Source: Bacteroidales bacterium
Lineage (GTDB): Bacteria; Bacteroidota; Bacteroidia; Bacteroidales; UBA932
Assembly: GCA_017445755.1 (NCBI GenBank)
Contig: JAFSSE010000010.1
Coordinates: 1 to 64,000 of the forward strand
DNA length: 64,000 nucleotides
Direction: 5' to 3'
Part shown: in pieces, positions 1 through 64,000 of the stretch
How the letters are laid out: the number at the start of each line of letters is the position of its first letter
Position numbering within the stretch: position 1 is the stretch's first letter
The notes under the pieces: model-generated
What the model was told of the DNA's origin: nothing
Seen by the model: only the letters and a program-made list of their open reading frames with translations
Database searches by the model: none
Position numbers and translations under genes: made by a program

Positions 1-323
1 CAAACCGCATATGAGATGAACTTGAAGCCCCTTGTCTCATCAAATTTCTCAGCCGCCTTGATAAGGCCGAGGTTTCCTTCATTGATAAGGTCGGGAAGCG
101 AAAGCCCCTGGTTCTGATACTGTTTCGCAACGGAAACGACAAAGCGGAGATTCGCCCGGGTAAGCTTTTCAAGGGCCTCCTGATCGCCTTTCCGGATTCT
201 CTGGGCAAGTTCCACCTCTTCTTCCGGAGTCACAAGTTCCTCACGGCCGATCTCCTGGAGATACTTATCGAGAGATGCGCTCTCCCTGTTGGTGATCGAC
301 TTGGTAATCTTTAATTGTCTCAT
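1..323 (-). CDS. rpoD: RNA polymerase primary sigma factor (5' part only)
   Basis: Reverse-strand N-terminal 107 codons of the housekeeping sigma factor; the rest lies left of the window. The start ATG at 321-323 gives the short Bacteroidetes N-terminus ([15 protein letters not shown]) with no long region 1.1. Region 1.2 follows ([19 protein letters not shown]), then the region 2 core-binding segment with [35 protein letters not shown] and the start of the FKFISYAV motif. In this phylum the protein directs RNA polymerase to TTTG/TAnnTTTG promoters, which fits the promoters seen throughout this window. The family assignment is firm; only the missing C-terminus is unknown. Confidence 0.95.
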
Positions 324-335
324 ATAGTTTAATTA

Positions 336-343
336 CAAAATTA
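336..343 (-). promoter_or_regulatory. -7 promoter element for rpoD
   Basis: On the minus strand this reads TAATTTTG, matching the Bacteroidetes -7 consensus TAnnTTTG, 13 bases before the rpoD ATG. The best -33 candidate (TTG, plus-strand 361-363) is only 17 bases away, so the match is partial. The 76-bp gap between rpoD and degP otherwise shows nothing. Confidence 0.4.
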
Positions 344-399
344 TCCAACTTGTCACCGCACAAGGGAGGGCGCATCCTCATCCTGATTCCCCGGAGGGC

Positions 400-1848
400 T
401 TATTTGCCGAATCCGAAGTAGAAGGGCTTTCCGGAAGCGTTCACACCTTCGACAAGGACAGACCTGGAGGCCTTCTTCGTCACGGCGATGACGTCTTCGG
501 GTTTGGAAACGGACTGCTCGTTCACAAAGAGGATTATACTCCCGGCTTCAGCTCCGGCCTCTGCCATCTTGCCCTGTCCCACGGAAACAATCTCTACACC
601 GGCCTTTGCACCGATTGCCTTAAGGGTTTCGGGGTCAGCGGCACGGAGGGTTGCACCATAATAAGCGACCGTTCCGTCCACATTGACCTCTCCGGTTTGC
701 TGGGCAGTTCCCTGGAAGGTAACTTCGGTCTTATGCTCTTTTCCGTCACGGATATAAGTGATGACCGCCTTGTCTCCAGGATGATAGCTGTTGACCTTGG
801 CCTGGACCGAGGAGCCGTCCTTGACCTTCTCTCCGTCAATTGCTACAATGACATCACCCTTGCGGAGACCGGCCTGATCGGCAGCGCTCGATTTCATAAC
901 CTCGTAAATATATACGCCGGAAATTTCTGAAAGTTTCATTTCCTTCGCAATTTTCTCATCAACCGGCTGCATGGTGATGCCGAGGACGGCGCGTTTGACG
1001 GAACCGAAATCAATAAGGTCTTCGACCACTTTCTTCACGATATTTACCGGGACGGCGAAGGAATAGCCGCTGTAGGAACCCGTCTGGGAAATAATTGCAG
1101 TATTAATACCCACGAGCTGGCCCTTCTTGTTGACCAGGGCGCCGCCTGAGTTCCCGGGATTCACGGCCGCATCCGTCTGGATGAAGGACTCAATCTTGAA
1201 CTCACCCGTAGTGTTCGGCATTGAACGACCCTTGGCACTTACAATACCCGCAGTAATGGTAGAACGGAGATTATATGAAAGAGGACTTCCGATTGCAAGG
1301 ACCCACTCCCCGAGGCGGAGCTGGTCGCTGTCGCCCATTTCAATGGCATTGAGACCATCTGCATCAATCTTGAGGAGGGCGACGTCCGTCGCCGGGTCGG
1401 TACCGACCACTGTCGCGTCATAGACCTTGTCGTTATTGAGAGTCACGGTTACCTTCGTCGCATTTTCAACCACATGGTTGTTGGTCACGATATAACCGTC
1501 GCTGCGGATAATAACACCCGAGCCACTCCCCTTCTGCTCACGGGACTGCGGCTGGCTGAAGCCGTCTCCGAAGAAATAGCGGAAGAACGGGTCAATCGTC
1601 TGGTACTGCTGGCGCTGACGGACTGTAACTTCCACATAAACGACCGCGTCAACTGCCGTTTCAGCAGCATATGTGAAGTCCGGATAATCGCTGTCTGCCA
1701 AATTGACAGTCTTATATTCAACCGTTCCGCCGTTGCCGTCGGAAACAACGCGTACACTATTGTCAGCGGTATTCGCCTTCACGACGCCGTAGGCCGTAAG
1801 TCCGCTGAGAAGGACCGATGCAAGGACCACTAAAAAACCTTTTTTCAT
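400..1848 (-). CDS. degP: DegP/HtrA periplasmic serine protease-chaperone
   Basis: 482 aa, the usual length for Do-family proteases, which degrade or refold damaged envelope proteins. An N-terminal signal segment (residues 1-25) precedes a trypsin-like domain with the full triad: His125 in TNNHVV, Asp155 in TDVALLK and Ser234 in GNSGGAL. Two PDZ domains follow at about 275-375 and 390-480; the first carries the VLGITMQP and GLRKGDVI patterns. It is transcribed divergently from dnaN and lies just upstream of rpoD, but a 76-bp gap with its own rpoD promoter suggests separate expression. I see no convincing TAnnTTTG element directly upstream. Intact and confidently assigned. Confidence 0.95.
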   Translation of the reverse strand: MKKGFLVVLASVLLSGLTAYGVVKANTADNSVRVVSDGNGGTVEYKTVNLADSDYPDFTYAAETAVDAVVYVEVTVRQRQQYQTIDPFFRYFFGDGFSQPQSREQKGSGSGVIIRSDGYIVTNNHVVENATKVTVTLNNDKVYDATVVGTDPATDVALLKIDADGLNAIEMGDSDQLRLGEWVLAIGSPLSYNLRSTITAGIVSAKGRSMPNTTGEFKIESFIQTDAAVNPGNSGGALVNKKGQLVGINTAIISQTGSYSGYSFAVPVNIVKKVVEDLIDFGSVKRAVLGITMQPVDEKIAKEMKLSEISGVYIYEVMKSSAADQAGLRKGDVIVAIDGEKVKDGSSVQAKVNSYHPGDKAVITYIRDGKEHKTEVTFQGTAQQTGEVNVDGTVAYYGATLRAADPETLKAIGAKAGVEIVSVGQGKMAEAGAEAGSIILFVNEQSVSKPEDVIAVTKKASRSVLVEGVNASGKPFYFGFGK

Positions 1849-1944
1849 AATATAAATCGTTTTAAATTTTTTCCGGAGCCCAATTACTCAAATTGCATGC
1901 CATTACAAAAGCTCTTAAAAAAATGTTTTTTAGAGAAAAATAAC

Positions 1945-1952
1945 TATATTTG
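1945..1952 (+). promoter_or_regulatory. -7 promoter element for dnaN
   Basis: TATATTTG, a perfect TAnnTTTG match, 50 bases before the dnaN ATG. The region expected to hold the -33 box (about 1921-1926) has only a loose TGTTTT. It implies a leader of about 45 nt and argues for the ATG at 2002 rather than an earlier in-frame start at 1897, which would precede the promoter. Confidence 0.55.
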
Positions 1953-2001
1953 TATGTTTGCCTCCCGCAGGCAGAATTATGGACAATATAAATATCGCGA
2001 T

Positions 2002-3120
2002 ATGAAATTCAACATTTCGAGCAATGACCTGCTCAAGGGACTCCTGGATGTTTCGAAGGCCATTCCGGCCAAATCTCCGCTTCCCATTCTGGAAAACTTC
2101 CTTTTCGTTCTGAAGGACGGAAAGCTCCAGATTACCGCTTCTGACCAGGAGCTGACGCTCCGGACCGAAATTGCAGTTGACGCCTCTGAAGAAGACGGTG
2201 CTATTGCTGTTCCCGCCCGCCATACGATTGAACTCCTCAAGGTTCTCCCCGACCAGCCGCTGAAGATCCGTACCCTCGGCGACGCTTCGTTCGAGTGCAG
2301 CTGGGCGAGCGGTAATTCCGTACTCCCCTTTTTCCCGGCCGACGACTATCCGGAGATTTCCCTGACGGATGACGACGCCCGCGAGGTGGTTTTCCCCGCC
2401 CAGTCGCTTGCAGACGGTATCGGAGGAACGGTCTATGCTACCGCAGACGACGAAATCCGTCCTGCGATGAACGGTATCTTCTTCGATATTGATACTGCTT
2501 CGACAACCCTCGTGGCCTCCGATTCCCACAAGCTTATCTGCTACACGACGGACGACGTAAAAGCGGCTGAAAAGAGCTCATTTATCCTCCATAAGCGTCC
2601 GGCCAATATCCTGAAATCCCTCCTCGGAAAGGAAGGGGACGTTACAGTCCGCTTCGACGCCAAGTCAGTGATTTTCAGCTTCGGATCTACGATGATGGTC
2701 TGCCGCCTCGTGGTCGGGAAGTATCCTCGTTACCGTGACGTCATTCCTCAGAACAACGCAAATATCCTGAAGATTGACCGCAACGTCCTCCTCAATACGG
2801 TCCGCCGCGTGGCTGTCTGTGCGAACAAGGCCTCCAATCACGTGAAATTCGACCTCAAGCAGGGCCAGCTCGAAGTTTCCGCCCAGGATCTCGGTTTCGC
2901 CCTTGCGGCATATGAGAAGATCGGCTGCGACTATCAGGGCGATGAGCTGACCATCGGCTTCAAATCGACCTTCCTGACTGAAATCCTCAGCAACATGAGC
3001 TGCGATTCCCTGGTCATCAAGTTCGCCGACGCCCGCCGCGCAGCCCTGCTCCTCCCCTCCGAGGAAGAGGCCGCAAGCGAGAAGATCTGCGGCATCCTGA
3101 TGCCGATCATGATTTCGTAA
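2002..3120 (+). CDS. dnaN: DNA polymerase III beta sliding clamp
   Basis: 372 aa, the standard clamp length. The protein forms a dimeric ring tethering DNA polymerase III and repair enzymes to DNA. The N-terminus (MKFNISSNDLLKGL) and the segment around KSPLPILENFLF are typical, and three repeated clamp folds can be followed through to the C-terminal sequence ICGILMPIMIS, which resembles the conserved clamp tail (YLVMPMR-type). I chose ATG 2002 because the open frame upstream passes through the promoter. A DEDDh exonuclease starts 12 bases downstream, so replication-linked functions are probably co-transcribed. It is not beside dnaA or recF here. Confidence 0.96.
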   Translation: MKFNISSNDLLKGLLDVSKAIPAKSPLPILENFLFVLKDGKLQITASDQELTLRTEIAVDASEEDGAIAVPARHTIELLKVLPDQPLKIRTLGDASFECSWASGNSVLPFFPADDYPEISLTDDDAREVVFPAQSLADGIGGTVYATADDEIRPAMNGIFFDIDTASTTLVASDSHKLICYTTDDVKAAEKSSFILHKRPANILKSLLGKEGDVTVRFDAKSVIFSFGSTMMVCRLVVGKYPRYRDVIPQNNANILKIDRNVLLNTVRRVAVCANKASNHVKFDLKQGQLEVSAQDLGFALAAYEKIGCDYQGDELTIGFKSTFLTEILSNMSCDSLVIKFADARRAALLLPSEEEAASEKICGILMPIMIS

Positions 3121-3132
3121 AAAGGAAGATTC

Positions 3133-4050
3133 ATGGAACTTAAACTTGAAAGACCGCTGCTCTTTTTCGACATAGAGAGCACCGGCCTTAGTATTGCGAC
3201 CGACTGTATCGCTGAACTCAGCTTCGTAAAGGTGTTCCCCGGCGGCGAAACCCGGATTAAAACCTGGCGCTTCAAGCCCTGGGATTACATCCGGCAGTGC
3301 CAGTACCCCATAAATCCCCAGGCCTCAGCCGTCAATGGGATCAAGGACAGTGACCTCGAGGACTGCCCGAGGTTCATGGACTGCGTCGATGAGGTCCTTT
3401 CATGGATTACCGACAGCGACCTTGCCGGCTTCAACTCCGCCAAATTCGACCTTCCGATGCTCGCCGAAGAGATTGAACGCGTCCGCGTTTACGGAGGACG
3501 GAATGACCTGAATATCAACCTCCACGACAAGCTCATGGTCGATGTCCAGAATATTTATCATTTCATGGAGCCCCGGAACCTTCGCGCCGCCTACCGATTC
3601 TACTGCGGCGGAGAAGACTTCGAGAACGCCCATACCGCCGAGGCCGATACCCTCGCCACTTATGAAGTACTCAAGGGGCAGCTCGAAATGTACGGGGACA
3701 AACTGAAAAACGATGTCCACTCCCTTGCATCCATTGGCGGAAAGCCCAAAACCGTCGATTACGCCGGCCGCCTCTTCTACAACGAGAACGGCGAGGTTAT
3801 TATCAGCTTCGGAAAACATAAGGGAAAGACGGCCAGGGAGGTCTGGAGGACAGAACCTTCTTATTTCTCCTGGGTTGAAAACGGCGAATTCACCCTGGAC
3901 ACAAAGCGTCAGTTCTCCCTTCTTAAAAAACAGTTTGAATCCGAGCGGAAAGCGGCTTACGAAGCCCGCCAGGCATCCCTTAACCGTCCCGCGACAGATG
4001 AAGAGCTCGCTTCCCTTGCCACGAAATTCAACACCGGAAAACTCTTCTAA
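3133..4050 (+). CDS. DEDDh 3'-5' exonuclease, Pol III epsilon-like, with C-terminal DUF3820-type domain
   Basis: 305 aa. Residues about 8-185 form an epsilon/RNase T-type exonuclease: ExoI motif FDIEST, ExoII motif NSAKFDLPM and ExoIII motif HTAEADTL supply the four acidic metal ligands and the catalytic His. Residues about 225-280 contain FGKHKGKTAREV followed by a YFSWVENGEF segment, the pattern of the small DUF3820 domain often found after Bacteroidetes exonucleases. The gene starts 12 bases after dnaN and probably shares its promoter. Role: proofreading or DNA end processing, by family. Whether it is the main proofreading subunit or an accessory exonuclease cannot be told from sequence alone. 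Confidence 0.88.
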   Translation: MELKLERPLLFFDIESTGLSIATDCIAELSFVKVFPGGETRIKTWRFKPWDYIRQCQYPINPQASAVNGIKDSDLEDCPRFMDCVDEVLSWITDSDLAGFNSAKFDLPMLAEEIERVRVYGGRNDLNINLHDKLMVDVQNIYHFMEPRNLRAAYRFYCGGEDFENAHTAEADTLATYEVLKGQLEMYGDKLKNDVHSLASIGGKPKTVDYAGRLFYNENGEVIISFGKHKGKTAREVWRTEPSYFSWVENGEFTLDTKRQFSLLKKQFESERKAAYEARQASLNRPATDEELASLATKFNTGKLF

Positions 4051-4051
4051 A

Positions 4052-4498
4052 ATGGCAGAAAGCGTAAAACTGATGGACAGCGGAGTCGCCCTTTTCAGCT
4101 CTGAAGGCGGAATGGAAGGGGCAATCAGCAAGGTAAGCGCCCTCCTTGGAAAAGAAGGCAAGGTCAGCCGTGATGCGGAAAACTTCCTGACTCTCGACTG
4201 CTCTTCCCGCTGGTGGCTGAGATTTATCCGCGTCACCATCGAAAAAGCTGACGTAGAAGGACGTGAGGACATGTTCGCCGGCTCTTTCAAGGAAGCCAGC
4301 GCCTCTACCTCCCTCCGCCACTATTCGCTTCTTCTCGCAGCTGTGCTCATCCTTGTCGCCCTGGCCTTTGTGATGGGCTCTTGGTGGTCCCTTATTCCGG
4401 CCCTTCTAATAATCGGGGGCTATCTATACCTTAATTATTCTCCGGATAAGGGAAACATTTCCCGGATGCACCGGATAATCAAAGAACTCTCCGAATAA
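4052..4498 (+). CDS. Small membrane protein of unknown function
   Basis: 148 aa; ATG at 4052 is one base after the stop of the exonuclease gene, and its own stop overlaps the next ATG (TAATG at 4496-4500), so it is translationally linked to both. The first ~90 residues are soluble and begin MAESVKLMDSG; two hydrophobic stretches follow at about 93-111 and 113-130 (SLLLAAVLILVALAFV, then LIPALLIIGGYLYL), with a short charged tail. No family recognised. The topology suggests a cytosolic domain anchored by a helical hairpin. The frame is supported by the tight packing and by codon use like its neighbours. Confidence 0.7.
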   Translation: MAESVKLMDSGVALFSSEGGMEGAISKVSALLGKEGKVSRDAENFLTLDCSSRWWLRFIRVTIEKADVEGREDMFAGSFKEASASTSLRHYSLLLAAVLILVALAFVMGSWWSLIPALLIIGGYLYLNYSPDKGNISRMHRIIKELSE

Positions 4499-5145
4499 TG
4501 GATCCGCTCATTATCGCAAAAGTAATCCTCGGAGGTACAATCGCTGCCTCGGAAGTTCCAGCCGCCCTTGAAGGACAACCATGGTATGAAATAAAATGCG
4601 ATACATGGAAGGTCGCTGAGACGAACCCGACGGTACGCTTCCGCGTTGCCCACACGGGGGATGCCCTTCTTCTGCATTTCCATGTCAGCGACAGTGAGGC
4701 GAGGGCCGTCAATGACAAAGACAACGGAAGGGTCTGGGAAGATTCCTGCTGCGAATTCTTTGTTTCTCCCGACGGGAACGATACCTATTATAACTTCGAG
4801 TGCAACTGTATCGGGACCCTTCTTCTCCACTTCGGGAAAAAGGGCTCGGAGCGTCCGAATGCCCCTCATGAGGCCTACGAGGCCGTCCAGAGGTGGAGTT
4901 CCCTCGGGAGTGACCCCTTCGAGCATAAGGACGGTCCCCTTGAATGGGACCTTATAGAAATAATCCCCTGCAAGGCCCTCTACGGCCATAAAATAGCTTC
5001 CTTCGACGGCAGAAAAATGAAGGGGAACTTCTATAAATGCGGGGACAAGACCCTCTCCCCCCACTTCCTTTCCTGGGCCCCGATCGACCTCCCCTCTCCT
5101 GCCTTCCACTGCCCTGAGTTCTTCGGGGAAATGGTATTCGAATAA
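4498..5145 (+). CDS. Carbohydrate-binding family 9-like domain protein
   Basis: 215 aa without a signal peptide. The fold pattern is that of the CBM9-like/DOMON-type beta-sandwich found in Bacteroidetes proteins: RFRVAHTGDALLLHFHV, then RVWEDSCCEFFVSPDG, YYNFECNCIGT and a C-terminal LSWAPIDLPSPAFH segment. Such domains bind sugars or are attached to glycan-processing enzymes; this one stands alone and probably stays in the cytoplasm, so the ligand is unknown. Its ATG overlaps the upstream stop. It is the last gene of the dnaN unit; a strong hairpin terminator follows four bases after its stop. Confidence 0.8.
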   Translation: MDPLIIAKVILGGTIAASEVPAALEGQPWYEIKCDTWKVAETNPTVRFRVAHTGDALLLHFHVSDSEARAVNDKDNGRVWEDSCCEFFVSPDGNDTYYNFECNCIGTLLLHFGKKGSERPNAPHEAYEAVQRWSSLGSDPFEHKDGPLEWDLIEIIPCKALYGHKIASFDGRKMKGNFYKCGDKTLSPHFLSWAPIDLPSPAFHCPEFFGEMVFE

Positions 5146-5149
5146 AAAC

Positions 5150-5179
5150 GTCAACCTACCCGGAAAGGGGTAGGTTGAC
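5150..5179. terminator. Bidirectional intrinsic terminator
   Basis: Perfect 12-bp stem (arm 5150-5161 GTCAACCTACCC, arm 5168-5179) with a 6-base loop GGAAAG. It lies between the convergent dnaN unit (plus) and the rpsF-rpsR-rplI unit (minus). A short A-run precedes it on the plus strand (an oligo-U tail for minus-strand transcripts), so it probably serves both directions. Confidence 0.85.
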
Positions 5180-5201
5180 TGTTATAAAACCAGGTTTCAG
5201 A

Positions 5202-5648
5202 TTACTCTGCGACAACTTCGAAGGAGAAGGCGGCCTTGATCTGCTTGTAAATCTTTACAGAGCCCTCATAGGTGCCAAGTTCCTTAACATCTTCTGCGAG
5301 GATAGTGATATCCTTCTTGTCAACCTCGATTCCAGCGGCGGCAAGGGCCTCAGCAAGCTGGGCCGTTGTCACGGAACCATAAATCTTACCGCTCTCGCTA
5401 ACCTTGACGGCGACCTGTACGGTCTTGCCTTCAATTTTCGCTGCAAGGGCCTCGGCATCGGCAACGAGCTTGGCCTCTTTGTGAGCACGCTGGCGGAGAG
5501 TCTCCGCATACTGCTTCTTAACGGACTCAGTAGCTACGGATGCAAAACCCTGGGGAACGAGATAATTCAGCGCATAACCTGACTTAACTTTCACAATCTC
5601 ACCTGCATAGCCGAGATTGGCGACATCTTTTTTCAAAAGGATTTCCAT
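5202..5648 (-). CDS. rplI: 50S ribosomal protein L9
   Basis: 148 aa, the normal length. The N-terminal rRNA-binding domain reads MEILLKKDVANLGYAGEIV and VKSGYALNYLVPQGFA, close to consensus; a long connecting helix leads to the C-terminal domain. Last gene of the rpsF-rpsR-rplI unit, eight bases after rpsR, and followed by the hairpin at 5150-5179. This order is the classic one in bacteria. No anomalies seen. Confidence 0.97.
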   Translation of the reverse strand: MEILLKKDVANLGYAGEIVKVKSGYALNYLVPQGFASVATESVKKQYAETLRQRAHKEAKLVADAEALAAKIEGKTVQVAVKVSESGKIYGSVTTAQLAEALAAAGIEVDKKDITILAEDVKELGTYEGSVKIYKQIKAAFSFEVVAE

Positions 5649-5656
5649 AAGGCAGA

Positions 5657-5926
5657 TTATTTAAGAAGATCAGTAACATACGGAAGAAGAGCAAGGGAGC
5701 GGGCACGCTTAACGGCCTGGGCGACCTTGCGCTGGAACTTGAGGGAAGTACCGGTGATGCGGCGAGGGAGGATTTTTCCCTGCTCATTGAGGAACTTCTT
5801 AAGGAACTCGGGATCTTTGTAATCCACATACTTGATACCGGCCTTCTTGAAACGGCAGTATTTCTTCTTTCTCACCTCTACGGTCGGAGGGTTGAGATAA
5901 CGGATTTCATTGTTTTCCTGTGCCAT
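5657..5926 (-). CDS. rpsR: 30S ribosomal protein S18
   Basis: 89 aa. Carries the S18 signature [20 protein letters not shown] followed by [14 protein letters not shown] and a basic tail ending [11 protein letters not shown]18 pairs with S6 in the small-subunit platform, matching its place directly after rpsF. The N-terminal stretch with [19 protein letters not shown] is typical of Bacteroidetes S18. Confidence 0.97.
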
Positions 5927-5943
5927 AATACTTTCCTCCTGGA

Positions 5944-6306
5944 TTATTCTTCGGTCTTGGGTTCAACATTCTTGGCGACCTTGTTCGCGCGGCGCTTCTC
6001 AGCATAGGCGGCAGCGTTCTTGTCGAGAGCCACGGTGAGGAAACGGATAATCCGCTCGTCACGGTGATACTGGGTCTCGAGGACAGAAACGAACTTCGGG
6101 TCAGCATTGAATTCAATCAGGTAATAGAACCCGGTGGTTTTGTGCTGGATCGGATAAGCGAGCTGACGCAGGCCCCAATCCTCTTCGTACACAACCTCGC
6201 CTCCGTTGTCACGGATCAGCTGGGTGTACTTGGCAACCGCTTCCTTCATCTGGGCTTCAGACAAAACGGGAGTTGCAATGAAAACGGTCTCGTACTTTTG
6301 TAACAT
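5944..6306 (-). CDS. rpsF: 30S ribosomal protein S6
   Basis: 120 aa. Starts [19 protein letters not shown] and contains [19 protein letters not shown] and the [12 protein letters not shown] strand characteristic of S6; the acidic/basic C-terminal tail ends VEPKTEE. First gene of the S6-S18-L9 unit, driven by a near-consensus promoter at 6376-6406. The ~70-nt leader could hold an S6:S18 autoregulatory structure, as known for other bacteria, but I could not establish one. Confidence 0.97.
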
Positions 6307-6375
6307 TTGTTTGTAATTTGTTGTTTATAAATAATTTACAGCCCCTTTCGGAAAGTAAGCCACCGAAAAGGACTG

Positions 6376-6406
6376 CAAATATAGGAACAAAAAATTGAAA
6401 ATCAAA
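6376..6406 (-). promoter_or_regulatory. Promoter of rpsF-rpsR-rplI
   Basis: Minus strand: -33 TTTG (plus-strand 6403-6406), 19-base spacer, -7 TATATTTG (6376-6383). This matches the Bacteroidetes consensus at every position and is the best textbook promoter in the window. It lies 70 bases before the rpsF ATG. Confidence 0.8.
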
Positions 6407-6414
6407 GTATTTCC

Positions 6415-8070
6415 CTAGAGGATTTTAACCAGGAGGGGCATCAGGTACTTGTCCGGAGTACCCGCAATCCTCTGTTCTGACTGAGTCCTGGGATGGGCGA
6501 AGTACTTATCATTGACCTGGTACTCGGAGCAGCAGCGGAGCCGGACACGAAAAGCATCAGTATCCTCGCCGAGCGTAGCCGTAAAGGAAACAGGCAGGGC
6601 AGTGGAGGCAGTCATGGAAAGGTTATAACTGAATTTCTCGCCCGATGCCGACAGGGAAATGTTCTGCAGGTCGAATCCGGGCGCCGGCTTCCACTCCTTT
6701 CCATCCTGATACTCCAGCATCCAGTACTTGGCGCCGTATTTCATCGGATGCAGGGTCCACTGGGCATAGACTTTCGTCCCCGCATCGAGGGCGACTTTGC
6801 TTTCCATCACGACACAATCCCCCGCCATAAGTCCGCAGAAACAGGGCTGCCCCCCTGTCTTTGCATTAAAAATCGCGACTCCGGCCCTTTCATCGCCGGC
6901 TTCGTCGCTCCATGCGGTCTTGTCAATCTGAGTAAAGAACAAACGGCCGGATCCCTTTAAATTGGCGTTTATATATCCTATCTCTCCTGGTGCATTGGTA
7001 TACCGGTAAACACCGAGATTATCCATGCTGTTCACCAGGCCGGTATAGGAATTCATGTATCCGTTCTGGCCGGTCGCCGCCTCGGGAGTAAACAGCCAGG
7101 CAGCGAGCGTATCACGCTTTTCGGTCACCTCGTCCGGCTTGAAATACGAAAGATCCGTAATCTGATACATGTGTTCCACCGCCTCATGGGCAGCCGTCTG
7201 GCATACCAGGGCTACATTCTCCGACATGGTCGAAGGCACGTACTTGTTGCCTACCACGCTTTCACCGGTTATCTTCTCATACCAAATGCATCCCGCAGTA
7301 TAGCGTCCGTAAGTCAGATTAAGATGCCAGCCATCCCGGTTGAAGGTGTCACCGAGGAAGGAAGTCCTGCCGTTCTGGATTGCATCGAATGTATTGATAC
7401 ACAGGGCAAAATCGTCCTTATGCTTTTCCAAGACCCACTTTGTGGCCTCGCAGATCATCGAATACATCTTCATCTGGTCGTAGTCGTAATAGCTGAACTT
7501 GACGCCGTCATAGCCCTTCTGGGCAGCCCATGGAACGTGATAGACAAGGCGGGCTGTCGGGACCTTGGACCTGAGGTGGGCGATGAGGTTCGTCAGATAT
7601 GGCTCCATGTACTCAGTCTGGCCGTGGTGGCCGGCCCCTTCCTGGAGGGAAATCAGGTCCCATTTCTCGTCCGCAAGGCCGGTTGACATCTTGGTGTTCG
7701 CGGTCTTGGTCATGTTCCCATTGACAATCTTCCGGTAGCTGTAAGCCGCCTCGTCAGAAGCGGCATAGCCGGCATGCTTTTCAAGGGGACATCCGGCGAC
7801 ATAAAGGTCGCCGATGACTACCTTCTTTCCGGCGGCCTCGAAGAGCGGATAGAGTTCCTGCTCCACAGCATCTGCGGAGAAGGAATTACCGATAGCAAGC
7901 AGGCGGATTGTACCGTCTCCGTCAGTATCCGGATTCCACTCGGGGGTAACGGGTGCTGGCGGGGTTTCTATTTCTCCTGTGTCAGTTCCTGTCGTACCGG
8001 TGTTATCCGCCGGTTTACACGCCAAGGCCATAAGCATGACCCCAAGGGATATAATACTCATTCTTTTCAT
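6415..8070 (-). CDS. DUF4886 SGNH-hydrolase-like lipoprotein
   Basis: 551 aa. Signal peptide with lipobox ending at Cys18 (MALAC) followed by a Thr-rich linker, so an envelope lipoprotein. Residues about 54-290 match the DUF4886 family, an SGNH-type esterase fold: block I GNSFS (Ser63) and the Asp246-His249 pair in DGWH. The C-terminal ~230 residues look like beta-rich accessory domains. By family it is probably an esterase acting on decorated glycans; the substrate is unknown. It starts five bases after the pepD stop and is the last gene of the minus-strand unit that begins at the acyltransferase gene. Confidence 0.82.
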   Translation of the reverse strand: MKRMSIISLGVMLMALACKPADNTGTTGTDTGEIETPPAPVTPEWNPDTDGDGTIRLLAIGNSFSADAVEQELYPLFEAAGKKVVIGDLYVAGCPLEKHAGYAASDEAAYSYRKIVNGNMTKTANTKMSTGLADEKWDLISLQEGAGHHGQTEYMEPYLTNLIAHLRSKVPTARLVYHVPWAAQKGYDGVKFSYYDYDQMKMYSMICEATKWVLEKHKDDFALCINTFDAIQNGRTSFLGDTFNRDGWHLNLTYGRYTAGCIWYEKITGESVVGNKYVPSTMSENVALVCQTAAHEAVEHMYQITDLSYFKPDEVTEKRDTLAAWLFTPEAATGQNGYMNSYTGLVNSMDNLGVYRYTNAPGEIGYINANLKGSGRLFFTQIDKTAWSDEAGDERAGVAIFNAKTGGQPCFCGLMAGDCVVMESKVALDAGTKVYAQWTLHPMKYGAKYWMLEYQDGKEWKPAPGFDLQNISLSASGEKFSYNLSMTASTALPVSFTATLGEDTDAFRVRLRCCSEYQVNDKYFAHPRTQSEQRIAGTPDKYLMPLLVKIL

Positions 8071-8075
8071 CTTCG

Positions 8076-9530
8076 TTACTTTACAGGGACATTCTCAAGG
8101 ACATGCTTCAAATAGTCCCATGTCCTTGCAACGGAAGGAATGTTCACGCGTTCGTCGGGAGAATGGGGATACTTGATGGTCGGTCCGATGGAAACCATCT
8201 CCCAATTCGGATATTTCGCGCCCATGATTGCGCACTCGAGGCCTCCGTGGGTCGCCATAATCTTCATCGGATAACCATATACCTTGAGGAACTCCTCTTC
8301 CATAACCTTGTTCATCGGGGTGTCCAGCTTCGGGGTCCATCCGCTGTAGCCGCCCTTGAAGGTAATTTTTGCACCGGCGAGTTCGAAGAGGCAGCGCATC
8401 CGCTCGGCAAGGTAGGCCTTCGAGGAATCGACGGCGCTGCGCATGAGGGAATGGATGGTGATATGGCCCCTCTCGGTCCTCACAATTGCCATGTTTGTCG
8501 AAGTCTCGGTCAGCCCTTCCATGGTCCTGGACATGCGGATAACTCCATGGGGACAGGCAAGAATCGCCTTTACGGCGCGGAGCATGACACTTCCCTGGAT
8601 AAATTTAGGGGCGGCAGGAACTTCCTCGACAAAGAGAACGGCGGACGGGTCGCTGTCTATGAACTCTTTCTTCACCAGCTCGAACGTCGAGGAGATAATC
8701 TCCCTGACCTCCTTTACCTTCCCGGAGGGAACGAGAATTTCGGAAACGGCCTCGAACGGGATGGCGTTACGAAGTGAGCCGCCCGTAAAATCTACGACCT
8801 TCACGCCTTCCTTCTCGATAAGGGGCAGGAGGATACGTGCAACGACCTTGTTGGCATTTGCACGGTAAAGGGAAATGTCCATTCCGGAGTGGCCTCCCTG
8901 AAGGCCGGAAACCTTGAACCGGAGTCCGGTCATCCCTGCAGGTGCCTTGTATTTCAGATACTTAAAGTCCGCGACTGCATCAAGGCCGCCGGCGCAGCCG
9001 ACGCAGAGCTCGCCCTCCTCCTCGGAGTCGAGGTTCATGAGGATATCCCCCTTGAGAACACCCGGACGGAGCTTGTTCGCCCCGGTCATACCGGTTTCCT
9101 CGTCATAGGTCACAAGCACCTCGACAGGTCCATGCTTCACTTCAGGATCCTCGAGGACTGAGAGCGCCATGGCGACGCCGATTCCGTTGTCGGCCCCGAG
9201 GGTTGTCCTGTCGGCGGTAACCCAGTCGCCGTCAATCATGGTGACAATCGGGTCGGTAAGGAAGTTGTGCCCCGAGTCGGAGGTCTTCTGGGGAACCATG
9301 TCCATATGGCCCTGGAGAATCACTCCCCTGCGGTTTTCATAGCCGGGGGTCGCAGGGACCCGCAGGATGATATTGCCGGTTTCGTCGCGGAGGGTCTCTA
9401 TCCCGCGTTCGATACCCCAGTTATAAAGATATTCCTGGACTTTGCCTTCATGCTTGGAGGGACGCGGAATCTGCGTCAGGGCGTGGAAATTCTTCCAGAC
9501 GATAGTCGGAGCTAGGTCTTTGATACTCAT
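8076..9530 (-). CDS. pepD: Aminoacyl-histidine dipeptidase (M20 family, PepD)
   Basis: 484 aa, normal for PepD, a cytosolic two-zinc dipeptidase cleaving Xaa-His and other dipeptides. Metal and catalytic residues are in place: His75 and Asp77 (GHMDMVP), Asp114 (LGADNG), the Glu pair 144-145 (DEETGM), Asp168 (NLDSEEEGE) and the late His in KYPHSPDERVN. The dimerisation domain sits between about 200 and 390. It starts four bases after the DUF4831 stop. Together with the divergently transcribed POT transporter it suggests peptide use in this neighbourhood. Confidence 0.95.
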   Translation of the reverse strand: MSIKDLAPTIVWKNFHALTQIPRPSKHEGKVQEYLYNWGIERGIETLRDETGNIILRVPATPGYENRRGVILQGHMDMVPQKTSDSGHNFLTDPIVTMIDGDWVTADRTTLGADNGIGVAMALSVLEDPEVKHGPVEVLVTYDEETGMTGANKLRPGVLKGDILMNLDSEEEGELCVGCAGGLDAVADFKYLKYKAPAGMTGLRFKVSGLQGGHSGMDISLYRANANKVVARILLPLIEKEGVKVVDFTGGSLRNAIPFEAVSEILVPSGKVKEVREIISSTFELVKKEFIDSDPSAVLFVEEVPAAPKFIQGSVMLRAVKAILACPHGVIRMSRTMEGLTETSTNMAIVRTERGHITIHSLMRSAVDSSKAYLAERMRCLFELAGAKITFKGGYSGWTPKLDTPMNKVMEEEFLKVYGYPMKIMATHGGLECAIMGAKYPNWEMVSIGPTIKYPHSPDERVNIPSVARTWDYLKHVLENVPVK

Positions 9531-9534
9531 AGTG

Positions 9535-10566
9535 TTATTTTTTATTGTTAGTTACAAGGGGATAAAAGGTCTCTTCGCCGAGCTGGTAAACCGGGGTGCG
9601 CATCCTGACGAGGACTTCCGGACCGCTCTGAAGGGAAACGGTACAGATTGCCGGAGTACGGTAGTAGATTCCGGAGGTCGTGCGTCCCGCCTCGGAATCG
9701 GTCCCTCCGGGGGCGGAAATCGCTTCCGGAGCAAGGACCAGGGTATAGAGGGTCCCGGGGCCTTCTGAGGGGGCGAGGATACCGACGACATCGGAAACGC
9801 GGAAAACCGGATATTCCAGACGTCCCGGGACAGGGGTGATATCGAAGGTCCTGACAACCGGTTCGGTCACGCTGTATCCGATAAAGAGGGTAAGGTATTC
9901 CTGTTCCATTCTGGTCAGTTCACTGATAGCGGCGCCAAGGGCTTCTCCGCTGTAAGTCGCATCGGTATTGCCTACAGTTATGTTAAAGCGTTCTTTACGT
10001 GCCTTGAGGACGATGTCGGCAGCTTCCCTCGCGAGCTGATCGACCGTTTTGTCAACCTGGACTTCCTCATAGACAGGCACCCTTGTGAAGGAGGTGTCGG
10101 TTGTGACTTCCTTCCACGTTGCACGGCGCTCCACAGTTTGGGCGTCCATGACTCCGACAGAAGAGAAATCCGCGGCAACAGGGGCTGAAAAACGCCATTT
10201 TACCGCGCTGTTGACATTCTCCGACGCAAAGGAAACCAGTCCCTGGGCCGAAAGGGTCAGCAGCTGTTCGGCTGCACGGGTCGCCGGGACGGTATAACGG
10301 GCCGACATGTCCGCCTCGAGGAGCGGCTCCACCGACACGGAGGTCAGCGAGGTATGTTTCCCGTCCTTTTCACGGACGTCAATACCGAGATATTTCTTTG
10401 CATAAGCTGCATACGGACCGGCGAAAAAGTGGGTTCTGACCGCCTCAACCTCAACTCTCAGGGTAGTGGACGGAAGGGCGTAGGTCACGCTCTCCGTCTG
10501 GGCGTAGAGAGGGGCTGCAAGCAGGGCCAGAAGGGCAAACAAGGATATCCTTCTCATTATTTCCAT
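9535..10566 (-). CDS. DUF4831 family secreted protein
   Basis: 343 aa with a signal peptide ending near LYAQ (residue ~23). Sequence pattern fits DUF4831, a Bacteroidetes-only family of unknown function: SVTYALPSTTLRVEVEA near the N-terminus, KYLGID, and a C-terminal GIYYRTPAICTVSL region. Presumably periplasmic. The first ATG (10564-10566) overlaps the end of the acyltransferase gene by ten bases; an alternative ATG lies nine bases further in. It is co-transcribed with the acyltransferase and pepD. No function can be assigned. Confidence 0.8.
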   Translation of the reverse strand: MEIMRRISLFALLALLAAPLYAQTESVTYALPSTTLRVEVEAVRTHFFAGPYAAYAKKYLGIDVREKDGKHTSLTSVSVEPLLEADMSARYTVPATRAAEQLLTLSAQGLVSFASENVNSAVKWRFSAPVAADFSSVGVMDAQTVERRATWKEVTTDTSFTRVPVYEEVQVDKTVDQLAREAADIVLKARKERFNITVGNTDATYSGEALGAAISELTRMEQEYLTLFIGYSVTEPVVRTFDITPVPGRLEYPVFRVSDVVGILAPSEGPGTLYTLVLAPEAISAPGGTDSEAGRTTSGIYYRTPAICTVSLQSGPEVLVRMRTPVYQLGEETFYPLVTNNKK

Positions 10567-11486
10567 CTTTTATGCGACCAGAGGTAGCTCTCCGGCTCTT
10601 TCCGGATATCATCCTCTATCAGGTCGTAGTATTTTCTCATTATAGTCTCCGGAGTCTCTTTGGAGGCATCTTCGGAGATAGGGATAAAGGTCATATACCA
10701 ACCCCCGTCGGGACGGCTGTGCCAGCTGGGATAGATTACCGACATGCCAAGGCGGCAGGCACGCGCGGCGGCGCCGGACATGGCGGCCGTCGGCTGGTTC
10801 ATGAAGGTTCCGACATCCACCCGGGCCGAATTCCCGTACGGGAACTGGTCGATGCTGAATACATAGCAGCGACGGTCGTTCCGGTGGCTCACGGCGTGGC
10901 GGAGCATCAGGTTTGACTCCACATATCCTTCGTATTTGACATGCTCGAGGGGACCGCAGCGGAGAGCATGCATGACCCCGTCCCAGAATTTGCTCCTGAG
11001 AGCCCGGTATGCGACGACAATTTCCAGCGGAGGAAGGTCCAGCGGGGCTATTTTGTCAGCATGGTAATAGCTGATTCCGCCGAGCAGCTCCCAGTTTCCC
11101 ATATGGCTGTTGAGAACCACCATGCTGCGCCCGTTGCCGTAAAGGGTATTGAAGACTTCGGGATTGGTGATATCTATTATCCGCTGGCCGAGGAAACGGT
11201 CCTGACCTTTTTTCCCGTGGCAGCCCGAAAACCAGATTGCCTCTGCGAAGACATTGGCGAAGTGGCGGTAAAAACGGTGGCACAGGTCCTTGATTTCCCC
11301 ATACTTAAGTTCCGGGAAACTGCGGGAAAGGTTTATCAGAATCTCGTCACGGCGATACCGCAGCGTCTTTTCCATCAGAGAGGCGACAAAGCGTGCCGAA
11401 CGGTAATGGGCCTTCAGGGATTTCCCCGAAAGCAGCCGCATGAAAGACACGGTCAGTCTCTGTCCAAAGTTTAATTTATTATCCAT
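10557..11486 (-). CDS. Lysophospholipid/lipid A acyltransferase (LpxL/HtrB family)
   Basis: 309 aa. Contains the HX4E acyltransferase motif in NSHMGNWE (His128, Glu133) and the family pattern LNLSRSFPEL-type near residue 52 and a DQFPYG segment. These inner-membrane enzymes add secondary acyl chains to lipid A. I placed the start at ATG 11484-11486 (MDNKLNF); a TTG start 12 bases earlier is open but would fall inside the promoter -7 element region. First gene of the minus-strand unit that continues to DUF4831, pepD and DUF4886. Confidence 0.88.
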   Translation of the reverse strand: MDNKLNFGQRLTVSFMRLLSGKSLKAHYRSARFVASLMEKTLRYRRDEILINLSRSFPELKYGEIKDLCHRFYRHFANVFAEAIWFSGCHGKKGQDRFLGQRIIDITNPEVFNTLYGNGRSMVVLNSHMGNWELLGGISYYHADKIAPLDLPPLEIVVAYRALRSKFWDGVMHALRCGPLEHVKYEGYVESNLMLRHAVSHRNDRRCYVFSIDQFPYGNSARVDVGTFMNQPTAAMSGAAARACRLGMSVIYPSWHSRPDGGWYMTFIPISEDASKETPETIMRKYYDLIEDDIRKEPESYLWSHKRWK

Positions 11487-11495
11487 TCCAAAAGA

Positions 11496-11503
11496 CAAAG
11501 ATA
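11496..11503 (-). promoter_or_regulatory. -7 element for the acyltransferase unit
   Basis: Minus strand TATCTTTG, nine bases before the ATG at 11486. If used, the mRNA leader is only a few bases, making this a near-leaderless transcript. No clear -33 match. Confidence 0.45.
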
Positions 11504-11518
11504 ATAAGAAATCTTTAG

Positions 11519-11526
11519 TATCTTTG
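11519..11526 (+). promoter_or_regulatory. -7 element for the POT transporter unit
   Basis: Plus strand TATCTTTG, 42 bases before the POT transporter ATG. It is the same octamer as the minus-strand -7 at 11496-11503, placed 15 bases away on the opposite strand, so the two divergent units start from one short region. No clear -33 match. Confidence 0.5.
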
Positions 11527-11568
11527 CATGTTCCATTTGGAAAATTAACATATTAAAACCATAAATCT

Positions 11569-13239
11569 ATGTTCAAAGGACAACCTAAAGGATTATTCGC
11601 CCTTGCACTGGCGAACACCGGCGAACGCTTCGGCTACTACACGATGCTCGCCATCTTCATGCTGTTCCTCCAGGCAAAGTTCGGCTTCGAACAGGCGGCT
11701 GCAAGCCAGCTCTACGCCATTTTCCTTGCTGCAGTTTACTTCATGCCCGTAGTCGGCGGCTGGCTCGCTGACAAAATCGGATTCGGAAAATGCGTGGTCA
11801 CAGGCGTCTGTGTAATGTTTATCGGCTATCTATGCCTATCGATTCCGACCCCCGCAAACGGGCTTGGACTGGGGCTCATGATTGCCGCCCTGACCCTCAT
11901 CGCCGTAGGTACGGGTCTCTTCAAGGGGAACCTCCAGGTCATGGTAGGAAACCTCTATGATGATCCAAAGTATGCCGCCAAGCGCGATTCCGCCTTCTCC
12001 CTCTTCTACATGGCCATCAACGTCGGCGCCATGTTCGCCCCTTCCGCCGCAACTGCGATTACCAACCGCTTCCTCGGCAAGGCCGGACTCATTTACAAGG
12101 CGGACATCCCTGCCCTCGCCCACCAGTTCATGAACTCCACGATTACCCCGGAGAACACCGAACGCCTAAGGGCCCTCGCGACCCAGATGCCGGACAGCGC
12201 CGTCGCCTCGATGGACCTCGCAAGCTTCAGCCCCTATTATATCGAGCACCTCGCTTCATCCTACAATATGGGCTTCGCAGTCGCCTGCGTCTCTCTGATT
12301 TTCTCCATCGCAATCTATCTCGGATGCCGCAGCTGGTTCCGTCACGCTGACGTCAACGCCAAGCAGGCCTCCAAGCAGAGCGAGAGCTACCAGGAACTCA
12401 CCCCGAAACAGACCAAGGACCGCATCGTCGCCCTCTGCCTCGTTTTCGCCGTTGTGATCTTCTTCTGGATGGCCTTCCACCAGAACGGCTCATCCCTCAC
12501 CTGGTTCGCCCGTGACTATACACAGTCATTCGCAACCGGATGGACGAGAATCGGCTTCAACATCTGGGCCCTTGCACTGATTGCAGTATCTGTCTATACG
12601 CTTTTCGCCTCCTTCCAGAGCGAAACCAAAAAGGCAAAACTCATCTGCGCGGCAGTAACCCTCGTCCTCTGGGGCGGCGCCTACTGGATTTACAGCGGGC
12701 TTTCCAATCCGCTTGAAATCTTCCCTCAGCTCTTCCAGCAGTTCAACCCGTTCTTCGTAGTCGCCCTGACCCCGGTGTCCATGGCCATCTTCTCAGCCCT
12801 CGCTTCGAAGGGCAAGGAGCCGTCCGCGCCGAAGAAGATCGGACTCGGAATGTTCGTTGCGGCCCTTGGCTATCTCATCATGATCTTCGCTTCCCGCGGT
12901 CAGGCCTCCCCGGCCGTCCTCGAGGGCACCGTATCCCCCGATCCGGTCGTACCGACCTATCTGATGGGCACTTATCTCGTCCTTACCTTCGCAGAGCTCC
13001 TGCTCTCCCCCATGGGCATTTCCTTCGTTTCGAAGGTGGCCCCTCCGAAGTACAAGGGACTCATGATGGGACTCTGGTTCGCCGCCACTGCCGTCGGGAA
13101 CTACCTCAGCTCCATTCCGGGCCTCCTCTGGAAGGCCGTACCGCTCTGGGCCAACTGGGCTATCCTCATGGCTCTCTGCGTCATCGCCGGAGCTGTCATG
13201 TTCGCCCTCATGAAGAAACTTGAGGCAGCCACGGCTTAA
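11569..13239 (+). CDS. POT/PTR-family proton-coupled peptide transporter
   Basis: 556 aa with about 14 hydrophobic segments, an inner-membrane di/tripeptide importer of the major facilitator superfamily. The helix-1 signature is NTGERFGYY (residues 16-24): Glu19 and Arg20 are present while the first Glu of the EXXER motif is Asn16, as I recall for other Bacteroidetes members. GTGLFKGNLQVMVG and FSLFYMAINVGAMFAP match the second POT signature. It opens the plus-strand unit running to the MATE pump; the next gene overlaps its stop codon by one base. Confidence 0.93.
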   Translation: MFKGQPKGLFALALANTGERFGYYTMLAIFMLFLQAKFGFEQAAASQLYAIFLAAVYFMPVVGGWLADKIGFGKCVVTGVCVMFIGYLCLSIPTPANGLGLGLMIAALTLIAVGTGLFKGNLQVMVGNLYDDPKYAAKRDSAFSLFYMAINVGAMFAPSAATAITNRFLGKAGLIYKADIPALAHQFMNSTITPENTERLRALATQMPDSAVASMDLASFSPYYIEHLASSYNMGFAVACVSLIFSIAIYLGCRSWFRHADVNAKQASKQSESYQELTPKQTKDRIVALCLVFAVVIFFWMAFHQNGSSLTWFARDYTQSFATGWTRIGFNIWALALIAVSVYTLFASFQSETKKAKLICAAVTLVLWGGAYWIYSGLSNPLEIFPQLFQQFNPFFVVALTPVSMAIFSALASKGKEPSAPKKIGLGMFVAALGYLIMIFASRGQASPAVLEGTVSPDPVVPTYLMGTYLVLTFAELLLSPMGISFVSKVAPPKYKGLMMGLWFAATAVGNYLSSIPGLLWKAVPLWANWAILMALCVIAGAVMFALMKKLEAATA

Positions 13240-13832
13240 TGCCACGGCTATTTATCATAAGCGGGTGTAACGGCGCGGGGAAAACCACCGCGTCGTACAC
13301 CTTTCTTCCAAAACAGCTCGACTGTGCCGAATTCATAAACTCCGACGAGTTCGCAAAGAGTCTCTCTCCCTTTGACCCGGACGCAGCGTCAATCATGGCC
13401 GGAAAGTACATGCTCATGAAAATGGAGTACCTGTCGAAGAAGAGAAAGGATTTCGGAATTGAAAGCACCCTTGCAACCCGATCGCTGAAGGCGACAATCC
13501 GCCTTGCCCAGGAAAACGGGTACACGGTGACGATAATGTACCTCTGGCTGCGCTCCCCCGAACTTGCAATCAAAAGGGTCAACGCCCGAATCAACCTCGG
13601 GGGCCACAAGGTCCAGGAAGAAACCGTACGCAGGCGCTACAAAAGCGGGCTGATAAACTTTTTTACCGAATACCGCGACCTATGCGACAACTGGATTTTC
13701 GCCGACAATTCGGACATGAAGATGCAGATAGTCGCAGAAGGTTCCGCCAGGGGGATTACAGTGTATGATGTCCAGAAATGGCTGGAAATCAGAAGGTCCC
13801 TCCTCAAAGAAACCGAAAGTGATAAGACATAG
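13239..13832 (+). CDS. Zeta-toxin-like P-loop ATPase
   Basis: 197 aa. N-terminal Walker A GCNGAGKTT (9-17), then INSDEFAKS, and a C-terminal RVNARINLGGHKVQEE-VRRRY pattern, all matching the zeta toxin family fold (kinases of UDP-N-acetylglucosamine-type substrates in known toxins). No epsilon-like antitoxin is adjacent: its ATG overlaps the POT stop (TAATG) and its end overlaps tldD. That makes a classic toxin-antitoxin role doubtful; chromosomal solitary members of this family exist with unknown roles. It may simply be a small-molecule kinase. Confidence 0.78.
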   Translation: MPRLFIISGCNGAGKTTASYTFLPKQLDCAEFINSDEFAKSLSPFDPDAASIMAGKYMLMKMEYLSKKRKDFGIESTLATRSLKATIRLAQENGYTVTIMYLWLRSPELAIKRVNARINLGGHKVQEETVRRRYKSGLINFFTEYRDLCDNWIFADNSDMKMQIVAEGSARGITVYDVQKWLEIRRSLLKETESDKT

Positions 13833-15345
13833 GGAAGAATATCTGAACATCTTCCGCGTCGGGGAGCCGCAACTGCGGCTGCTCGTCGCGGAAGCTCTTA
13901 AAGGGGGCGGAGACTATTCCGACCTCTATTTCGAATATACGACATACGGAAACCTCATGCTCCGGGACTCAGAGGTGACTTCCGGAGGGCTCCACGTCGA
14001 TTTCGGCGTAGGAATCCGAGTCCTCTCAGGCGAAAAAACCGGGTATGCATACTCGGAGAGCACGGAAATGAAGGACATGGTAGCTGCCGCCCGGGCCGCC
14101 TCAGCAATAGCCGGAGGAGAAGGCAGCACCGGGAGCGTCAACGTTACCCCCGAAGAGGCGGCGGCGATACTGAAACGCTCCCATGACCTCGCCGACAGCT
14201 TCGTTCCCCTTCACTCAAACGGAGAACGCTGCGTCCGGAAGTTCTTCCCTGGGGAGCCGAATCCCGCCGCCGACCGCTATCCGGTTGAAATCCACTGGAG
14301 AAGAACGGAATGCTCGGCCCATCTTCCCTTCCTCAACAAACTGGAAGAAGCCGTCCGAAGGCGTGACTCCAGGATTATAAAGGTCACCGCAACCCTCGCC
14401 TTCCAGGTAACCGACGTCCTTATGTTCAACTCCCTTGGAGAGCTGAAATACGACACCAGGCCCCTTGCCTCCGTAGCCGTTTCCTGCGTCTTCTCCCAGG
14501 GCGGCAAGACAGAGAACCGTTCCGTTTCCAGAAGCTGGCGTATGGGCGTAGAAATGCTCTCCGACGCCCTGGTCGAAACCCTCGCGGAAGATGCTGTAAA
14601 GGGCATTGACGAGCGTTTTGAGGCAAGCCGTCCGAAAGGCGGAAAGATGCCGGTAGTCATGGGAGCGGGTGCCTCCGGAATCCTCCTCCATGAAGCCATG
14701 GGCCATGCCTTCGAAGCCGATTTTGCGAGAAAGGGCCAGTCCATTTTCACCGGCAGGATCGGGCAGCGGGTCTGCCGCGAAGGGATAAACATCCTCGACG
14801 ACGCCACCATCCGCTATAACCGGGGCGCACTAAACTATGACGACGAGGGCGTGCCCGGCCAGAAAACCTATATGGTAGAAGACGGAATCCTTACCTCCTT
14901 CCTCCATGACCGGATAAGTGCCCGCCACTTTGGCGTAACCCCGACAGGAAACGGCCGCCGTGAATCATTCCGCTATGCCCCCATCCCGAGGATGAGGGCC
15001 ACCTACATGGAAAGCGGGACTGCAACGCCCTCAGACCTTATCGGGAGCGTTAAAAAGGGCATCTATGTCGATGAGTTCTCGAACGGCCAGGTCCAGATTG
15101 GAGAGGGCGACTTTACTTTCTATGTAAAGAGCGGTTTCCTTATCGAAGAGGGCCGTCTGACCCGCCCTGTAAAAGACATCAATATCATAGGCAACGGTCC
15201 CCGCGCCCTCGCGGAAATGACCGGAGTAGCCGGTGACCTCATAGTTGACGAGAGCGCATGGACCTGCGGGAAGAGTCAGAACGTCCCGGTTTCATGCGGT
15301 ATTCCGACCGTCCTTATCGAATCACTGACCGTAGGAGGAGAATAG
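13819..15345 (+). CDS. tldD: TldD metalloprotease subunit
   Basis: 508 aa from the GTG at 13819, which overlaps the end of the zeta-like gene by 14 bases; an ATG at 13765 would overlap it by 68, so GTG is preferred. Carries the TldD zinc motif HEAMGH (HExxxH, about 291-296) and GDFTFYVKSG plus the late VSCGIPTVLIESLTVGG. TldD pairs with TldE to form a heterodimeric protease that degrades unfolded peptides and matures some RiPP peptides; the tldE gene follows two bases downstream. No RiPP precursor was seen nearby. Confidence 0.93.
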   Translation: MIRHREEYLNIFRVGEPQLRLLVAEALKGGGDYSDLYFEYTTYGNLMLRDSEVTSGGLHVDFGVGIRVLSGEKTGYAYSESTEMKDMVAAARAASAIAGGEGSTGSVNVTPEEAAAILKRSHDLADSFVPLHSNGERCVRKFFPGEPNPAADRYPVEIHWRRTECSAHLPFLNKLEEAVRRRDSRIIKVTATLAFQVTDVLMFNSLGELKYDTRPLASVAVSCVFSQGGKTENRSVSRSWRMGVEMLSDALVETLAEDAVKGIDERFEASRPKGGKMPVVMGAGASGILLHEAMGHAFEADFARKGQSIFTGRIGQRVCREGINILDDATIRYNRGALNYDDEGVPGQKTYMVEDGILTSFLHDRISARHFGVTPTGNGRRESFRYAPIPRMRATYMESGTATPSDLIGSVKKGIYVDEFSNGQVQIGEGDFTFYVKSGFLIEEGRLTRPVKDINIIGNGPRALAEMTGVAGDLIVDESAWTCGKSQNVPVSCGIPTVLIESLTVGGE

Positions 15346-15347
15346 AT

Positions 15348-16706
15348 ATGGGAAAGAATCTCCTTACACCTGAAGAAATCGCCATTGCAGAGCGCTGCAT
15401 TACCCTTTCCCTCGAAAAAGGGGCCGAGAAGGCGCGGGTTACCCTGACAAAGAGCAACCTCGAGCTCTGCGGCATGCTGGACGGGGAACTGGACAAGGTG
15501 ACCCATGCCCTTGACCGCTGCATTACCGTCGCCCTTTTCGCGGGCGGACGCTTCGGGACCTTCTCCACAAACCGGCTTGAAGAAAAAGAACTGGAGGGCT
15601 TCCTGGAGAGCGCAATAGGGACGGTCAGAATGCTCGCCCCGGACCCCTGCCGTGATCTCCCCTCTCCCGAAAGGACCGCAAAAAACGCAGCCGAAGGCGG
15701 TGAGCTGGGCTTATATGACAGCTCCATAGAAGATCTTACCTTTGAGCAGCGGCTCTCCATGGCCCGCCGTTCATCCTGCTGGAAACGGAAGGAATCCATC
15801 GAGAAGGGCTTTCGCCTGCTTTCTGAAGAAGGAGAGTATTCCGACAGCACCTCCGACACCCTTATCCTCGACACCAACGGACTTCGCTGCCGCCAGTACG
15901 AGACCTCCTTCGAAATCGGCTATGAGGTTACCCTTGAAGACCTTTCCGGAAACCTTATAAGCGGTTACTGGTGGGATGCCAGAACATTCCTGAAAGACCT
16001 TCTGGAGCCCCTTGAATCATGTTCAGAGACGGCCATCCGCCGCGCCGCGGCCCATATCGGCCCTAAGAAGCATGAGGGCGGGACCATGAACCTTGTAGTC
16101 GAAAGCGAGTGCGCCTCAAAACTCGTCTCTCCCCTTCTAAGCGCCCTTGGCGGCTACGCCCTTCAGCAGAAAAACTCCTTCCTCGATGGTAAGATTGGAG
16201 AAAAGGTCTTCGGGGACAATGTCACCCTGATTGACTTCCCCACCAAAGGCGGAGCATACGGCAGCCGTCTTTTTGACAGCGAAGGAGTCGCTACAAAAGA
16301 AGGTCCGATTATCGAAAATGGAGTAGTAAAAACCTGTTTTTTAAATACATACATGGCGGCTAAAATGGGGCTCTCCCCTACCGTAGAAGATGCTTCCCGC
16401 CCGACGCTTCTCCCCGTCGGGGGCTGCAGGAATCTCGAGGATGTTCTCGAAAAAGTCGGGGAAGGAATTCTTGTCACCGGCTTCAACGGAGGGAATTCCT
16501 CCGCCGCGACAGGTAATTTCTCCTACGGCATCGAGGGCTTCCGCTTCGAAAACGGGAAGATTGTCCACCCCGTCAGGGAAATGCTCATTACGGGCAATTT
16601 CATTGACCTCTGGAACCACCTTCTCGTCACTGCAGACGACGCCCGGTGCGCCATGTCGAAAATTATTCCTACCTTAGCGTTCGGGGAGGTAAGCATCTCC
16701 GGCTAG
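15348..16706 (+). CDS. tldE: TldE/PmbA subunit of the TldD-TldE protease
   Basis: 452 aa starting at ATG 15348, two bases after the tldD stop and preceded by a GGAGGAG run (15336-15342) that resembles a ribosome-binding site, rare in this phylum, although it also encodes the TldD C-terminus. Family patterns include SGYWWDARTF, VESECASKLVSPLL, KGGAYGSRLFDSEGV and NGGNSSAATGNFSYGIEGF near the C-terminus. It lacks the HExxxH motif, as expected: PmbA is the non-catalytic partner. An upstream in-frame start inside tldD is possible but not needed. Confidence 0.93.
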   Translation: MGKNLLTPEEIAIAERCITLSLEKGAEKARVTLTKSNLELCGMLDGELDKVTHALDRCITVALFAGGRFGTFSTNRLEEKELEGFLESAIGTVRMLAPDPCRDLPSPERTAKNAAEGGELGLYDSSIEDLTFEQRLSMARRSSCWKRKESIEKGFRLLSEEGEYSDSTSDTLILDTNGLRCRQYETSFEIGYEVTLEDLSGNLISGYWWDARTFLKDLLEPLESCSETAIRRAAAHIGPKKHEGGTMNLVVESECASKLVSPLLSALGGYALQQKNSFLDGKIGEKVFGDNVTLIDFPTKGGAYGSRLFDSEGVATKEGPIIENGVVKTCFLNTYMAAKMGLSPTVEDASRPTLLPVGGCRNLEDVLEKVGEGILVTGFNGGNSSAATGNFSYGIEGFRFENGKIVHPVREMLITGNFIDLWNHLLVTADDARCAMSKIIPTLAFGEVSISG

Positions 16707-16721
16707 ACAAACCGAAAGAAA

Positions 16722-17294
16722 ATGAAAATAGAAAAGAACAAAGTGGTCGCCCTGACCTACGAGCTAATTGTCGACGGAAAAATCGCCGACAGGGCCGACG
16801 AATCCCGCCCCCTTGACTATATCCATGGAAACCATATGCTCCTTGCAAAGTTCGAGGAATACCTCGAGGGGCTGACCGAGGGTGATCCCTTCGCCTTTAC
16901 CCTGAGCCCGGAAGAGGGATATGGCGTCTATGATGAAAAGAGGGTCATCATGCTACCGAAAGAGGCCTTCATGATAGAGGGCGTCCTCCACGAGGAACTC
17001 ATGGAGGTGGGCCGGACTCTTCCCATGATGGGCGCAGACGGCAGCGTCGTTTACGCCGTTGTCAAGGAAGTCACTCCGGAAGGGGTCGCCATGGACTTCA
17101 ACGCCCCTATGGCCGGAAAGACCCTGAACTTCACGGGAAAAATTGTTTCCGTCAGGGACGCTACTGAAAAAGAGCTCCGGGAGGGTCTCCACGGGGAATA
17201 CCTCCCCCGGGAGGAAGAGCGCTGCTGCCACGGAAAGGGCCGCTGCCACAAGGACGATCCCGACCACGAGTGCTGCCACAAGGACGACAAGTAA
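16722..17294 (+). CDS. slyD: FKBP-type peptidyl-prolyl isomerase SlyD
   Basis: 190 aa. FKBP domain with the inserted-flap chaperone domain: MKIEKNKVVALTYEL, DYIHGNHMLLAKFEEYLEG, and a flap around EAFMIEGVLHEELME. The tail after residue 165 is rich in Cys and His (RCCHGKGRCHK, HECCHKDDK), the nickel/zinc-binding tail of SlyD, here with pairs of adjacent cysteines. SlyD is a folding catalyst and, in some bacteria, a nickel donor for hydrogenase; no hydrogenase genes are in the window. 15 bases separate it from tldE. Confidence 0.93.
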   Translation: MKIEKNKVVALTYELIVDGKIADRADESRPLDYIHGNHMLLAKFEEYLEGLTEGDPFAFTLSPEEGYGVYDEKRVIMLPKEAFMIEGVLHEELMEVGRTLPMMGADGSVVYAVVKEVTPEGVAMDFNAPMAGKTLNFTGKIVSVRDATEKELREGLHGEYLPREEERCCHGKGRCHKDDPDHECCHKDDK

Positions 17295-18287
17295 TTGAAA
17301 ACCGCGGTTGTCATACTGAACTGGAACACGAAGGATTTTCTCGAAAAATTCCTTCCGGGTCTGCTCGATTCCGTAAAAGGAATGGATGCGGAGGTCATCG
17401 TCGCTGACAATGGCTCGACGGACGGTTCCATGGAGCTTATGGAAAAGCTTTTCCCCTCGGTCCGGACCATAGTCCTCTCCAAGAATTTCGGCTTTACGGG
17501 CGGCTACAACAGGGCCCTCGCCGAAGTGGAAGCGGATTATTTCGTCCTCATCAATTCCGATATCGAGGTTTCCCCCCTCTGGCTCCATCCCCTTGTCAGC
17601 TGGATGGACGCCCATCCAGAATGCGGGGCCTGCGGACCGAAACTCCTTTCCTGGTATGAACGAGACACCTTCGAATACGCGGGTGCGGCGGGAGGTTATC
17701 TCGACCGCTACGGCTTCCCATACTGCCGCGGAAGGGTCATGCAAAAGGTCTGGAAGGACGAGGGACAATATGACGCTCCGGCGGATGTCCTCTGGGTAAC
17801 GGGGGCCTGCCTGATGGTCCGTTCCCGGCTCTGGAAAGAGCTCGGAGGACTGGACGGGCGCTTTTTCGCCCATATGGAAGAAATCGACCTCTGCTGGCGG
17901 CTCCAGATAAAGGGTTACAGGGTCACCGTGGTCCCGGAGTCCGTCGTTTATCATATCGGCGGCGGGACGCTTCCCGTAACTTCGCCCTTCAAACTCCGGC
18001 TCAATTACCGAAACAACCTTCTCCTTCTGGAGAATAACCTTCCCCTGACAATCGGCCGCAGGAAGGCCGTATGGAGGATTTTCCTCCGAAAGATTATAGA
18101 CGGCATAACCGCGGTCGCCTATCTTTTCCAGGGAAAACCGGCTTTTTTCAAGGCCGTGATCGAGGCCCACCGCGAATATCGGAAGCTTCGCCTTAGACCC
18201 CTTCCCGACGGCCGGGCAAGGGTCACCGGACTGCAGCCGTTCTGCATGATACCACGCGCCTTCCTTTGCCCTGAAAAGCTGAAATGA
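17295..18287 (+). CDS. Family 2 glycosyltransferase
   Basis: 330 aa. TTG at 17295, immediately after the slyD stop, is the only start that preserves the N-terminal strand TAVVILNWNTKDFL. GT-A signatures: VADNGSTDGS, LINSDIEV (the DXD-like motif) and GLDGRFFAHMEEIDLCWR, close to rhamnosyltransferase-type GT2 enzymes. Probably transfers a sugar to an envelope polysaccharide; donor and acceptor unknown. The C-terminal ~70 residues are basic and may lie on the membrane. Its stop overlaps the recQ start (ATGA). Confidence 0.9.
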   Translation: MKTAVVILNWNTKDFLEKFLPGLLDSVKGMDAEVIVADNGSTDGSMELMEKLFPSVRTIVLSKNFGFTGGYNRALAEVEADYFVLINSDIEVSPLWLHPLVSWMDAHPECGACGPKLLSWYERDTFEYAGAAGGYLDRYGFPYCRGRVMQKVWKDEGQYDAPADVLWVTGACLMVRSRLWKELGGLDGRFFAHMEEIDLCWRLQIKGYRVTVVPESVVYHIGGGTLPVTSPFKLRLNYRNNLLLLENNLPLTIGRRKAVWRIFLRKIIDGITAVAYLFQGKPAFFKAVIEAHREYRKLRLRPLPDGRARVTGLQPFCMIPRAFLCPEKLK

Positions 18288-20155
18288 ACCCTCTTGAAAC
18301 TTTGAAAAACTGGTGGGGCTACGAGTCCTTCCGCCCGATGCAGGAAAGAATCATCGGGGAGGCCCTTTCGGGCCGCGATGTCCTCGCCATAATGCCGACC
18401 GGCGGAGGCAAATCCGTCTGCTTCCAGGTTCCGGGGATGATGCGGGAGGGCATTTCGATAGTCGTGACTCCCCTGATTGCCCTTATGAAGGACCAGGTCC
18501 AGCATCTCGAGGACCTCGGCATCAAGGCCCTGGCAGTCCACGCCGGGATGACGCGCCAGGAAATAGACCTTACCCTCAACAACGCGGCATACGGGGACTT
18601 CAAGTTCCTCTATGTCTCCCCCGAGCGGCTTTCTACGCGGCTTTTCAAGTCCTACCTGGAAGTCATGAAAGTTGCCTTCATCGTCGTGGACGAGGCCCAT
18701 TGCATCTCGCAGTGGGGCTATGATTTCCGGCCGGACTACCTCAGCATCGGCGAAATCCGGAAAACCGTCAACGCCCCGGTTATTGCCCTTACCGCAACGG
18801 CGACCCCGGAGGTCGCGGATGACATCATGGACCGGCTCGGTTTTGCTGAACCAAACGTTCTGAGAAGCGGTTTTGAGCGGCCGAACCTCTCCTATATCGT
18901 CCGAAAATGCGATGACAAGAACGGCCAGATCCTGTCTGTCTGCGATTCGGTGCCCGGATCGGGAATCATCTATGTCCGGAGCCGGAAAAAGACTTCCGAA
19001 ATAGCCCAGCTCCTTACCGCCCATGGGCTCTCAGCCACCTTCTACCACGCCGGTCTGGGTTCGTCGGAGCGCAGCCGAAAACAGCAGGAATGGAAGAGCG
19101 GGAAGACCCGGATCATGGTCTCGACCAACGCCTTCGGAATGGGAATCGACAAGCCCGACGTCCGCTTCGTGATCCATGCCGACCTTCCGGACAGTCCCGA
19201 GGCCTATTTCCAGGAAGCCGGGCGCGCAGGCAGGGACGGACTCCCGAGCTATGCAGTCCTCCTTTGGAACGCCATCGACGTCCGTCGCCTCAAACAGATC
19301 GAGACCCTCTCCTTCCCTTCAATTGAATTCATAGAGGATATCTATGAGAAGATTCATATCTTCTTTGAAATCCCCTACGAGCAGGGCATTGGAAGGCAGC
19401 TGAAATTTAACCTCGACGAGTTCTGCTCGCGATATAAGCTCCAGCAGAGTTCCGTCTTCTACGCTGTCCGCTATATTGAGCGGGAAGGACACTGGACCTT
19501 CTCTGAAGACCTTGACATCCGTACCCGGGTCCAGATTATACCGGACCGGAGGGAGCTCTATACCCTGGAGCTTCCGGATCCGAAAATGCCGGCCCTTCTG
19601 GAGATACTTATGCGCCGCTACACCGGGCTCTTCTCCTTCCCGGTTTCAATCGACGAGGATGCCGTCGCCTCCGCTTTGGGAACTTCGGTTTCAGACCTGC
19701 GTCAGGTTCTGTATAAACTTGCTGTTGAGCATATTATAAAGTATATTCCCGCCGACCGGGCAGACGTTATCTACCTCCATCATGACCGCCTGCGCCCGGG
19801 AAACGTGGCCCTCTCGCCGAAACGTTACGAGCGCCTCCGGGAGTGTTACCGAAGGCGGATGACAACTATGCTGGAGTTTGTCGAAGAGGCCGAAACATGC
19901 CGCTCGCGCTTTCTCCTTAAGTACTTTGGACAGGAAAAGACCGACGACTGCCTCTGCTGCGATATCTGCCGGGACCGCCGCCGCTCATCCTCGGAGACAG
20001 CCGCCCGGCTCCGCTCCTTCATTGAAGCCAAAGGCGGAAGCTACACCCTCGAAGACATCCGCTCCCTTTTTGGAGCCCCTTCGGAAGGGACATTCTGGAC
20101 CGCTGTACTTCGATCCCTCATAGATTCCGGTGAAGTTCCGCCCTACCACGACTGA
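18284..20155 (+). CDS. recQ: ATP-dependent DNA helicase RecQ
   Basis: 623 aa. Walker A MPTGGGKSVCF, DEAHCISQWG box, ALTATATPEV motif III, GFERPNLSY, and motif VI in QEAGRAGRDG. The RecQ zinc module is present (CRSRFLLKYFG followed by CLCCDIC). A winged helix follows; a C-terminal HRDC domain is not evident, the last ~100 residues being a different short helical region. RecQ unwinds DNA 3'-5' in recombination and replication repair. It overlaps the glycosyltransferase gene by four bases and the MATE gene by one. Confidence 0.95.
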   Translation: MNPLETLKNWWGYESFRPMQERIIGEALSGRDVLAIMPTGGGKSVCFQVPGMMREGISIVVTPLIALMKDQVQHLEDLGIKALAVHAGMTRQEIDLTLNNAAYGDFKFLYVSPERLSTRLFKSYLEVMKVAFIVVDEAHCISQWGYDFRPDYLSIGEIRKTVNAPVIALTATATPEVADDIMDRLGFAEPNVLRSGFERPNLSYIVRKCDDKNGQILSVCDSVPGSGIIYVRSRKKTSEIAQLLTAHGLSATFYHAGLGSSERSRKQQEWKSGKTRIMVSTNAFGMGIDKPDVRFVIHADLPDSPEAYFQEAGRAGRDGLPSYAVLLWNAIDVRRLKQIETLSFPSIEFIEDIYEKIHIFFEIPYEQGIGRQLKFNLDEFCSRYKLQQSSVFYAVRYIEREGHWTFSEDLDIRTRVQIIPDRRELYTLELPDPKMPALLEILMRRYTGLFSFPVSIDEDAVASALGTSVSDLRQVLYKLAVEHIIKYIPADRADVIYLHHDRLRPGNVALSPKRYERLRECYRRRMTTMLEFVEEAETCRSRFLLKYFGQEKTDDCLCCDICRDRRRSSSETAARLRSFIEAKGGSYTLEDIRSLFGAPSEGTFWTAVLRSLIDSGEVPPYHD

Positions 20156-21546
20156 TGAAAGAGAGCAAGGACATACTTCTGTCGAAAATCCGGACGGGGG
20201 CGAGTATTAGCGGAAGGGAACAGGTCCGGCTCTCGGCCCTGCTCAGCTATCCGGCAATCATAGCCCAGCTCTCCTCCGTGCTGATGCAGTATATCGACGC
20301 TTCTATGGTAGGACACCTCGGAGCGGCGGCCGGCGCATCCATAGGACTCGTCTCGACCTGTCTCTGGCTCTTTGGCGGTTTCTGCATTGTCTGCAGCTCC
20401 GGCTTTTCCGTCCAGGTTGCCCAGCTGCTTGGCGCGAGCGAGGACGGTAAGGCGCGTAACGTCCTTAGACAAGGCGTTGTAAGTTCACTTATCTTCAGCG
20501 GAACTATAGCTTTAATCGGAATCCTGATTTCCGGGCCTCTTCCCTATTGGCTGGGCGGAACTCCGGAAATCGCCGCAAATGCATCCAAGTATTTTCTGAT
20601 AAACGCCATCTTCATCCCCTTCATGCAGATAGACTGGTTTTCCGCCTCCATGCTCCAGTGCAGCGGGAACATGAAGATTCCGAGCATCCTCAGCATCGGG
20701 ATGTGCGTCATGGATGTAATCTTCAACTACTTTTTCATCTACATACTCGGGCTTGGAGTACCGGGCGCGGCCCTTGGAACGGGACTCGCCGAAGCGGTGA
20801 CGGCCATTCTGATGTTCTGGTTCATGACAGTAAGGTCCAGGGAGCTCCGAATCGCCTCCGAAAAGGGCAGCTTTATGCCGGAAAGAATTGTGATTCAGCG
20901 CGCTGCAAAGATCGGAGCCCCGCTCTGTCTCGAGAATATCGTCATGAGGGGAGCCCATATCGCCTCGACTGTCATAGTCGCCCCTCTCGGCACTGTAGCC
21001 ATCGCGGCAAATGCCTTTGCCATTACCGCAGAAGCGCTCTGCTACATGCCCGGATACGGCATTTCGGAAGCGGCCACGACCCTTGTCGGCCAGAGCATAG
21101 GGGCCGGTCGGAAGAAAGTTGCAAAACGGTTTGCCTGGATTACGACAGGCGGCGGCATGCTGATTATGACCGCCCTCAGCGTCCTGATGTTCTGCTTTGC
21201 CCCGGAAATGATGTCCCTGCTCTCGCCTGACCCGGAGGTCATCGCCCTCGGAGCGAAGGTCCTCCGCATCGAGGCCTTCGCCGAAACGATGTACGCCGCC
21301 TCGATAGTCGCCAACGGCGCCTGTATCGGTGCTGGCGACACCCTGGTTCCGAGCATAATGAACTTCTCCTCCATGTGGATAGTTCGTATTATCCCGGCGG
21401 CCATACTGACCCCTCGCCTCGGTCTTACCGGTTTCTGGATTGCAATGTGCATTGAGCTGAATTTCAGGGGGCTTATCTTCCTTGTCCGGCTCTACCGTGG
21501 CCGCTGGATGAATAAGGGAATCATTCCCTCCCCTAAAGATTCATAA
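20155..21546 (+). CDS. MATE family multidrug efflux transporter
   Basis: 463 aa, about 12 transmembrane segments in two similar halves. Typical MATE patterns: an early SYPAIIAQLSSVLMQYIDASMVG helix pair, FSVQVAQLLGA, and CYMPGYGISEAATTLVGQSIGAG in the second half. Exports drugs or metabolites using a sodium or proton gradient. Start overlaps the recQ stop (TGATG), last gene of the plus-strand unit; its 3' end overlaps the convergent metallo-hydrolase gene by 14 bases. Confidence 0.92.
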   Translation: MKESKDILLSKIRTGASISGREQVRLSALLSYPAIIAQLSSVLMQYIDASMVGHLGAAAGASIGLVSTCLWLFGGFCIVCSSGFSVQVAQLLGASEDGKARNVLRQGVVSSLIFSGTIALIGILISGPLPYWLGGTPEIAANASKYFLINAIFIPFMQIDWFSASMLQCSGNMKIPSILSIGMCVMDVIFNYFFIYILGLGVPGAALGTGLAEAVTAILMFWFMTVRSRELRIASEKGSFMPERIVIQRAAKIGAPLCLENIVMRGAHIASTVIVAPLGTVAIAANAFAITAEALCYMPGYGISEAATTLVGQSIGAGRKKVAKRFAWITTGGGMLIMTALSVLMFCFAPEMMSLLSPDPEVIALGAKVLRIEAFAETMYAASIVANGACIGAGDTLVPSIMNFSSMWIVRIIPAAILTPRLGLTGFWIAMCIELNFRGLIFLVRLYRGRWMNKGIIPSPKDS

Positions 21547-22330
21547 GCGGAGTCGAGAGCGAACGCGGAAGAATCCGGAAATTGATTGAAGATGACTCTA
21601 CGCCAAGCCCCTTCAGGGCCTCTGCCGTTGCAGAAAGGGCCAGCGAAGGAGTATTGTTGTTGCCGCTTAAGTGACAGAGGAAGAGGTTTTTAAGCCCCTC
21701 GTGCCAGATACTACGGACCGCTTCGGCGCAGCCGTCGTTACTGAGGTGGCCGTATCCCTTGCAGATCCTCATCTTAAGATCGTAGGGATATCCTCCCCCG
21801 AGAAGCATGTCAACGTCGTAATTCGATTCAATAACAAGGGTATCCGCTTCCCGGGCCAGTTCAAAACCCTCCTCCGGAACCTCGCCGAGGTCTGTCATAA
21901 GGACGAAAAGCCGCCCCCCGGTCCGGATAGCGTACCCCACCGTCTGGGTCGCATCATGAAGCACCTCGAACCAGCGGACAGAAAAACCGCTGCCGATTTC
22001 ATTCCATACCCCCGGCTCCAGAACCCGGCGGCAATCTACGGGCAGATCCTCCGTAAAAGAATGGTGCATCAGGGCCTCGTGAAGGGTCTCTGTCGTCCAG
22101 ACAGGAACATGGAGACGCTTGCAGAAGCCCGCAAGAGAGCGGATATGGTCGAGATGGTCATGGGTAATAAGGATTCCGCCGATATCCGAAAGGGACAGGC
22201 CTTCCGAAGTGAGAATCCGGGAAACCCTCCTGGGGCTTGCCCCGGCATCGATCATGACTCCTCCCTGCTCCGTCTTAAACAATGAGCAGTTTCCGCAGCT
22301 CCCGCTTGTGAAAGAAATGAATTGCATCAT
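21533..22330 (-). CDS. MBL-fold metallo-hydrolase (YycJ/WalJ-like)
   Basis: 265 aa. Metallo-beta-lactamase fold with the metal motif THDHLDH (HxHxDH), a start MQFISFTSGSCGNCSLF typical of the YycJ/WalJ-type group, DLGEVPEE and a late LCHLSGNNN segment. Relatives are 5'-3' double-strand DNA exonucleases or uncharacterised phosphodiesterases. The start overlaps the stop of the TPR gene by four bases (ATGA), so the two are translationally coupled. Substrate not determined. Confidence 0.88.
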   Translation of the reverse strand: MMQFISFTSGSCGNCSLFKTEQGGVMIDAGASPRRVSRILTSEGLSLSDIGGILITHDHLDHIRSLAGFCKRLHVPVWTTETLHEALMHHSFTEDLPVDCRRVLEPGVWNEIGSGFSVRWFEVLHDATQTVGYAIRTGGRLFVLMTDLGEVPEEGFELAREADTLVIESNYDVDMLLGGGYPYDLKMRICKGYGHLSNDGCAEAVRSIWHEGLKNLFLCHLSGNNNTPSLALSATAEALKGLGVESSSINFRILPRSLSTPLMNL

Positions 22331-24366
22331 TGTTCCCTATCCTCCACACAGTACCTCGAAATCACATTGTAAGAGTCCCCGACGCCGAGTTCTCCGGCTC
22401 TGGAGAGGTCTATACAGCCCTTTTCCTTATCCTTAAGGTAAATCAGTACGAGTCCACGGTTGAAATAGGCGTCCCCCATGTAAGGATAGAGCGAAATCGC
22501 CCTGTCGTAGCTGTCTATCGCCCGGACCAGCTGGGAGGAAAGCACATAGATGTTCGCAAGGTCATAGTGGATATAGGCGACATTCCCGAGCAGGGAGGCC
22601 GCCGCCTCCAGATCCGAAAGCGCCTCGGAATAGTCGTACGTATTGCTGACCTGATCCCGGACACGGGCCCGTGTATTGCCCCTTTCGTCCATTGTAAGGG
22701 TCTGCACATTGCTCTCCATCGAAGCGATAAAGTCTATCATCTCAGCCCTCAGGACACCCCTGTTCATCAGATAGAAGGCTTTGTAGAGCGATCCGAAACC
22801 CTCGTCCTCGTCGGAAGAAACGGCCTTGTCGTAATGGCCCAGGGCCCCGTTGTAGCGCTTCAGGTTCATTTCTTCGAGTGCAAGGAGGAACTCCCTTCTC
22901 GAAGAACCCTCGGGCTCCTGAATATCCTGCGAAGGAATGAGGCGGAAGGCCGCATCCGCTCCGGAAATATAGGAAGGATCGTTGGATACCGTTACCGGTA
23001 TCGAGAGCCCCTCGACAAAATGATCCACCAGAGGGTGCTCATACTTCCTCTGGAGCGCATAATTCATCTTATCCCGGGATTCTACGGCGACAAAGCGGTA
23101 GAGCGGCTTCAGCCGGATATCGACATCCCTGTGCTGCAGCAGTTCGTCGTCGAAATTCTTTTTGGCAAAATCAGCGTCCAGGGCCAGCAGAGAGTTGTAT
23201 TTCTTAGTCGTATCGGCGAATGAAACCCCGTCTGCAGTCTTTCCGCGATACTCCCGGACCTTGCGGTTTGCCGTCTCATAATCCTCCTTGGAAGCCCTCT
23301 TCATCCCCATCTGGAGTTCGACGTAGGACCGGTTCATATAGGCCTTCGCAAAATCCGGATACAGTTCTATCGCCTTGTTGTAATCGGCCAGGGCATCCTC
23401 CCAGCGCTCCATTCCGACGAAGAAAGCGGCCCTGTTATAATAGGCCAGAACGTTCCTGGGGTTGATATTGATGACCCGGTCCATGTCTTCGAGCGCATTT
23501 TCATAATCCCCTACCTGGGCGCGGATCAGCGAGCGATTATACAGGGTCAGGGCATTGCCCGGCTCGTATTCGAGGACCTTGTCGAGATCGGCCATCGCCT
23601 CGTTCAGCTGCGACCGGTCAAAATACATAAGGGCGCGGTTGAAATAGGCGAAGGTATTTGTGGAATCGAGGTCGATTGCCCGGTCCATATCCCCGATCGC
23701 CTCCTCATAACGTCCCTGGGCGGCATAGAGGCGTCCCCGGCGGATATAACCCTCCGGTTCGAAGCGGTCTATCTTGATCGCCTTGTTGTAGTCTGCAACG
23801 GCCTTCAGAGTGTCTCCGAGAAAAAGATATGACGCGCCCCGGTTGAGATACGCCGAAGGGTCCTTAGGTTCACTCCGGATATACCTGTTGAAATCCTCCA
23901 CGGCAGGGCCGAACTGCTGGCTGAGGAAATAAGTCACACCCCGGGTAAAATAAAGCCCCGAGTAACCCGGACGAAGGGAAATCGCCGTTTTAAGGTCGGA
24001 AAGTGCCGCGTCATAACGTCCGAAGCGGTTCTCGGTTATCGCCCGGTAGTGATATCCAGAGGTAAAAACCGGGTTCAGACGCACCGCAGTATTGAAATCC
24101 TGGCGGGCTCCACGGATATCTCCGAGGTTGTATTTCGCAATTCCGCGGTAAAAGAAGGTCCAGTAATCGGTAGAGTCGAGACGGGCGAGGATATTGAAGT
24201 TTGCAATCGCATCGGCGGGTCTCCCGTCCTGGAGGGCGAGGCGACCCCTCATCGAAAAGATATCCTTGTCATACTGGGCCGAGGCGAGAAGCGGAAAAAG
24301 CACAGCGCAGAACGCCACGGCAAGAGCCGCCGCCAGACTACGGACTGTGTTTCCCCTTTTTCCCAT
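22327..24366 (-). CDS. Secreted TPR-repeat protein
   Basis: 679 aa with a signal peptide (about residues 1-31, ending SAQ). Most of the protein is a run of tetratricopeptide repeats, about ten clear units (e.g. AYFNRALMYFDRSQ, ALTLYNRSLIRAQVGDYENA), interrupted at about 380-500 by a non-TPR region and followed by two or three further TPR units. Such proteins act as scaffolds in the periplasm or at the outer membrane. Partners unknown; coupling to the downstream MBL-fold gene is the only clue. Confidence 0.85.
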   Translation of the reverse strand: MGKRGNTVRSLAAALAVAFCAVLFPLLASAQYDKDIFSMRGRLALQDGRPADAIANFNILARLDSTDYWTFFYRGIAKYNLGDIRGARQDFNTAVRLNPVFTSGYHYRAITENRFGRYDAALSDLKTAISLRPGYSGLYFTRGVTYFLSQQFGPAVEDFNRYIRSEPKDPSAYLNRGASYLFLGDTLKAVADYNKAIKIDRFEPEGYIRRGRLYAAQGRYEEAIGDMDRAIDLDSTNTFAYFNRALMYFDRSQLNEAMADLDKVLEYEPGNALTLYNRSLIRAQVGDYENALEDMDRVININPRNVLAYYNRAAFFVGMERWEDALADYNKAIELYPDFAKAYMNRSYVELQMGMKRASKEDYETANRKVREYRGKTADGVSFADTTKKYNSLLALDADFAKKNFDDELLQHRDVDIRLKPLYRFVAVESRDKMNYALQRKYEHPLVDHFVEGLSIPVTVSNDPSYISGADAAFRLIPSQDIQEPEGSSRREFLLALEEMNLKRYNGALGHYDKAVSSDEDEGFGSLYKAFYLMNRGVLRAEMIDFIASMESNVQTLTMDERGNTRARVRDQVSNTYDYSEALSDLEAAASLLGNVAYIHYDLANIYVLSSQLVRAIDSYDRAISLYPYMGDAYFNRGLVLIYLKDKEKGCIDLSRAGELGVGDSYNVISRYCVEDREQ

Positions 24367-24414
24367 GCAGAAAAATTTTCAGATATCAGCGGAAATACCT
24401 AATTTCGCAGACAA

Positions 24415-24430
24415 TATCTTTGCAAAGATA
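24415..24430. promoter_or_regulatory. Palindromic divergent -7 elements
   Basis: TATCTTTGCAAAGATA: a perfect 16-bp palindrome made of a plus-strand -7 TATCTTTG (24415-24422) abutting a minus-strand copy (24423-24430). The plus copy would serve the M28 gene (ATG 24457), the minus copy the TPR gene (ATG 24366). Neither has a good -33 box. Confidence 0.55.
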
Positions 24431-24456
24431 ATCATTAATCGTGCCGATTGCCACAG

Positions 24457-25443
24457 ATGAAGAGATTTTTTTTGTGTAGCGTACTGCTTGCCGCATCCCT
24501 TGCCCTTTCCTCCGGGAAGGACGGGCGAATCAGCCCCCGGAACGCAGAAGCAGTCCTCTCGGAGTCAAAACTCCGTGCCGACATAGAATTTCTCTCCGAC
24601 ACCCTTTGCACCGGCCGCAAGACCGGAACCCCGGGCAGCGTACTCGCCTCCTTCTGGATTGGCAACATGTTCTCTTCCATAGGGCTGGAAAAGGTCTCCG
24701 ACGGCAGCTGGTACTCTTCTTTCCCCGTTTCCGACGGAATTACCGGCCGGAATGTCATCGGTCTCCTGCCCGGCTCGTCAAGGAAGTACGTTATCATAGC
24801 CGCCCATTACGACGGCATCGGGACCCTCGACGGCGTACTCTATCCCGGGGCGGACAGCAACGCCTCCGGGGTGTCTGCAATGGTACGGCTTTCGGAAATG
24901 CTAAGCTACATGGCCCGCCTCGACGGACCCTTCAAAAAGAACGTCCTCTTTGTCGCCCTGGATGCAAAGCTCCATAGCATGGAGGGCTCCCAGCACCTAT
25001 ACAAATTATTAAGATACGGCTCACTAAAAGACCCCGTAACAGGACGTTCCATAAAGCTCGAAGACGTAGAGCTCTTCGTTAACCTGGACCAGCTCGGCTC
25101 GACCCTTGCCCCCCTTCACCGCTGGCGCAAAAGCTATCTTATAATGCTCTCCGAAAGCGGCAGCCCCTTAAGGGCCGCCCTGGAGAAGGCAGCGGAAGAA
25201 AACTCCCTCGCAGGCATGGAACTCGCCTTCTCGTACTATTACAGCAATGATTTCACCCGGCTCTTTTACAGGAGGGTCTCCGACCAGCGCCCCTTCCTCG
25301 AGGGCGGGATAAGGTCAGTCATGTTCACTTCCGGAATAACCATGAACAACAATAAGCCAGGCGACAATGCCTTATCGCTGAATTATACCGTACTGAAAGA
25401 CCGGATACGGCTTATTTATTACTGGCTTATACCTTCTCTCTGA
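24457..25443 (+). CDS. M28-family peptidase homologue, probably catalytically inactive
   Basis: 328 aa starting at ATG 24457; signal peptide (1-20). The M28 fold is clear: AAHYDG with metal His117, PGADSNASGV with bridging Asp133, FVNLDQLG with Asp211 and SDQRPFLEGGI. But where active enzymes have the Glu-Glu pair (DAEE) this protein has Lys171-Leu172 (FVALDAKLHSMEGS), and the late zinc-binding His of the HTPxD motif is replaced by NNNKPGD (297-303). Loss of the catalytic Glu, a zinc-ligand Glu and a zinc-ligand His predicts no aminopeptidase activity. The intact frame suggests a kept, non-enzymatic role. Its 3' end overlaps the convergent gene by 17 bases. Confidence 0.82.
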   Translation: MKRFFLCSVLLAASLALSSGKDGRISPRNAEAVLSESKLRADIEFLSDTLCTGRKTGTPGSVLASFWIGNMFSSIGLEKVSDGSWYSSFPVSDGITGRNVIGLLPGSSRKYVIIAAHYDGIGTLDGVLYPGADSNASGVSAMVRLSEMLSYMARLDGPFKKNVLFVALDAKLHSMEGSQHLYKLLRYGSLKDPVTGRSIKLEDVELFVNLDQLGSTLAPLHRWRKSYLIMLSESGSPLRAALEKAAEENSLAGMELAFSYYYSNDFTRLFYRRVSDQRPFLEGGIRSVMFTSGITMNNNKPGDNALSLNYTVLKDRIRLIYYWLIPSL

Positions 25444-26335
25444 TTGCCGCCTCACGCTCCTTGAGGCGTTTTTTGATTTCTTTCGAGCCCTTCATCCGGC
25501 GGAAAGTCCCCTCAAAGGGCTTGAAAGAGTAGCAGAGCTCCTTCACTTCCTTTTCGCTCAGCTCCGGATACAGGCCGGCGGCAAATCTTGCATAGACCTT
25601 TCTCCATTCGGAGTAGGAAAGGGGGCCGTCATCCTCCTCGTCATCCCCGTCCTCGAAGAAATCAAAGCACCAGCGGATGGTTTCGAGGGCGCGGCGGGGA
25701 GCACGGTCCGAGGGGCGGACAAAAAGCTTGGGGAAGAAGAAGGTTCCGAGCCCCTCTTCTCCAATCATAGCAATCGCGGTTTCGACGGCCGAAAAAGAGC
25801 CGTCCGAGAGGATTTTCATCTCCTTCAAAAGAGCGCTCCGAAGGAAGACAAAAGACGAAGCGGGGACAGTCGCCCCCTTCAAAAACACCCTTCTGACGAA
25901 CTTTTTGACGGAAAGCTTTCCAGGAAAACGTTTCTCTTTGATTATCAGGCGCCTATCATTGTTTGTAACATTTGTGTTATAATGATAAACATTTTTGTTA
26001 CTTATCCCGGAAATCTGCTTTAGGGCGGCTTGTATGGCATTTTTTGAGAGTTCGTCGCCAGAATAGAGAAACTGTACGAAAATTTCGTCTTTAAGAAGGG
26101 AAAGAGCACTCTTTTCGAGACATGAATCCCCTTCCGGGGGAAGTATCCGAAGCTCAGCTCCGATGGAATCTTCGAAGTCCTGGACCACCTCCGAAACCTC
26201 GGGAATATCCTTCTCGGAAACTACGATGGCTCGAAAGCCACGGGAGGTCTGGACAGAGAGCGAACCGAGCGTCCGGGCAAGCCCTGAAGCATCGGTTACG
26301 GGAATGATAACGGCGAGTTTCTTTTCTGTTTCCAT
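25427..26335 (-). CDS. Glycosyltransferase family 2-like protein
   Basis: 302 aa starting at ATG 26333-26335, chosen because the -7 element at 26361-26368 lies just upstream; a longer in-frame start (26404) would precede the promoter. The N-terminus KLAVIIPVTDASGLARTL and LGSLSVQTSRGFRAIVV resembles the first strand-helix of GT2 enzymes, and VQFLYSGDEL may be a weak DXD equivalent. The middle and acidic/basic C-terminal part (about 225-302) match nothing I recognise. Probably a divergent GT2; the acceptor is unknown. Confidence 0.6.
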   Translation of the reverse strand: METEKKLAVIIPVTDASGLARTLGSLSVQTSRGFRAIVVSEKDIPEVSEVVQDFEDSIGAELRILPPEGDSCLEKSALSLLKDEIFVQFLYSGDELSKNAIQAALKQISGISNKNVYHYNTNVTNNDRRLIIKEKRFPGKLSVKKFVRRVFLKGATVPASSFVFLRSALLKEMKILSDGSFSAVETAIAMIGEEGLGTFFFPKLFVRPSDRAPRRALETIRWCFDFFEDGDDEEDDGPLSYSEWRKVYARFAAGLYPELSEKEVKELCYSFKPFEGTFRRMKGSKEIKKRLKEREAAIREKV

Positions 26336-26356
26336 CTTATCTTCGTAAGTATTGTC

Positions 26357-26387
26357 TTTGCAAAGATAAGGAAAATGTTTATTTTTG
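26357..26387. promoter_or_regulatory. Overlapping divergent promoters
   Basis: Plus strand: -33 TTTG (26357-26360), 19-base spacer, -7 TATTTTTG (26380-26387) for the ABC exporter at 26407. Minus strand: -7 TATCTTTG (plus 26361-26368) for the GT2-like gene. The plus -33 abuts the minus -7, so polymerase cannot occupy both at once. Confidence 0.65.
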
Positions 26388-26406
26388 TAAATCAACTTAT
26401 GCACGC

Positions 26407-28254
26407 ATGAAAGAGTTTGTGAGAATGATGAGGCAGTACGCCTCTCCGTATAAAAAATATCTGGTCTGGGCCGTTGTGCTGAACATGCTGTCCGCCATAT
26501 TCAATATCTTTTCCTTCGCCGTCGTAATTCCCCTGCTGAATATCCTCTTCAAGGTCGATCAGACTGTCTATGAATTTATTCCATGGAGCTCCGGAGAGAA
26601 TTTCAAGGACATCCTGGTCAACAACTTCTACTACTACGTATCGAGTTTCTCCGCCGCCCACGGGGCCTTTAACTGCCTCCTCCTCCTTTGCGGAATCATG
26701 ATAATCTTCACCGCCCTGAAAACCTCCTGCTATTTCGGCTCGACGGCGGTCATGGTCCCCATCAGGACCGGCATCGTAAAAGACATACGGCTCCAGATCT
26801 ACAACAAGATACTGACCCTTCCGATCGGCTTCTTCTCAGAAGAGCGGAAGGGTGATATCATCGCGAGGATGAGCGGCGACGTCGGCGAGGTCGAGAATTC
26901 AATCACCGCCTCTATCGACATGCTCATCAAGGATCCCATCCTGATTCTGATCTACTTCGGCTTTCTGGTTTTCCTGAGCCCGGAAATGACCCTCTTCACC
27001 CTCCTATTCGTACCCGGCTTTGTCTGGGTAATGGGAGTTATCGGAAAGCAGCTTAAACGCCAGTCCCTCGTTGCCCAGGGGCTTTGGAGCGATACCATGT
27101 CCCAGGTCGAGGAGACCCTCGGCGGGCTGAGGATTGTAAAGGCCTTCAATGCCGCAAGGCAGATGTCCGAGCGCTTTGACCGGACTACCGGAGAGATGCG
27201 AAAGAAGGTCTCCCATGTAAACATCCGCCAGGCGACCGCCCATCCCGTCAGCGAATTCCTCGGCACCGTCATGATTCTGATAGTGCTGATTTTCGGCGGC
27301 GGTTTCATCATCCGCGGAACCGGAATCTTCGGCGGGAAATTCATGGACGCCTCCCAGTTCATCTTTTTCATGGTCATCCTCTACTCGGTAATCGCCCCGA
27401 TAAAGGAACTCGCAAAGGCGACCTACGGAATTCCGAAAGGACTTGCCTCCATGGAGCGGATAAACCGCATCCTGGACGCAGAAAATCCCATTTCGGACCC
27501 CGCAGAGCCCGAGGTGCTCGATTCTTTCGACAAGGATATAGAGTTTGATCACGTCAGCTTCTCATATGACGGCAACCGGGGTATCCTGTCCGACATCAAC
27601 CTTCGGATTGCAAAGGGCTGCTCCATTGCCATTGTCGGAGAATCCGGGGCCGGAAAATCCACCCTAGTGGACCTGATTCCCCGCTTTTACGATGTCAGTT
27701 CCGGGGCGGTCAGGATAGACGGTAAGGATGTCCGGAGCGTCCGCTCCCGCGACCTCAGGGCCCTTATGGGAATTGTGAACCAGGAGCCCATCCTCTTTAA
27801 CGACACCATTTTCAACAACATCGCCTTCGGCGTCGAAAACGTAACCGAGGAACAGGTCATTGCAGCGGCGAAAATCGCCAATGCCCACGATTTTATCATG
27901 GAGAAGGAGGATGGATACCAGACAAATATCGGAGACCGCGGCTGCAAGCTGTCCGGAGGCCAGCGCCAGCGCCTTTCCATCGCCCGGGCCATCCTGAAGA
28001 ACCCTCCTATCCTGATTCTGGACGAGGCGACAGCTTCCCTCGACACGGAATCCGAACGGCTGGTCCAGGAAGCCCTCGACCGGCTCATGTCGAACCGGAC
28101 AACGATAGCGATTGCCCACCGCCTCTCCACTATCCGGAACGCGGACGAGATAATCGTCCTCCATGACGGGAAAATCGTCGAAAGAGGCCGCCACGAAGAG
28201 CTTCTTGCCCTCGGAGGATACTACAGGCGGCTTAATGACATGCAGGCCCTATGA
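26407..28254 (+). CDS. MsbA-like ABC exporter (fused permease-ATPase)
   Basis: 615 aa. Six-helix transmembrane domain in about 1-340, then an ATP-binding domain: Walker A GESGAGKST, Q-loop NQEPILFN, signature LSGGQRQR, Walker B ILILDEAT and H-loop IAIAHRLST. As a homodimer such proteins flip lipid A precursors or export drugs. The long loop between the first two helices is typical of Bacteroidetes members. VanZ and a secreted golvesin-type protein follow with four-base overlaps, so all three share the promoter at 26357-26387. Confidence 0.93.
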   Translation: MKEFVRMMRQYASPYKKYLVWAVVLNMLSAIFNIFSFAVVIPLLNILFKVDQTVYEFIPWSSGENFKDILVNNFYYYVSSFSAAHGAFNCLLLLCGIMIIFTALKTSCYFGSTAVMVPIRTGIVKDIRLQIYNKILTLPIGFFSEERKGDIIARMSGDVGEVENSITASIDMLIKDPILILIYFGFLVFLSPEMTLFTLLFVPGFVWVMGVIGKQLKRQSLVAQGLWSDTMSQVEETLGGLRIVKAFNAARQMSERFDRTTGEMRKKVSHVNIRQATAHPVSEFLGTVMILIVLIFGGGFIIRGTGIFGGKFMDASQFIFFMVILYSVIAPIKELAKATYGIPKGLASMERINRILDAENPISDPAEPEVLDSFDKDIEFDHVSFSYDGNRGILSDINLRIAKGCSIAIVGESGAGKSTLVDLIPRFYDVSSGAVRIDGKDVRSVRSRDLRALMGIVNQEPILFNDTIFNNIAFGVENVTEEQVIAAAKIANAHDFIMEKEDGYQTNIGDRGCKLSGGQRQRLSIARAILKNPPILILDEATASLDTESERLVQEALDRLMSNRTTIAIAHRLSTIRNADEIIVLHDGKIVERGRHEELLALGGYYRRLNDMQAL

Positions 28255-28643
28255 CAAGAAAACAACTGCTTTTTGCGAGAATCCTCTTCCTCCTTTATCT
28301 CATAGCCGTAGCATGGCTCTGCTTCGGCCGTTTTGACAACACCCCGGACGTTCCGCTGTCGTTTTTCGGAATTCCGACCGACAAGCTTGTCCATTTTGCA
28401 ATGTTCCTGCCCTTTCCGGTACTAACCTTTTTTGCCTTCAACCGGTACTCCGAAAAGTTCCTCAAAAGCTTCCTGTGGCTCTGGCTGACCTTTTTCATCG
28501 GAGCCCTGATAGCCGCCGGGACCGAAATCGGCCAGGGTCTTACGGAATACCGCAGCGCTGACACTCTCGACTTTCTCGCCGACCTCACAGGTCTCGGCAC
28601 AGGTACTATAGCCGTCCTCCTTCTGATGATTCGAAAGAAATGA
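28251..28643 (+). CDS. VanZ family membrane protein
   Basis: 130 aa, four hydrophobic segments. The VanZ pattern is visible: short N-terminal helix, SFFGIPTDKLVHFAMF after the first loop, and GTEIGQGLTEYRSADTLDFLADLTG before the last helix. VanZ proteins are linked to glycopeptide tolerance and envelope lipid carriers, but the biochemical role of stand-alone members is unsettled. Its ATG overlaps the ABC gene stop and its stop overlaps the next ATG. Confidence 0.88.
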   Translation: MTRKQLLFARILFLLYLIAVAWLCFGRFDNTPDVPLSFFGIPTDKLVHFAMFLPFPVLTFFAFNRYSEKFLKSFLWLWLTFFIGALIAAGTEIGQGLTEYRSADTLDFLADLTGLGTGTIAVLLLMIRKK

Positions 28644-31609
28644 AAAAGATACTCACTTCCCTGCTCCTGCCCATCCTCATCCCCGTTTTCTCTTACGGAC
28701 AGAGCGCAATGCTGCTGGATTATAAACCGGCGACCGATTCCCTCAAAGTCCTGCTCCAGGAGCGGACTACCGTTCGGACCGGGCTGTCAATCCACAGGAT
28801 AATGCGCCGTGGGAAGTACCTGGACTTCTATTTCGAGAGGAATATCGGAGACTATCCATGGACCGAAAAGGATGTCAAATGGTTCCGGAAAACCCTTGGC
28901 GAACTGACTCCAGAGAAATATCGCTCCTGGGAAATAGGCGAGATCTTCTCCGGCTCCACAAATCTCATCTCCCTTTCGGTTCCGCTTCCGGGAAACAGCG
29001 GGAAACCCGCCGACAATCCTTTACGCGTAGAGGACAGGAAGGGAACCCCGCTCGTAACGCCGAAAAGCGGTTTGACCTTTAATAAGGGGCTTTCCGGCCG
29101 CCATATCGCCCTCTGGCAGAGCCATGGGCGGTACTTCGAAGCCAAAACCGACCGCTGGGAGTGGCAGAGGGCATGTATCCACCGCACGGTTGAAGACATG
29201 TACACCCAGAGCTATGTGCTCCCTTTCCTTATTCCGATGCTCGAGAACGCCGGAGCGGTCGTAATGACCCCGAGGGAGAGGGATACCCAGCGTCTTGAAG
29301 TAATATGCGACAACGACCGCTCTTTCACCGGCGGCGGCCCCCTTGTCAGAACCCATGGCTCATACCGTGAAAACGGCAGCTGGAGCGATGCTGGGGAAGG
29401 TTTTGCCGATGCGAAGGAGGTCTATACGATGGATGACAACCCCTTCCGGATGGGATCCGCCCGGAAGCTCTCCGGTAAGGGCTCAGCGACATGGACCCCG
29501 GATATCCCTGAGCGGGGAGAATACGCCGTTTACGTTTCATACAAGAGTATTCCGGGCGTTTCAAGCGCGGCAAAATACTCGGTGAAACACCTCGGCGGGA
29601 CCTCGGATTTTTCCGTCAACCAGACTATTGGAGGCGGCATTTGGATTTATCTCGGCACCTTCGAATTTGCCGAAGGGACCTCCGGAAACGTAACCCTTAC
29701 ATCCGGCGGCGAGACCGTTACGGCCGATGCGGTGCGCTTCGGCGGAGGTATAGGAAAGATAGCCCGTGGTTCCGATCCGGACGACGACTCTTTCTACACC
29801 ACCTCTGGACTCCCCTGTTTCACGGAGGGAGCCCTCTATTCCATGCAGTTCAGCGGGCTGGACATGGACCTTTTCAAGGAATGGGACAGCGACTACACCA
29901 AGGACTATGCGGGGCGCGGAAAATGGGTCTCATATCTCTCCGGAGGGTCCAGGGTCAATCCTTCCGCCGAGGGTCTCGGCATTCCCTTCGACCTTTCCCT
30001 CGCCTTCCATACCGACGCGGGGACAACCCCTGATGACTCGATTGTGGGAACTCTTTCGATTTACACTTCCGTATGTGAGAACTCCAGGAAACTGCCGGAT
30101 GGAGAGAGCCGCCTTTCCGGCCGCCAGCTGGCCGGCATAGTCCAGACCCAGATTGTCGACGACGTCAGGGCCGAATTCGAGCCGGAGTGGAGCCGGAGGA
30201 TGCTCTGGGACCGTTCCTACAGCGAATCCAGGACCCCTTCCGTTCCGGCCATGCTCCTGGAATTCCTCTCCCACCAGAACTTCGCGGACATGAAATACGG
30301 TCTCGACCCGGCCTTCCGCTTTACGGTCTCCCGAGGAATCTACAAGGGCATGCTGAAATACCTTTCCAGCCGCTATGGAGTCCGTTACGCTGTCCAGCCC
30401 CTTCCGGTCAAGGACTTCTCCGTAAAGCTGGACGGGAAGAGCGCAGTGCTCTCCTGGGCCGAAACTCCCGATACGCTTGAAACTACGGCGGGAGCCGAGG
30501 GTTTCATACTTTACACGAGAAAAGATGACGGCGGCTTCGACAACGGGAAGATTCTGAAGGGACTGAAAGCGGACGCGAGCGGCCGGTACACTACAAGGGT
30601 AAATCTCGACTCTGGGGTTCTTTACAGTTTCAAAATTGTCGCCTGGAACGACGGAGGAAAGAGCTTTCCTTCCGAAATACTATGCTCAGGCATTCCTTCA
30701 GATGGAGCTAAGGAAGTAATTGTAGTAAACGATTTTACGAGATTATCGGCTCCCGCCTGGTTTGATACCCCGACCTATGCCGGCTTCGTAGACAATCTAG
30801 ACAGCGGAGTCCCCTACGGGAAAGAAATAAACTTCATCGGAGAAGTGTTTGACTTCAACCGGAAAAAGCCATGGACCGATGATGACAACCCCGGCTTCGG
30901 AGGTTCATATGCCGACAGGGCCGGAAATCTCGCAGGAGGAAATACCTTTGACTTCGTAGCCGCCCATGCCCGGATCCTCTTCGTGCTCGGCTATGCGGTT
31001 TCATCTTCCTCCGCCTCCGCCTTCGACGGAAGCTCCGACGCCTTTGCCCTTGACCTCGTCTGCGGAAAGCAGCTTACGACAAAAATCGGACGTGGAGCCG
31101 TCCCTGACAGGTATCAGGTCTTCCCCATAGCCCTCCAGAACGCCCTGAAATCATTCTCCTCAAGGGGCGGGAACATCCTTGTTTCCGGCTCCTATATCGG
31201 GACCGATGTCTCTGACAAGGTATATGATATTGAGAGCGAGCCCTATTATAAGGAGACCGCGGAGGCGTTCACCTCACAGGTTCTCGGCTATAAATGGCTG
31301 ACAAACTTCGGTTCCCGGTCCGGATCCGTAACGCCGCGAAGGGATAACGCCCTTGGCCTTTCCTCCCCCGTCCATTATAATAAGGAGTTCCGCCACGACA
31401 TTTACCGGGTTGAGAATCCTGACGGAATCCTCCCTGCATCAGATCGGGGCTCTTCCATAATGTATTATACGGACAGCAACGTCCCCGCTGCGACCGTCTT
31501 CACGGCCCCGGACCATAAGGCCGCCGCCTTCGGCTTCCCGCTCGAAACCCTCCCGGCCGGAGAGGCCAGGACAATTTTTGAGGGGGTAATGCAATTTTTC
31601 GAAAAATAA
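28640..31609 (+). CDS. Large secreted golvesin/xanthan-lyase-like protein with amidase-like and FnIII domains
   Basis: 989 aa with a signal peptide (about 1-21). Around 145-200 and 440-560 it has LSGRHIALWQSHGRYF, LAFHTDAG and MLLEFLSHQNFAD, resembling the His/Glu/His zinc motifs of N-acetylmuramoyl-L-alanine amidases. A golvesin-type beta-sandwich lies between (about 265-370, GEYAVYVSYKS). A fibronectin-III-like domain (about 590-690) and a C-terminal Rossmann-like domain with GNILVSGSYIGTDV complete it. Bacteroidetes homologues are commonly labelled xanthan lyase without proof. I infer a cell-wall or glycan hydrolase; the amidase reading rests on motif spacing only. Confidence 0.75.
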   Translation: MKKILTSLLLPILIPVFSYGQSAMLLDYKPATDSLKVLLQERTTVRTGLSIHRIMRRGKYLDFYFERNIGDYPWTEKDVKWFRKTLGELTPEKYRSWEIGEIFSGSTNLISLSVPLPGNSGKPADNPLRVEDRKGTPLVTPKSGLTFNKGLSGRHIALWQSHGRYFEAKTDRWEWQRACIHRTVEDMYTQSYVLPFLIPMLENAGAVVMTPRERDTQRLEVICDNDRSFTGGGPLVRTHGSYRENGSWSDAGEGFADAKEVYTMDDNPFRMGSARKLSGKGSATWTPDIPERGEYAVYVSYKSIPGVSSAAKYSVKHLGGTSDFSVNQTIGGGIWIYLGTFEFAEGTSGNVTLTSGGETVTADAVRFGGGIGKIARGSDPDDDSFYTTSGLPCFTEGALYSMQFSGLDMDLFKEWDSDYTKDYAGRGKWVSYLSGGSRVNPSAEGLGIPFDLSLAFHTDAGTTPDDSIVGTLSIYTSVCENSRKLPDGESRLSGRQLAGIVQTQIVDDVRAEFEPEWSRRMLWDRSYSESRTPSVPAMLLEFLSHQNFADMKYGLDPAFRFTVSRGIYKGMLKYLSSRYGVRYAVQPLPVKDFSVKLDGKSAVLSWAETPDTLETTAGAEGFILYTRKDDGGFDNGKILKGLKADASGRYTTRVNLDSGVLYSFKIVAWNDGGKSFPSEILCSGIPSDGAKEVIVVNDFTRLSAPAWFDTPTYAGFVDNLDSGVPYGKEINFIGEVFDFNRKKPWTDDDNPGFGGSYADRAGNLAGGNTFDFVAAHARILFVLGYAVSSSSASAFDGSSDAFALDLVCGKQLTTKIGRGAVPDRYQVFPIALQNALKSFSSRGGNILVSGSYIGTDVSDKVYDIESEPYYKETAEAFTSQVLGYKWLTNFGSRSGSVTPRRDNALGLSSPVHYNKEFRHDIYRVENPDGILPASDRGSSIMYYTDSNVPAATVFTAPDHKAAAFGFPLETLPAGEARTIFEGVMQFFEK

Positions 31610-31633
31610 TTATTGTTTTTCAATAAATTTTTA

Positions 31634-31641
31634 TACCTTTG
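31634..31641 (+). promoter_or_regulatory. -7 element for the NfeD-flotillin unit
   Basis: TACCTTTG, consensus TAnnTTTG, 27 bases before the NfeD ATG, with ATTG (31612-31615) 18 bases upstream as a plausible -33. Confidence 0.6.
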
Positions 31642-31667
31642 CGAAAACAACTTAAAATCTTGTGGAT

Positions 31668-32270
31668 ATGATTGCAGAATGGTGGGCCTCGCTCAGCCCC
31701 GCAATGAAAGTACTTTGGTGCGTCACTCTTTCCGCATCCCTTATTTTCATTATCCAGAGCATTATGACCTTCATCGGAGCGGATGCCGATTCCTCCTTCG
31801 ACACGGACCTCGATGCCGGAACGGCCGATGACCTTTCCAACATCGACGGCGGCTCCAACCTGTACACTTTCCGGAACTTTGTAAACTTCTTCCTCGGATT
31901 CGGCTGGTCCGCCATCCTTCTCCAGGAAAAAATCAAGGCCCCAGCCCTTCTGGTCATCGTTTCCGTAGTAATCGGAATTGTCCTCGTGGCCCTGGTCATG
32001 TGGCTCTTCAAGTGGCTCAATTCGATGCAGCAGTCGGGCAATATCAATGTCCGCAAGTCAGCAGTGGACTGCAAGGGAACGGTATATCTGCCCATCCCGG
32101 CCGAACGCTCCGGCGAAGGCAAGGTCCAGATTACCATTGCAGGCGCCGTCCGGGAGTTCAACGCCCTGACAGAAGGAGAAGCCCTAAAAACCGGTACCCC
32201 CATAAAGGTTACCGAAGTCGTCAATGAAAGCACCCTCGTTGTAGAACCCCTGAATTCCTTAATCATCTAA
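31668..32270 (+). CDS. NfeD-like membrane protein with OB-fold tail
   Basis: 200 aa from ATG 31668 (a GTG six bases earlier is also open). Helices at about 17-38, 66-84 and 90-112, then a soluble C-terminal domain (about 120-200) with VDCKGTVYLPI and TGTPIKVTEV, the OB-fold of NfeD proteins. It is followed four bases later by a flotillin gene. NfeD and flotillin pairs are widespread and help organise membrane microdomains. It lacks the protease part of long NfeD forms. Confidence 0.85.
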   Translation: MIAEWWASLSPAMKVLWCVTLSASLIFIIQSIMTFIGADADSSFDTDLDAGTADDLSNIDGGSNLYTFRNFVNFFLGFGWSAILLQEKIKAPALLVIVSVVIGIVLVALVMWLFKWLNSMQQSGNINVRKSAVDCKGTVYLPIPAERSGEGKVQITIAGAVREFNALTEGEALKTGTPIKVTEVVNESTLVVEPLNSLII

Positions 32271-32274
32271 TATC

Positions 32275-33645
32275 ATGAATGAACTTTACCTCATCCTGAT
32301 CATCGTGGCGGTGGTCTTCGTGACCCTTGCCGCCATCCTCAAGCGCTATCGCAGGTGTCCTTCCGACAAGATCCTCGTAATCTACGGTAAGACCGGACGC
32401 CAGGCCTCTGCAAAGTGTGTCCACGGAGGTGCCGCCTTCATCTGGCCCGTTTTCCAGGATTATGCCCTGCTCGACCTCAAGCCGATTTCCATTGAGTGCA
32501 ACCTCACCAACGCCCTGTCGAAGCAGAACATCCGCGTCGATGTCCCCTGCCGCTTCACCGTCGGTATCAGCACCGAGCCGGAGGTCATGACCAATGCCGC
32601 GGAACGTCTCCTCGGACTTTCCATCGACAATATCCAGAGCATCGCAACCGATATCCTCTTCGGCCAGCTCCGTCTTGTCATCGCGACCATGGACATTGAA
32701 GAGATTAACGCCGACCGCGACAAATTCCTCGCCAGCGTATCCGCCAATGTCGAAGCGGAACTCCGGAAAATCGGTCTTAAACTCATCAACGTCAACGTAA
32801 CCGATATCCGTGATGAATCCGGCTATATCGAGGCCCTCGGTAAGGAAGCCGCCGCCAAGGCCATCAATGATGCGAAGAAATCCGTCGCCGAGCAGAACCG
32901 TTACGGTGAAACCGGAAAGGCCCTCGCCGACAAGGATACCCGTGTCAACGTTGCTGCAGCCGACGCCGACGCCGTAAAGGGAGAGAACACAGCAAGGATT
33001 GAAATCGCCAATTCCGACGCCCTCCGCCGCCAGAAAACCGCTGAGGCCGACCGCCTCGCAGTCGCTGCGGAAAAGGTCCAGGCCGCAAAGGCCCTCGAAG
33101 AGGCCTACCAGAGCGAACGTGACGCTGAAATGGCCCGTGCCGAGCGCGAAAAGGCGACCCAGCAGGCCAATATCGTCGTCGCAGCCGAGATTGAGAAGGA
33201 AAAGAGAATCATCGAAGCTGAAGCCGAGGCCGAACAGGCCCGCCGGATCGCCAAGGGTGAAGCTGACGCCATCTTCGCAAAGATGGACGCCCAGGCCCGC
33301 GGTATCTTCGAAATCCTCACCAAGCAGGCAAACGGTTTCCAGCAGCTTGTCGGTGCCGCCGAGGGCGATGCCCAGAAGGCCGTGCTCATGATGATTGCTG
33401 ATAAACTGCCCGAGCTCGTCAAGACCCAGGTCGAGGCCGTCAAGGGCATCAATATCGACAAGGTCACCGTCTGGGACGGGGGCAACTCCGCCAACGGCAA
33501 GACCGCAACGTCCAATTTCATTTCGGGTATGATGAAGTCAGTTCCCCCGCTTGACGACCTCTTCAAGATGGCCGGAATGGAACTCCCGTCCTACCTTAAA
33601 GGCGCCGAAAAACAGCCCGAAGCCGAAGCGGAACAGGAGAAGTAG
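32275..33645 (+). CDS. Flotillin-like SPFH/Band 7 protein
   Basis: 456 aa. One N-terminal membrane helix (4-22), an SPFH domain (about 25-200, with CRFTVGISTEPEVMTNAAERLLGLS) and a long Ala/Glu/Lys-rich coiled coil (about 200-360) with EAEAEAEQARRIAKGEADAI, then a short C-terminal region. Flotillins oligomerise on the membrane and mark functional microdomains. The pairing with NfeD directly upstream supports the call. The Ala/Glu-rich stretch creates repetitive codons but is protein-driven. Confidence 0.93.
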   Translation: MNELYLILIIVAVVFVTLAAILKRYRRCPSDKILVIYGKTGRQASAKCVHGGAAFIWPVFQDYALLDLKPISIECNLTNALSKQNIRVDVPCRFTVGISTEPEVMTNAAERLLGLSIDNIQSIATDILFGQLRLVIATMDIEEINADRDKFLASVSANVEAELRKIGLKLINVNVTDIRDESGYIEALGKEAAAKAINDAKKSVAEQNRYGETGKALADKDTRVNVAAADADAVKGENTARIEIANSDALRRQKTAEADRLAVAAEKVQAAKALEEAYQSERDAEMARAEREKATQQANIVVAAEIEKEKRIIEAEAEAEQARRIAKGEADAIFAKMDAQARGIFEILTKQANGFQQLVGAAEGDAQKAVLMMIADKLPELVKTQVEAVKGINIDKVTVWDGGNSANGKTATSNFISGMMKSVPPLDDLFKMAGMELPSYLKGAEKQPEAEAEQEK

Positions 33646-33648
33646 CCC

Positions 33649-33861
33649 ATGGCAATAATCGTTAATATCGACGTAATGCTCGCCCGCCGGAAGATGTCTT
33701 CCGGCGAGCTGGCAGAGAAAATCGGCATTACCCCAGCCAACCTCTCCATTCTCAAAACCGGAAAGGCAAAGGCCCTCCGGATAACTACGATGGACGCCCT
33801 CTGCCGCGCCCTTGACTGCCAGCCGGGTGATCTTCTCGAATATCGTCCAGATGAAAGCTAG
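33649..33861 (+). CDS. Small XRE-family HTH regulator
   Basis: 70 aa, almost all a single Cro/C1-type helix-turn-helix: MLARRKMSSGELAEKIGI, then NLSILKTGKAKALRITTMDALCRALDCQPGDLL, the YozG-like minimal regulator pattern. It starts three bases after the flotillin stop and its end overlaps the serine hydrolase start by 11 bases, so it is embedded in this unit. Target unknown; autoregulation of the unit is possible. Confidence 0.88.
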   Translation: MAIIVNIDVMLARRKMSSGELAEKIGITPANLSILKTGKAKALRITTMDALCRALDCQPGDLLEYRPDES

Positions 33862-34999
33862 AGCGTTCATATTTGCGGCCATACTTATTGTGACCGCCTG
33901 CGGAAAAAGTATTGAAAACCAAATAGATGAGGCCTGCCGCCAGTGCTTTCCCGAAGGAGAGCCGGGTGCGGCGGTTCTCATTTTGAAGGGAGACCGGGTC
34001 CTTTTCGACAAGGGATATGGAGTCCGGGATCTCGGCACTATGGAGCCCATTGACGGAGACACCCCGTTCAACATCGCTTCCATATCAAAGCAGTTCACCT
34101 CTGTCGCCGTCCTGCAGCTTGCCTCCGATGGGCTCATAAACCTCTCGGACCCGGTCGGAAAGTATTTCCCCGAATATACTGACCCTCTATGGAACAAGGT
34201 CGAAATCCGGCACCTCCTCTCCCATTCCTCCGGAATCGGCGACCTTCGTGGCGGAATCCCCCGCGAAGAGAAGATTTTCGGGGACGAGGATCTTGCGACC
34301 GCCTATCTCGACACTCTCAGCGCCCTTAGATTCGCCCCCGGCAGCGCCTATGAATATATCAACCCGACCTTCGTCCTCTTAGGGAAACTGGTCGAGAGAA
34401 TTTCCGGAAAACCCTTCACGGAATATGTCCAGGAAAGGATTTTTACTCCTGCAGGAATGGAGCGGACCTGGTATTTTGACAGGAAGGACACCCCTGGCAT
34501 GGCCCATGGGTACGAGTATGAAGATGTATCCGACATGCCGGAAGAGCGCACCGCAGGACCCTCCGACGGGCCCAAGAACTGGTACGAATACGACTTTGGC
34601 GAAGAGACCTTTTTCGCAACCCGGCCCGACGGAGGTATTTATACTTCCACCCATGAGTTTGTCCTCTGGGAAAAGGCCCTCCGGCGCACCCTGGAGGGGA
34701 AAGACGGGGCCCTCCCCTGCCTTAAGCCGGATCTTCTCCTGGATGCCATGAGCCCCCATACCCTAGTTTCCGGCAGCCGGTGGAGCGACTACCAGAACCG
34801 CCCCGGAACCTGGTACGGCTACGGCTGGTTTGTCGAGCCGGAGAAAAAATGCATCTACCACACCGGCGACAACGGCGGCTTCAAGGCCCTCGCCGCGCGC
34901 TACCCAGAGTCCGGCCTCCTGATCCTCATTTTCGCAAACAGGGCCGACTGGGACCGCGAAAACCTTAAAGTTAAATTGGAGAAAATTCTTGGACAGTAA
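33851..34999 (+). CDS. Class C beta-lactamase-like serine hydrolase lipoprotein
   Basis: 382 aa from ATG 33851. Lipoprotein signal ending at Cys17 (VTAC). Serine-hydrolase motifs: SISK (SxxK), YIN in YEYINPTF (YxN) and HTG in YHTGDNGG (KTG equivalent), in the order of class C beta-lactamases and DD-peptidases. HTG instead of KTG points to esterase or peptidase activity rather than antibiotic resistance. It overlaps the XRE gene by 11 bases and ends the NfeD-flotillin unit. Confidence 0.9.
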   Translation: MKARAFIFAAILIVTACGKSIENQIDEACRQCFPEGEPGAAVLILKGDRVLFDKGYGVRDLGTMEPIDGDTPFNIASISKQFTSVAVLQLASDGLINLSDPVGKYFPEYTDPLWNKVEIRHLLSHSSGIGDLRGGIPREEKIFGDEDLATAYLDTLSALRFAPGSAYEYINPTFVLLGKLVERISGKPFTEYVQERIFTPAGMERTWYFDRKDTPGMAHGYEYEDVSDMPEERTAGPSDGPKNWYEYDFGEETFFATRPDGGIYTSTHEFVLWEKALRRTLEGKDGALPCLKPDLLLDAMSPHTLVSGSRWSDYQNRPGTWYGYGWFVEPEKKCIYHTGDNGGFKALAARYPESGLLILIFANRADWDRENLKVKLEKILGQ

Positions 35000-35021
35000 G
35001 TGTATTTAAACCTGAACAGAC

Positions 35022-35102
35022 ATGGACAAGTTTGCACAGAAGTATGTTGACCGCATCCTAAGCGAAATGGTCGCGAAAAATCCGGGAGAGCCGGAATGGG
35101 AC
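35022..35102 (+). pseudogene. 5' stub of glutamate dehydrogenase (gdhA)
   Basis: The first 27 codons from ATG 35022 encode MDKFAQKYVDRILSEMV then AKNPGEPEWD, which resembles the N-terminus of Bacteroidetes NADP-glutamate dehydrogenases (a helix followed by a conserved NPGEPE). After Asp27 the frame continues into unrelated residues and stops at 35184-35186. No other part of gdhA is present. The break falls within five bases of the stop codon of the convergent Nudix-HD gene, consistent with a deletion or rearrangement endpoint, or with an assembly join. Recognition is by memory of the family, hence moderate confidence. Confidence 0.5.
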
Positions 35103-35106
35103 TTGT

Positions 35107-36135
35107 CTAAATCTCCTGCTGTTGTTTTATTTCCTCCTCCCAGATTCTCTCGAAGATCTGCCGGAGGAGGATTTTGTCTGAAATAATCTGCCGAAGATCC
35201 TCCAGGCGGGCCGCATTCGGGGATTCTTCAATCCAGAGTTTAAGGTAGCCGCCATAATAGTATTTCTCATGGAGATGGTCGAGGGTCCGCAGCCAGTGGC
35301 CCTCTTTTTCAAGCTCCGGATAATGGCTGAGCCCGAACTGGACTGTCCGGCGGATAATCTGCTCCGGCTCAATCAGACGGTCGGCTTCGGCGACTAATCG
35401 GCCATAGACACTCCTCGGCTCATGATCCGATGAGGCACGGTGGTCTTCTGCGGCCTCGGCAATAATCTCAATCTCATCCGGTGAAAACCACTTTCCAAAC
35501 TCCGAAATACCCCTGATAATGCGCCCGCTTTCAAGATGATGGGTCTTTCGGTCCACCTCGAGCCCAAGATCATGGCAGGCAGCGGCGGCATAAAGCATGT
35601 CGCGGTTTGCCTCAGGGTAGAAAGCAGCCATCTGAAGGGCCCGCTGCACAACACTCCTGGCATGATCCTCCCGATGCGCCTTGTCAAAGGCGGAGTAACG
35701 GGGAATTATCTTCTCCTCCAGAAAAGCCGCGAGCTCCCCATCGACATCCAGAAGCTCTGCGGCAAGAAGCGGCAGGAGCTGCTCGTCCGCAGGAAGCCAG
35801 TGCACTTCCCTAAGGCGGGTATAATCCAGATACCGGGCGGCCTCGTGCTCAATGAGATGGAGCGATTCAGTAAGGAGGGAACAGACGTAGCAGTGCATCT
35901 TGAGGTGGAAATCGGGATAGTCCCGCTCGATGGTGGCAAGGAACTTATCCACACTTATTTCAGCGTCCAGCTCTTCGCGGATTTCACGGACGAGGGCTTG
36001 TACGGGGGTTTCTCCCGGCTCGATTTTCCCGCCTGGCAATTCCCAGAAGTCCTTCCATTGGCCATAACCCCTCTGGGTGGCAAAAAACTTGTCCCCCCGG
36101 CGGATGGCTGCCGCTACTACTTCAACTGATTTCAC
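35107..36135 (-). CDS. Nudix hydrolase fused to an HD-domain phosphohydrolase
   Basis: 342 aa from GTG 36133-36135, which overlaps the TGA of the upstream gene (GTGA). Residues 1-130: MutT-like Nudix domain with box GKIEPGETPVQALVREIREEL; the WKDFWELPGGK lead-in matches the 8-oxo-dGTP diphosphatase group. Residues about 145-260: HD domain with His154, the His188-Asp189 pair (ACHDLG) and a downstream EDHRA. The C-terminal ~80 residues are helical. Known roles would be nucleotide-pool cleaning plus hydrolysis of a nucleotide or phosphate ester; the combined substrate is unknown. Confidence 0.85.
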   Translation of the reverse strand: MKSVEVVAAAIRRGDKFFATQRGYGQWKDFWELPGGKIEPGETPVQALVREIREELDAEISVDKFLATIERDYPDFHLKMHCYVCSLLTESLHLIEHEAARYLDYTRLREVHWLPADEQLLPLLAAELLDVDGELAAFLEEKIIPRYSAFDKAHREDHARSVVQRALQMAAFYPEANRDMLYAAAACHDLGLEVDRKTHHLESGRIIRGISEFGKWFSPDEIEIIAEAAEDHRASSDHEPRSVYGRLVAEADRLIEPEQIIRRTVQFGLSHYPELEKEGHWLRTLDHLHEKYYYGGYLKLWIEESPNAARLEDLRQIISDKILLRQIFERIWEEEIKQQQEI

Positions 36136-36800
36136 TGCTGCTCCGTAAATGCTTTTCCAGCATTCCAGGCACCGCCAACCGCTTCGCCAAGTCCGCGGTA
36201 GCACATTCCGGCGGCATCGAAGACGACGGGTTTGAGCTTTGTGAGATCCACCCTGCCGTCTGTCAGGATGCTCTCATCGGCACTCATGTTCACAACTTCG
36301 CCGATAAGGACGCCGTCATCGAAACTGATCACTTTGCATTCGAGGGTGAGCGGATACTCATTCACAACCGGAGCATCCACATTGGGACTCGGCGACACGG
36401 TAAAACCGGCGCGGGCAACCTTGTCCGGCACCTTGTTTCCGCTCACAAGCCCGAAGTAATCGGACTCCTTAACCGTACGCTCATCCGCGAAACTGACCGT
36501 AAAAGCACCTGTAAGTTCCAGATTCTCTGTCGTTTTATGCTTTGAAAGGGAGATGACAATCTGCCGGGCATCATACTGCCCGGCCCATGCGGCCATCATA
36601 ACATCCGGATTATGGTCCTTGTCCCAGGTTGCAATCATTACACAGGGCTGGGGAACGGTCATAAGGGCATGATTCGGGCCGAAATTCTTTCTTCCGGCCA
36701 CTTCCTGAAGGGGTTTATTCATATCTTGTCGATTATTGGCATTGTTTCCGCAGGATACCAGGGCAGCTACCGCTGCGAGAAAAAGGATAATACGTTTCAT
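36132..36800 (-). CDS. Flavin reductase-like lipoprotein
   Basis: 222 aa from ATG 36798-36800. Unusually for this family it begins with a lipoprotein signal ending at Cys17 (LVSC). The FMN-binding split-barrel follows: PQPCVMIATWDKDHNPDVMMAAW, then FTVSFADERTVKESDYFGLVSG and a VIGEVV-type strand. Cytosolic relatives bind FMN or reduce flavins. Envelope location implies a periplasmic or outer-membrane flavoprotein. It is directly upstream of the Nudix-HD gene with overlapping stop/start. A minus-strand -7 TATATTTG lies at 36814-36821. Confidence 0.82.
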   Translation of the reverse strand: MKRIILFLAAVAALVSCGNNANNRQDMNKPLQEVAGRKNFGPNHALMTVPQPCVMIATWDKDHNPDVMMAAWAGQYDARQIVISLSKHKTTENLELTGAFTVSFADERTVKESDYFGLVSGNKVPDKVARAGFTVSPSPNVDAPVVNEYPLTLECKVISFDDGVLIGEVVNMSADESILTDGRVDLTKLKPVVFDAAGMCYRGLGEAVGGAWNAGKAFTEQQ

Positions 36801-36813
36801 TCTACAGTTTTTA

Positions 36814-36821
36814 CAAATATA
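36814..36821 (-). promoter_or_regulatory. -7 element for the flavin reductase-Nudix-HD unit
   Basis: Minus-strand TATATTTG, 13 bases before the ATG, giving a very short leader. No -33 at the expected distance. Confidence 0.5.
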
Positions 36822-36836
36822 ATCATTTTCCGTCAA

Positions 36837-36867
36837 TTTGATGAAACAAAGAAAATAAGTATCTTTG
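36837..36867 (+). promoter_or_regulatory. Promoter of the HAMP protein-trkH unit
   Basis: -33 TTTG (36837-36840), exactly 19 bases, -7 TATCTTTG (36860-36867); the ATG follows at 36888. Full match to the Bacteroidetes consensus. It rules out earlier in-frame starts for the downstream gene. Confidence 0.75.
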
Positions 36868-36887
36868 TAAACTGTATAATAGAAGTT

Positions 36888-37754
36888 ATGAGAAGAAAGC
36901 TGAAGATAAAGAACCGGCTCGGAGGGCTGCGGCTGTCGCTGAGAATGAAGCTGACGCTGTCGCTGATGGCGATTGCTATGGTGCTCCTGATTTCCAGCGC
37001 AATTTCCATTCTGGAATACCGGGGCATGAAAAACTATGTCTCGGACCTCATGGCAGACGATATAAGGAGCATCAATGTCTCCCAGCAGCTGACAAGCGTT
37101 GTGGACAACTACAACCTCAGCATCCTCGCAATCATCGGCGATGACGAGATTTCGAAACTCCCGGAATTCGACCAGGATAAATTCGTTTCCTTCTGCGACT
37201 CCCTGAAGGGCTCGCTGACTGAACAGCAGCTTGTTCCGCTCGCTGACTCGGTTCTCTATTCCTACTCTGCCTACATGCTGACCTCGCTTGAACTCGAGAA
37301 GGTTATCCTTTCCGACTTCATAGATACGCGTACATGGTACTTCGACCGGCTCCAGCCGGTTTTCGCCCGGCTCAGGAGCGACATCGACAATCTCAGCGCC
37401 GCAATATACGACGACCTGGAGCGCAATTCGGAAACCTTCGAGCTCGGTTTCTCCCGGAGTATCATCCCTGGAATCGTAGCCGTCGGGGTCGGGGTCATGC
37501 TGGTCTTCCTCCTGCTCTTCTTCATGCTCTCCCTCTATGTCAATCCGCTCTACAAGATGCTGGACGGGATTGACAACTACCGGCGCTTCAACCGTAAATA
37601 CACCTATGTCTTCGACGGGGACGACCAGCTTACCGAGCTGAACGCCAACATAATAGAGCTTATCGACGAGAACCAGCAGATGCGCCGCCGCCTGAAACTA
37701 AGGGAAGAAAAAGCCGCCGAGTCAGAGTCGGCCAGTAACACCGGGAAAGAATGA
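36888..37754 (+). CDS. Two-helix membrane sensor-like protein with HAMP-like domain and no output domain
   Basis: 288 aa. A basic N-terminus, membrane helix at about 20-40, a periplasmic four-helix-bundle-like region (about 45-185), a second membrane helix (about 188-210) and a HAMP-like segment (VNPLYKMLDGIDNYRRFNRKY then LTELNANIIELIDENQQMRRR) ending in a charged tail. This is the front half of a histidine kinase or chemoreceptor with no kinase or signalling domain after it. Stop overlaps the trkH start by four bases. It may regulate TrkH directly; that is inference from context. Confidence 0.75.
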   Translation: MRRKLKIKNRLGGLRLSLRMKLTLSLMAIAMVLLISSAISILEYRGMKNYVSDLMADDIRSINVSQQLTSVVDNYNLSILAIIGDDEISKLPEFDQDKFVSFCDSLKGSLTEQQLVPLADSVLYSYSAYMLTSLELEKVILSDFIDTRTWYFDRLQPVFARLRSDIDNLSAAIYDDLERNSETFELGFSRSIIPGIVAVGVGVMLVFLLLFFMLSLYVNPLYKMLDGIDNYRRFNRKYTYVFDGDDQLTELNANIIELIDENQQMRRRLKLREEKAAESESASNTGKE

Positions 37755-39205
37755 ACCTGAAGGTCATATCGAGGAATGTCGGGGTCGCCCTCCTTGTGAG
37801 TGCGCTCTTCATGCTGCTGTCCGTCTTCGTATCCATCTACAACGGACGGGACAGCGCTTTCCAGGCCCTTCTGATCAGCTTTTCCATCACCTTCATCTGC
37901 GGGGCCTTCCCCTTCATCTTCGTGAGGAAAACCCCTACCCTGACCCTTAAGGACGGGTACATGATAATCTTCCTGTCATGGCTCCTCTCCTTTATCTTCG
38001 GAATGCTCCCCTACGCCCTGTGGGGCGGCCCGTTTACCCTGACAAACGCCTGGTTTGAAAGCGTTTCCGGTTTTACTACAACCGGGGCGACGATCCTCGA
38101 AGACGTCGAATCCCTTCCTAAGAGTCTCCTTTTCTGGCGTTCTTCCACCCACTTTATCGGCGGTCTCGGTGTAGTAGTCTTCCTGCTACTGGTAATTCCG
38201 AGCTCAAGCCCCATCCGGCTCCGCCTGACCAACATGGAACTGTCATCCCTTTCGAAAGACGCCTACAGGGTCCGGGCGAACCGTACCGTATCCATCTTTG
38301 CCTGGGTTTACATCGGAATCTGCCTTCTGGCCTTCCTCTCCTACTGGGCGGCCGGAATGTCCCCCTTCGATGCAATCAACCATGCTTTCAGCGTCTGCGC
38401 AACCGGCGGATTCAGCACCAGGAACCTCTCCATCGGGGCCTTCAACTCCGTGACTATCGATATCCTGACGATTGTCTTCATGATTCTCGCCTCGATTCAC
38501 TTCGGACTGATTTTCCTCGCCATTGTAAACCGGTCGATCAAGCCCCTGAAAAACCCGATCCTGAGGGCTTACCTGCTGATGCTCCTTACGGCATCCCTCC
38601 TTGGCGGAATCTCCCTGAAGTTTTCCGCCGCAGGGACCTCCTGGGGACGCGCCTTCCTGGATTCCTCGTTCCATATGGTCAGCTACGCATCGACAACCGG
38701 ATTTGGCATTGCGGACAATGCATCCTGGCCCATGCTGCCCTGCTTCCTGCTCATGCTCATGAGTCTTGTCTGCGGCTGCGCCGGGTCCACGACGGGCGGT
38801 ATGAAAGTGGACCGCATCCTGGTCCTGGGGAAGGCCGTAATGCGCCAGATCAGATCCTCCCTGAACCCCAACTCAGTTACGGAAATACGAATCGGAAAGA
38901 CCCCGGTCAAAGACGATTATGTCTATCCCCAGGTCCTTTACGTCGCCCTCTTCTTCCTTCTGATCGGGCTTTCAACCATACTCTGCCTGATTTTCGGAGA
39001 CCCGAACGGACACGCCTTGACCGGCTCGGTATCATGCCTTTCGAATGTGGGTCCTTCCCTCGGATCCATCGGCTCCTTTGGCAACTACAACGCTGAACCG
39101 AATGCCCTGAAGATGATCTTTACCTTCGACATGTTCATGGGCCGTGTGGAAATCTATCCGGTCCTTGCAGTCTTCTTCAGCTTATTCCACGCCAAAAGGA
39201 GGTAG
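37751..39205 (+). CDS. trkH: TrkH-family potassium uptake channel subunit
   Basis: 484 aa with about ten hydrophobic helices and four selectivity-filter loops: GFTTTGAT, CATGGFST, ASTTGFG and SNVGPSLGS. These line the pore of TrkH/KtrB channels. The cytosolic regulator TrkA is not encoded next to it; instead the upstream neighbour is the HAMP-only membrane protein, sharing a start/stop overlap. A RecD-like helicase gene follows two bases downstream. Confidence 0.92.
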   Translation: MNLKVISRNVGVALLVSALFMLLSVFVSIYNGRDSAFQALLISFSITFICGAFPFIFVRKTPTLTLKDGYMIIFLSWLLSFIFGMLPYALWGGPFTLTNAWFESVSGFTTTGATILEDVESLPKSLLFWRSSTHFIGGLGVVVFLLLVIPSSSPIRLRLTNMELSSLSKDAYRVRANRTVSIFAWVYIGICLLAFLSYWAAGMSPFDAINHAFSVCATGGFSTRNLSIGAFNSVTIDILTIVFMILASIHFGLIFLAIVNRSIKPLKNPILRAYLLMLLTASLLGGISLKFSAAGTSWGRAFLDSSFHMVSYASTTGFGIADNASWPMLPCFLLMLMSLVCGCAGSTTGGMKVDRILVLGKAVMRQIRSSLNPNSVTEIRIGKTPVKDDYVYPQVLYVALFFLLIGLSTILCLIFGDPNGHALTGSVSCLSNVGPSLGSIGSFGNYNAEPNALKMIFTFDMFMGRVEIYPVLAVFFSLFHAKRR

Positions 39206-39207
39206 AG

Positions 39208-40641
39208 ATGGACCGCGCCGCCTTCCTTGAAAAGAAATTCCTCGACTACCTGGGCTATGAACCGACTTCCTGCCAGCAGCGCCTGATGCGGGATGCGGCC
39301 GTATTCCTGACGGGAGACGATGCGGATATCCTCGTGGTCAACGGATACGCCGGCACCGGGAAAACGACCGCCGTCGCCTCCATCGTTAAGACCATGACCG
39401 AGCTCCATACGCCCTGCGTCCTGCTGGCCCCGACAGGCCGCTCGGCCAAGGTACTTTCATCCTATACCGGCCATAGCGCCTATACCGTCCACAAGCATAT
39501 CTACCGCGAAAAAAACCACGGGGACGACGGTTTCGGCCAGTTTTCCCTCGGTTACAACAAGGCCAAAAACACCCTCTTCATAGTCGATGAGGTCTCGCTC
39601 ATAGGAATTGACGAGGGGAAGGAAGGGGCCTCCTTCGGTAGCGGAAACCTACTCGAAGACCTGGTGACCTTCGTTCGCTCGGGGGCCGAATGCCGCCTGA
39701 TCATGATCGGGGACAGCGCCCAGCTTCCTCCGGTCGGCCTGGACGAGTCCCCCGCCCTATCTAAAAATTTCATGGAAGGTTTCGGCGGCGTCCGCTTCTC
39801 GCTTCTTACGACTGTTGTCCGGCAGCCGAAGGCAAGCGGTATCCTCCACAATGCAACACTGCTTAGAAACCTTCTGGAAGAGCCCGCTTTTGAATTTGTT
39901 CCCTCAAAGGAGCTTGGGCTTGAAACGGAGGGCTTCGACGATATCGAACGGCTTGGCGGAGCCGACCTTCTGGAAACGCTCTCCGACGCCTATGGAGAAT
40001 ACGGCGAGGATGAAACCATAGTCCTCTGCCGCTCCAATAAAAGGGCCATCCGCTACAACGGAGGCATACGCGCCCAGGTCCAGTTCAAGGAAAGCGAACT
40101 GGTAAAGGGCGACAAACTCATGATAGTGAAGAACTGCTACCACTTCACCGAGGGAATCGAAGGACTCGATTATATCGCCAACGGCGACATAGCGAAGCTG
40201 CTGAGAATAAGGCATTTCGAAGAGCGGTACGGCTTCCGGTTCGCCGACGCCACCCTCGTGCTCCCGGACTACGGGAATGCCGAAATCGAGGCAAAGGTCC
40301 TGCTCGACACCCTCTCCTCCGAGAGCCCTTCGCTGACCTATGAACAGTCGAACCGGCTCTACCAGGGTGTCAACGCGGACTATGCCCATATCGCTTCCAG
40401 GAAGAAACGTTACGACGCGGTCCGTGAAGACCCGTATTACAATGCGCTCCAGCTGAAATACGCCGAAGCCATCACCTGCCACAAATCCCAGGGCGGCCAG
40501 TGGGACTGCGTTTTCATAGACAACGCCTTCTGGCAGGATGAACTGACCCGGGATGACCTCAAATGGCTCTACACCGCACTGACGAGGGCGGTGAAAAAGT
40601 GTTACCTCGTCAATTTTGCAGACATGTATTTCCGGCAATGA
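39208..40641 (+). CDS. RecD/Pif1-like superfamily 1 helicase
   Basis: 477 aa. Walker A NGYAGTGKTTAV (about 45-56), APTGRSAKVL, Walker B FIVDEVSLI, GDSAQLPPVG, and C-terminal UvrD-like motif AITCHKSQGGQWD followed by YTALTRAVKKC. This matches the stand-alone Bacteroidetes AAA helicases related to RecD2. Probable 5'-3' DNA helicase in repair. ATG at 39208 is two bases after trkH; the stop overlaps the peptidase start. Confidence 0.88.
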   Translation: MDRAAFLEKKFLDYLGYEPTSCQQRLMRDAAVFLTGDDADILVVNGYAGTGKTTAVASIVKTMTELHTPCVLLAPTGRSAKVLSSYTGHSAYTVHKHIYREKNHGDDGFGQFSLGYNKAKNTLFIVDEVSLIGIDEGKEGASFGSGNLLEDLVTFVRSGAECRLIMIGDSAQLPPVGLDESPALSKNFMEGFGGVRFSLLTTVVRQPKASGILHNATLLRNLLEEPAFEFVPSKELGLETEGFDDIERLGGADLLETLSDAYGEYGEDETIVLCRSNKRAIRYNGGIRAQVQFKESELVKGDKLMIVKNCYHFTEGIEGLDYIANGDIAKLLRIRHFEERYGFRFADATLVLPDYGNAEIEAKVLLDTLSSESPSLTYEQSNRLYQGVNADYAHIASRKKRYDAVREDPYYNALQLKYAEAITCHKSQGGQWDCVFIDNAFWQDELTRDDLKWLYTALTRAVKKCYLVNFADMYFRQ

Positions 40642-42620
40642 AAAGAATTCTCTTCCTCGCTGCCCTCCTCCTTTGCACAGTGGCAGAGGGCTTCACCCCG
40701 ATTAAATGGAAATGGCTCAGCGACAGCGAAATATACTTCTCCAACGGGAAGGAGCACTGCACTGTCCAAGGCCCGAAATGGAAGATCCGGGGAGCGGGAC
40801 CGCTGAAGGAGCTCTCCGAAAAGTTTCCCGTCGAGCCGGAGGGCGCGGTCAACCTGACATGGTCCCCGGACTCGACCATGCTCGCCTTTACGAGGGGGAA
40901 CGACCTTTATGTCGTTGACGCGGAGACCCTTCAGGAGCGGCGGCTGACCTTTGACGGCTCGGAAACCATTATGAACGGCTACGCCTCCTGGGTCTATTAC
41001 GAGGAAATCTTCGGCCGTCCCTCCCGCTACAGGGCCTTCTGGTGGAGTCCTGACAGCCGGAAAATAGCGTTCTACCGCTTCGATGACTCCCGGGTCCCGA
41101 TGTTCCCAATCTACTCTCCCTTCGGTCAGGATGGTTTTCTTCGGGAAACCCGTTACCCGAAGGCGGGCGAAAGGAACCCCGAAGTTCGGATCGGATTCAT
41201 CGATTTAAGTACCTCCAGGACCACCTGGGCCGATTTTGACCCTACCGAGGACCAGTATTTCGGAACTCCGTTCTGGGGCTCCGACTCCGAAAAGTTCTTC
41301 GTCTCGAGGGAACCCAGGATCCAGAATACCCTGGACCTCTTTGCGGTAAGCCCCGTGGACGGGTCTAAGAAGCATATTTACCATGAAAGCTCAAAGACCT
41401 GGCTGGACTGGATTGACGGGATGCTTTTCGCTAAGGACGGCATATATATGGTCCGGAGTTTCGAAACTTCCTGGCAGCAGATTTATTTCCTCTCCTACGA
41501 CGGCTCTGTCCTAAGGCGGCTGACAAGCGGTGAGAATTGGAGAGTGGCCCTCGTAAGGGCCTCGGAAGACGGGAGCGTATATTTTACGGCCCAGCGGGAC
41601 TCCAGGGTCCGTTCCGCCCTTTACCGGCTCTCCCCTGACGGAAGTATTTCTGCCCTTACAGACCCTTCCCTGAACGTTTCAAGGGTGCTTTTCTCCCCTA
41701 ACGGGCGCTATTTCGCCTGCTCAGTCTCCGCCCTGGACTCTCCGACCAGGGTCCTTCTTTACGACCTTCGAAAGAAAGCGGCGAAGCCCTTCCTCTTTTC
41801 GGAGGCAGAAAGGACGGAAGAAGGTCCTGAGCCAGGGATTTTTTCCATATCTAACGACAATCACACGCTCTATGCGACAATCGCCTTCCCGAAGGACTTT
41901 GACCCTCAGGGAAAGTATCCGGTCCATGTCGATATCTATGGCGGTCCGGACACTCCCCTTGTAAGCGACACATGGCGGCCGAGATACGGCTGCGACCGCT
42001 GGTTCTGGGAGCATGGAATCATCCAGGTTGTCGCCGACTGCAGAGCCGCCGGGCACAGCGGAAAAAGGGGTCTGGACGAAGTTTACAAGCACCTTAACAA
42101 GCTGGAAGTTAATGACTTTGTCGCTTTCGCGGACTACCTCAAGACCCTCCCTTACGTGGACGGGGAGAAGATCGGCGTAGAGGGCTTCTCCTTCGGAGGG
42201 ACCATGACCGCGATGCTTCTTTTCACCGCCCCGGACTCATACCATTACGGCATAGCCGGGGGCGGGGTTTATGACTGGCGCCTCTATGACACACACTACA
42301 CCGAGAGGTTCATGTCCACCCCGGAGGACAATCCGGACGGATACGAAGATTCCTGCGTCCAGAAACACGTCTCCTCATACCCGGTAGAAGCCGGGAAGGC
42401 GGACGGGAAGGTCATGCTGAAGATTACCCACGGAACGGGCGACGACAATGTCCACTTCCAGAACACCCTCCAGCTCATCGATGTTCTCCATCGGGAGGGC
42501 AAGGAGTTTGACTTCATGATTTACCCTGACGGCATGCACGGCTACCGCGGATATCAGGGGGAACATTTCCTGAAGGAAAACCGGGCTTTCTGGGAGAAAT
42601 ATCTGCTTGGGAAAAACTAA
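40638..42620 (+). CDS. S9 family dipeptidyl peptidase (DPP IV-like)
   Basis: 660 aa from ATG 40638 (ATGA overlap with the helicase stop). Signal peptide about 1-19. N-terminal beta-propeller (LTWSPDSTMLAFTRGNDLYV and WWSPDSRKIAFYRFDD), including the EEIFGR-type double-Glu motif of DPP IV. Alpha/beta-hydrolase domain with nucleophile Ser518 in GFSFGG, Asp in HGTGDDNVHFQ and His in DGMHGYRG. Releases N-terminal dipeptides, usually Xaa-Pro, in the periplasm; this group of enzymes is common in peptide-using Bacteroidales. Confidence 0.93.
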   Translation: MKRILFLAALLLCTVAEGFTPIKWKWLSDSEIYFSNGKEHCTVQGPKWKIRGAGPLKELSEKFPVEPEGAVNLTWSPDSTMLAFTRGNDLYVVDAETLQERRLTFDGSETIMNGYASWVYYEEIFGRPSRYRAFWWSPDSRKIAFYRFDDSRVPMFPIYSPFGQDGFLRETRYPKAGERNPEVRIGFIDLSTSRTTWADFDPTEDQYFGTPFWGSDSEKFFVSREPRIQNTLDLFAVSPVDGSKKHIYHESSKTWLDWIDGMLFAKDGIYMVRSFETSWQQIYFLSYDGSVLRRLTSGENWRVALVRASEDGSVYFTAQRDSRVRSALYRLSPDGSISALTDPSLNVSRVLFSPNGRYFACSVSALDSPTRVLLYDLRKKAAKPFLFSEAERTEEGPEPGIFSISNDNHTLYATIAFPKDFDPQGKYPVHVDIYGGPDTPLVSDTWRPRYGCDRWFWEHGIIQVVADCRAAGHSGKRGLDEVYKHLNKLEVNDFVAFADYLKTLPYVDGEKIGVEGFSFGGTMTAMLLFTAPDSYHYGIAGGGVYDWRLYDTHYTERFMSTPEDNPDGYEDSCVQKHVSSYPVEAGKADGKVMLKITHGTGDDNVHFQNTLQLIDVLHREGKEFDFMIYPDGMHGYRGYQGEHFLKENRAFWEKYLLGKN

Positions 42621-42649
42621 GGGAAGGTCGCTGAACGAGGAAAAATTAT

Positions 42650-42657
42650 TAACTTTG
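42650..42657 (+). promoter_or_regulatory. -7 element for the parE unit
   Basis: TAACTTTG, 28 bases before the parE ATG; no convincing -33 box at 42627-42630. Confidence 0.5.
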
Positions 42658-42684
42658 CATTTATAGAAAAGACGGTGTACTGAT

Positions 42685-44616
42685 ATGGCAGAAATCAATA
42701 AGACCAATTACGACGAAGGGAGTATCGTCCATCTGGAAGATACCCTGCACATCCGGCTACGTCCGGGTATGTATATCGGACGGCTCGGAAACGGCGATAA
42801 TCCCGGAGACGGAATCTATGTCCTCCTGAAGGAGATCGTGGACAACTCGGTCGATGAGTTTTCCATGCACTTCGGGAACCGGATTCTCGTTAACGTGGAG
42901 GACCGGGAAGTGACCGTACGGGACTTCGGACGCGGAATTCCGCTCGGATCCGTCGTGCTTGCGACCAGCTCGCTCAATACCGGCGGCAAGTTCGACGACA
43001 AGGTCTTCAAGAAATCCGTTGGTATGAACGGTGTCGGTACAAAAGCCGTAAATGCCTTATCCTCATCTTTTTTCATCGAGTCCTACCGTGACGGGGAAAG
43101 CTCCTTCGCCCGCTATGAAAGGGGCGAGCTGAAGGATTCCGGTCGCGGAACCACAACGGAGAAAAACGGAACCCTGGTCCGGTTTACGCCTGACGTAGAG
43201 ATGTTCGGCGACTTCGCCTTCAACATGGACTACGTCGAACAGATGATAAAGAACTACTCCTACCTCAAAAGAGGGCTGACGCTCATCCTGAACGGAACCC
43301 CTTACAAGTCGGAGAACGGTCTTCTCGACCTCGTCAGCGAAAACATGGCCGAGACGCCGCTCTATCCGCTGATTCACCTCGAGGGGGAAGACATTGAAAT
43401 CGTGCTGACCCACGGGCGGAGTTACGGGGAGAACATCACGACCTTTGTGAATGGCCAGCATACCCGCGACGGAGGAACCCATCTGGCGGCCTACCGCGAG
43501 GCCATTGCAAAGACCCTCAAGGAGTTCTACAAAAAGAATTACGCCCCCGAGGATATCCGCCAGGGCGTTGTGGGAGCCATTGCAATCCAGATCCAGGAAC
43601 CGAATTTCGAAGGCCAGACAAAGACCAAACTCGGCTCCACCTACATGTGGGAAAAGCAGGAGAAGAATGCCGACGGGACCGTAAAACGCGGACCGGACGG
43701 TGCTGCCATCATTGACCGCGGCCCATCCATCAGAAGCTTTGTCAATGACTTCGTTTCGAAGAATCTCGACAATTATCTCCATATGCACACGGAGATTGTC
43801 CCGATTATCGAAGACAAGATAAAGGCCTCCCAAAAAGAGAGGGAGGAGATTGCCGGTATCCAGAAAAAGACCCGCGAAGGGCTTAAGAAGGCGAATGTTT
43901 ATAACCGGAAACTCCGCGACTGCCGTTACCACTACAGCGACAAGGCCCCGAAGGGAAAGGAGGATGAGCTCGAGAAATCCAGCATCTTCATAACCGAGGG
44001 TGATTCCGCCTCCGGTACGATTACAAAGGTCCGGAACGCCAACCACCAGGCGGTCTTCTCGCTCCGCGGAAAGCCGATTAACTGCTATAAGGAAAGCCGG
44101 AAGAAAGTAGCTGAAAACGAAGAACTTAATCTTCTGATTTCAGCCCTCGGCGTAGAGGACGACCTCGACAATCTCCGCTACAACAACATAATCGTGGCGA
44201 CCGATGCCGATGACGACGGAATGCATATCCGGATGCTCGTTCTGACCTTCTTCATGAAGTATTATCCCGACCTTATCCGCAGGGGTCATGTATATATACT
44301 CCAGACTCCCCTTTTCCGCGTCAGGAACAAGAAGGAGACCTGCTACTGCTACTCCATCGATGAGAAGGAAACTGCCGTCAAGAAGCTGAAAACCGGCGTG
44401 GAAATCACCCGATTCAAGGGTCTTGGCGAGATCTCGTCCAACGAGTTCGTGGATTTCATAGGTGAGAAGATGCGGCTTGACCTCGTGAAACTCGCCGACG
44501 AGGAATCCATCGCAGATATCATGGCCTTCTACATGGGAGACAATACAATTGAGAGACAGACCTTTATCCGGGAGAACCTCCGGAGCGAAGAAGAGCTGGA
44601 GGATGTGAACATATGA
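42685..44616 (+). CDS. parE: DNA topoisomerase IV subunit B
   Basis: 643 aa, the short type-IIA B-subunit length. GHKL ATPase: DNSVDE (Asn54), GRGIP, and GMNGVGTKAVNAL; Toprim domain: EGDSASGT (about 438) and DADDDGMHI (about 509). The N-terminal HIRLRPGMYIGRLGNG and the short length fit the Bacteroidetes ParE rather than GyrB. Topo IV unlinks daughter chromosomes. parC is not adjacent; an acyltransferase gene overlaps its stop instead. Confidence 0.92.
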   Translation: MAEINKTNYDEGSIVHLEDTLHIRLRPGMYIGRLGNGDNPGDGIYVLLKEIVDNSVDEFSMHFGNRILVNVEDREVTVRDFGRGIPLGSVVLATSSLNTGGKFDDKVFKKSVGMNGVGTKAVNALSSSFFIESYRDGESSFARYERGELKDSGRGTTTEKNGTLVRFTPDVEMFGDFAFNMDYVEQMIKNYSYLKRGLTLILNGTPYKSENGLLDLVSENMAETPLYPLIHLEGEDIEIVLTHGRSYGENITTFVNGQHTRDGGTHLAAYREAIAKTLKEFYKKNYAPEDIRQGVVGAIAIQIQEPNFEGQTKTKLGSTYMWEKQEKNADGTVKRGPDGAAIIDRGPSIRSFVNDFVSKNLDNYLHMHTEIVPIIEDKIKASQKEREEIAGIQKKTREGLKKANVYNRKLRDCRYHYSDKAPKGKEDELEKSSIFITEGDSASGTITKVRNANHQAVFSLRGKPINCYKESRKKVAENEELNLLISALGVEDDLDNLRYNNIIVATDADDDGMHIRMLVLTFFMKYYPDLIRRGHVYILQTPLFRVRNKKETCYCYSIDEKETAVKKLKTGVEITRFKGLGEISSNEFVDFIGEKMRLDLVKLADEESIADIMAFYMGDNTIERQTFIRENLRSEEELEDVNI

Positions 44617-45173
44617 CAAAGGGATGGACGAAATTCTGCGGCTGGCTTCTCAGGAAGATGGGATGGACCTCCGTCGGTGGACCGATGACCGAAAAAAAGG
44701 CCATCGTCCTGGGCGTCCCCCACACGAGCGCGAGTGACTTCCTCGTATCATATCTCTTTTACACCCAGTTCGGGAAGAAGGCGAGGATCATGATAAAGAA
44801 GGAATTCTTCGTCTTCCCCCTGGGACCCATTCTCCGCGCTTGCGGAGCCATCCCGGTGGACCGCAGCAGCGCTGCAGCCATGGTAAAAGGGCTGATTGAG
44901 GAGATGGACAAGCAGGACGAATTCCACCTTGCAATGGCCCCGGAAGGGACCCGCAAAGCGATCGCAAAGTGGAAGACCGGGTATCACCTTATTGCACGCT
45001 CTACCGGGGCGACAGTCTATGCGGGATACTTCGACTGGGGCCGGAAGAGAATCAGCTGCGGGGAGCGTTTCCCTCTTACGGATGACTCCAGGGCCGATAC
45101 GGACCGGCTTCAGAAGTACTACGAGGCCATGAACCTCGAAGGAAAACACAAGGACGGTTTTAGAACCCATTGA
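44613..45173 (+). CDS. Small 1-acylglycerol-3-phosphate acyltransferase-like protein
   Basis: 186 aa. PlsC-type motifs: HTSASD (HX4D, His37-Asp42), a GAIPVDR block and PEGTR in MAPEGTRK. No long membrane helix, so a compact peripheral enzyme. ATG overlaps the parE stop (ATGA). An acyl-CoA synthetase follows five bases after its stop, suggesting the two feed fatty acids into phospholipids. Confidence 0.9.
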   Translation: MTKGWTKFCGWLLRKMGWTSVGGPMTEKKAIVLGVPHTSASDFLVSYLFYTQFGKKARIMIKKEFFVFPLGPILRACGAIPVDRSSAAAMVKGLIEEMDKQDEFHLAMAPEGTRKAIAKWKTGYHLIARSTGATVYAGYFDWGRKRISCGERFPLTDDSRADTDRLQKYYEAMNLEGKHKDGFRTH

Positions 45174-45178
45174 GAATC

Positions 45179-46870
45179 ATGAAGAAGAATGCATACAAGA
45201 TGAAGCTGACGGCAAGGGAGGCCGAGTGCACCACCCTGAGGAAGCTGTACGACATGGCCACCACGGCCTTCCCGACGCGCCTTATGTGCGAGTTCGTGGA
45301 CGGGACCCAGAGCTATACCTACAGCAGCTTCCGGGAGACCTGCAACCGGGTTTCCACAAGGATGTCCCGCTATGGAATCAGCGCCGGGGACAAGGTGGCG
45401 ATCCTCTCGCAGAACATGCCCAACTGGAGCATTGCCTTTTTTGCGGCGACCGCCTTCGGGAGGGTCTCCATTCCGATTCTTCCGGACAGCTCCGAAAGCG
45501 AGGTCACAAATATCCTGACCCACTCCGAGACGAAGGCCATTTTCGTCTCTCAGCGGCTTCTGGAGAAGATTTCCCCCGAAGTTAGGGAGCGTCTTACCCT
45601 GATTATCGATATCGAAACCTTTGAGTTCATAAAGAAGGACGAGGACGATTTCCGCTGCGACGGCTGGACAAAAGATCCCTCGCCGGACGACCTTGCCTGC
45701 ATAATCTATACTTCCGGAACGACCGGAAACGCCAAGGGTGTCATGCTGAGCCACAGGAACCTGTGCCACAATGTCGTGGCTTCCATGAAGGCCCAGCCCT
45801 CAAAGAAGTCCGACCGCTTCCTGGCAATCCTGCCCCTGGCACACACCTACCAGATGAGCATTTCCTTCCTCTACCCGGTTTTCGTCGGCGCGAGTACCTA
45901 CTATCTTCCGAAACCACCGACCCCGAGCATCCTCCTCGGAGCGATGAAAAAGGTCCGTCCTACTACAGTACTATCGGTCCCGCTGGTCATTGAAAAAGTC
46001 TATAAGTCCAGCGTACTCCCGACTATCAACAAGTCCAGGGTCCTTTCATGGATGCAGAAGAGAATGCCATGGCTGTTGTACTGGCTTATCGGAAGGCGGC
46101 TCGTGAAGTCTTTCGGCGGGAAAGTCCGTTTCTTTGGCATCGGCGGAGCGAAACTTGACCCGACGGTCGAGGCCTTCCTGCTGAAATGCCGCTTCCCATA
46201 TGCCATCGGCTACGGGCTGACCGAATGCGCTCCCCTCGTTTCCAACGCCATGGTCCATAAGACCCGCCTCGGGTCCATCGGAGTCCCCGCCTATAAGGTC
46301 GAGGTCAAGATTCTAACCCCCGATCCGGCAACCGGCGAAGGCGAAATCATCTGCCGCGGCGACAACGTCATGATCGGATACTACAAGGACCCCGCCCGTA
46401 CCAAGCAGGCCATCGACGACGATGGCTGGTTCCACACCAACGACATTGCGACAATAGACAAGGATAATTATCTATATATCAAGGGCCGCCTCAACAATAC
46501 CATAATCGGCGCAACGGGCGAGAATATCTATCCCGAGGAGATTGAGATGGTGATTAACGACATTGACGGCGTCAACGAATCCCTGGTTATCGAAAGGGAG
46601 GGCAAACTGGTCGCCCTGGTCAAATTTGACGACAATGTCCTGGATTGGAACCAGGCGACGGAAGACAAGTTCTTCGAGACGCTTGAAGCCCGGAAAAAGG
46701 CCGTCCTGGACTTTGTCAACAAGCATGTCGGCAAGAACTCCAAAGTCGCGGAAGTCGATGCCATGAAGGACAATTTCGAGAAAACTGCCACCCAGAAAAT
46801 CCGCCGTTTCAAGTACAAGAATTCCCACGGCGACGAGCCGGAAAGGAAAAACGAGGAAAAGAAAGACTAG
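45179..46870 (+). CDS. AMP-forming long-chain acyl-CoA/acyl-ACP synthetase
   Basis: 563 aa from ATG 45179. Adenylation-domain motifs in order: YTSGTTGNAKGVMLSH, the YGLTECAPLV A5 region, GWFHTNDIA and YLYIKGRLNNTIIGATGENIYPEEIE. It activates fatty acids with ATP. Pairs with the acyltransferase just upstream. Its TAG stop shares the tetranucleotide CTAG (46867-46870) with the TAG of the convergent alcohol dehydrogenase gene. Confidence 0.92.
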   Translation: MKKNAYKMKLTAREAECTTLRKLYDMATTAFPTRLMCEFVDGTQSYTYSSFRETCNRVSTRMSRYGISAGDKVAILSQNMPNWSIAFFAATAFGRVSIPILPDSSESEVTNILTHSETKAIFVSQRLLEKISPEVRERLTLIIDIETFEFIKKDEDDFRCDGWTKDPSPDDLACIIYTSGTTGNAKGVMLSHRNLCHNVVASMKAQPSKKSDRFLAILPLAHTYQMSISFLYPVFVGASTYYLPKPPTPSILLGAMKKVRPTTVLSVPLVIEKVYKSSVLPTINKSRVLSWMQKRMPWLLYWLIGRRLVKSFGGKVRFFGIGGAKLDPTVEAFLLKCRFPYAIGYGLTECAPLVSNAMVHKTRLGSIGVPAYKVEVKILTPDPATGEGEIICRGDNVMIGYYKDPARTKQAIDDDGWFHTNDIATIDKDNYLYIKGRLNNTIIGATGENIYPEEIEMVINDIDGVNESLVIEREGKLVALVKFDDNVLDWNQATEDKFFETLEARKKAVLDFVNKHVGKNSKVAEVDAMKDNFEKTATQKIRRFKYKNSHGDEPERKNEEKKD

Positions 46871-48048
46871 CGGCTGAGCTTATAGACCGCCTTCATATCC
46901 TCCCGGCCAAGAACCCTGAGCTTGCCTACCGTAATCGCTCCGTCATGGGAGCAGCGGCGGGCAAGTTCTTCAATTTCAGTATCGGTCAGTTCCCGGCCAA
47001 GGAGCTCTGTCGTCGTGACCGGCATACGGATGTCGCGGTAGAACTGCTCCATTGCCTCTATCCCCTTAAGGGCCGTTCCCTCAGGATCTTCCGGATTATT
47101 TGGAAGCCCCATGACATTAACCGCAAACCGGACGAAGCGCTCGACATTCGTCTTATAGACATACCTCGCCCAGGTAGGCCAGAGGGCCGTAAGACCGGCG
47201 CCATGGGTCACATCAAACATGCCGCTCAGCTCATGTTCCATTTTATGGCAGGCCCAGTCCCGTTCCATTCCGCATTCCGTCAACCCGTTATGGGCAAGAC
47301 TTCCGCCCCACATTACCTGCGCCCTGGCCACATAGTCAGCGGGGTCGGCGAGGACCCTGTATGCATTCTCCTTAAGCGTCCTCAGAAGGGCCTCTGCGAG
47401 GTGCTCGGTAAGGGCCATGTCCATGTCATTGGAGAAATACCTCTCCATGGTATGCATCATGATATCCGCGATTCCGGCCGAGGTCTGATAAGGCGGAAGG
47501 GTAAAGGTACGCTCGGGATTGGAAACGGCAAAGCGGCAGCGTCCGAAGGGGCTGGAATAGCCGCGCTTGTCCTTCTCCTGCTCATTGGTGATCACGCAAG
47601 AGTCGCTCATTTCGCTGCCCGTAGCCGGATTTGTGACCACAACCCCGACGGGAAGGGCCTGCGTGGCCTTCGCCTTGCCGGCGAAAAAGTCCCATACATC
47701 GCCATCATACCTGACGCCATAGGCAATCGCCTTCGCTGAATCCATCGCGCTGCCTCCGCCTACGGCAAGGACCATGTCTATCCTTTCCTTTCTGCAGAGC
47801 TCAATTCCCTCCCGGACAAGGTCCAGGCGGGGATTTGGCACGACACCGCCGAACTTTATGAAAGCCACTCCGGCTTCCTCCAACTGGCGGCATACTTTAT
47901 CCAGAAGGCCGGAGCGGACAACGCTCCCGCCGCCGTAGTGGATAAGCACCCTGTGGCCGCCGTATTTTTTAACAAGCTCAGCAACATGATCTTCGGCAGA
48001 ACGCCCGAAAACAACCTCGGTAGGTGTATAGTAAGTAAAATCTCTCAT
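46867..48048 (-). CDS. Iron-containing alcohol dehydrogenase (butanol dehydrogenase-like)
   Basis: 393 aa. Starts RDFTYYTPTEVVFG; NAD(P)-binding GGGSAMDSAKA; metal-site region with DIMMHTMERYF, ACHKMEHELSG and DVTHGAGL giving the Asp/His ligands of group III dehydrogenases. Interconverts aldehydes and alcohols, often in fermentation or detoxification. The -7 element at 48053-48060 lies five bases from the ATG, so the transcript is probably almost leaderless. Confidence 0.93.
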   Translation of the reverse strand: MRDFTYYTPTEVVFGRSAEDHVAELVKKYGGHRVLIHYGGGSVVRSGLLDKVCRQLEEAGVAFIKFGGVVPNPRLDLVREGIELCRKERIDMVLAVGGGSAMDSAKAIAYGVRYDGDVWDFFAGKAKATQALPVGVVVTNPATGSEMSDSCVITNEQEKDKRGYSSPFGRCRFAVSNPERTFTLPPYQTSAGIADIMMHTMERYFSNDMDMALTEHLAEALLRTLKENAYRVLADPADYVARAQVMWGGSLAHNGLTECGMERDWACHKMEHELSGMFDVTHGAGLTALWPTWARYVYKTNVERFVRFAVNVMGLPNNPEDPEGTALKGIEAMEQFYRDIRMPVTTTELLGRELTDTEIEELARRCSHDGAITVGKLRVLGREDMKAVYKLSR

Positions 48049-48052
48049 GGTG

Positions 48053-48060
48053 CAAAGATA
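48053..48060 (-). promoter_or_regulatory. -7 element for the Fe-alcohol dehydrogenase
   Basis: Minus-strand TATCTTTG followed by CACC and the start ATG. Transcription would begin at or within a few bases of the start codon. Confidence 0.55.
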
Positions 48061-48084
48061 CTGCTTTTCGGGAAAATGCGTATC

Positions 48085-49944
48085 TTATCCGCATCCGCCC
48101 TTGAGATACCACTTCCGAAGGTCTTCCGGGAATTTCTCGATGGCGTAACGGAGCATGGTGCGGGGCATCTGTCTGAAGCGGGGGGATTCTTCGCTGCGCT
48201 CAGAATGACAGGAGGGCTCAGAATGACAGGGAGGCGCAGGTTGGCAAAGCCAGGCCTCCAGCGCAGCTTGGTCCCGTTTTCCGGCCTCGCGGAGGAGCCA
48301 GCCCACGGCCTTGTGGATTAGGTCGTGAGGATGGTCCAGAAGGATGTCGGCTATGGCAAAGGTGTCGGAGAGCTGCCCGTGACGGATGAAGGTCATGGTG
48401 CTCACAATGCCGATCCTCTGTTCCCAGATGGTACGGCCGTCCCTTGCAAGACGGTATAGAATGCTCCGGTCCTTCTCCTGGAGAAGCCATTCTCCAAGGA
48501 GGGGGTAGCAGCTGAGGTCCACGAGATCCCAGTTGTTAATGTACTGGGTATGAAAGAGGTAGAAGCTGATGCACTGGGCTTTAAGATTTCTCGGCTCGCT
48601 TTGCTCGCTCGAAATGGCAGGAAATTTCCCGGCATGCGAGAATAATTCCACCAGCGAAAGCAGCGCCGCCAGGCGAACTTCGTGGTACTCGCTCTTAATG
48701 CAGCGCTCAAGTTCCGTGAACGGGCTCTCCGATGCCGCGAGCTCTTTCCAGTGCGCTTTCACTATGGCGCGCGTCACGGGAACCTTGATTCCCAGGAACT
48801 TGTCGCCTTCGCCGTACTGCCCCGGGCCGGTCTTGAAAAACCGGCTGAGACCAGGGACCTGCGAAGGGTCCGCCGCTGCAAGCATGGCTTCGCAGAGTGT
48901 CATCGGGCTTCGGGCGCCAAGCATTCGCCGGACCGTGCGCCGGATGTTCTCCTTCGCGACCTCCTTTTTCATGGCCTCTTCCAAGGCGAGCCAGGGAGGG
49001 TTGATACATTCAACGCGCGAAAATCCGGCCTGGAGGAGCTCCGGACGGTCATTAACCCTCCCGGCAATGAGGCAGACAGGAACGCGGCCTGAATGCTGCA
49101 GGATACACATCGGAAGTTTTCCCATCAATGTCTGACGGTCGGCGGCGCCCTCACCGGTTATAACGAGGGCGGCATCTGCGACAAGGGCATCGAAGCCGGA
49201 AGTGCGAAGAAGCAATTCGGCTCCCGGAACAAATTCGGCATCAAGGTATTGCATAAAAGCATAGCCCAGCCCGCCAGCTGCACCGGCACCCCTCATCCCG
49301 GAGCGGTCATAGCCAAAACGCTCGGCGGATTCGGCCGCAAACTGCCTGGCTTTTTCGTCAAGAAGACGCACCATCTGCGGCGTCGCACCCTTTTGAGGGC
49401 CGAACACCATGGCCGCACCGTTCTCACCGCAGAGAGGATTGTCGACATCGGCGGCTATTGTGAAGCGGACATCGCGAAGTGACTCCGGGCCGATATCCGT
49501 CAGCGCCTGCAGCATTCCCCTGCCGGCATCGATGGTGGCACTGCCGCCAAGGCCGACGATAACATGCCTGGCGCCATTTTTCACGGCATCCTCCACCAGC
49601 TGCCCGACGCCATAACTGGAGGCCGCCACAGGGTTCCGTTCCTCCGGACTAAGCAGCGTAAGGCCGATGGCCTGAGCCACTTCCAGCACGGCAGTATGCC
49701 CATTCAAGAGGTAGCGTGCCGAAATGCCCCGCATTAGAGGATCCATCACCGGGACAGTCAGAAACCGTCCTCCCATGGCAGCGTGGAAGGCCTCCAGAAA
49801 ACCTTCGCCGCCGTCGCTGACGGGCAGTTGCACAACTTCAGCATCCGGGCAAACGCTCAGAGCTCCATCCACGGCCGCCTGATTTGCTTCTATCGAACTC
49901 AGGCAGCCCTTGAATGAGTCAATTGCTATGATTATGCTTTTCAT
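48085..49944 (-). CDS. Glycerate kinase fused to AlkD-like DNA alkylation repair domain
   Basis: 619 aa in one open frame. Residues 1-~345: glycerate kinase of the GlxK/GarK type (MKSIIIAIDSFKGCLSS, SDGGEGFLEA, GLGGSATIDAGRGM, TGEGAADRQT), making 2-phosphoglycerate from glycerate. Residues ~352-619: HEAT-like AlkD DNA glycosylase domain (GLSRFFKTGPGQYGEGDKF, LGIKVPV), with WLLREAGK near the end. Only a short linker (GARSPMT) joins them. Two dispersed-repeat insertions lie inside the AlkD part (residues ~442-453 and ~571-588). The start overlaps the end of gph by 26 bases. Whether a single polypeptide or a lost stop between two former genes is open. Confidence 0.85.
   Translation of the reverse strand: MKSIIIAIDSFKGCLSSIEANQAAVDGALSVCPDAEVVQLPVSDGGEGFLEAFHAAMGGRFLTVPVMDPLMRGISARYLLNGHTAVLEVAQAIGLTLLSPEERNPVAASSYGVGQLVEDAVKNGARHVIVGLGGSATIDAGRGMLQALTDIGPESLRDVRFTIAADVDNPLCGENGAAMVFGPQKGATPQMVRLLDEKARQFAAESAERFGYDRSGMRGAGAAGGLGYAFMQYLDAEFVPGAELLLRTSGFDALVADAALVITGEGAADRQTLMGKLPMCILQHSGRVPVCLIAGRVNDRPELLQAGFSRVECINPPWLALEEAMKKEVAKENIRRTVRRMLGARSPMTLCEAMLAAADPSQVPGLSRFFKTGPGQYGEGDKFLGIKVPVTRAIVKAHWKELAASESPFTELERCIKSEYHEVRLAALLSLVELFSHAGKFPAISSEQSEPRNLKAQCISFYLFHTQYINNWDLVDLSCYPLLGEWLLQEKDRSILYRLARDGRTIWEQRIGIVSTMTFIRHGQLSDTFAIADILLDHPHDLIHKAVGWLLREAGKRDQAALEAWLCQPAPPCHSEPSCHSERSEESPRFRQMPRTMLRYAIEKFPEDLRKWYLKGGCG
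48180..48230. repeat. Dispersed repeat with 15-bp direct repeat inside the AlkD domain
   Basis: Plus strand holds GCTCAGAATGACAGG at 48198-48212 and again at 48216-48230 (period 18), next to GATTCTTCGCTGCGC. The 'GTCATTCTGAGC...GAAGAATC' unit is, from general knowledge, a widely dispersed repeat in bacterial genomes. Here it is in frame and encodes CHSEPSCHSERSEESP. Confidence 0.75.
48584..48618. repeat. Second dispersed repeat (palindromic) inside the AlkD domain
   Basis: Sequence with outer arms ATTTC/GAAAT around GGCTCGCTTTGCTCGC, encoding EISSEQSEPRN in the minus frame. It is the other commonly dispersed type (TTTCGAGCG...GAGAAATC). In frame, between two AlkD helices. Confidence 0.6.
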
Positions 49945-50620
49945 CCTGAGCGAAAAGAAGCTTCCTTAAATCAGTTACGCTGCCCGCAAAGCGGTACTCG
50001 GGCGTGGCGCTCATTGGCCTGTAGCCCCAGCCGACGGCGATACCGGCTATTCCCCCGTTTGCGGCCGTTCGCATATCCGTCCCGGAATCCCCTACCATTA
50101 CGGCATCTCCGGCATTTACTCCGGAGGCGCGAAGGACTTCGGCAACTATCTCAGGGTCCGGCTTTAACGGGTATCCCTCAAGGTTTCCGAGGATGGCAAC
50201 GAAGGGTATCTCCGGGAAGAATTCCCGAATAAGGAACTCCGTCCCCGTCTGGAATTTGTTGGATGCCACGGCCATCTTCACCCCGGCGGCATCAAGGTTC
50301 CCAAGGAGCGCCTGAATGCCGGGATAAGGGCGTGAGTGGACGTCAATATGGGATGTATAATATGCCTTGAAGTCAGAGAGGGCAGCGTCGATGAGCGAAT
50401 CGTCCGGGGCTTCGGCGCCTTTGGCCTCAAGAGATGCCTCCAGCGCCTGTTTCACGAGGTTCCGAACCCCGTGCCCCACCATGCCGCGGTACTCGGAGAC
50501 GCTGTGAAGCGGCAGCGAGCGCAGCTCCAGCGCATGGTTCACCGCCGCCGCAAGGTCCTCGACGGTATCTATCAGCGTCCCGTCAAGGTCCCAGATAATC
50601 AGTTTATACTTCGCTTCCAT
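49919..50620 (-). CDS. gph: HAD-family phosphoglycolate phosphatase
   Basis: 233 aa. HAD motifs: DLDGTLID (nucleophile Asp), VASNK, KPDPEIV with the conserved Lys and GDSGTDM. The helical cap with VNHALELRSLPLHSV matches Gph. It removes phosphate from 2-phosphoglycolate, which arises from repair of oxidised DNA 3' ends. The glycerate kinase gene overlaps its end by 26 bases, so the two are co-translated and may act in one salvage route. The 155-bp region upstream (50621-50775) shows no clear promoter for it. Confidence 0.88.
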   Translation of the reverse strand: MEAKYKLIIWDLDGTLIDTVEDLAAAVNHALELRSLPLHSVSEYRGMVGHGVRNLVKQALEASLEAKGAEAPDDSLIDAALSDFKAYYTSHIDVHSRPYPGIQALLGNLDAAGVKMAVASNKFQTGTEFLIREFFPEIPFVAILGNLEGYPLKPDPEIVAEVLRASGVNAGDAVMVGDSGTDMRTAANGGIAGIAVGWGYRPMSATPEYRFAGSVTDLRKLLFAQDEKHNHSN

Positions 50621-50746
50621 TCAACATATACTACTTCCGTTCCCAATTACTCCCATCCACACACATGCTCCTGACAAAGATAACTATTTTCTGGATTCCG
50701 CCGCGCATTAAATGGGCCGTGGAGGTAGTGCGTTGCAACTTTTTCT

Positions 50747-50754
50747 TAAATTTG
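50747..50754 (+). promoter_or_regulatory. -7 element for the uracil-DNA glycosylase gene
   Basis: TAAATTTG, 22 bases before the ATG at 50776; no matching -33 box. Confidence 0.5.
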
Positions 50755-50775
50755 CAGAGAAAAACCCTTGAACTC

Positions 50776-51345
50776 ATGTCCACCAATTCGCCGATAGAGA
50801 GTCATCCCTTCGAGCCCTTCCTTCCGGAGGGAGCCCGGATCCTGTTCCTTGGGAGCTTCCCTCCCCAGCCGCACCGCTGGTGCATGAGGTTCTATTATCC
50901 AAACTGGATTAACGATTTCTGGAGAATCATGGGGCTGATTCATTTTGGGGACAGGGATCACTTTTGCGCAAGGGGCGAAAAGCGCTTTGACGAGGCGTTA
51001 ATCCGGGCATTCTGCACCTCTGAGGGTCTGGCCTTCTATGACACCGCCTGCAAGGTCAGGCGCCTTCGCGACAATGCCTCCGACGCCTTTCTGGAGGTGG
51101 TCACACCAACCGACATACCCTCACTGATGGCCCGAATCCCGCAGTGCAGCACCCTTGTCACCACCGGAGAGAAGGCCACCGGGGTCATCGCAAACACCTT
51201 CGGCTGCGCGATTCCGCCCGTCGGAGGTCAGGTCGAAATCACTGTCGCCGGCCGCCCCGTCCGCTTCTGGCGCATGCCCTCCTCCTCCCGCGCCTATCCG
51301 CTTCCGCTCGAAAAGAAAGCTGAGGCGTACCGGATGCTGTTCTAA
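50776..51345 (+). CDS. Uracil-DNA glycosylase family protein
   Basis: 189 aa from ATG 50776; a longer frame would start before the -7 element at 50747. UDG-fold patterns: ARILFLGSFPP, MRFYYPNWINDFWRIMG in place of the first active-site loop, and the late MPSSSRAYPLPLEKK, equivalent to the PSxSxA leucine-loop motif of the MUG-like branch. Removes uracil or mispaired bases from DNA. It stands alone at the left edge of the accessory region. Confidence 0.82.
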   Translation: MSTNSPIESHPFEPFLPEGARILFLGSFPPQPHRWCMRFYYPNWINDFWRIMGLIHFGDRDHFCARGEKRFDEALIRAFCTSEGLAFYDTACKVRRLRDNASDAFLEVVTPTDIPSLMARIPQCSTLVTTGEKATGVIANTFGCAIPPVGGQVEITVAGRPVRFWRMPSSSRAYPLPLEKKAEAYRMLF

Positions 51346-51363
51346 CTCATCAATCGACATTTC

Positions 51364-51419
51364 CAAACGATTACAAGCTTGTAATTATTTTATTCTGTGG
51401 GTTTGAAGGCGTAGCTTTG
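51364..51419 (+). promoter_or_regulatory. Palindrome copy A with promoter
   Basis: Diverged 28-bp palindrome at 51364-51391 (perfect inner 16 bp ATTACAAGCTTGTAAT, core CAAGCTTG). Its right arm TTTT (51388-51391) is 20 bases from the -7 TAGCTTTG (51412-51419). Member of the five-copy operator family; the outer arms are less symmetric here. Confidence 0.6.
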
Positions 51420-51426
51420 CAGGAGC

Positions 51427-51625
51427 ATGGCAGAGTACCCTCATATCCTCTTCAATCCCGTGGAGCGAACGCTCTACAGTCTCCCGCATCAAGGGCAAGC
51501 TGAAAGCTGCCCTTGGCGCCCGCGAAGCCAGGAAATATTATATACAGAGAAACAAGGCCGGCCTATACAGGATACGCCATCCTTATCCGATATCAACCAC
51601 TGTCGGCCACGAAATCATTGGATAA
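51427..51625 (+). pseudogene. Small gene, probably frameshifted
   Basis: A promoter (TAGCTTTG) ends eight bases before ATG 51427, which opens MAEYPHILFNPVERTLYS. The following reading in that frame looks non-coding, while the +2 frame from about 51470 reads TVSRIKGKLKAALGAREA then RKYYIQRNKAGLYRIRHPYP and ends at the TAA 51623-51625. Joined, they give about 65 residues of plausible basic protein. The switch lies near a GAGCGAACGCTC hairpin (about 51463-51474). No family recognised; it could be a decayed gene, a sequencing error or a programmed shift. Confidence 0.4.
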
Positions 51626-51632
51626 AAGCTAA

Positions 51633-52331
51633 TTAATCCAATTTCATTACCGCTATCACCATCATCCCCGCCAATACAGCGATAAAAATACTCAGCAGCG
51701 TCCCTGCCAGCACGTATTCCGTCTTGGCAGTATCCTTTTCGCTGAAGCGGATAATGGATTTCGCAGCAATCAAAAGGCCCAGCGCGTCATAACGCCCAAG
51801 GCAAACAAAGATCAGAATCAACCAGCGTTCAATCGTGCCGATTAGCGCCCCGGCATTGAAGCCGCCCTCCTGCTCCTCGGGCATACTCACACTGTAGTGC
51901 CTCAGCATCAGCTTTATAAAGAAATTGGCCGGCTTCCAGCATACCATCGCTGCGACAGCAATCGTCACATACTTCAGGTGCAAGAATTCCGGCATAGACC
52001 AGTCAAAAGAACGACACCACAGCCAAGCCACTATGGAGAGCGTCGCAACATGAACGCACTGATCCAGCGCAAACCACGTCACCTTTTCCGGTCGATACGA
52101 TTTCCAGATATCGGTGCACAAATGCGCCGCTCCGATAATCAACGCACCCCAGCAGAAGCGAAAGTCCCAAGACAGCAGCCAAGCCAACGTGAAGACAATC
52201 AGCGCATGGATGTACTGATGCACGCTCCGCTCATGCTTTTCCGCCTTACTCTTGCAAGAGGCCGATGTCTGAAAGACAAAGTCGGCAACCAGATGCGCCA
52301 ACAAAAGACATATAAACAATTCTACCCACAT
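51633..52331 (-). CDS. DUF3307 membrane protein
   Basis: 232 aa with six or so hydrophobic segments. The N-terminus (LFICLLLAHLVADFVFQT) and HALIVFTLAWLLSW followed by GAAHLCTDIWKSY are the DUF3307 pattern. Function unknown. Its start overlaps the end of the satD-like gene by ten bases; this pairing is, as I recall, frequent in Bacteroidetes, implying a shared role. Confidence 0.85.
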   Translation of the reverse strand: MWVELFICLLLAHLVADFVFQTSASCKSKAEKHERSVHQYIHALIVFTLAWLLSWDFRFCWGALIIGAAHLCTDIWKSYRPEKVTWFALDQCVHVATLSIVAWLWCRSFDWSMPEFLHLKYVTIAVAAMVCWKPANFFIKLMLRHYSVSMPEEQEGGFNAGALIGTIERWLILIFVCLGRYDALGLLIAAKSIIRFSEKDTAKTEYVLAGTLLSIFIAVLAGMMVIAVMKLD

Positions 52332-52987
52332 ATCCTTTCAAAATTCATTTCTTCAAAGTCCCGAATAGCCGTCCGAAGCAGCCCCCACTGCGCCTGACCA
52401 GACCTCGTATTCACCGACGACTGATATATTCCCAGACGCTCGCCAATCTCTTTCTCCTTATAGCCGAACAGTTTATAAAACACCACCTCCGCCTGTTTGG
52501 CCGAATAGGAATCGACCAGGTTACCGATGAGCGCCACATATGAGTCCATTATCTCATTTATCGACTTGGACGCATTAGCCATCTCGAACGCCGTAAAGAT
52601 ACTACTGCTCCGACTGATTTCATCAAGGTTCCGGCCTGAAATATAGATCGCCTCGCCGTTAATGATATCATCCTTCCTATCGGCATAATCAAGATCCCCC
52701 ATGCCGATAGAAAAACGGATGCCATGCCGACGTAAAAGTTCGTGACAGTCAAGTCTTTCCGCCTGCATCTTAACAAAGAGTTTGATGAGAATGGCTAAAC
52801 GCAGCGAATCATGGTACGTCGGAACGACACACTCGACGCTGTCGCCCCGGACAATCCTGGCCCAAAAGCCCGGTGAATCCTTTTCAAACTCTTCCAACAA
52901 CCCCCACAGTCTATCTCGCAGGAGCATCAAGTCCTCCGTCCTCAAGGAAGTGGAACGAACGATATCGGCCGATATTGTAGCAATCAT
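52322..52987 (-). CDS. SatD family protein with C-terminal helix-turn-helix
   Basis: 221 aa from ATG 52985-52987. N-terminal SatD-like domain resembling nucleotidyl-cyclase-type folds: IATISADIVRSTSL, RIVRGDSVECVVP and FSIGMGDLDYA followed by GEAIYISGRNLDE. C-terminal sigma-region-4-like HTH: VFYKLFGYKEKEIGERLGIY followed by QSSVNTR. SatD was linked to acid tolerance in streptococci; its mechanism is unknown. Two promoters precede it (53007-53038 and 53159-53214), the distal one carrying palindrome copy B. It may bind its own AT-rich upstream region; that is inference. Confidence 0.8.
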   Translation of the reverse strand: MIATISADIVRSTSLRTEDLMLLRDRLWGLLEEFEKDSPGFWARIVRGDSVECVVPTYHDSLRLAILIKLFVKMQAERLDCHELLRRHGIRFSIGMGDLDYADRKDDIINGEAIYISGRNLDEISRSSSIFTAFEMANASKSINEIMDSYVALIGNLVDSYSAKQAEVVFYKLFGYKEKEIGERLGIYQSSVNTRSGQAQWGLLRTAIRDFEEMNFERICG

Positions 52988-53006
52988 GGCTTCTATATTT
53001 GTTCGG

Positions 53007-53061
53007 CAAATATATCTAATATTTATCAGATAAACAAGAAATATCGATGATTTATTAGATA
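53007..53061 (-). promoter_or_regulatory. Proximal satD promoter with TATC/GATA inverted repeats
   Basis: Minus-strand -33 CTTG (plus 53035-53038), 20-base spacer, -7 TATATTTG (53007-53014). Around it: TATCTAATA (53013-53021), TATCAGATA (53024-53032) and TATTAGATA (53053-53061), the first and last being exact inverse complements. Candidate operator for this AT-rich start region. Confidence 0.5.
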
Positions 53062-53158
53062 CATGCAAAATTCGGATGATTCTTATTTCGAGAATTATTG
53101 ACTCACATCTAAAGCCGCCCCGCCGCCCGATTGCGCTGATTATGAGATACCATTGAAA

Positions 53159-53214
53159 CAAATTTAGGCACATTAATCTGCAAAATCAAGCGATTTCAAG
53201 CTTGAATTCGTTTG
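53159..53214 (-). promoter_or_regulatory. Palindrome copy B with distal satD promoter
   Basis: 28-bp imperfect palindrome at 53187-53214 (core CAAGCTTG; one T:T mismatch and one wobble). Its left arm gives minus-strand CTTG at -33, 20 bases from a perfect -7 TAAATTTG (plus 53159-53166). The transcript would run into satD with a ~165-nt leader. Confidence 0.65.
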
Positions 53215-53291
53215 CATTTGTCGAAAGTTTTTCCAATAGACATAATTTCCTAATTTCCAAATCATTGCAAACCTTGCAACGATTTGGAATC
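53177..53291. repeat. ~105-bp repeated promoter module, left copy
   Basis: Aligns at roughly 80% identity by eye with 61926-62033 in the same orientation: palindrome, then a TTTTTCCAATA-ACATAATT stretch and ATTTCCAAATC-TTGCAAACC. Together with the right copy it brackets RNA ligase, JetABCD and two orphan genes. Confidence 0.75.
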
Positions 53292-53314
53292 GGCAAAAAG
53301 CACCCCTAACTTTG
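53255..53314 (+). promoter_or_regulatory. RNA ligase promoter with a second type of inverted repeat
   Basis: -33 TTTG (53283-53286), 20-base spacer, -7 TAACTTTG (53307-53314). A 16-bp-arm inverted repeat (53255-53270 and 53274-53289, one mismatch, 3-base loop) covers the -33 box. Its sequence differs from the CAAGCTTG family, but the placement is the same: one arm holds the -33. Confidence 0.65.
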
Positions 53315-53330
53315 CCGAAAACAAAACGCT

Positions 53331-54344
53331 ATGCTGACATTCAAAAAATACAGTTCCATCGAGAACTCCTTTGACGGCGCCTACATGGAAAAGGCGCGTA
53401 ATCACACCCCCTTTGACGCACGCTTCGTAGTACAGGAAAAGGTCCACGGTTCCAATTGCAGTTTCCTCTGCGACGGGGCGGAGATCCAATTCGCCAAACG
53501 CACCGCGGTGGTGGCCGAGGGCGAAGAATTCTACCAGTGGCAGGATCTTGCGGACCGCTATCGCGAGCGCATATTTAAGCTGTACCGTATGCTCAAGGGA
53601 CGTTTCCCCACTCTCATCTCCGCCATCGTATACGGCGAGCTGTTCGGTGGCGCCTACCCGCACAAAGACGTCAAACGAATCGGTGCCATGTCGGCCATCC
53701 AGAAGGGCGTCTACTCCTGCCCAGGGCATGATTTCTACGGCTTCGACATCTACGTCTACCTGCCAGAAAACGCCTTTTACCTGGACGTGGACACAGCCAA
53801 CCGCATCTTCGCCGAAGCCGGCTTCCTGTATGCTGAGACGCTCTTTGAAGGCAGTCTGGACGAGTGCCTCGCCCAGCCGAATGCCTTTCCAAGCACCATC
53901 TACAAGCATTTCGGCCTACCGGAGATCGAGGACAACATCTGCGAAGGCATCGTCATCCGTCCCAAGGAACCGCTCTACATTCCCAACGGTGCCCGCATTA
54001 TCATCAAGAGTAAAAACGCTCGCTTCGCGGAGAAAAAGGCCGTTAAACACGCACCAAAGGTTCCCCGTGCCATTGCTGACGAGGTGACCGAACTTCTCAC
54101 TCTGGCTGAAGCGTATTTCACAGAGACACGACTTGACAACGTCAAGAGCCATATCGGCGAAGTCTCCTTCCCCAAAGACCTCGGGCGCGTCAGCGGCCTT
54201 CTCGCCAAAGACGTCCTGGAGGACTTCCTCAAAGAACATGCTGAGCCCTATAACAACCTGGCCAAACAGGAGCAGAAGACCCTCAATGGCCTTCTGAGCA
54301 AACGTGTCATTGACTTTATTAAAAGCATCATCGGGATGCCGTAA
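53331..54344 (+). CDS. Rnl2-type RNA ligase
   Basis: 337 aa. Covalent nucleotidyltransferase motifs in order: I EKVHGSN (nucleophile Lys37), KRTAVV, IVYGELFGG (motif III), EGIVIRPKE (motif IV) and IIKSKNARFAE (motif V); the C-terminal ~110 residues are helical, as in T4 Rnl2-family enzymes. It seals nicks in RNA duplexes or repairs cleaved tRNAs. It is a single-gene unit with its own promoter, convergent with the Wadjet operon (10-bp gap). All active-site residues I can check are present. Substrate unknown. Confidence 0.88.
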   Translation: MLTFKKYSSIENSFDGAYMEKARNHTPFDARFVVQEKVHGSNCSFLCDGAEIQFAKRTAVVAEGEEFYQWQDLADRYRERIFKLYRMLKGRFPTLISAIVYGELFGGAYPHKDVKRIGAMSAIQKGVYSCPGHDFYGFDIYVYLPENAFYLDVDTANRIFAEAGFLYAETLFEGSLDECLAQPNAFPSTIYKHFGLPEIEDNICEGIVIRPKEPLYIPNGARIIIKSKNARFAEKKAVKHAPKVPRAIADEVTELLTLAEAYFTETRLDNVKSHIGEVSFPKDLGRVSGLLAKDVLEDFLKEHAEPYNNLAKQEQKTLNGLLSKRVIDFIKSIIGMP

Positions 54345-54354
54345 GCATCATAAA

Positions 54355-55233
54355 TTAAATATTTCCCTTGATAAACCCCTCCTGGTCATAGCCCTTCTGG
54401 TAGCGGTGGATCAACTGTACCAGAGAAAGGACGCGCGGGTCGGTCACTTCCATCTTGCCAAAGCGCGGAAACTGAGTGTCGTAGCGGTCACGGCTGCCAG
54501 AAGATTGAAGGCGTTCCTGGATGTCGTCGGGGACAAAGAAAGATGCCCGTTCCCCCAGGCGGGCGAAGAATTCGGTGAGATAGATATGGATGCCCGCCAG
54601 GTCAATGTCTCCAAAATGAACATACGGGTTGGAGATGCCTTGCAGCCACAGCCCCAGATCCTTTGACTGGGGGTAACGGGAAACCAGTAGAAACGGCGGG
54701 ACTCCACCGTCGCCATATCGTTCCTGAATCTGTTCCCAGATGGGCAATTGGAGCTCCGGCTGGCGGAAGTTTTCCATATTCTCCACGCCCACCACGATAG
54801 CATCCCTTGGGATGCGGAAGTGCCGGAAGTCGCTGATATAAGAGAAGGTACCAGGGCATGGGCATAGCAATATCTTACGATCCCCAAGCTTGACGTTTAA
54901 GGGTGAAATCACATTTACCGGAAAGCCGGGACAAGAGCGGACAGCCACGGCTTTTGAATCTCCAAGCGCCTGCACCAGGGCAGAGCGGCTTGTCGGTTCA
55001 GACAAAACCTCCATCGTCTCATGTAACAGATCTGGATTCAGTCCCTTACTGCGAAGGAACACATCAAAAGAGCGAAGCGAACGCACTTTCAAGGATTTCC
55101 GGCTGCCATGGACAATGCTGGACAGACATCCTTCAGAGAGCAGCTCGTCTGCCCAGTCTTCAGGGAAACGGCTGGAGGGTATGGTCTCGCCCCTACGCAA
55201 AGCGGTAAAGGCCTGAATCAGACTTGCTTTCAT
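54355..55233 (-). CDS. jetD: Wadjet nuclease subunit JetD
   Basis: 292 aa. DUF2220/Toprim-type domain: VVGVENMENF (acidic residue) and HFGDIDLAGIHI (DxD), forming the metal site that cuts DNA in Wadjet. Helical N-terminal domain about 1-150. The start overlaps the jetC stop by four bases. Last gene of the jetABCD operon, in the canonical order. In studied systems JetD cleaves small circular plasmids after loop extrusion by the JetABC motor. Confidence 0.88.
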   Translation of the reverse strand: MKASLIQAFTALRRGETIPSSRFPEDWADELLSEGCLSSIVHGSRKSLKVRSLRSFDVFLRSKGLNPDLLHETMEVLSEPTSRSALVQALGDSKAVAVRSCPGFPVNVISPLNVKLGDRKILLCPCPGTFSYISDFRHFRIPRDAIVVGVENMENFRQPELQLPIWEQIQERYGDGGVPPFLLVSRYPQSKDLGLWLQGISNPYVHFGDIDLAGIHIYLTEFFARLGERASFFVPDDIQERLQSSGSRDRYDTQFPRFGKMEVTDPRVLSLVQLIHRYQKGYDQEGFIKGNI

Positions 55234-58200
55234 ACCTGAGCCGCCTCCTTTCGGCTCAAGAGTGATTGAATCACAGTATGATTGCCATCCTTGGTAAGTA
55301 AATAGGTGTGCTTGTAATCGGCCACATTATATGGTACTGGCGATCCGTTTACCAGAAAGATATTTCGCGCACCGGCGAAATCCAGGATGCCCTTGACGTT
55401 GCGGGGATGGAGCTTGCCGATCTCATCCATAACGCAATGGATGCGGAAATCGGCAAAGCGCCCTGACACCCGCTCTTTAAACACATTGATTAGCATAATG
55501 TTAACCATCGCTTTCACCAGCACATCCGTGCCGTCTGAGCCCACGCTGGATATCTTTTCCACCCAGCCGGTGTCGTTGTCGTTCTCCGTGATGCGGAACT
55601 CAAGCTGGAAGGTGTCGCTGAGAGTGAGTCGGTTACGGCCGGCGTGCTCCCCGACCAGCAGATTCATCAGAGAGAGCAGATGCCTCACCGCTTCGGTGTT
55701 CACCTGGTCACGCGCGTTTCCGGAAAAAAGGTTCACGCCTTCCAGTTCAAAGCTGTGTTCATCGACGAATTCCTTGATTTGGGATAGTAGAATGACCATT
55801 CTATCGGCCGATGCAACAGTGCGGAGTTCAATGCTCTTAACTGCACCGATGAAATTCTTCTCCCGGAAGTCGAAGTTGATATCCTTGATGATTCCGGCAA
55901 TCTCCGAGGAATTGCGGGAGACCTCGTCCATCTCATGGGAAAGGCGAAGCAGCAGGTCCGTGTAATGCCCGCTGGTACGACGGCGGTACTCCTCTATCTT
56001 GTCACTTTCCATGAACTCCACCAGTGAGGCGGCAAAGTTCCGGTAATCCTCGTCGGTGCGATTGTCCGTTCGAAAGCCGAAGATATTGCCTGGGCTGAAA
56101 TGACCGGTAAAACTGTTGACACTTTGGGAGAATGTCTGTTCCGTGCTGCGTTTTTCGCTAAGGACGCCATGGATAAGGTCGATGAGCTGGCGGCAAGTTT
56201 TGCCGGTCTTTTGCTCCCGGCCGTCCGGCAGCAGAGGCAGGGTATTGTTCTCCCTAAAGTTGTCTGCTTCCTGAAGACCATCTTCGAGGGTTTTCAACTG
56301 ATCCTTTGTCGCTATCAGCGATTCATTCAAATGCTCCAAAGCATCCTCTTCCTTCTTTTGCCGGAGCTTGTAACGCTCTGATAGTGAAGTCTTTTTCTCT
56401 TCGATAGTCTTCTTTTGAGAAAGATATATGTCCCGCTTGTCAAAATACTCTTCTTTATCCTTGCGATAGTTGAACAATGTTTCCTTATTGGCTCCGATAC
56501 GCTCCAGGCGGGCAGTCAGATCCTGTATTTCTTTCTCACATTGAGCGAGGGCCTTAGTATCCGCTCCCTGCCCCGCGAGCTCGCGGGAACGTTCCCGGGA
56601 AAGCTCTTCCAACGACTTAAGCAGTGCCGCTTCCTTCTCCTCCATTTCCTTTGCAACGGCTGCAATGGCAGCGTCGTGCTGCTCTTTCAGGGATTTTCGC
56701 CGCCGCGCATCGGCCTGATCTGCACGCTGTATTTCGGTCGATTTCTCTGCAGCCAGCTTTTTCAACTGCTCCGAGGCGAGCACCCTCTGAGCATGCAACT
56801 CCTCCAATTGCCCTTTATAATGGGCCCTTGCCGCTGCTCGTTCTTCCTGCGTTTTCTGTTCATAAGAGGAAACCTGCTTTTTCACGCCTTCGATTTTCGC
56901 GGGCAGCATCAGAGCAGCCGTCTGTAACAGGGCAAGCTGATCTTTGAGGTCTTTTATGTGAGCATTGTGCTTTTTCTTGAGGGCCGACAGCTCCGACTCC
57001 TTCTGAGCTATCAGTCCTTCCTGTTCGCTCTGATGCTTCAAGCATTCCTTTTCCAACCGCTGCTTCTCCTCCCGGAGCTGCACCGGCGTACGAACGCGCG
57101 TTTTCAGTCCACTGAGGTCGATGTCCACCCCATACAACGAGTCCCCCTTCCCCTCCTTTGGCCATAAGTTCTTGGCATACAGGACTGTACGTTCATCGGT
57201 CACCTTGCCGATGTTTTCAGCCCAATCGGGCTTGTTCTGGTTGAGCCATTGTATCAAGGAGCCGTCCATGGAAGAGAGCAGCTCTTCAATACCTGCAATC
57301 TGCGAGGAGAGCTCCTCGATACGGCTCCGGACAGTTTCCAGCTTGTCGTCATATTCCCTTGCCAGGTTTCCCTGCTGCATCTGCGCCTCTTTTGTCGCTG
57401 TTTCAATACGGACCTGCATTTCTTTCTCAGACGCCTTCAGCGCCCGGTCTTCGCCACTAAGCCGGCTCAATTCACTCCTGGCCGCCTCAATTTCAGCGGC
57501 GTAGGGCGAAAGCAATGCAGACAGAGCCATCTGTTTGTCCGCCTCCCCGACGCGCCGGGAAAGATCCTCAATCAGCCCCCGTACCGACTCTTCCCTTTCC
57601 CGGAAGGCATTTTCGATGGCGTCAAGCTCAATCCTCAGGATCTCCGCCGCCTTTTGCATCTTCTCGTTATAAGCTCTTCCAATCTCTACTTTCCTACCCT
57701 CTATGGCGGCCTTCCAGGAATCAAAACCCAGCCGCTGTTCCCGCTCCAAGGTGGCATATTTTGACGATATATCGGCGTACTCCCGCGTGAGCCGCTCCTT
57801 TAAAGCCCGGGCTGATTCCAACTGGACCTTCAGCGCCGGCTCACGGCCATCCTCCTCGATAAGTTCTTGAATCTTAAGCTGCTGATATTTCTTTTTAAGA
57901 TCCGGAATCCTGTCCAGCTTATCCTTGAGCACCCCATACTCCTGTTCCAGCGAGGACAACTCGCGGCTGTATTTATCCTGAAGTTCAGAAAGTTTTTCCC
58001 TGTGTTTATTCAAGTCGATTTCTTTTTCCTCGGCCTGTTTTTCCAACAGCGGAATATGCTCTTCGGCGTAGTGGCGGGCAAACCTGAGCTCCAGCAGCGA
58101 ACTAACCAGTTCATCGTCCAGATATAGCAGCCGTCTGTAATGCTCAATCACCTTTTCCGCCTGCCTGCGCACAGTTACCTCCCCCTGCTTATTCTTCTGG

Positions 58201-58886
58201 AACCAGGCCTGGATGTCATTGTACTCCCTTTCAAATCCTGCAAGCTGGCTGCGAAAATACACCAGATCAATGCCGGGTTCCTCATCTCCCAGCGAACGGA
58301 TGATGATGTCCTTGATGAAATCGGCATCCACCTTTGCACCCAGGAACACGTTCTGTAATGACCTCGGAATATTCTGATACTTAGCCGTTTCCATGATACT
58401 GTAGCGAGCGAATTCCTTCCCCGCCACCCGTCGGTTGCCATAGATGATATCACGGTATTCCTGGTACTCGTCTACAATTCTGGTCATTTGAGCCGAGCCC
58501 AACCTTCTCCTTATTACAGATGGATCGGCCGTAACCTCCCCGTTTTCATCAATCAGCCACTCCTTCCGGAAAGATGCGTTGATGAAACGGAATACGGAGT
58601 GGGCATTGCGCCGGAATACAAGCACCGTAAAGGCCCCGAACTCACTTTCCACCTCATAAATCAAGTACGAGTTAGCCCCCGGAAGGTAAAAATCGTCAAA
58701 GGTCCTCTTCTCCCGGCTGATGCCAAGTTTATTCTTCTCGGCCGTATAGAAAAACAGGATGGCCCTTAATACCGTACTCTTTCCAACGCCCTGAGTACCA
58801 ATCAGATGCACATTACCGTCCAGCTGCACCTCCCCGTAACGGATGTTGGCGCTGTTGATAAACACAATCTTACTCAACTGTCTCAT
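55230..58886 (-). CDS. jetC: Wadjet SMC-like ATPase JetC
   Basis: 1218 aa. N-terminal ATPase lobe with Walker A GTQGVGKST (30-38); the middle (about 240-900) is long coiled coil rich in Glu/Lys/Gln heptads broken by a hinge-like region near 540-610; the C-terminal lobe has VMDEIGKLHPRNVKGIL and NIFLVNGSPVPYN, the Walker B/D-loop region of MukB/JetC-type proteins. Motor that extrudes DNA loops. Overlaps jetB by 17 bases and jetD by four. Frame intact throughout. Confidence 0.93.
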   Translation of the reverse strand: MRQLSKIVFINSANIRYGEVQLDGNVHLIGTQGVGKSTVLRAILFFYTAEKNKLGISREKRTFDDFYLPGANSYLIYEVESEFGAFTVLVFRRNAHSVFRFINASFRKEWLIDENGEVTADPSVIRRRLGSAQMTRIVDEYQEYRDIIYGNRRVAGKEFARYSIMETAKYQNIPRSLQNVFLGAKVDADFIKDIIIRSLGDEEPGIDLVYFRSQLAGFEREYNDIQAWFQKNKQGEVTVRRQAEKVIEHYRRLLYLDDELVSSLLELRFARHYAEEHIPLLEKQAEEKEIDLNKHREKLSELQDKYSRELSSLEQEYGVLKDKLDRIPDLKKKYQQLKIQELIEEDGREPALKVQLESARALKERLTREYADISSKYATLEREQRLGFDSWKAAIEGRKVEIGRAYNEKMQKAAEILRIELDAIENAFREREESVRGLIEDLSRRVGEADKQMALSALLSPYAAEIEAARSELSRLSGEDRALKASEKEMQVRIETATKEAQMQQGNLAREYDDKLETVRSRIEELSSQIAGIEELLSSMDGSLIQWLNQNKPDWAENIGKVTDERTVLYAKNLWPKEGKGDSLYGVDIDLSGLKTRVRTPVQLREEKQRLEKECLKHQSEQEGLIAQKESELSALKKKHNAHIKDLKDQLALLQTAALMLPAKIEGVKKQVSSYEQKTQEERAAARAHYKGQLEELHAQRVLASEQLKKLAAEKSTEIQRADQADARRRKSLKEQHDAAIAAVAKEMEEKEAALLKSLEELSRERSRELAGQGADTKALAQCEKEIQDLTARLERIGANKETLFNYRKDKEEYFDKRDIYLSQKKTIEEKKTSLSERYKLRQKKEEDALEHLNESLIATKDQLKTLEDGLQEADNFRENNTLPLLPDGREQKTGKTCRQLIDLIHGVLSEKRSTEQTFSQSVNSFTGHFSPGNIFGFRTDNRTDEDYRNFAASLVEFMESDKIEEYRRRTSGHYTDLLLRLSHEMDEVSRNSSEIAGIIKDINFDFREKNFIGAVKSIELRTVASADRMVILLSQIKEFVDEHSFELEGVNLFSGNARDQVNTEAVRHLLSLMNLLVGEHAGRNRLTLSDTFQLEFRITENDNDTGWVEKISSVGSDGTDVLVKAMVNIMLINVFKERVSGRFADFRIHCVMDEIGKLHPRNVKGILDFAGARNIFLVNGSPVPYNVADYKHTYLLTKDGNHTVIQSLLSRKEAAQV

Positions 58887-59421
58887 TTGCCTCCTCCTCG
58901 CTGATCGTCAGCATTTCTACCAGGTCCTCCAGGAAATGGAAGGCCGATGTTACCTTATACAATTGTTCAAACTCATTCTCAAGCTCGATGAACCCTGCTT
59001 TAACCAGATCCTCTACAAGGGCCTGGACGGCATCTTTGACACTGCGCTGCCCTTCGTAGAGTTTCCGGGCCTTTTCCTTCAGTTCCACATCGGACGATGC
59101 CGCCTCCGTGATGGTGGATGGAGAAAAACGCACTCCAGTAGAGAACCCGCTGTGAAAAGTTTTTATAAAATCCAGCCGGTCTATCCATACGCCAAGCCCA
59201 GTGAGACGCCTGGAAAGTTCCGTCCTGGAATCGTCCCGCGTAAAATAGAAGTAGCCGTTCCCCTGCTCCAGGAAGAAGCCAATCCCTTCATAGTAAGTCT
59301 TATACTCATCGAAATGCTCCTCGATGAGGTCATATAGCCGGCGGATTTCCTGCTTCACGCTGTCCTGGCAGATGAATCCGCCCCGGGACAGGATGTCGAA
59401 TAATTCTTTGGACTTAATCAT
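58870..59421 (-). CDS. jetB: Wadjet subunit JetB (MukE-like, DUF4194)
   Basis: 183 aa. Winged-helix kite protein pattern: ELFDILSRGGFICQDS at the N-terminus, GNGYFYFTRDDSRTEL in the middle and VEDLVKAGFIELEN with HFLEDLVEMLTI near the end. Links JetA to the SMC head. Ends within jetC (17-base overlap) and starts three bases after jetA. Small for the family but complete. Confidence 0.82.
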   Translation of the reverse strand: MIKSKELFDILSRGGFICQDSVKQEIRRLYDLIEEHFDEYKTYYEGIGFFLEQGNGYFYFTRDDSRTELSRRLTGLGVWIDRLDFIKTFHSGFSTGVRFSPSTITEAASSDVELKEKARKLYEGQRSVKDAVQALVEDLVKAGFIELENEFEQLYKVTSAFHFLEDLVEMLTISEEEANETVE

Positions 59422-59424
59422 GGT

Positions 59425-60624
59425 CTAACACGAATAAATCAGTGGATAAGAATAGTTCCCGGTCTGGGCAGTTTCTTCGCTGATGCGAAAGTCGTCACAG
59501 TACTCCGCCGCCAGGCGGCAGAAAAGCGTAAGACGGTCTTCTTCGCTCATGGGTTCATCGAAGCGATACTGGCCTATAAAGGACATCAGGTCCTGCGATC
59601 CTCCAAGAAAAACGTTTCGCAGCTCAAAGGTATTCAAGATATCCTTGACAATGGCATTCGGCTGAAGTTCCTCTGCCGTGAGCGGAACAGCTTCTGTCTT
59701 TCGCCTGGCCACGGGATGCCTTAGGGCCTTGTGTGCATCCTTCAAAGCGGCAATACCGTCCGGCGTGTCAGTAAGACCCTCCAACGACGGGAGCAAGTTA
59801 AACCAGGAACGTTTCTCAAGGAAGGCCGGCCGATGGGTTTGGAGAAAGAGAATCACATCCGTTGCCTGTTCCCAAACCAGCTGGTCCTTGAGGTACTTGA
59901 TTCGCCGAATCTTTTCCACCAGTTTCTGCTCGGCCTCAATCCTGTTCAAATACTGGATAATCTGCCGGTCAAGCTCCAAGAGGTTGTGGTAAGACTCTGT
60001 GAGCGAATTCTTTACCTCCGTCACCATATCTTTCAGTTGCGAATCCATCGAAACGCCAAAGAATGTGGGATGCCGCTCGTCTATTACCTTTTCCGCCTCT
60101 TTGATAAGGAGGGCGATATCAGCCCGCTTGCGGTCCAGAATTTCCAGCCGTTTGCGCTTTAGGGCATAGTCCCGCTCATTCTTGTAGGTGCTGTCAATGT
60201 TGCGCTTTAGGTCAATGACATTGCGGTGGGTAGAAAGGGAAATGTTCCGAAGGATGCGAAGAATCTCTCCCATATAGCGAAAGCGCTTCGGCTCCGTCCC
60301 CGCCGTGAGCCATAGCTCGATATTCTCGTTGAGGGTATCGATGTGCTGCTTCACCGACTGGACGTTGATTTCTTCATTCACCTCCAGAACCTCTTCGAAG
60401 AAACGCAGATATGTCTCCTCCAGCACAAGCACTCCGTCCTGCAGCCGGACCACCCCGTGGTCCAGAAGCAGATTCAATCTACGTTCATCACCCGAGAAGA
60501 AGTTCTCCACCGCCTGCTCCTGTCGCAGCGAAGGTGTTTTCCTGCCGATGAACAGGAATTTCAGGAGATCCTTTCCCCAAGCCATCACCCGCAGCAGCGA
60601 GTCTATATTCCGGAACGCATTCAT
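59425..60624 (-). CDS. jetA: Wadjet subunit JetA (MukF/kleisin-like)
   Basis: 399 aa. Position (first of four), size and an all-helical profile with winged-helix-like ends fit JetA, the kleisin that bridges the SMC dimer. N-terminus FRNIDSLLRVMAWGKDLLKF; middle coiled coil about 150-250 (KRKRLEILDRKRADIALL). I could not assign the Wadjet subtype with certainty. ATG 60622-60624 lies 22 bases after a -7 element with palindrome copy C at the -33 position. Confidence 0.82.
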   Translation of the reverse strand: MNAFRNIDSLLRVMAWGKDLLKFLFIGRKTPSLRQEQAVENFFSGDERRLNLLLDHGVVRLQDGVLVLEETYLRFFEEVLEVNEEINVQSVKQHIDTLNENIELWLTAGTEPKRFRYMGEILRILRNISLSTHRNVIDLKRNIDSTYKNERDYALKRKRLEILDRKRADIALLIKEAEKVIDERHPTFFGVSMDSQLKDMVTEVKNSLTESYHNLLELDRQIIQYLNRIEAEQKLVEKIRRIKYLKDQLVWEQATDVILFLQTHRPAFLEKRSWFNLLPSLEGLTDTPDGIAALKDAHKALRHPVARRKTEAVPLTAEELQPNAIVKDILNTFELRNVFLGGSQDLMSFIGQYRFDEPMSEEDRLTLFCRLAAEYCDDFRISEETAQTGNYSYPLIYSC

Positions 60625-60646
60625 ATCATCCCCTCAAGTATTCACA

Positions 60647-60702
60647 CAAATTTCAACCAAAAACTTATCGTTTTCAAACGAATTCAAGCTTGAATTCGTT
60701 TG
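60647..60702 (-). promoter_or_regulatory. Palindrome copy C with the Wadjet promoter
   Basis: Perfect 28-bp palindrome at 60675-60702: outer CAAAC/GTTTG around GAATTCAAGCTTGAATTC. The left arm supplies minus-strand TTTG at -33, 20 bases from GAAATTTG (plus 60647-60654), one base off TAnnTTTG. jetA starts ~22 bases on. Confidence 0.7.
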
Positions 60703-60729
60703 CCTATGCCGATTCTTTTTTTACAAGCC

Positions 60730-60761
60730 CTTGCTCCCCTGCCAAGAATTCCCTATCTTCG
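60730..60761 (+). promoter_or_regulatory. Putative promoter of the 60767 gene
   Basis: CTTG (60730-60733), 20-base spacer, TATCTTCG (60754-60761; one mismatch to TAnnTTTG), five bases before the ATG. Near-leaderless if used. Confidence 0.45.
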
Positions 60762-60766
60762 CCCGT

Positions 60767-61378
60767 ATGAAAGAACTGATGGGCATACAGGCCAGAGTAG
60801 CATGGGAGATTCTCTTCGGGAAAACAGGCGTCCTTGAAGAGCCAGAGGTGAAGTATGGCGACTCTGAGCGGCTGGACCTCCTGAGTGCCCGCGAGCTCTT
60901 TGACCTCCTGCAAAAGGTACAGGAAAAACTGCAGGAAAAAGGATATGATGTGAGCATTGACAAGGCCGATGGGCCCATCTCCCCCGAGCCCCAGACTCTC
61001 CATATCAGCAAAGACTACCGCATCCTCATCGACTGCCTCGGCCTGAAGGAAATCACCCTGAGGCCCCTTCTGAGGGCTGTTTTTATCCTGTTCCTCCGAC
61101 ATCCGGAAGGCATCCGCATCAAGGAAAAACAAGCTTATCGGGAGGAACTGCTGGATATCTACGCCCACATCTTCCCTAACCTGGACCCGGACATCTGCCG
61201 GGAGCGGATTGACCGTCTCATCGCCCCCGGGCAAAACGCCTTCAGCGAAAACCTCTCGCACCTGAACAGGGCCCTGACCTCCATCCTTGGGCCCGACGCT
61301 TCCCCCTACCAGGTTTACGGCTCCAACGGCCGTCCCCGCCGCATTCTGCTGGATCCGGTGTATGTTGTTTGGGAATAG
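60767..61378 (+). CDS. Orphan protein of unknown function
   Basis: 203 aa from ATG 60767, chosen because the open frame upstream runs through promoter and palindrome sequence. Soluble and mainly helical by appearance, with ARVAWEILFGKTGVLEE, a Leu/Gln helix at about 45-60 and a C-terminal GSNGRPRRILLDPVYVVWE. No cysteine-rich, nuclease or membrane motif recognised. It lies between the Wadjet promoter and a convergent orphan gene inside the repeat-bracketed segment, so a defence-related role is possible but unsupported by homology. Confidence 0.6.
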   Translation: MKELMGIQARVAWEILFGKTGVLEEPEVKYGDSERLDLLSARELFDLLQKVQEKLQEKGYDVSIDKADGPISPEPQTLHISKDYRILIDCLGLKEITLRPLLRAVFILFLRHPEGIRIKEKQAYREELLDIYAHIFPNLDPDICRERIDRLIAPGQNAFSENLSHLNRALTSILGPDASPYQVYGSNGRPRRILLDPVYVVWE

Positions 61379-61395
61379 GTTTTCCCCAGCATAGT

Positions 61396-61881
61396 CTATA
61401 CCCCCGCTTCGACCAGATAATCATCCCCTGCTCGAATCAAATGGAGCAAAAAATCTTCCGTGAAGGCAAGGAGTAAGTCATAATTTCCCCAACCATTCTC
61501 CGGATTCAGCGGAAGCAATTCTTCCCGATGTGAGCGGAGATAAATATATCCTTTGAGCACAAATTCTCGGTATCTTGGCGCCCCTGCCGAATTAAATCCT
61601 TGTTCTTTCGGATACCACAACAAATCGAATAATGACAAATTCGTGCCCTCTACAGGCACCTCTCGGGCCATCTTCCCCATGTTATGAGTAATGTTTCCAT
61701 GCCAGAAGTCTTCATCTTCATAATCAAACTCATGGATATGGGACAAATCCTTATCCGGAAAATGTGCCCGCACTTCCTCCATCGTTTTCAGTTCCAGCGT
61801 TTGTCCATTCTCGCGAACATAGACACCCGTTCCATGTTTAATGACGGGCTCCGGCGTAATAATGTGTAAATCAAGTGACAT
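61396..61881 (-). CDS. Orphan protein of unknown function
   Basis: 161 aa from ATG 61879-61881. Acidic, without signal or membrane segments; features include LDLHIITPEPVIKHGTG, HEFDYEDEDFWHGNITHNMG and ENGWGNYDLLLAFTEDFL. Not recognised; size and acidity recall small immunity proteins but nothing specific supports that. The promoter 26 bases upstream has GAAATTTG and palindrome copy D at -33, the same arrangement as jetA. Longer in-frame starts would lie inside the palindrome. Confidence 0.6.
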   Translation of the reverse strand: MSLDLHIITPEPVIKHGTGVYVRENGQTLELKTMEEVRAHFPDKDLSHIHEFDYEDEDFWHGNITHNMGKMAREVPVEGTNLSLFDLLWYPKEQGFNSAGAPRYREFVLKGYIYLRSHREELLPLNPENGWGNYDLLLAFTEDFLLHLIRAGDDYLVEAGV

Positions 61882-61906
61882 ATTACCTTTAGTTTTAGTC
61901 TCTTTA

Positions 61907-61963
61907 CAAATTTCGCCTGAAAGAACTATCAAATCAAACGATTTCAAGCTTGAATTCGTTTGC
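61907..61963 (-). promoter_or_regulatory. Palindrome copy D with promoter
   Basis: 28-bp palindrome at 61936-61963 with a single T:T mismatch (core CAAGCTTG). Left arm gives TTTG on the minus strand at -33, 21 bases from GAAATTTG (plus 61907-61914), the same octamer as in front of jetA. Confidence 0.65.
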
Positions 61964-62033
61964 AAAATCCGATTGTTTTTCCAATACACATAATTCCCTT
62001 ATTTCCAAATCCTTGCAAACCCGCATTTTGAAA
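61926..62033. repeat. ~105-bp repeated promoter module, right copy
   Basis: Right-hand counterpart of 53177-53291, same orientation, ~8.7 kb away. Similarity runs from the palindrome through TTTTTCCAATACACATAATT to TTGCAAACCC and then fades; the second inverted repeat and plus-strand promoter of the left copy are degraded here. Confidence 0.75.
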
Positions 62034-62072
62034 TCAACAAATAAATGCTAATACAAAAAGTATTAAGAAATG

Positions 62073-62128
62073 CAAGCGAATTCAAGCTTGAATTCGCTTG
62101 ATTCTATGGGCGACTTGTGTGATATTTG
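62073..62128 (+). promoter_or_regulatory. Palindrome copy E with promoter
   Basis: Perfect 28-bp palindrome at 62073-62100: outer CAAGC/GCTTG around the same inner 18 bp as copy C, so the fourth base pair is changed on both sides together. The right arm gives CTTG at -33, 20 bases from GATATTTG (62121-62128). Confidence 0.65.
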
Positions 62129-62132
62129 TTCT

Positions 62133-62654
62133 ATGATTGAATTTGACTTTACAAATCCAGTTTGTGTGCTCTCTGGAAATGAGTTTCTTCCCAAGAAGGG
62201 AATCACTTTCGCCCAGCAGGTTTTGGAGTTCTTTATCGCCCAAGGAGGTGTAGCCCGCTCTCCTTGGGGAGAAGTCTTGCTGGATATGAAAGGTATCCAG
62301 AGCGACAAATCCCATGGTATCGGCCGCATCAAGGCGGCTTCTTTCGCAGCTGTGAAGGATGTACTGGAAAAAGGAACTGCTATCCTGCCACTGGACTACT
62401 ATGCTACTGGCGGGAAGAAGCAGATGACAGGAATGATGGCTGCACCTATTCTCATCGGGACAGATTCCTTTATATGTGTGGTGGTGGTGATTTATAATCT
62501 TCTGGAGCGGAGGCTATACCTACATGAAACCTTCTTAACAGAAAAAATCCCGGAGATTGCTGCATCTAGCTTGGTTCGTAGCAGCAATGCTGCGTCACCG
62601 CAATCCCTGGGAAACATTGCAAAGATACTGATGAGTTTTCTGAAAAGCAAATAA
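62133..62654 (+). CDS. LPD3-like (large polyvalent protein-associated) domain protein
   Basis: 173 aa from ATG 62133, the first ATG after the promoter -7 element; ATGs at 62070 and 62106 are in frame but lie in or before promoter sequence. After FTNPVCVLSGNEF comes AASFAAVKDVLEKGTAI, MMAAPILIGTDSFICVVVV and RRLYLHETFL, resembling the LPD3 domain of large polyvalent phage and conjugative-element proteins (pattern: AFA-VP-VI, AAPI-IGG, YLHEV). There it accompanies toxin or nuclease domains; here it is nearly alone, so this could be a remnant. Its residue-rich core lacks obvious catalytic motifs. An AT-rich gene follows after nine bases. Confidence 0.55.
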   Translation: MIEFDFTNPVCVLSGNEFLPKKGITFAQQVLEFFIAQGGVARSPWGEVLLDMKGIQSDKSHGIGRIKAASFAAVKDVLEKGTAILPLDYYATGGKKQMTGMMAAPILIGTDSFICVVVVIYNLLERRLYLHETFLTEKIPEIAASSLVRSSNAASPQSLGNIAKILMSFLKSK

Positions 62655-62663
62655 TCTTTAGTT

Positions 62664-63335
62664 ATGCCTGTAGATTGGAAAGAAGTTAACGAAAGACGAA
62701 TTGAAGAAAAGGCGCAGGAACTGCTACTTTATTGTTCTCATGGCAAAGAAGAAATGACTCCACGTGCCTTTGAATTGGCTAGAATATCGTTATCTAATTT
62801 GCTAGATAATATCGCTGAGAGAGATCCCATTTATGGAAAAGTATCTTTAACTGTAAAAACTAGCATGGACAAGCAGACTAAAAGATTAGCTATCTGCTCG
62901 CAAAAACAAGCCATACTATTGGCGCGAACTATAGTCTACAAGGCAATAGGCGATGATTTAAATCTTTATCCAATCACTGCGGAACATAAAGTACAAAGTT
63001 CAAAACAGAAAGGTGTTATTTGTCATATATCAAAGGACGAAATGACTATTAAGGATTTCATATATGTTGCTAAAGCAATCGCTGCTGGTGAGAATATTTC
63101 TAAAGAGACTATGGTTGATGTTTTCTCTGCCTTTAAAGAATATGGTATAGACCCGGTTATGACAAGGGTATATTCAGTGTTTTCATTCCTTTCTAAACCA
63201 TCTGACTTATCATCTATGCCTATGCGCTCGGTTTTAGGAAGCGAATATCGAAAAGCAGCTGAAAGATTAGTAGAGATGGGATATATGAGTAAAAACGGTG
63301 AGGGGAAATACACAGTTGCTATACGTCTTTGTTAG
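62664..63335 (+). CDS. AT-rich orphan gene, probably recently acquired
   Basis: 223 aa. Base and codon use differ sharply from the rest of the window (many AAA, TTA, ATA, TAT codons). N-terminal DWKEVNERRIEEKAQELL helix; conserved-looking ICHISKDEMTIKDFIYVAKAI; C-terminal region (about 180-223) with EYRKAAERLVEMGYMSKNGEGKYTV, which resembles a winged-helix. Possibly a regulator or the partner of the upstream LPD3-like gene, with which it is likely co-transcribed (nine-base gap). No family recognised. Confidence 0.6.
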   Translation: MPVDWKEVNERRIEEKAQELLLYCSHGKEEMTPRAFELARISLSNLLDNIAERDPIYGKVSLTVKTSMDKQTKRLAICSQKQAILLARTIVYKAIGDDLNLYPITAEHKVQSSKQKGVICHISKDEMTIKDFIYVAKAIAAGENISKETMVDVFSAFKEYGIDPVMTRVYSVFSFLSKPSDLSSMPMRSVLGSEYRKAAERLVEMGYMSKNGEGKYTVAIRLC

Positions 63336-63456
63336 TTGAGTACACGGCGGATTAGATCAAATGGTAGATCGTGGGCTATTAAGCATCAACTTGAAATACT
63401 CTGAATCCTATCGGCCAACCTGGGGGCCGGAAAAGAAGGATAAGAAATCCGGTCCA

Positions 63457-63530
63457 GACCGCGTACCTTAGTGGTTAAAGGGCAACACTTGCAAATGTCG
63501 ACATCGTGGGTTCGAATCCCACCGCGGCCA
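63457..63530 (+). tRNA. tRNA-like gene with apparent 8-nt anticodon loop
   Basis: Cloverleaf: acceptor GACCGCG/CGCGGCC (one A:C mismatch at pair 2-71), D-arm CCTT-AGTGGTTA-AAGG, anticodon stem CAACA/TGTCG (one A:C mismatch), loop CTTGCAAA of eight bases, T-arm GTGGG-TTCGAAT-CCCAC, discriminator A; no encoded CCA. The anticodon could read TGC (Ala) or GCA (Cys) depending on register, but the Ala G3:U70 pair and the Cys U73 discriminator are both absent. 74 nt, one more than a standard tRNA body. Could be a special or a decaying tRNA. Confidence 0.6.
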
Positions 63531-63544
63531 CATAATAAATAACC

Positions 63545-64000
63545 ATGCCTGACCAAATCTACAAATTCGCCCCTGAGGAAGTCTGGTTCACCTCGGACAC
63601 CCACTTCGGCCATGAGAACATCATCCGCTACTGCAATAGGCCGTTCAAGAATGCGGAACAGATGAATGCCGAGCTCATCCGCCGCTGGCGAGAGATCGTG
63701 CCGGATGACGGCATCGTCTTCCACCTGGGGGACTTCGCTCATGGCAGCTCAAAGCTTTGGAACGACATCCTCAGCGCTCTCCCCGGCCGCAAGTACCTCA
63801 TTGTGGGCAACCACGATATGAAGGATCTCCGCCAGGGCTACATGGGCCGCTTCGAGCTGGTCACCCAACAGATGACCATCCGCGTGGGCGGGCAGGCTAT
63901 CGTCCTCAACCACAACCCCTTCCTCTGCTACGGCGGCTCCTACCGTGACGTCTGGCAGCTATTCGGCCACGTCCACAGCGGTCCCGCCAGCCACACAGGC
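63545..64000 (+). CDS. Calcineurin-like metallophosphoesterase (5' part only)
   Basis: 152 codons from ATG 63545; the gene continues beyond the window. Metallophosphoesterase motifs: SDTHFGH (DxH), HLGDFA (GD), VGNHDMKD (GNHD), NHNPF and FGHVHSG (GHxH), so all di-metal ligands seen so far are present. Fits the compact phosphoesterase family common in bacteria and phages. It starts 14 bases after the tRNA-like gene and has no separate promoter that I can see. Confidence 0.88.
   Translation, partial: MPDQIYKFAPEEVWFTSDTHFGHENIIRYCNRPFKNAEQMNAELIRRWREIVPDDGIVFHLGDFAHGSSKLWNDILSALPGRKYLIVGNHDMKDLRQGYMGRFELVTQQMTIRVGGQAIVLNHNPFLCYGGSYRDVWQLFGHVHSGPASHTG

Follow-up and report, generated by a model that had tools for sequence, protein, structure and literature searches.

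Positions 51364 to 62654 of the window (the whole stretch of 64,000 nucleotides analysed) hold five 28-bp palindromes, hereafter dyads of type A or C, together with a second dyad, termed B, and the genes behind them. The features are as follows:

51364-51391, plus strand: dyad copy 1, C type, a TTACAAGCTTGTAA variant, directed into the F4 remnant; -7 box TAGCTTTG at 51412-51419
51427-51636, plus strand: F4 remnant, behind copy 1
51633-52331: DUF3307 gene, one unit with the SatD-labelled gene, behind copy 2
52322-52987, minus strand: SatD-labelled gene (label from the earlier note; weak sigma-region-4 match only)
53187-53214, minus strand: dyad copy 2, A type, leftward; -7 box TAAATTTG at 53159-53166
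53258-53286, plus strand: dyad B, 72 bp from copy 2, directed into the RNA ligase promoter; -7 box TAACTTTG at 53307-53314
53331-54344, plus strand: Rnl2-type RNA ligase (PF09414, PF18043), behind dyad B
54355-60624, minus strand: Wadjet-like operon, behind copy 3, with members at 59425-60624, 58870-59421 (MksE-like), 55230-58886 (DUF3584) and 54355-55233 (weak DUF7281)
60675-60702, minus strand: dyad copy 3, A type, perfect, on the -33 box of the jet promoter; -7 box GAAATTTG at 60647-60654
60767-61378, plus strand: F1, 203 aa, proposed dyad-binding regulator
61396-61881, minus strand: F2, gene without an assigned function, behind copy 4
61935-61962, minus strand: dyad copy 4, A type; -7 box GAAATTTG at 61907-61914
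62073-62100, plus strand: dyad copy 5, A type, perfect; -7 box GATATTTG at 62121-62128
62130-62654: gene without a Pfam match, behind copy 5

On its other side, copy 3 ends 64 bp from the downstream F1 gene, whose own -7-like box TATCTTCG was read by eye at 60754-60761. F2 is common to four other palindrome-bearing genomes. All five palindromes described in the earlier note are present, but copy 4 had been placed one base too far to the right (61936-61963), and the spacing of 21 given for it, next to four spacings of 20, results from this shift; the outer arm lies 20 bp from the -7-like octamer in all five copies. Concerning the gene labels proposed there, the jet operon is supported by DUF3584 and MksE, whereas SatD and an LPD3-like gene were not confirmed by Pfam.

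Out of 14 base pairs, 3, 2, 0, 1, and 0 are mismatched in copies 1 to 5, respectively; by chance, 0.008 perfect 28-bp palindromes are expected in 2.18 Mb at equal base frequencies. In the window, the 20-mer CGAWTTCAAGCTTGAAWTCG with up to three mismatches recovered copies 2 to 5 only, copy 1 being a variant, and the 16-bp core AWTWCAAGCTTGWAWT matched the five copies only, in agreement with the previous statement that the window contains no other copy. The shorter CAAGCTTG alone yielded extra matches at 28382 and 54885 and, with one mismatch allowed, occurred 26 times compared to 23.9 expected, i.e., without excess over chance. Within the whole genome (83%, incomplete), seven core copies were detected, all of them clustered on the window contig, with two lying past the window end (contig 65063-65090 and 66183-66210). 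An HTH_3 antitoxin of a HigBA-like pair is encoded at contig 65436-65753, and a dyad precedes its operon. Searching for cores that deviate by one base additionally uncovered a degraded copy on another contig (C43:18951-18978), located 5' of a BRO-like gene, which has kept one arm and features TATCTTTG exactly 20 bp off; the one-base-off matches at C17:5625, on C20, and on C29 had neither arms nor octamer. A pattern scan of the whole collection returned 63 stretches, seven of which, originating from five Bacteroidales MAGs, share arms and flanks (L025, L044, L054, L063, L074, L082, and L084). Many of the remaining stretches appear to be matches within coding sequence for a single conserved peptide, which we take to be purC. 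Two stretches on viral contigs matched, both without arms, and no F1 or F4 relatives were confirmed there.

Bacteroidetes housekeeping promoters are characterized by TTTG at -33, approximately 20 bp from TAnnTTTG at -7, and this layout was encountered at the dyads. The earlier note had suggested a palindrome search over the genome and its relatives with regard to promoter distance. This search, in which an octamer was called when at least five of six fixed positions matched, placed a -7-like octamer at a distance of exactly 20 bp from one or both ends in 41 of the 46 A/C dyads from the window contig and relatives, and in 27 of 30 B dyads. For the 40 independent A/C flanks, 19 matches were counted at spacer 20, whereas the remaining spacers averaged 0.47. 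The spacing of 20 also occurs in dyads too diverged for the count of 46 (L195, L201, L212, L217, L218, and the C43 copy), while a second peak of octamer-like matches at spacer 10 (19 of 89 sides) is explained by a conserved block upstream of the dyad (about AAAACAATCGACAT).

Many A/C boxes deviate from the housekeeping layout (GAnnTTTG; CTTG and CTTT arms). TTTG forms the promoter-side arm at 15 of 43 A/C promoters versus 30 of 32 B promoters, and the -7 element starts with T at 17 of 43 versus 26 of 32; the terminal G of A/C dyads is found in 42 of 43 distal arms and in 27 of 43 promoter arms. Since the A/C promoter boxes are weak, activation by the dyad regulator appears to be favoured over repression; the conserved block upstream of the dyad points the same way.

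Dyad B takes the same promoter position as the first dyad, is interleaved with it in the same stretch, and had been missed in the earlier note. Further copies were located at contig 65134-65162 and 66612-66640, and B dyads are frequently paired, exactly 72 bp apart.

Such doublets recall REP elements, and the palindromes might accordingly be regarded as REP-like sequences spread by a RAYT-like transposase of related islands, with which a regulatory use would be compatible. RAYT-like genes adjoin F1 across the dyad in L104, L106, and L201; the family comprises eight members in the compared stretches, plus L108, and the member tested against NF047646 reached E 9e-12 (45 bits; cut-off 80). However, the dyads are few, namely the seven core copies on one contig and the degraded one elsewhere, instead of numerous and dispersed, whereas REPs usually exceed 100 per genome according to an excerpt of PMC2817692. 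Moreover, a fixed 20-bp register to the -7 box is unexpected under random insertion, and a search of contig stretch 44001-72351 revealed no RAYT-like gene, so that a REP-like origin is considered highly improbable.

Another explanation is that a promoter block was copied by recombination in a shuffling island, without a common regulator and with F1 as a linked passenger. A 116-nt promoter block is indeed duplicated in the window at 80% identity, the flanks past the dyad are alike between copies, and F1 and the dyads are found at common loci. Nevertheless, copying is judged unlikely, as dyad and register were retained despite diverged flanks (the 19 of 40 given above), the dyad halves change together (GAATTC to GATTAC), the C43 site is in register on another contig, and the dyad type tracks the F1 type in several target families.

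The latter observation stems from the comparison of relatives. Close F1 genes (E <= 1e-55) are present in 22 of 400 same-genus genomes, and the palindrome core was detected in 18 of these 22 compared to 18 of the 378 others (p = 8e-18, kinship ignored), or, with the six seed genomes left out, in 12 of 16 compared to 18 of 378 (p = 5e-12, kinship likewise ignored). The window-like subclade F1a occurs in four of the 400 genomes, all of them among the six with the 28-mer (p = 1.4e-8, again ignoring kinship). F1 and the dyads occupy one locus, and co-inheritance could account for much of the association. A divergent F4-dyad-F1 layout was recognized in 15 of the 50 stretches scanned, representing 13 genomes; the F1 of L208 is a fragment, and the core of L195 is a variant.

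In the tree, the dyad sequence shifts with the F1 subclade. Three of four F1a genes have GAATTCAAGCTTGAATTC upstream, 12 of the 16 loci from L131 to L146 have GATTACAAGCTTGTAATC-type cores, and ATTGCAAGGCTTGCAAT lies upstream of three distant F1 genes. Target families bear the operator type of their own genome's F1: the HigBA-like pair features an A operator in the window genome and a C operator in L212, and the RAYT-like gene adjoins A in L104, L106, and L108, and C in L201. The window genome harbours two C-type sites (51364 and C43), and its F1 complement consists of F1a and one distant relative; a C-associated F1 was not found in this genome.

Exceptions were also noted. The A dyad of the L107 genome is degraded and not accompanied by F1a, the 450 bp upstream of F1 in L100 contain no dyad, and the F1 of L130 falls outside F1a, its dyad nevertheless being of the A type. 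Three close-F1 genomes (G404, G370, and G250) were without a palindrome in the upstream and core searches, and that of G153 is a variant. Among the 18 genomes with a core and no close F1, 14 were examined, five of which lacked arms and nine of which were at least partly armed; two of these nine have F4.

The view that no obvious regulator gene stands beside the palindromes was not supported, since F1 is the direct neighbour of one dyad, tends to be present where dyads are, and varies in step with the dyad sequence, making F1 the most likely candidate for the dyad-binding protein. The dyads may alternatively be operators of a different protein, namely F4, the HTH_3 antitoxin, or SatD, a reading to which we attach little probability. 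F4, a small gene, is a homologue of F1 and lies next to the dyad at many loci. Its product is a putative winged-helix protein; the predicted model (pLDDT 77.7, from three sequences) gave 33 matches, all with E > 2, that include the SaeR, RstA, and YycF domains, the best OmpR-type match being non-significant (E 2.1). From our reading of the translation, the F4 copy in the window resembles intact relatives at start and end and has lost its middle. Where its dyad is of the C type, F4 appears damaged in the window genome and in L106, both of which have F1a and no C-associated F1, yet the A dyads persist; in L100, F4 is intact and the dyad is of the A type. The antitoxin operon does have its upstream dyad, but relatives of the antitoxin were found in only two other compared stretches (L212 and L107). 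SatD, a candidate named by the earlier note, has its weak sigma-region-4 match in its favour and was rejected on account of its distribution, being found in one of six genomes with window-type dyads and in 6 of 31 searched.

For F1 and F4, no Pfam match better than E 0.1 (WYL domain included), no PHROG match at E 0.01, and no NCBIfam match better than E 0.06 were obtained. A recognised DNA-binding domain was not found in F1 with Pfam, NCBIfam, or PHROG, and neither a receiver domain nor a peptidase was matched by Pfam in F1 or F4. F1 had no significant match to PDB sequences, the models of both proteins had none to PDB folds, and the AlphaFold model of F1 is poor (pLDDT 52.8). The PADLOC model CARF5 weakly matched the C-terminal part of F1 over positions 208-336 of 351 only (21-23 bits), and no CARF5 match was obtained for the four scanned relatives of F1 that are longer and belong to other genera. 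The CARF sensor domain was not recognised in F1, and a link to CARF5-type CRISPR ancillary proteins is retained as no more than a lead. In the F1 alignment, four columns feature disjoint residues between four A-type and 17 C-type sequences, one of them (position 165, H/S versus V/A/N) in a putative helix; a recognition-helix claim was dropped because of too few independent changes.

Concerning known systems, an operator at the -33/-35 box corresponds to a PhoB-like position, and OmpR-family DNA-binding domains are among the best, non-significant matches of the F4 model. OmpR/PhoB operators are direct repeats, whereas the dyad is a single long palindrome. At E 0.001, Trans_reg_C (PF00486) had no match in the genome, F1 included, and a local OmpR yardstick is therefore not available. 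RAYT-like genes near palindromes in relatives and the pairing of B dyads resemble REPIN-RAYT systems, from which the low copy number and fixed promoter register of the dyads differ. An excerpt of PMC9122601 describes BrxR as a helix-turn-helix repressor of the WYL family that is encoded in a phage-defence island and binds inverted repeats at multiple sites of this island, its own promoter region among them; its boxes, two in the island studied, consist of 11-bp arms and a 5-bp spacer. Similarly, the dyads form inverted repeats that accompany multiple promoters of the island and lie close to the F1 gene. In contrast to BrxR, F1 matches no named family, WYL included. The dyad assigned to it is a 28-bp palindrome without a spacer, its seven core copies being fixed at the -33 box, and F1 is at least as likely to activate as to repress. 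Passages of PMC8565304 report LexA-like SOS motifs of Bacteroidetes (CTAA-N5-TTAG and GGA-N5-TCC) whose regulators are S24-family peptidases, both groups being absent from Bacteroidales according to these passages. Palindromic operators whose sequence shifts with regulator paralogues are a shared feature, but the dyads fit neither motif, and F1 has no peptidase match.

The proposal of the earlier note is supported in part. A single regulator that binds the dyads and blocks or replaces -33 contacts across the island has the best support of the readings considered, in view of the register in 41 of 46 dyads and of the promoters at which relatives carry dyads, those of defence-type and toxin-antitoxin genes among others. 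The purely defence-related set assumed in the note did not stand, the set being mixed and comprising repair-like, transposase, and metabolic genes besides defence. We consider it reasonably probable that the palindromes are operators of an island regulon, in which an F1 dimer would bind the 28-bp dyad and control, probably activate, the target set. The dyad would cover roughly -33 to -60 of the target promoter, with its outer arm on the -33 box, 20 bp from -7. The targets would include defence-type, toxin-antitoxin, nuclease, transposase, and repair-like genes, and F1 would probably also regulate its own gene, often divergent from F4 across the dyad. Coordinated defence may be the purpose of such a regulon.

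More speculatively, F1 might be the founder of an undescribed Bacteroidales transcription-factor family running an expandable immunity-and-repair regulon of islands, whose cassettes would acquire a ready-made operator-promoter module, with regulator and operator changing specificity together in an SOS-like role; this wider reading is given a low probability. The cassettes in question, unrelated to one another, are the Wadjet-like operon, toxin-antitoxins, the YhcG-type nuclease, the BRO-like gene, and RAYT, while dyad B, as the partner, would serve RNA ligase and tRNA genes.

To our knowledge, little is known about the control of defence islands as units. Here, seven promoters of one island carry one operator type, the sequence of which tracks a candidate regulator across the genus. 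The dyad motif may thus be used as a handle for finding more defence and repair genes, and the pairing of regulator and operator becomes testable, as the sequence changes with the candidate F1. A candidate coordinated stress circuit would hereby be named in an order reported to be without the known LexA-like regulators.

Five 28-bp palindromes in the window represent a shared operator that is real and unusually clean. Their positions, as recorded in an earlier note, were confirmed for four of them, while the fourth actually lies at 61935–61962. Pairing was perfect in two palindromes, the other three having one, two and three mismatched pairs out of 14. In all five, the outer arm covering the −33 box and a −7-like octamer lie exactly 20 bp apart. 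Copies 2–5 (A type) were matched by CGAWTTCAAGCTTGAAWTCG at ≤3 mismatches, for which 0.02 matches were expected in the window, and copy 1 represents the TTACAAGCTTGTAA variant (C type).

The window's contig extends to position 72,351, and the core AWTWCAAGCTTGWAWT occurred seven times in the genome (83% complete), each time on this contig (51,370–66,204) and with an octamer at 20 bp. Two of these copies lie beyond the window end, where the downstream genes include a ParE-like toxin (match slightly below the Pfam cut-off) and an HTH_3/Gp49 pair. Another contig, C43, carries one degraded C-type dyad (18951–18978; stretches L230 and L232), with the core one base off and one arm kept. It features TATCTTTG exactly 20 bp away, which is the exact promoter register, and the gene downstream of it looks, on inspection by eye, like the BRO-like genes that C-type dyads precede in five other genomes. 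A second dyad type at the same promoter position, dyad B (CAAATCnTTGCAAnnnTTGCAAnGATTTG), was present in three copies, all in the same stretch as the A/C dyads. Just past the dyads, an RloB-like gene and an AAA ATPase (L009:5431-7301; contig 67431–69301) matched the PADLOC candidate PDC-M12A/B.

Genes behind the dyads in the window and in compared stretches (L numbers), assigned by position and direction; most families were named from a single scanned member per cluster
A/C dyads, window: Wadjet-like operon; SatD-DUF3307; F2 (61396–61881); gene 62130; remnant of F4, a smaller relative of gene F1
A/C dyads, window contig, L103, L212: toxin-antitoxins
A/C dyads, L189, L215: YhcG-type nuclease (L189 matches PADLOC PDC-S02)
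A/C dyads, L206, L207, L209, L211, L213: BRO-like gene (L206 matches PDC-S13)
A/C dyads, L104, L201, and L106 with a weak octamer: RAYT-like gene
Dyad, L100: F4, then AlkD-like gene (AlkD-like 62-aa piece in L106)
Dyad, L189: metallophosphoesterase
Dyad, L218: CutC
Dyad B, window's genome: RNA ligase; region with short frames only; tRNA-Met
Dyad B, all stretches: RNA ligase; DUF7873 gene; tRNA-Met; one family without Pfam match

Within the islands, tRNA-Met genes with dyad B at their promoters were located at L009:4501-4573 (contig 66501–66573), L103:2371-2446 and L188:7768-7843, and in the window island an RNA ligase also lies behind dyad B. Together, they possibly counter anticodon nucleases by repairing or replacing tRNAs. 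Moreover, tRNA-like genes untypable by ARAGORN, with a four-base anticodon reading (tgca), were seen in three of the islands, at window 63457–63531, L193:12167-12242 and L202:12711-12785; L103 and L195 carry an ordinary tRNA-Cys(gca) instead. At window 48085–49944, a single 619-aa frame fuses an AlkD-like back, separate in relatives, to a front part which we take to be glycerate-kinase-like.

The earlier question whether palindromes in the genome and its relatives sit 19–21 bases from the octamer was addressed in 44 stretches containing 46 A/C and 30 B dyads. The octamer was exactly 20 bp out on at least one side in 41/46 A/C dyads, five (L102, L105, L106:7597, L107:10017, and L214) lacking it at this spacing, and in 27/30 B dyads. 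After collapsing flanks at 60% identity, spacer 20 was matched by 19 of 40 A/C flanks (mean 0.47 at other spacers; second-highest peak of 5 at spacer 10) and by 15 of 26 B flanks (mean 0.09). Eleven A-B or B-B pairs were spaced by exactly 72 bp, most pointing outwards as double promoters.

A pattern scan of 84,980 species genomes returned 63 stretches, seven of which, from five Bacteroidales MAGs, had arms and flanks in common; these MAGs hold 12 copies of the 28-mer (≤3 mismatches). Among 400 genomes of the window's genus, the 28-mer was present in six, namely the window's genome and, judged by identical places, these five MAGs, and a reversed control pattern gave no match.

Contrary to the previous view that no obvious regulator gene accompanies the dyads, comparison of genes between dyad loci singled out the window 'orphan' F1 (60767–61378, 203 aa), a candidate regulator as judged from sequence. 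SatD, one candidate named before, was rejected, being found in only one of six A-dyad genomes. F1 relatives share 81–86% identity in L100, L104 and L106; a second copy in L104 and the relatives in L107 and L108 share about 37–47%. Against Pfam, NCBIfam and PHROG, F1 gave nothing above chance level. Its profile matched 145/400 genus genomes at E ≤ 1e-8, of which 22 passed E ≤ 1e-55 (close F1); outside the genus, 8 of 198 genomes sampled from the order matched more weakly, in the C-terminal region. As side observations, F1 (window 60767–61378; L106:6921-7532) weakly matched the PADLOC model CARF5 over the model's C-terminal region (21–23 bits), hinting at a possible link through a shared domain to cyclic-oligoadenylate signalling proteins, and RAYT-like transposase genes lie beside or just upstream of F1 (L104:3379-4299, L106:7776-8744, L108:6914-7777, and L201:4937-5872).

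In the 30 best F1 loci, GAATTC-type palindromes were read upstream of F1 in L126, L128 and L129, GATTAC-type palindromes in 12 of the 16 loci L131–L146, and ATTGCAAGGCTTGCAAT upstream of three distant F1 genes. The core palindrome was found in 18/22 close-F1 genomes versus 18/378 others (p = 8e-18) and, without the six seed genomes, in 12/16 versus 18/378 (p = 5e-12), relatedness not being corrected for in either comparison. Genome G153 is a 19th close-F1 genome with a dyad, showing a variant core flanked on either side by an octamer 20 bp away. Dyad B was present in 16/22 close-F1 genomes and, at ≤2 mismatches, in 2 of 30 other genomes (a third at 3 mismatches), which were chosen for completeness, not at random. 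The F1-dyad rule has exceptions, and the association could partly be due to linkage; however, some genomes carry dyads on more than one contig, though these contigs may adjoin, and the operator type in target families tracks the F1 type of the genome in a handful of cases. Some of the rival explanations are not mutually exclusive, and hence the confidences overlap.

Comparison of profiles shows F4 to be a homologue of F1 (97.3%, E 2.8e-11). With gene starts inferred from homologous parts, a divergent F4-dyad-F1 arrangement was identified in 15 of the 50 stretches scanned, these coming from 13 genomes of which two contributed two stretches each, and L208 being counted with a fragmentary F1; in the window, F4 has shrunk to 51427–51636. 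The AlphaFold model of F4 (pLDDT 77.7) has helices and one short strand at its end. Its structural matches, which are non-significant, include the DNA-binding domains of SaeR, RstA and YycF; the F1 model was too poor for use.

Promoter boxes were weaker at A/C than at B dyads: the promoter arm read TTTG in 15/43 A/C versus 30/32 B dyads (p = 2e-7), and the −7 box had its initial T in 17/43 versus 26/32. At A/C dyads, the terminal G was present in 42/43 distal versus 27/43 promoter arms (p = 6e-5), a trend persisting in collapsed flanks (18/19 versus about 13/19). A repressor covering a normal −33 box would be expected to keep that arm best, and an activator replacing the box would leave it free to vary. 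Because of the weak promoter-side arm and a conserved block upstream of the dyad, which fits activation, activation appears somewhat the likelier mode on these sequence patterns, with repression not far behind.

In excerpts of published work, LexA-like regulators of Bacteroidetes are described as not present in Bacteroidales (PMC8565304), BrxR is the subject of PMC9122601, and CARF5 is treated in PMC12669630. No description of the shared operator or the F1 family was found in the literature searched, which mostly comprised papers outside subscription. The shared operator, with F1 as its candidate regulator, probably represents a new form of island-wide control.
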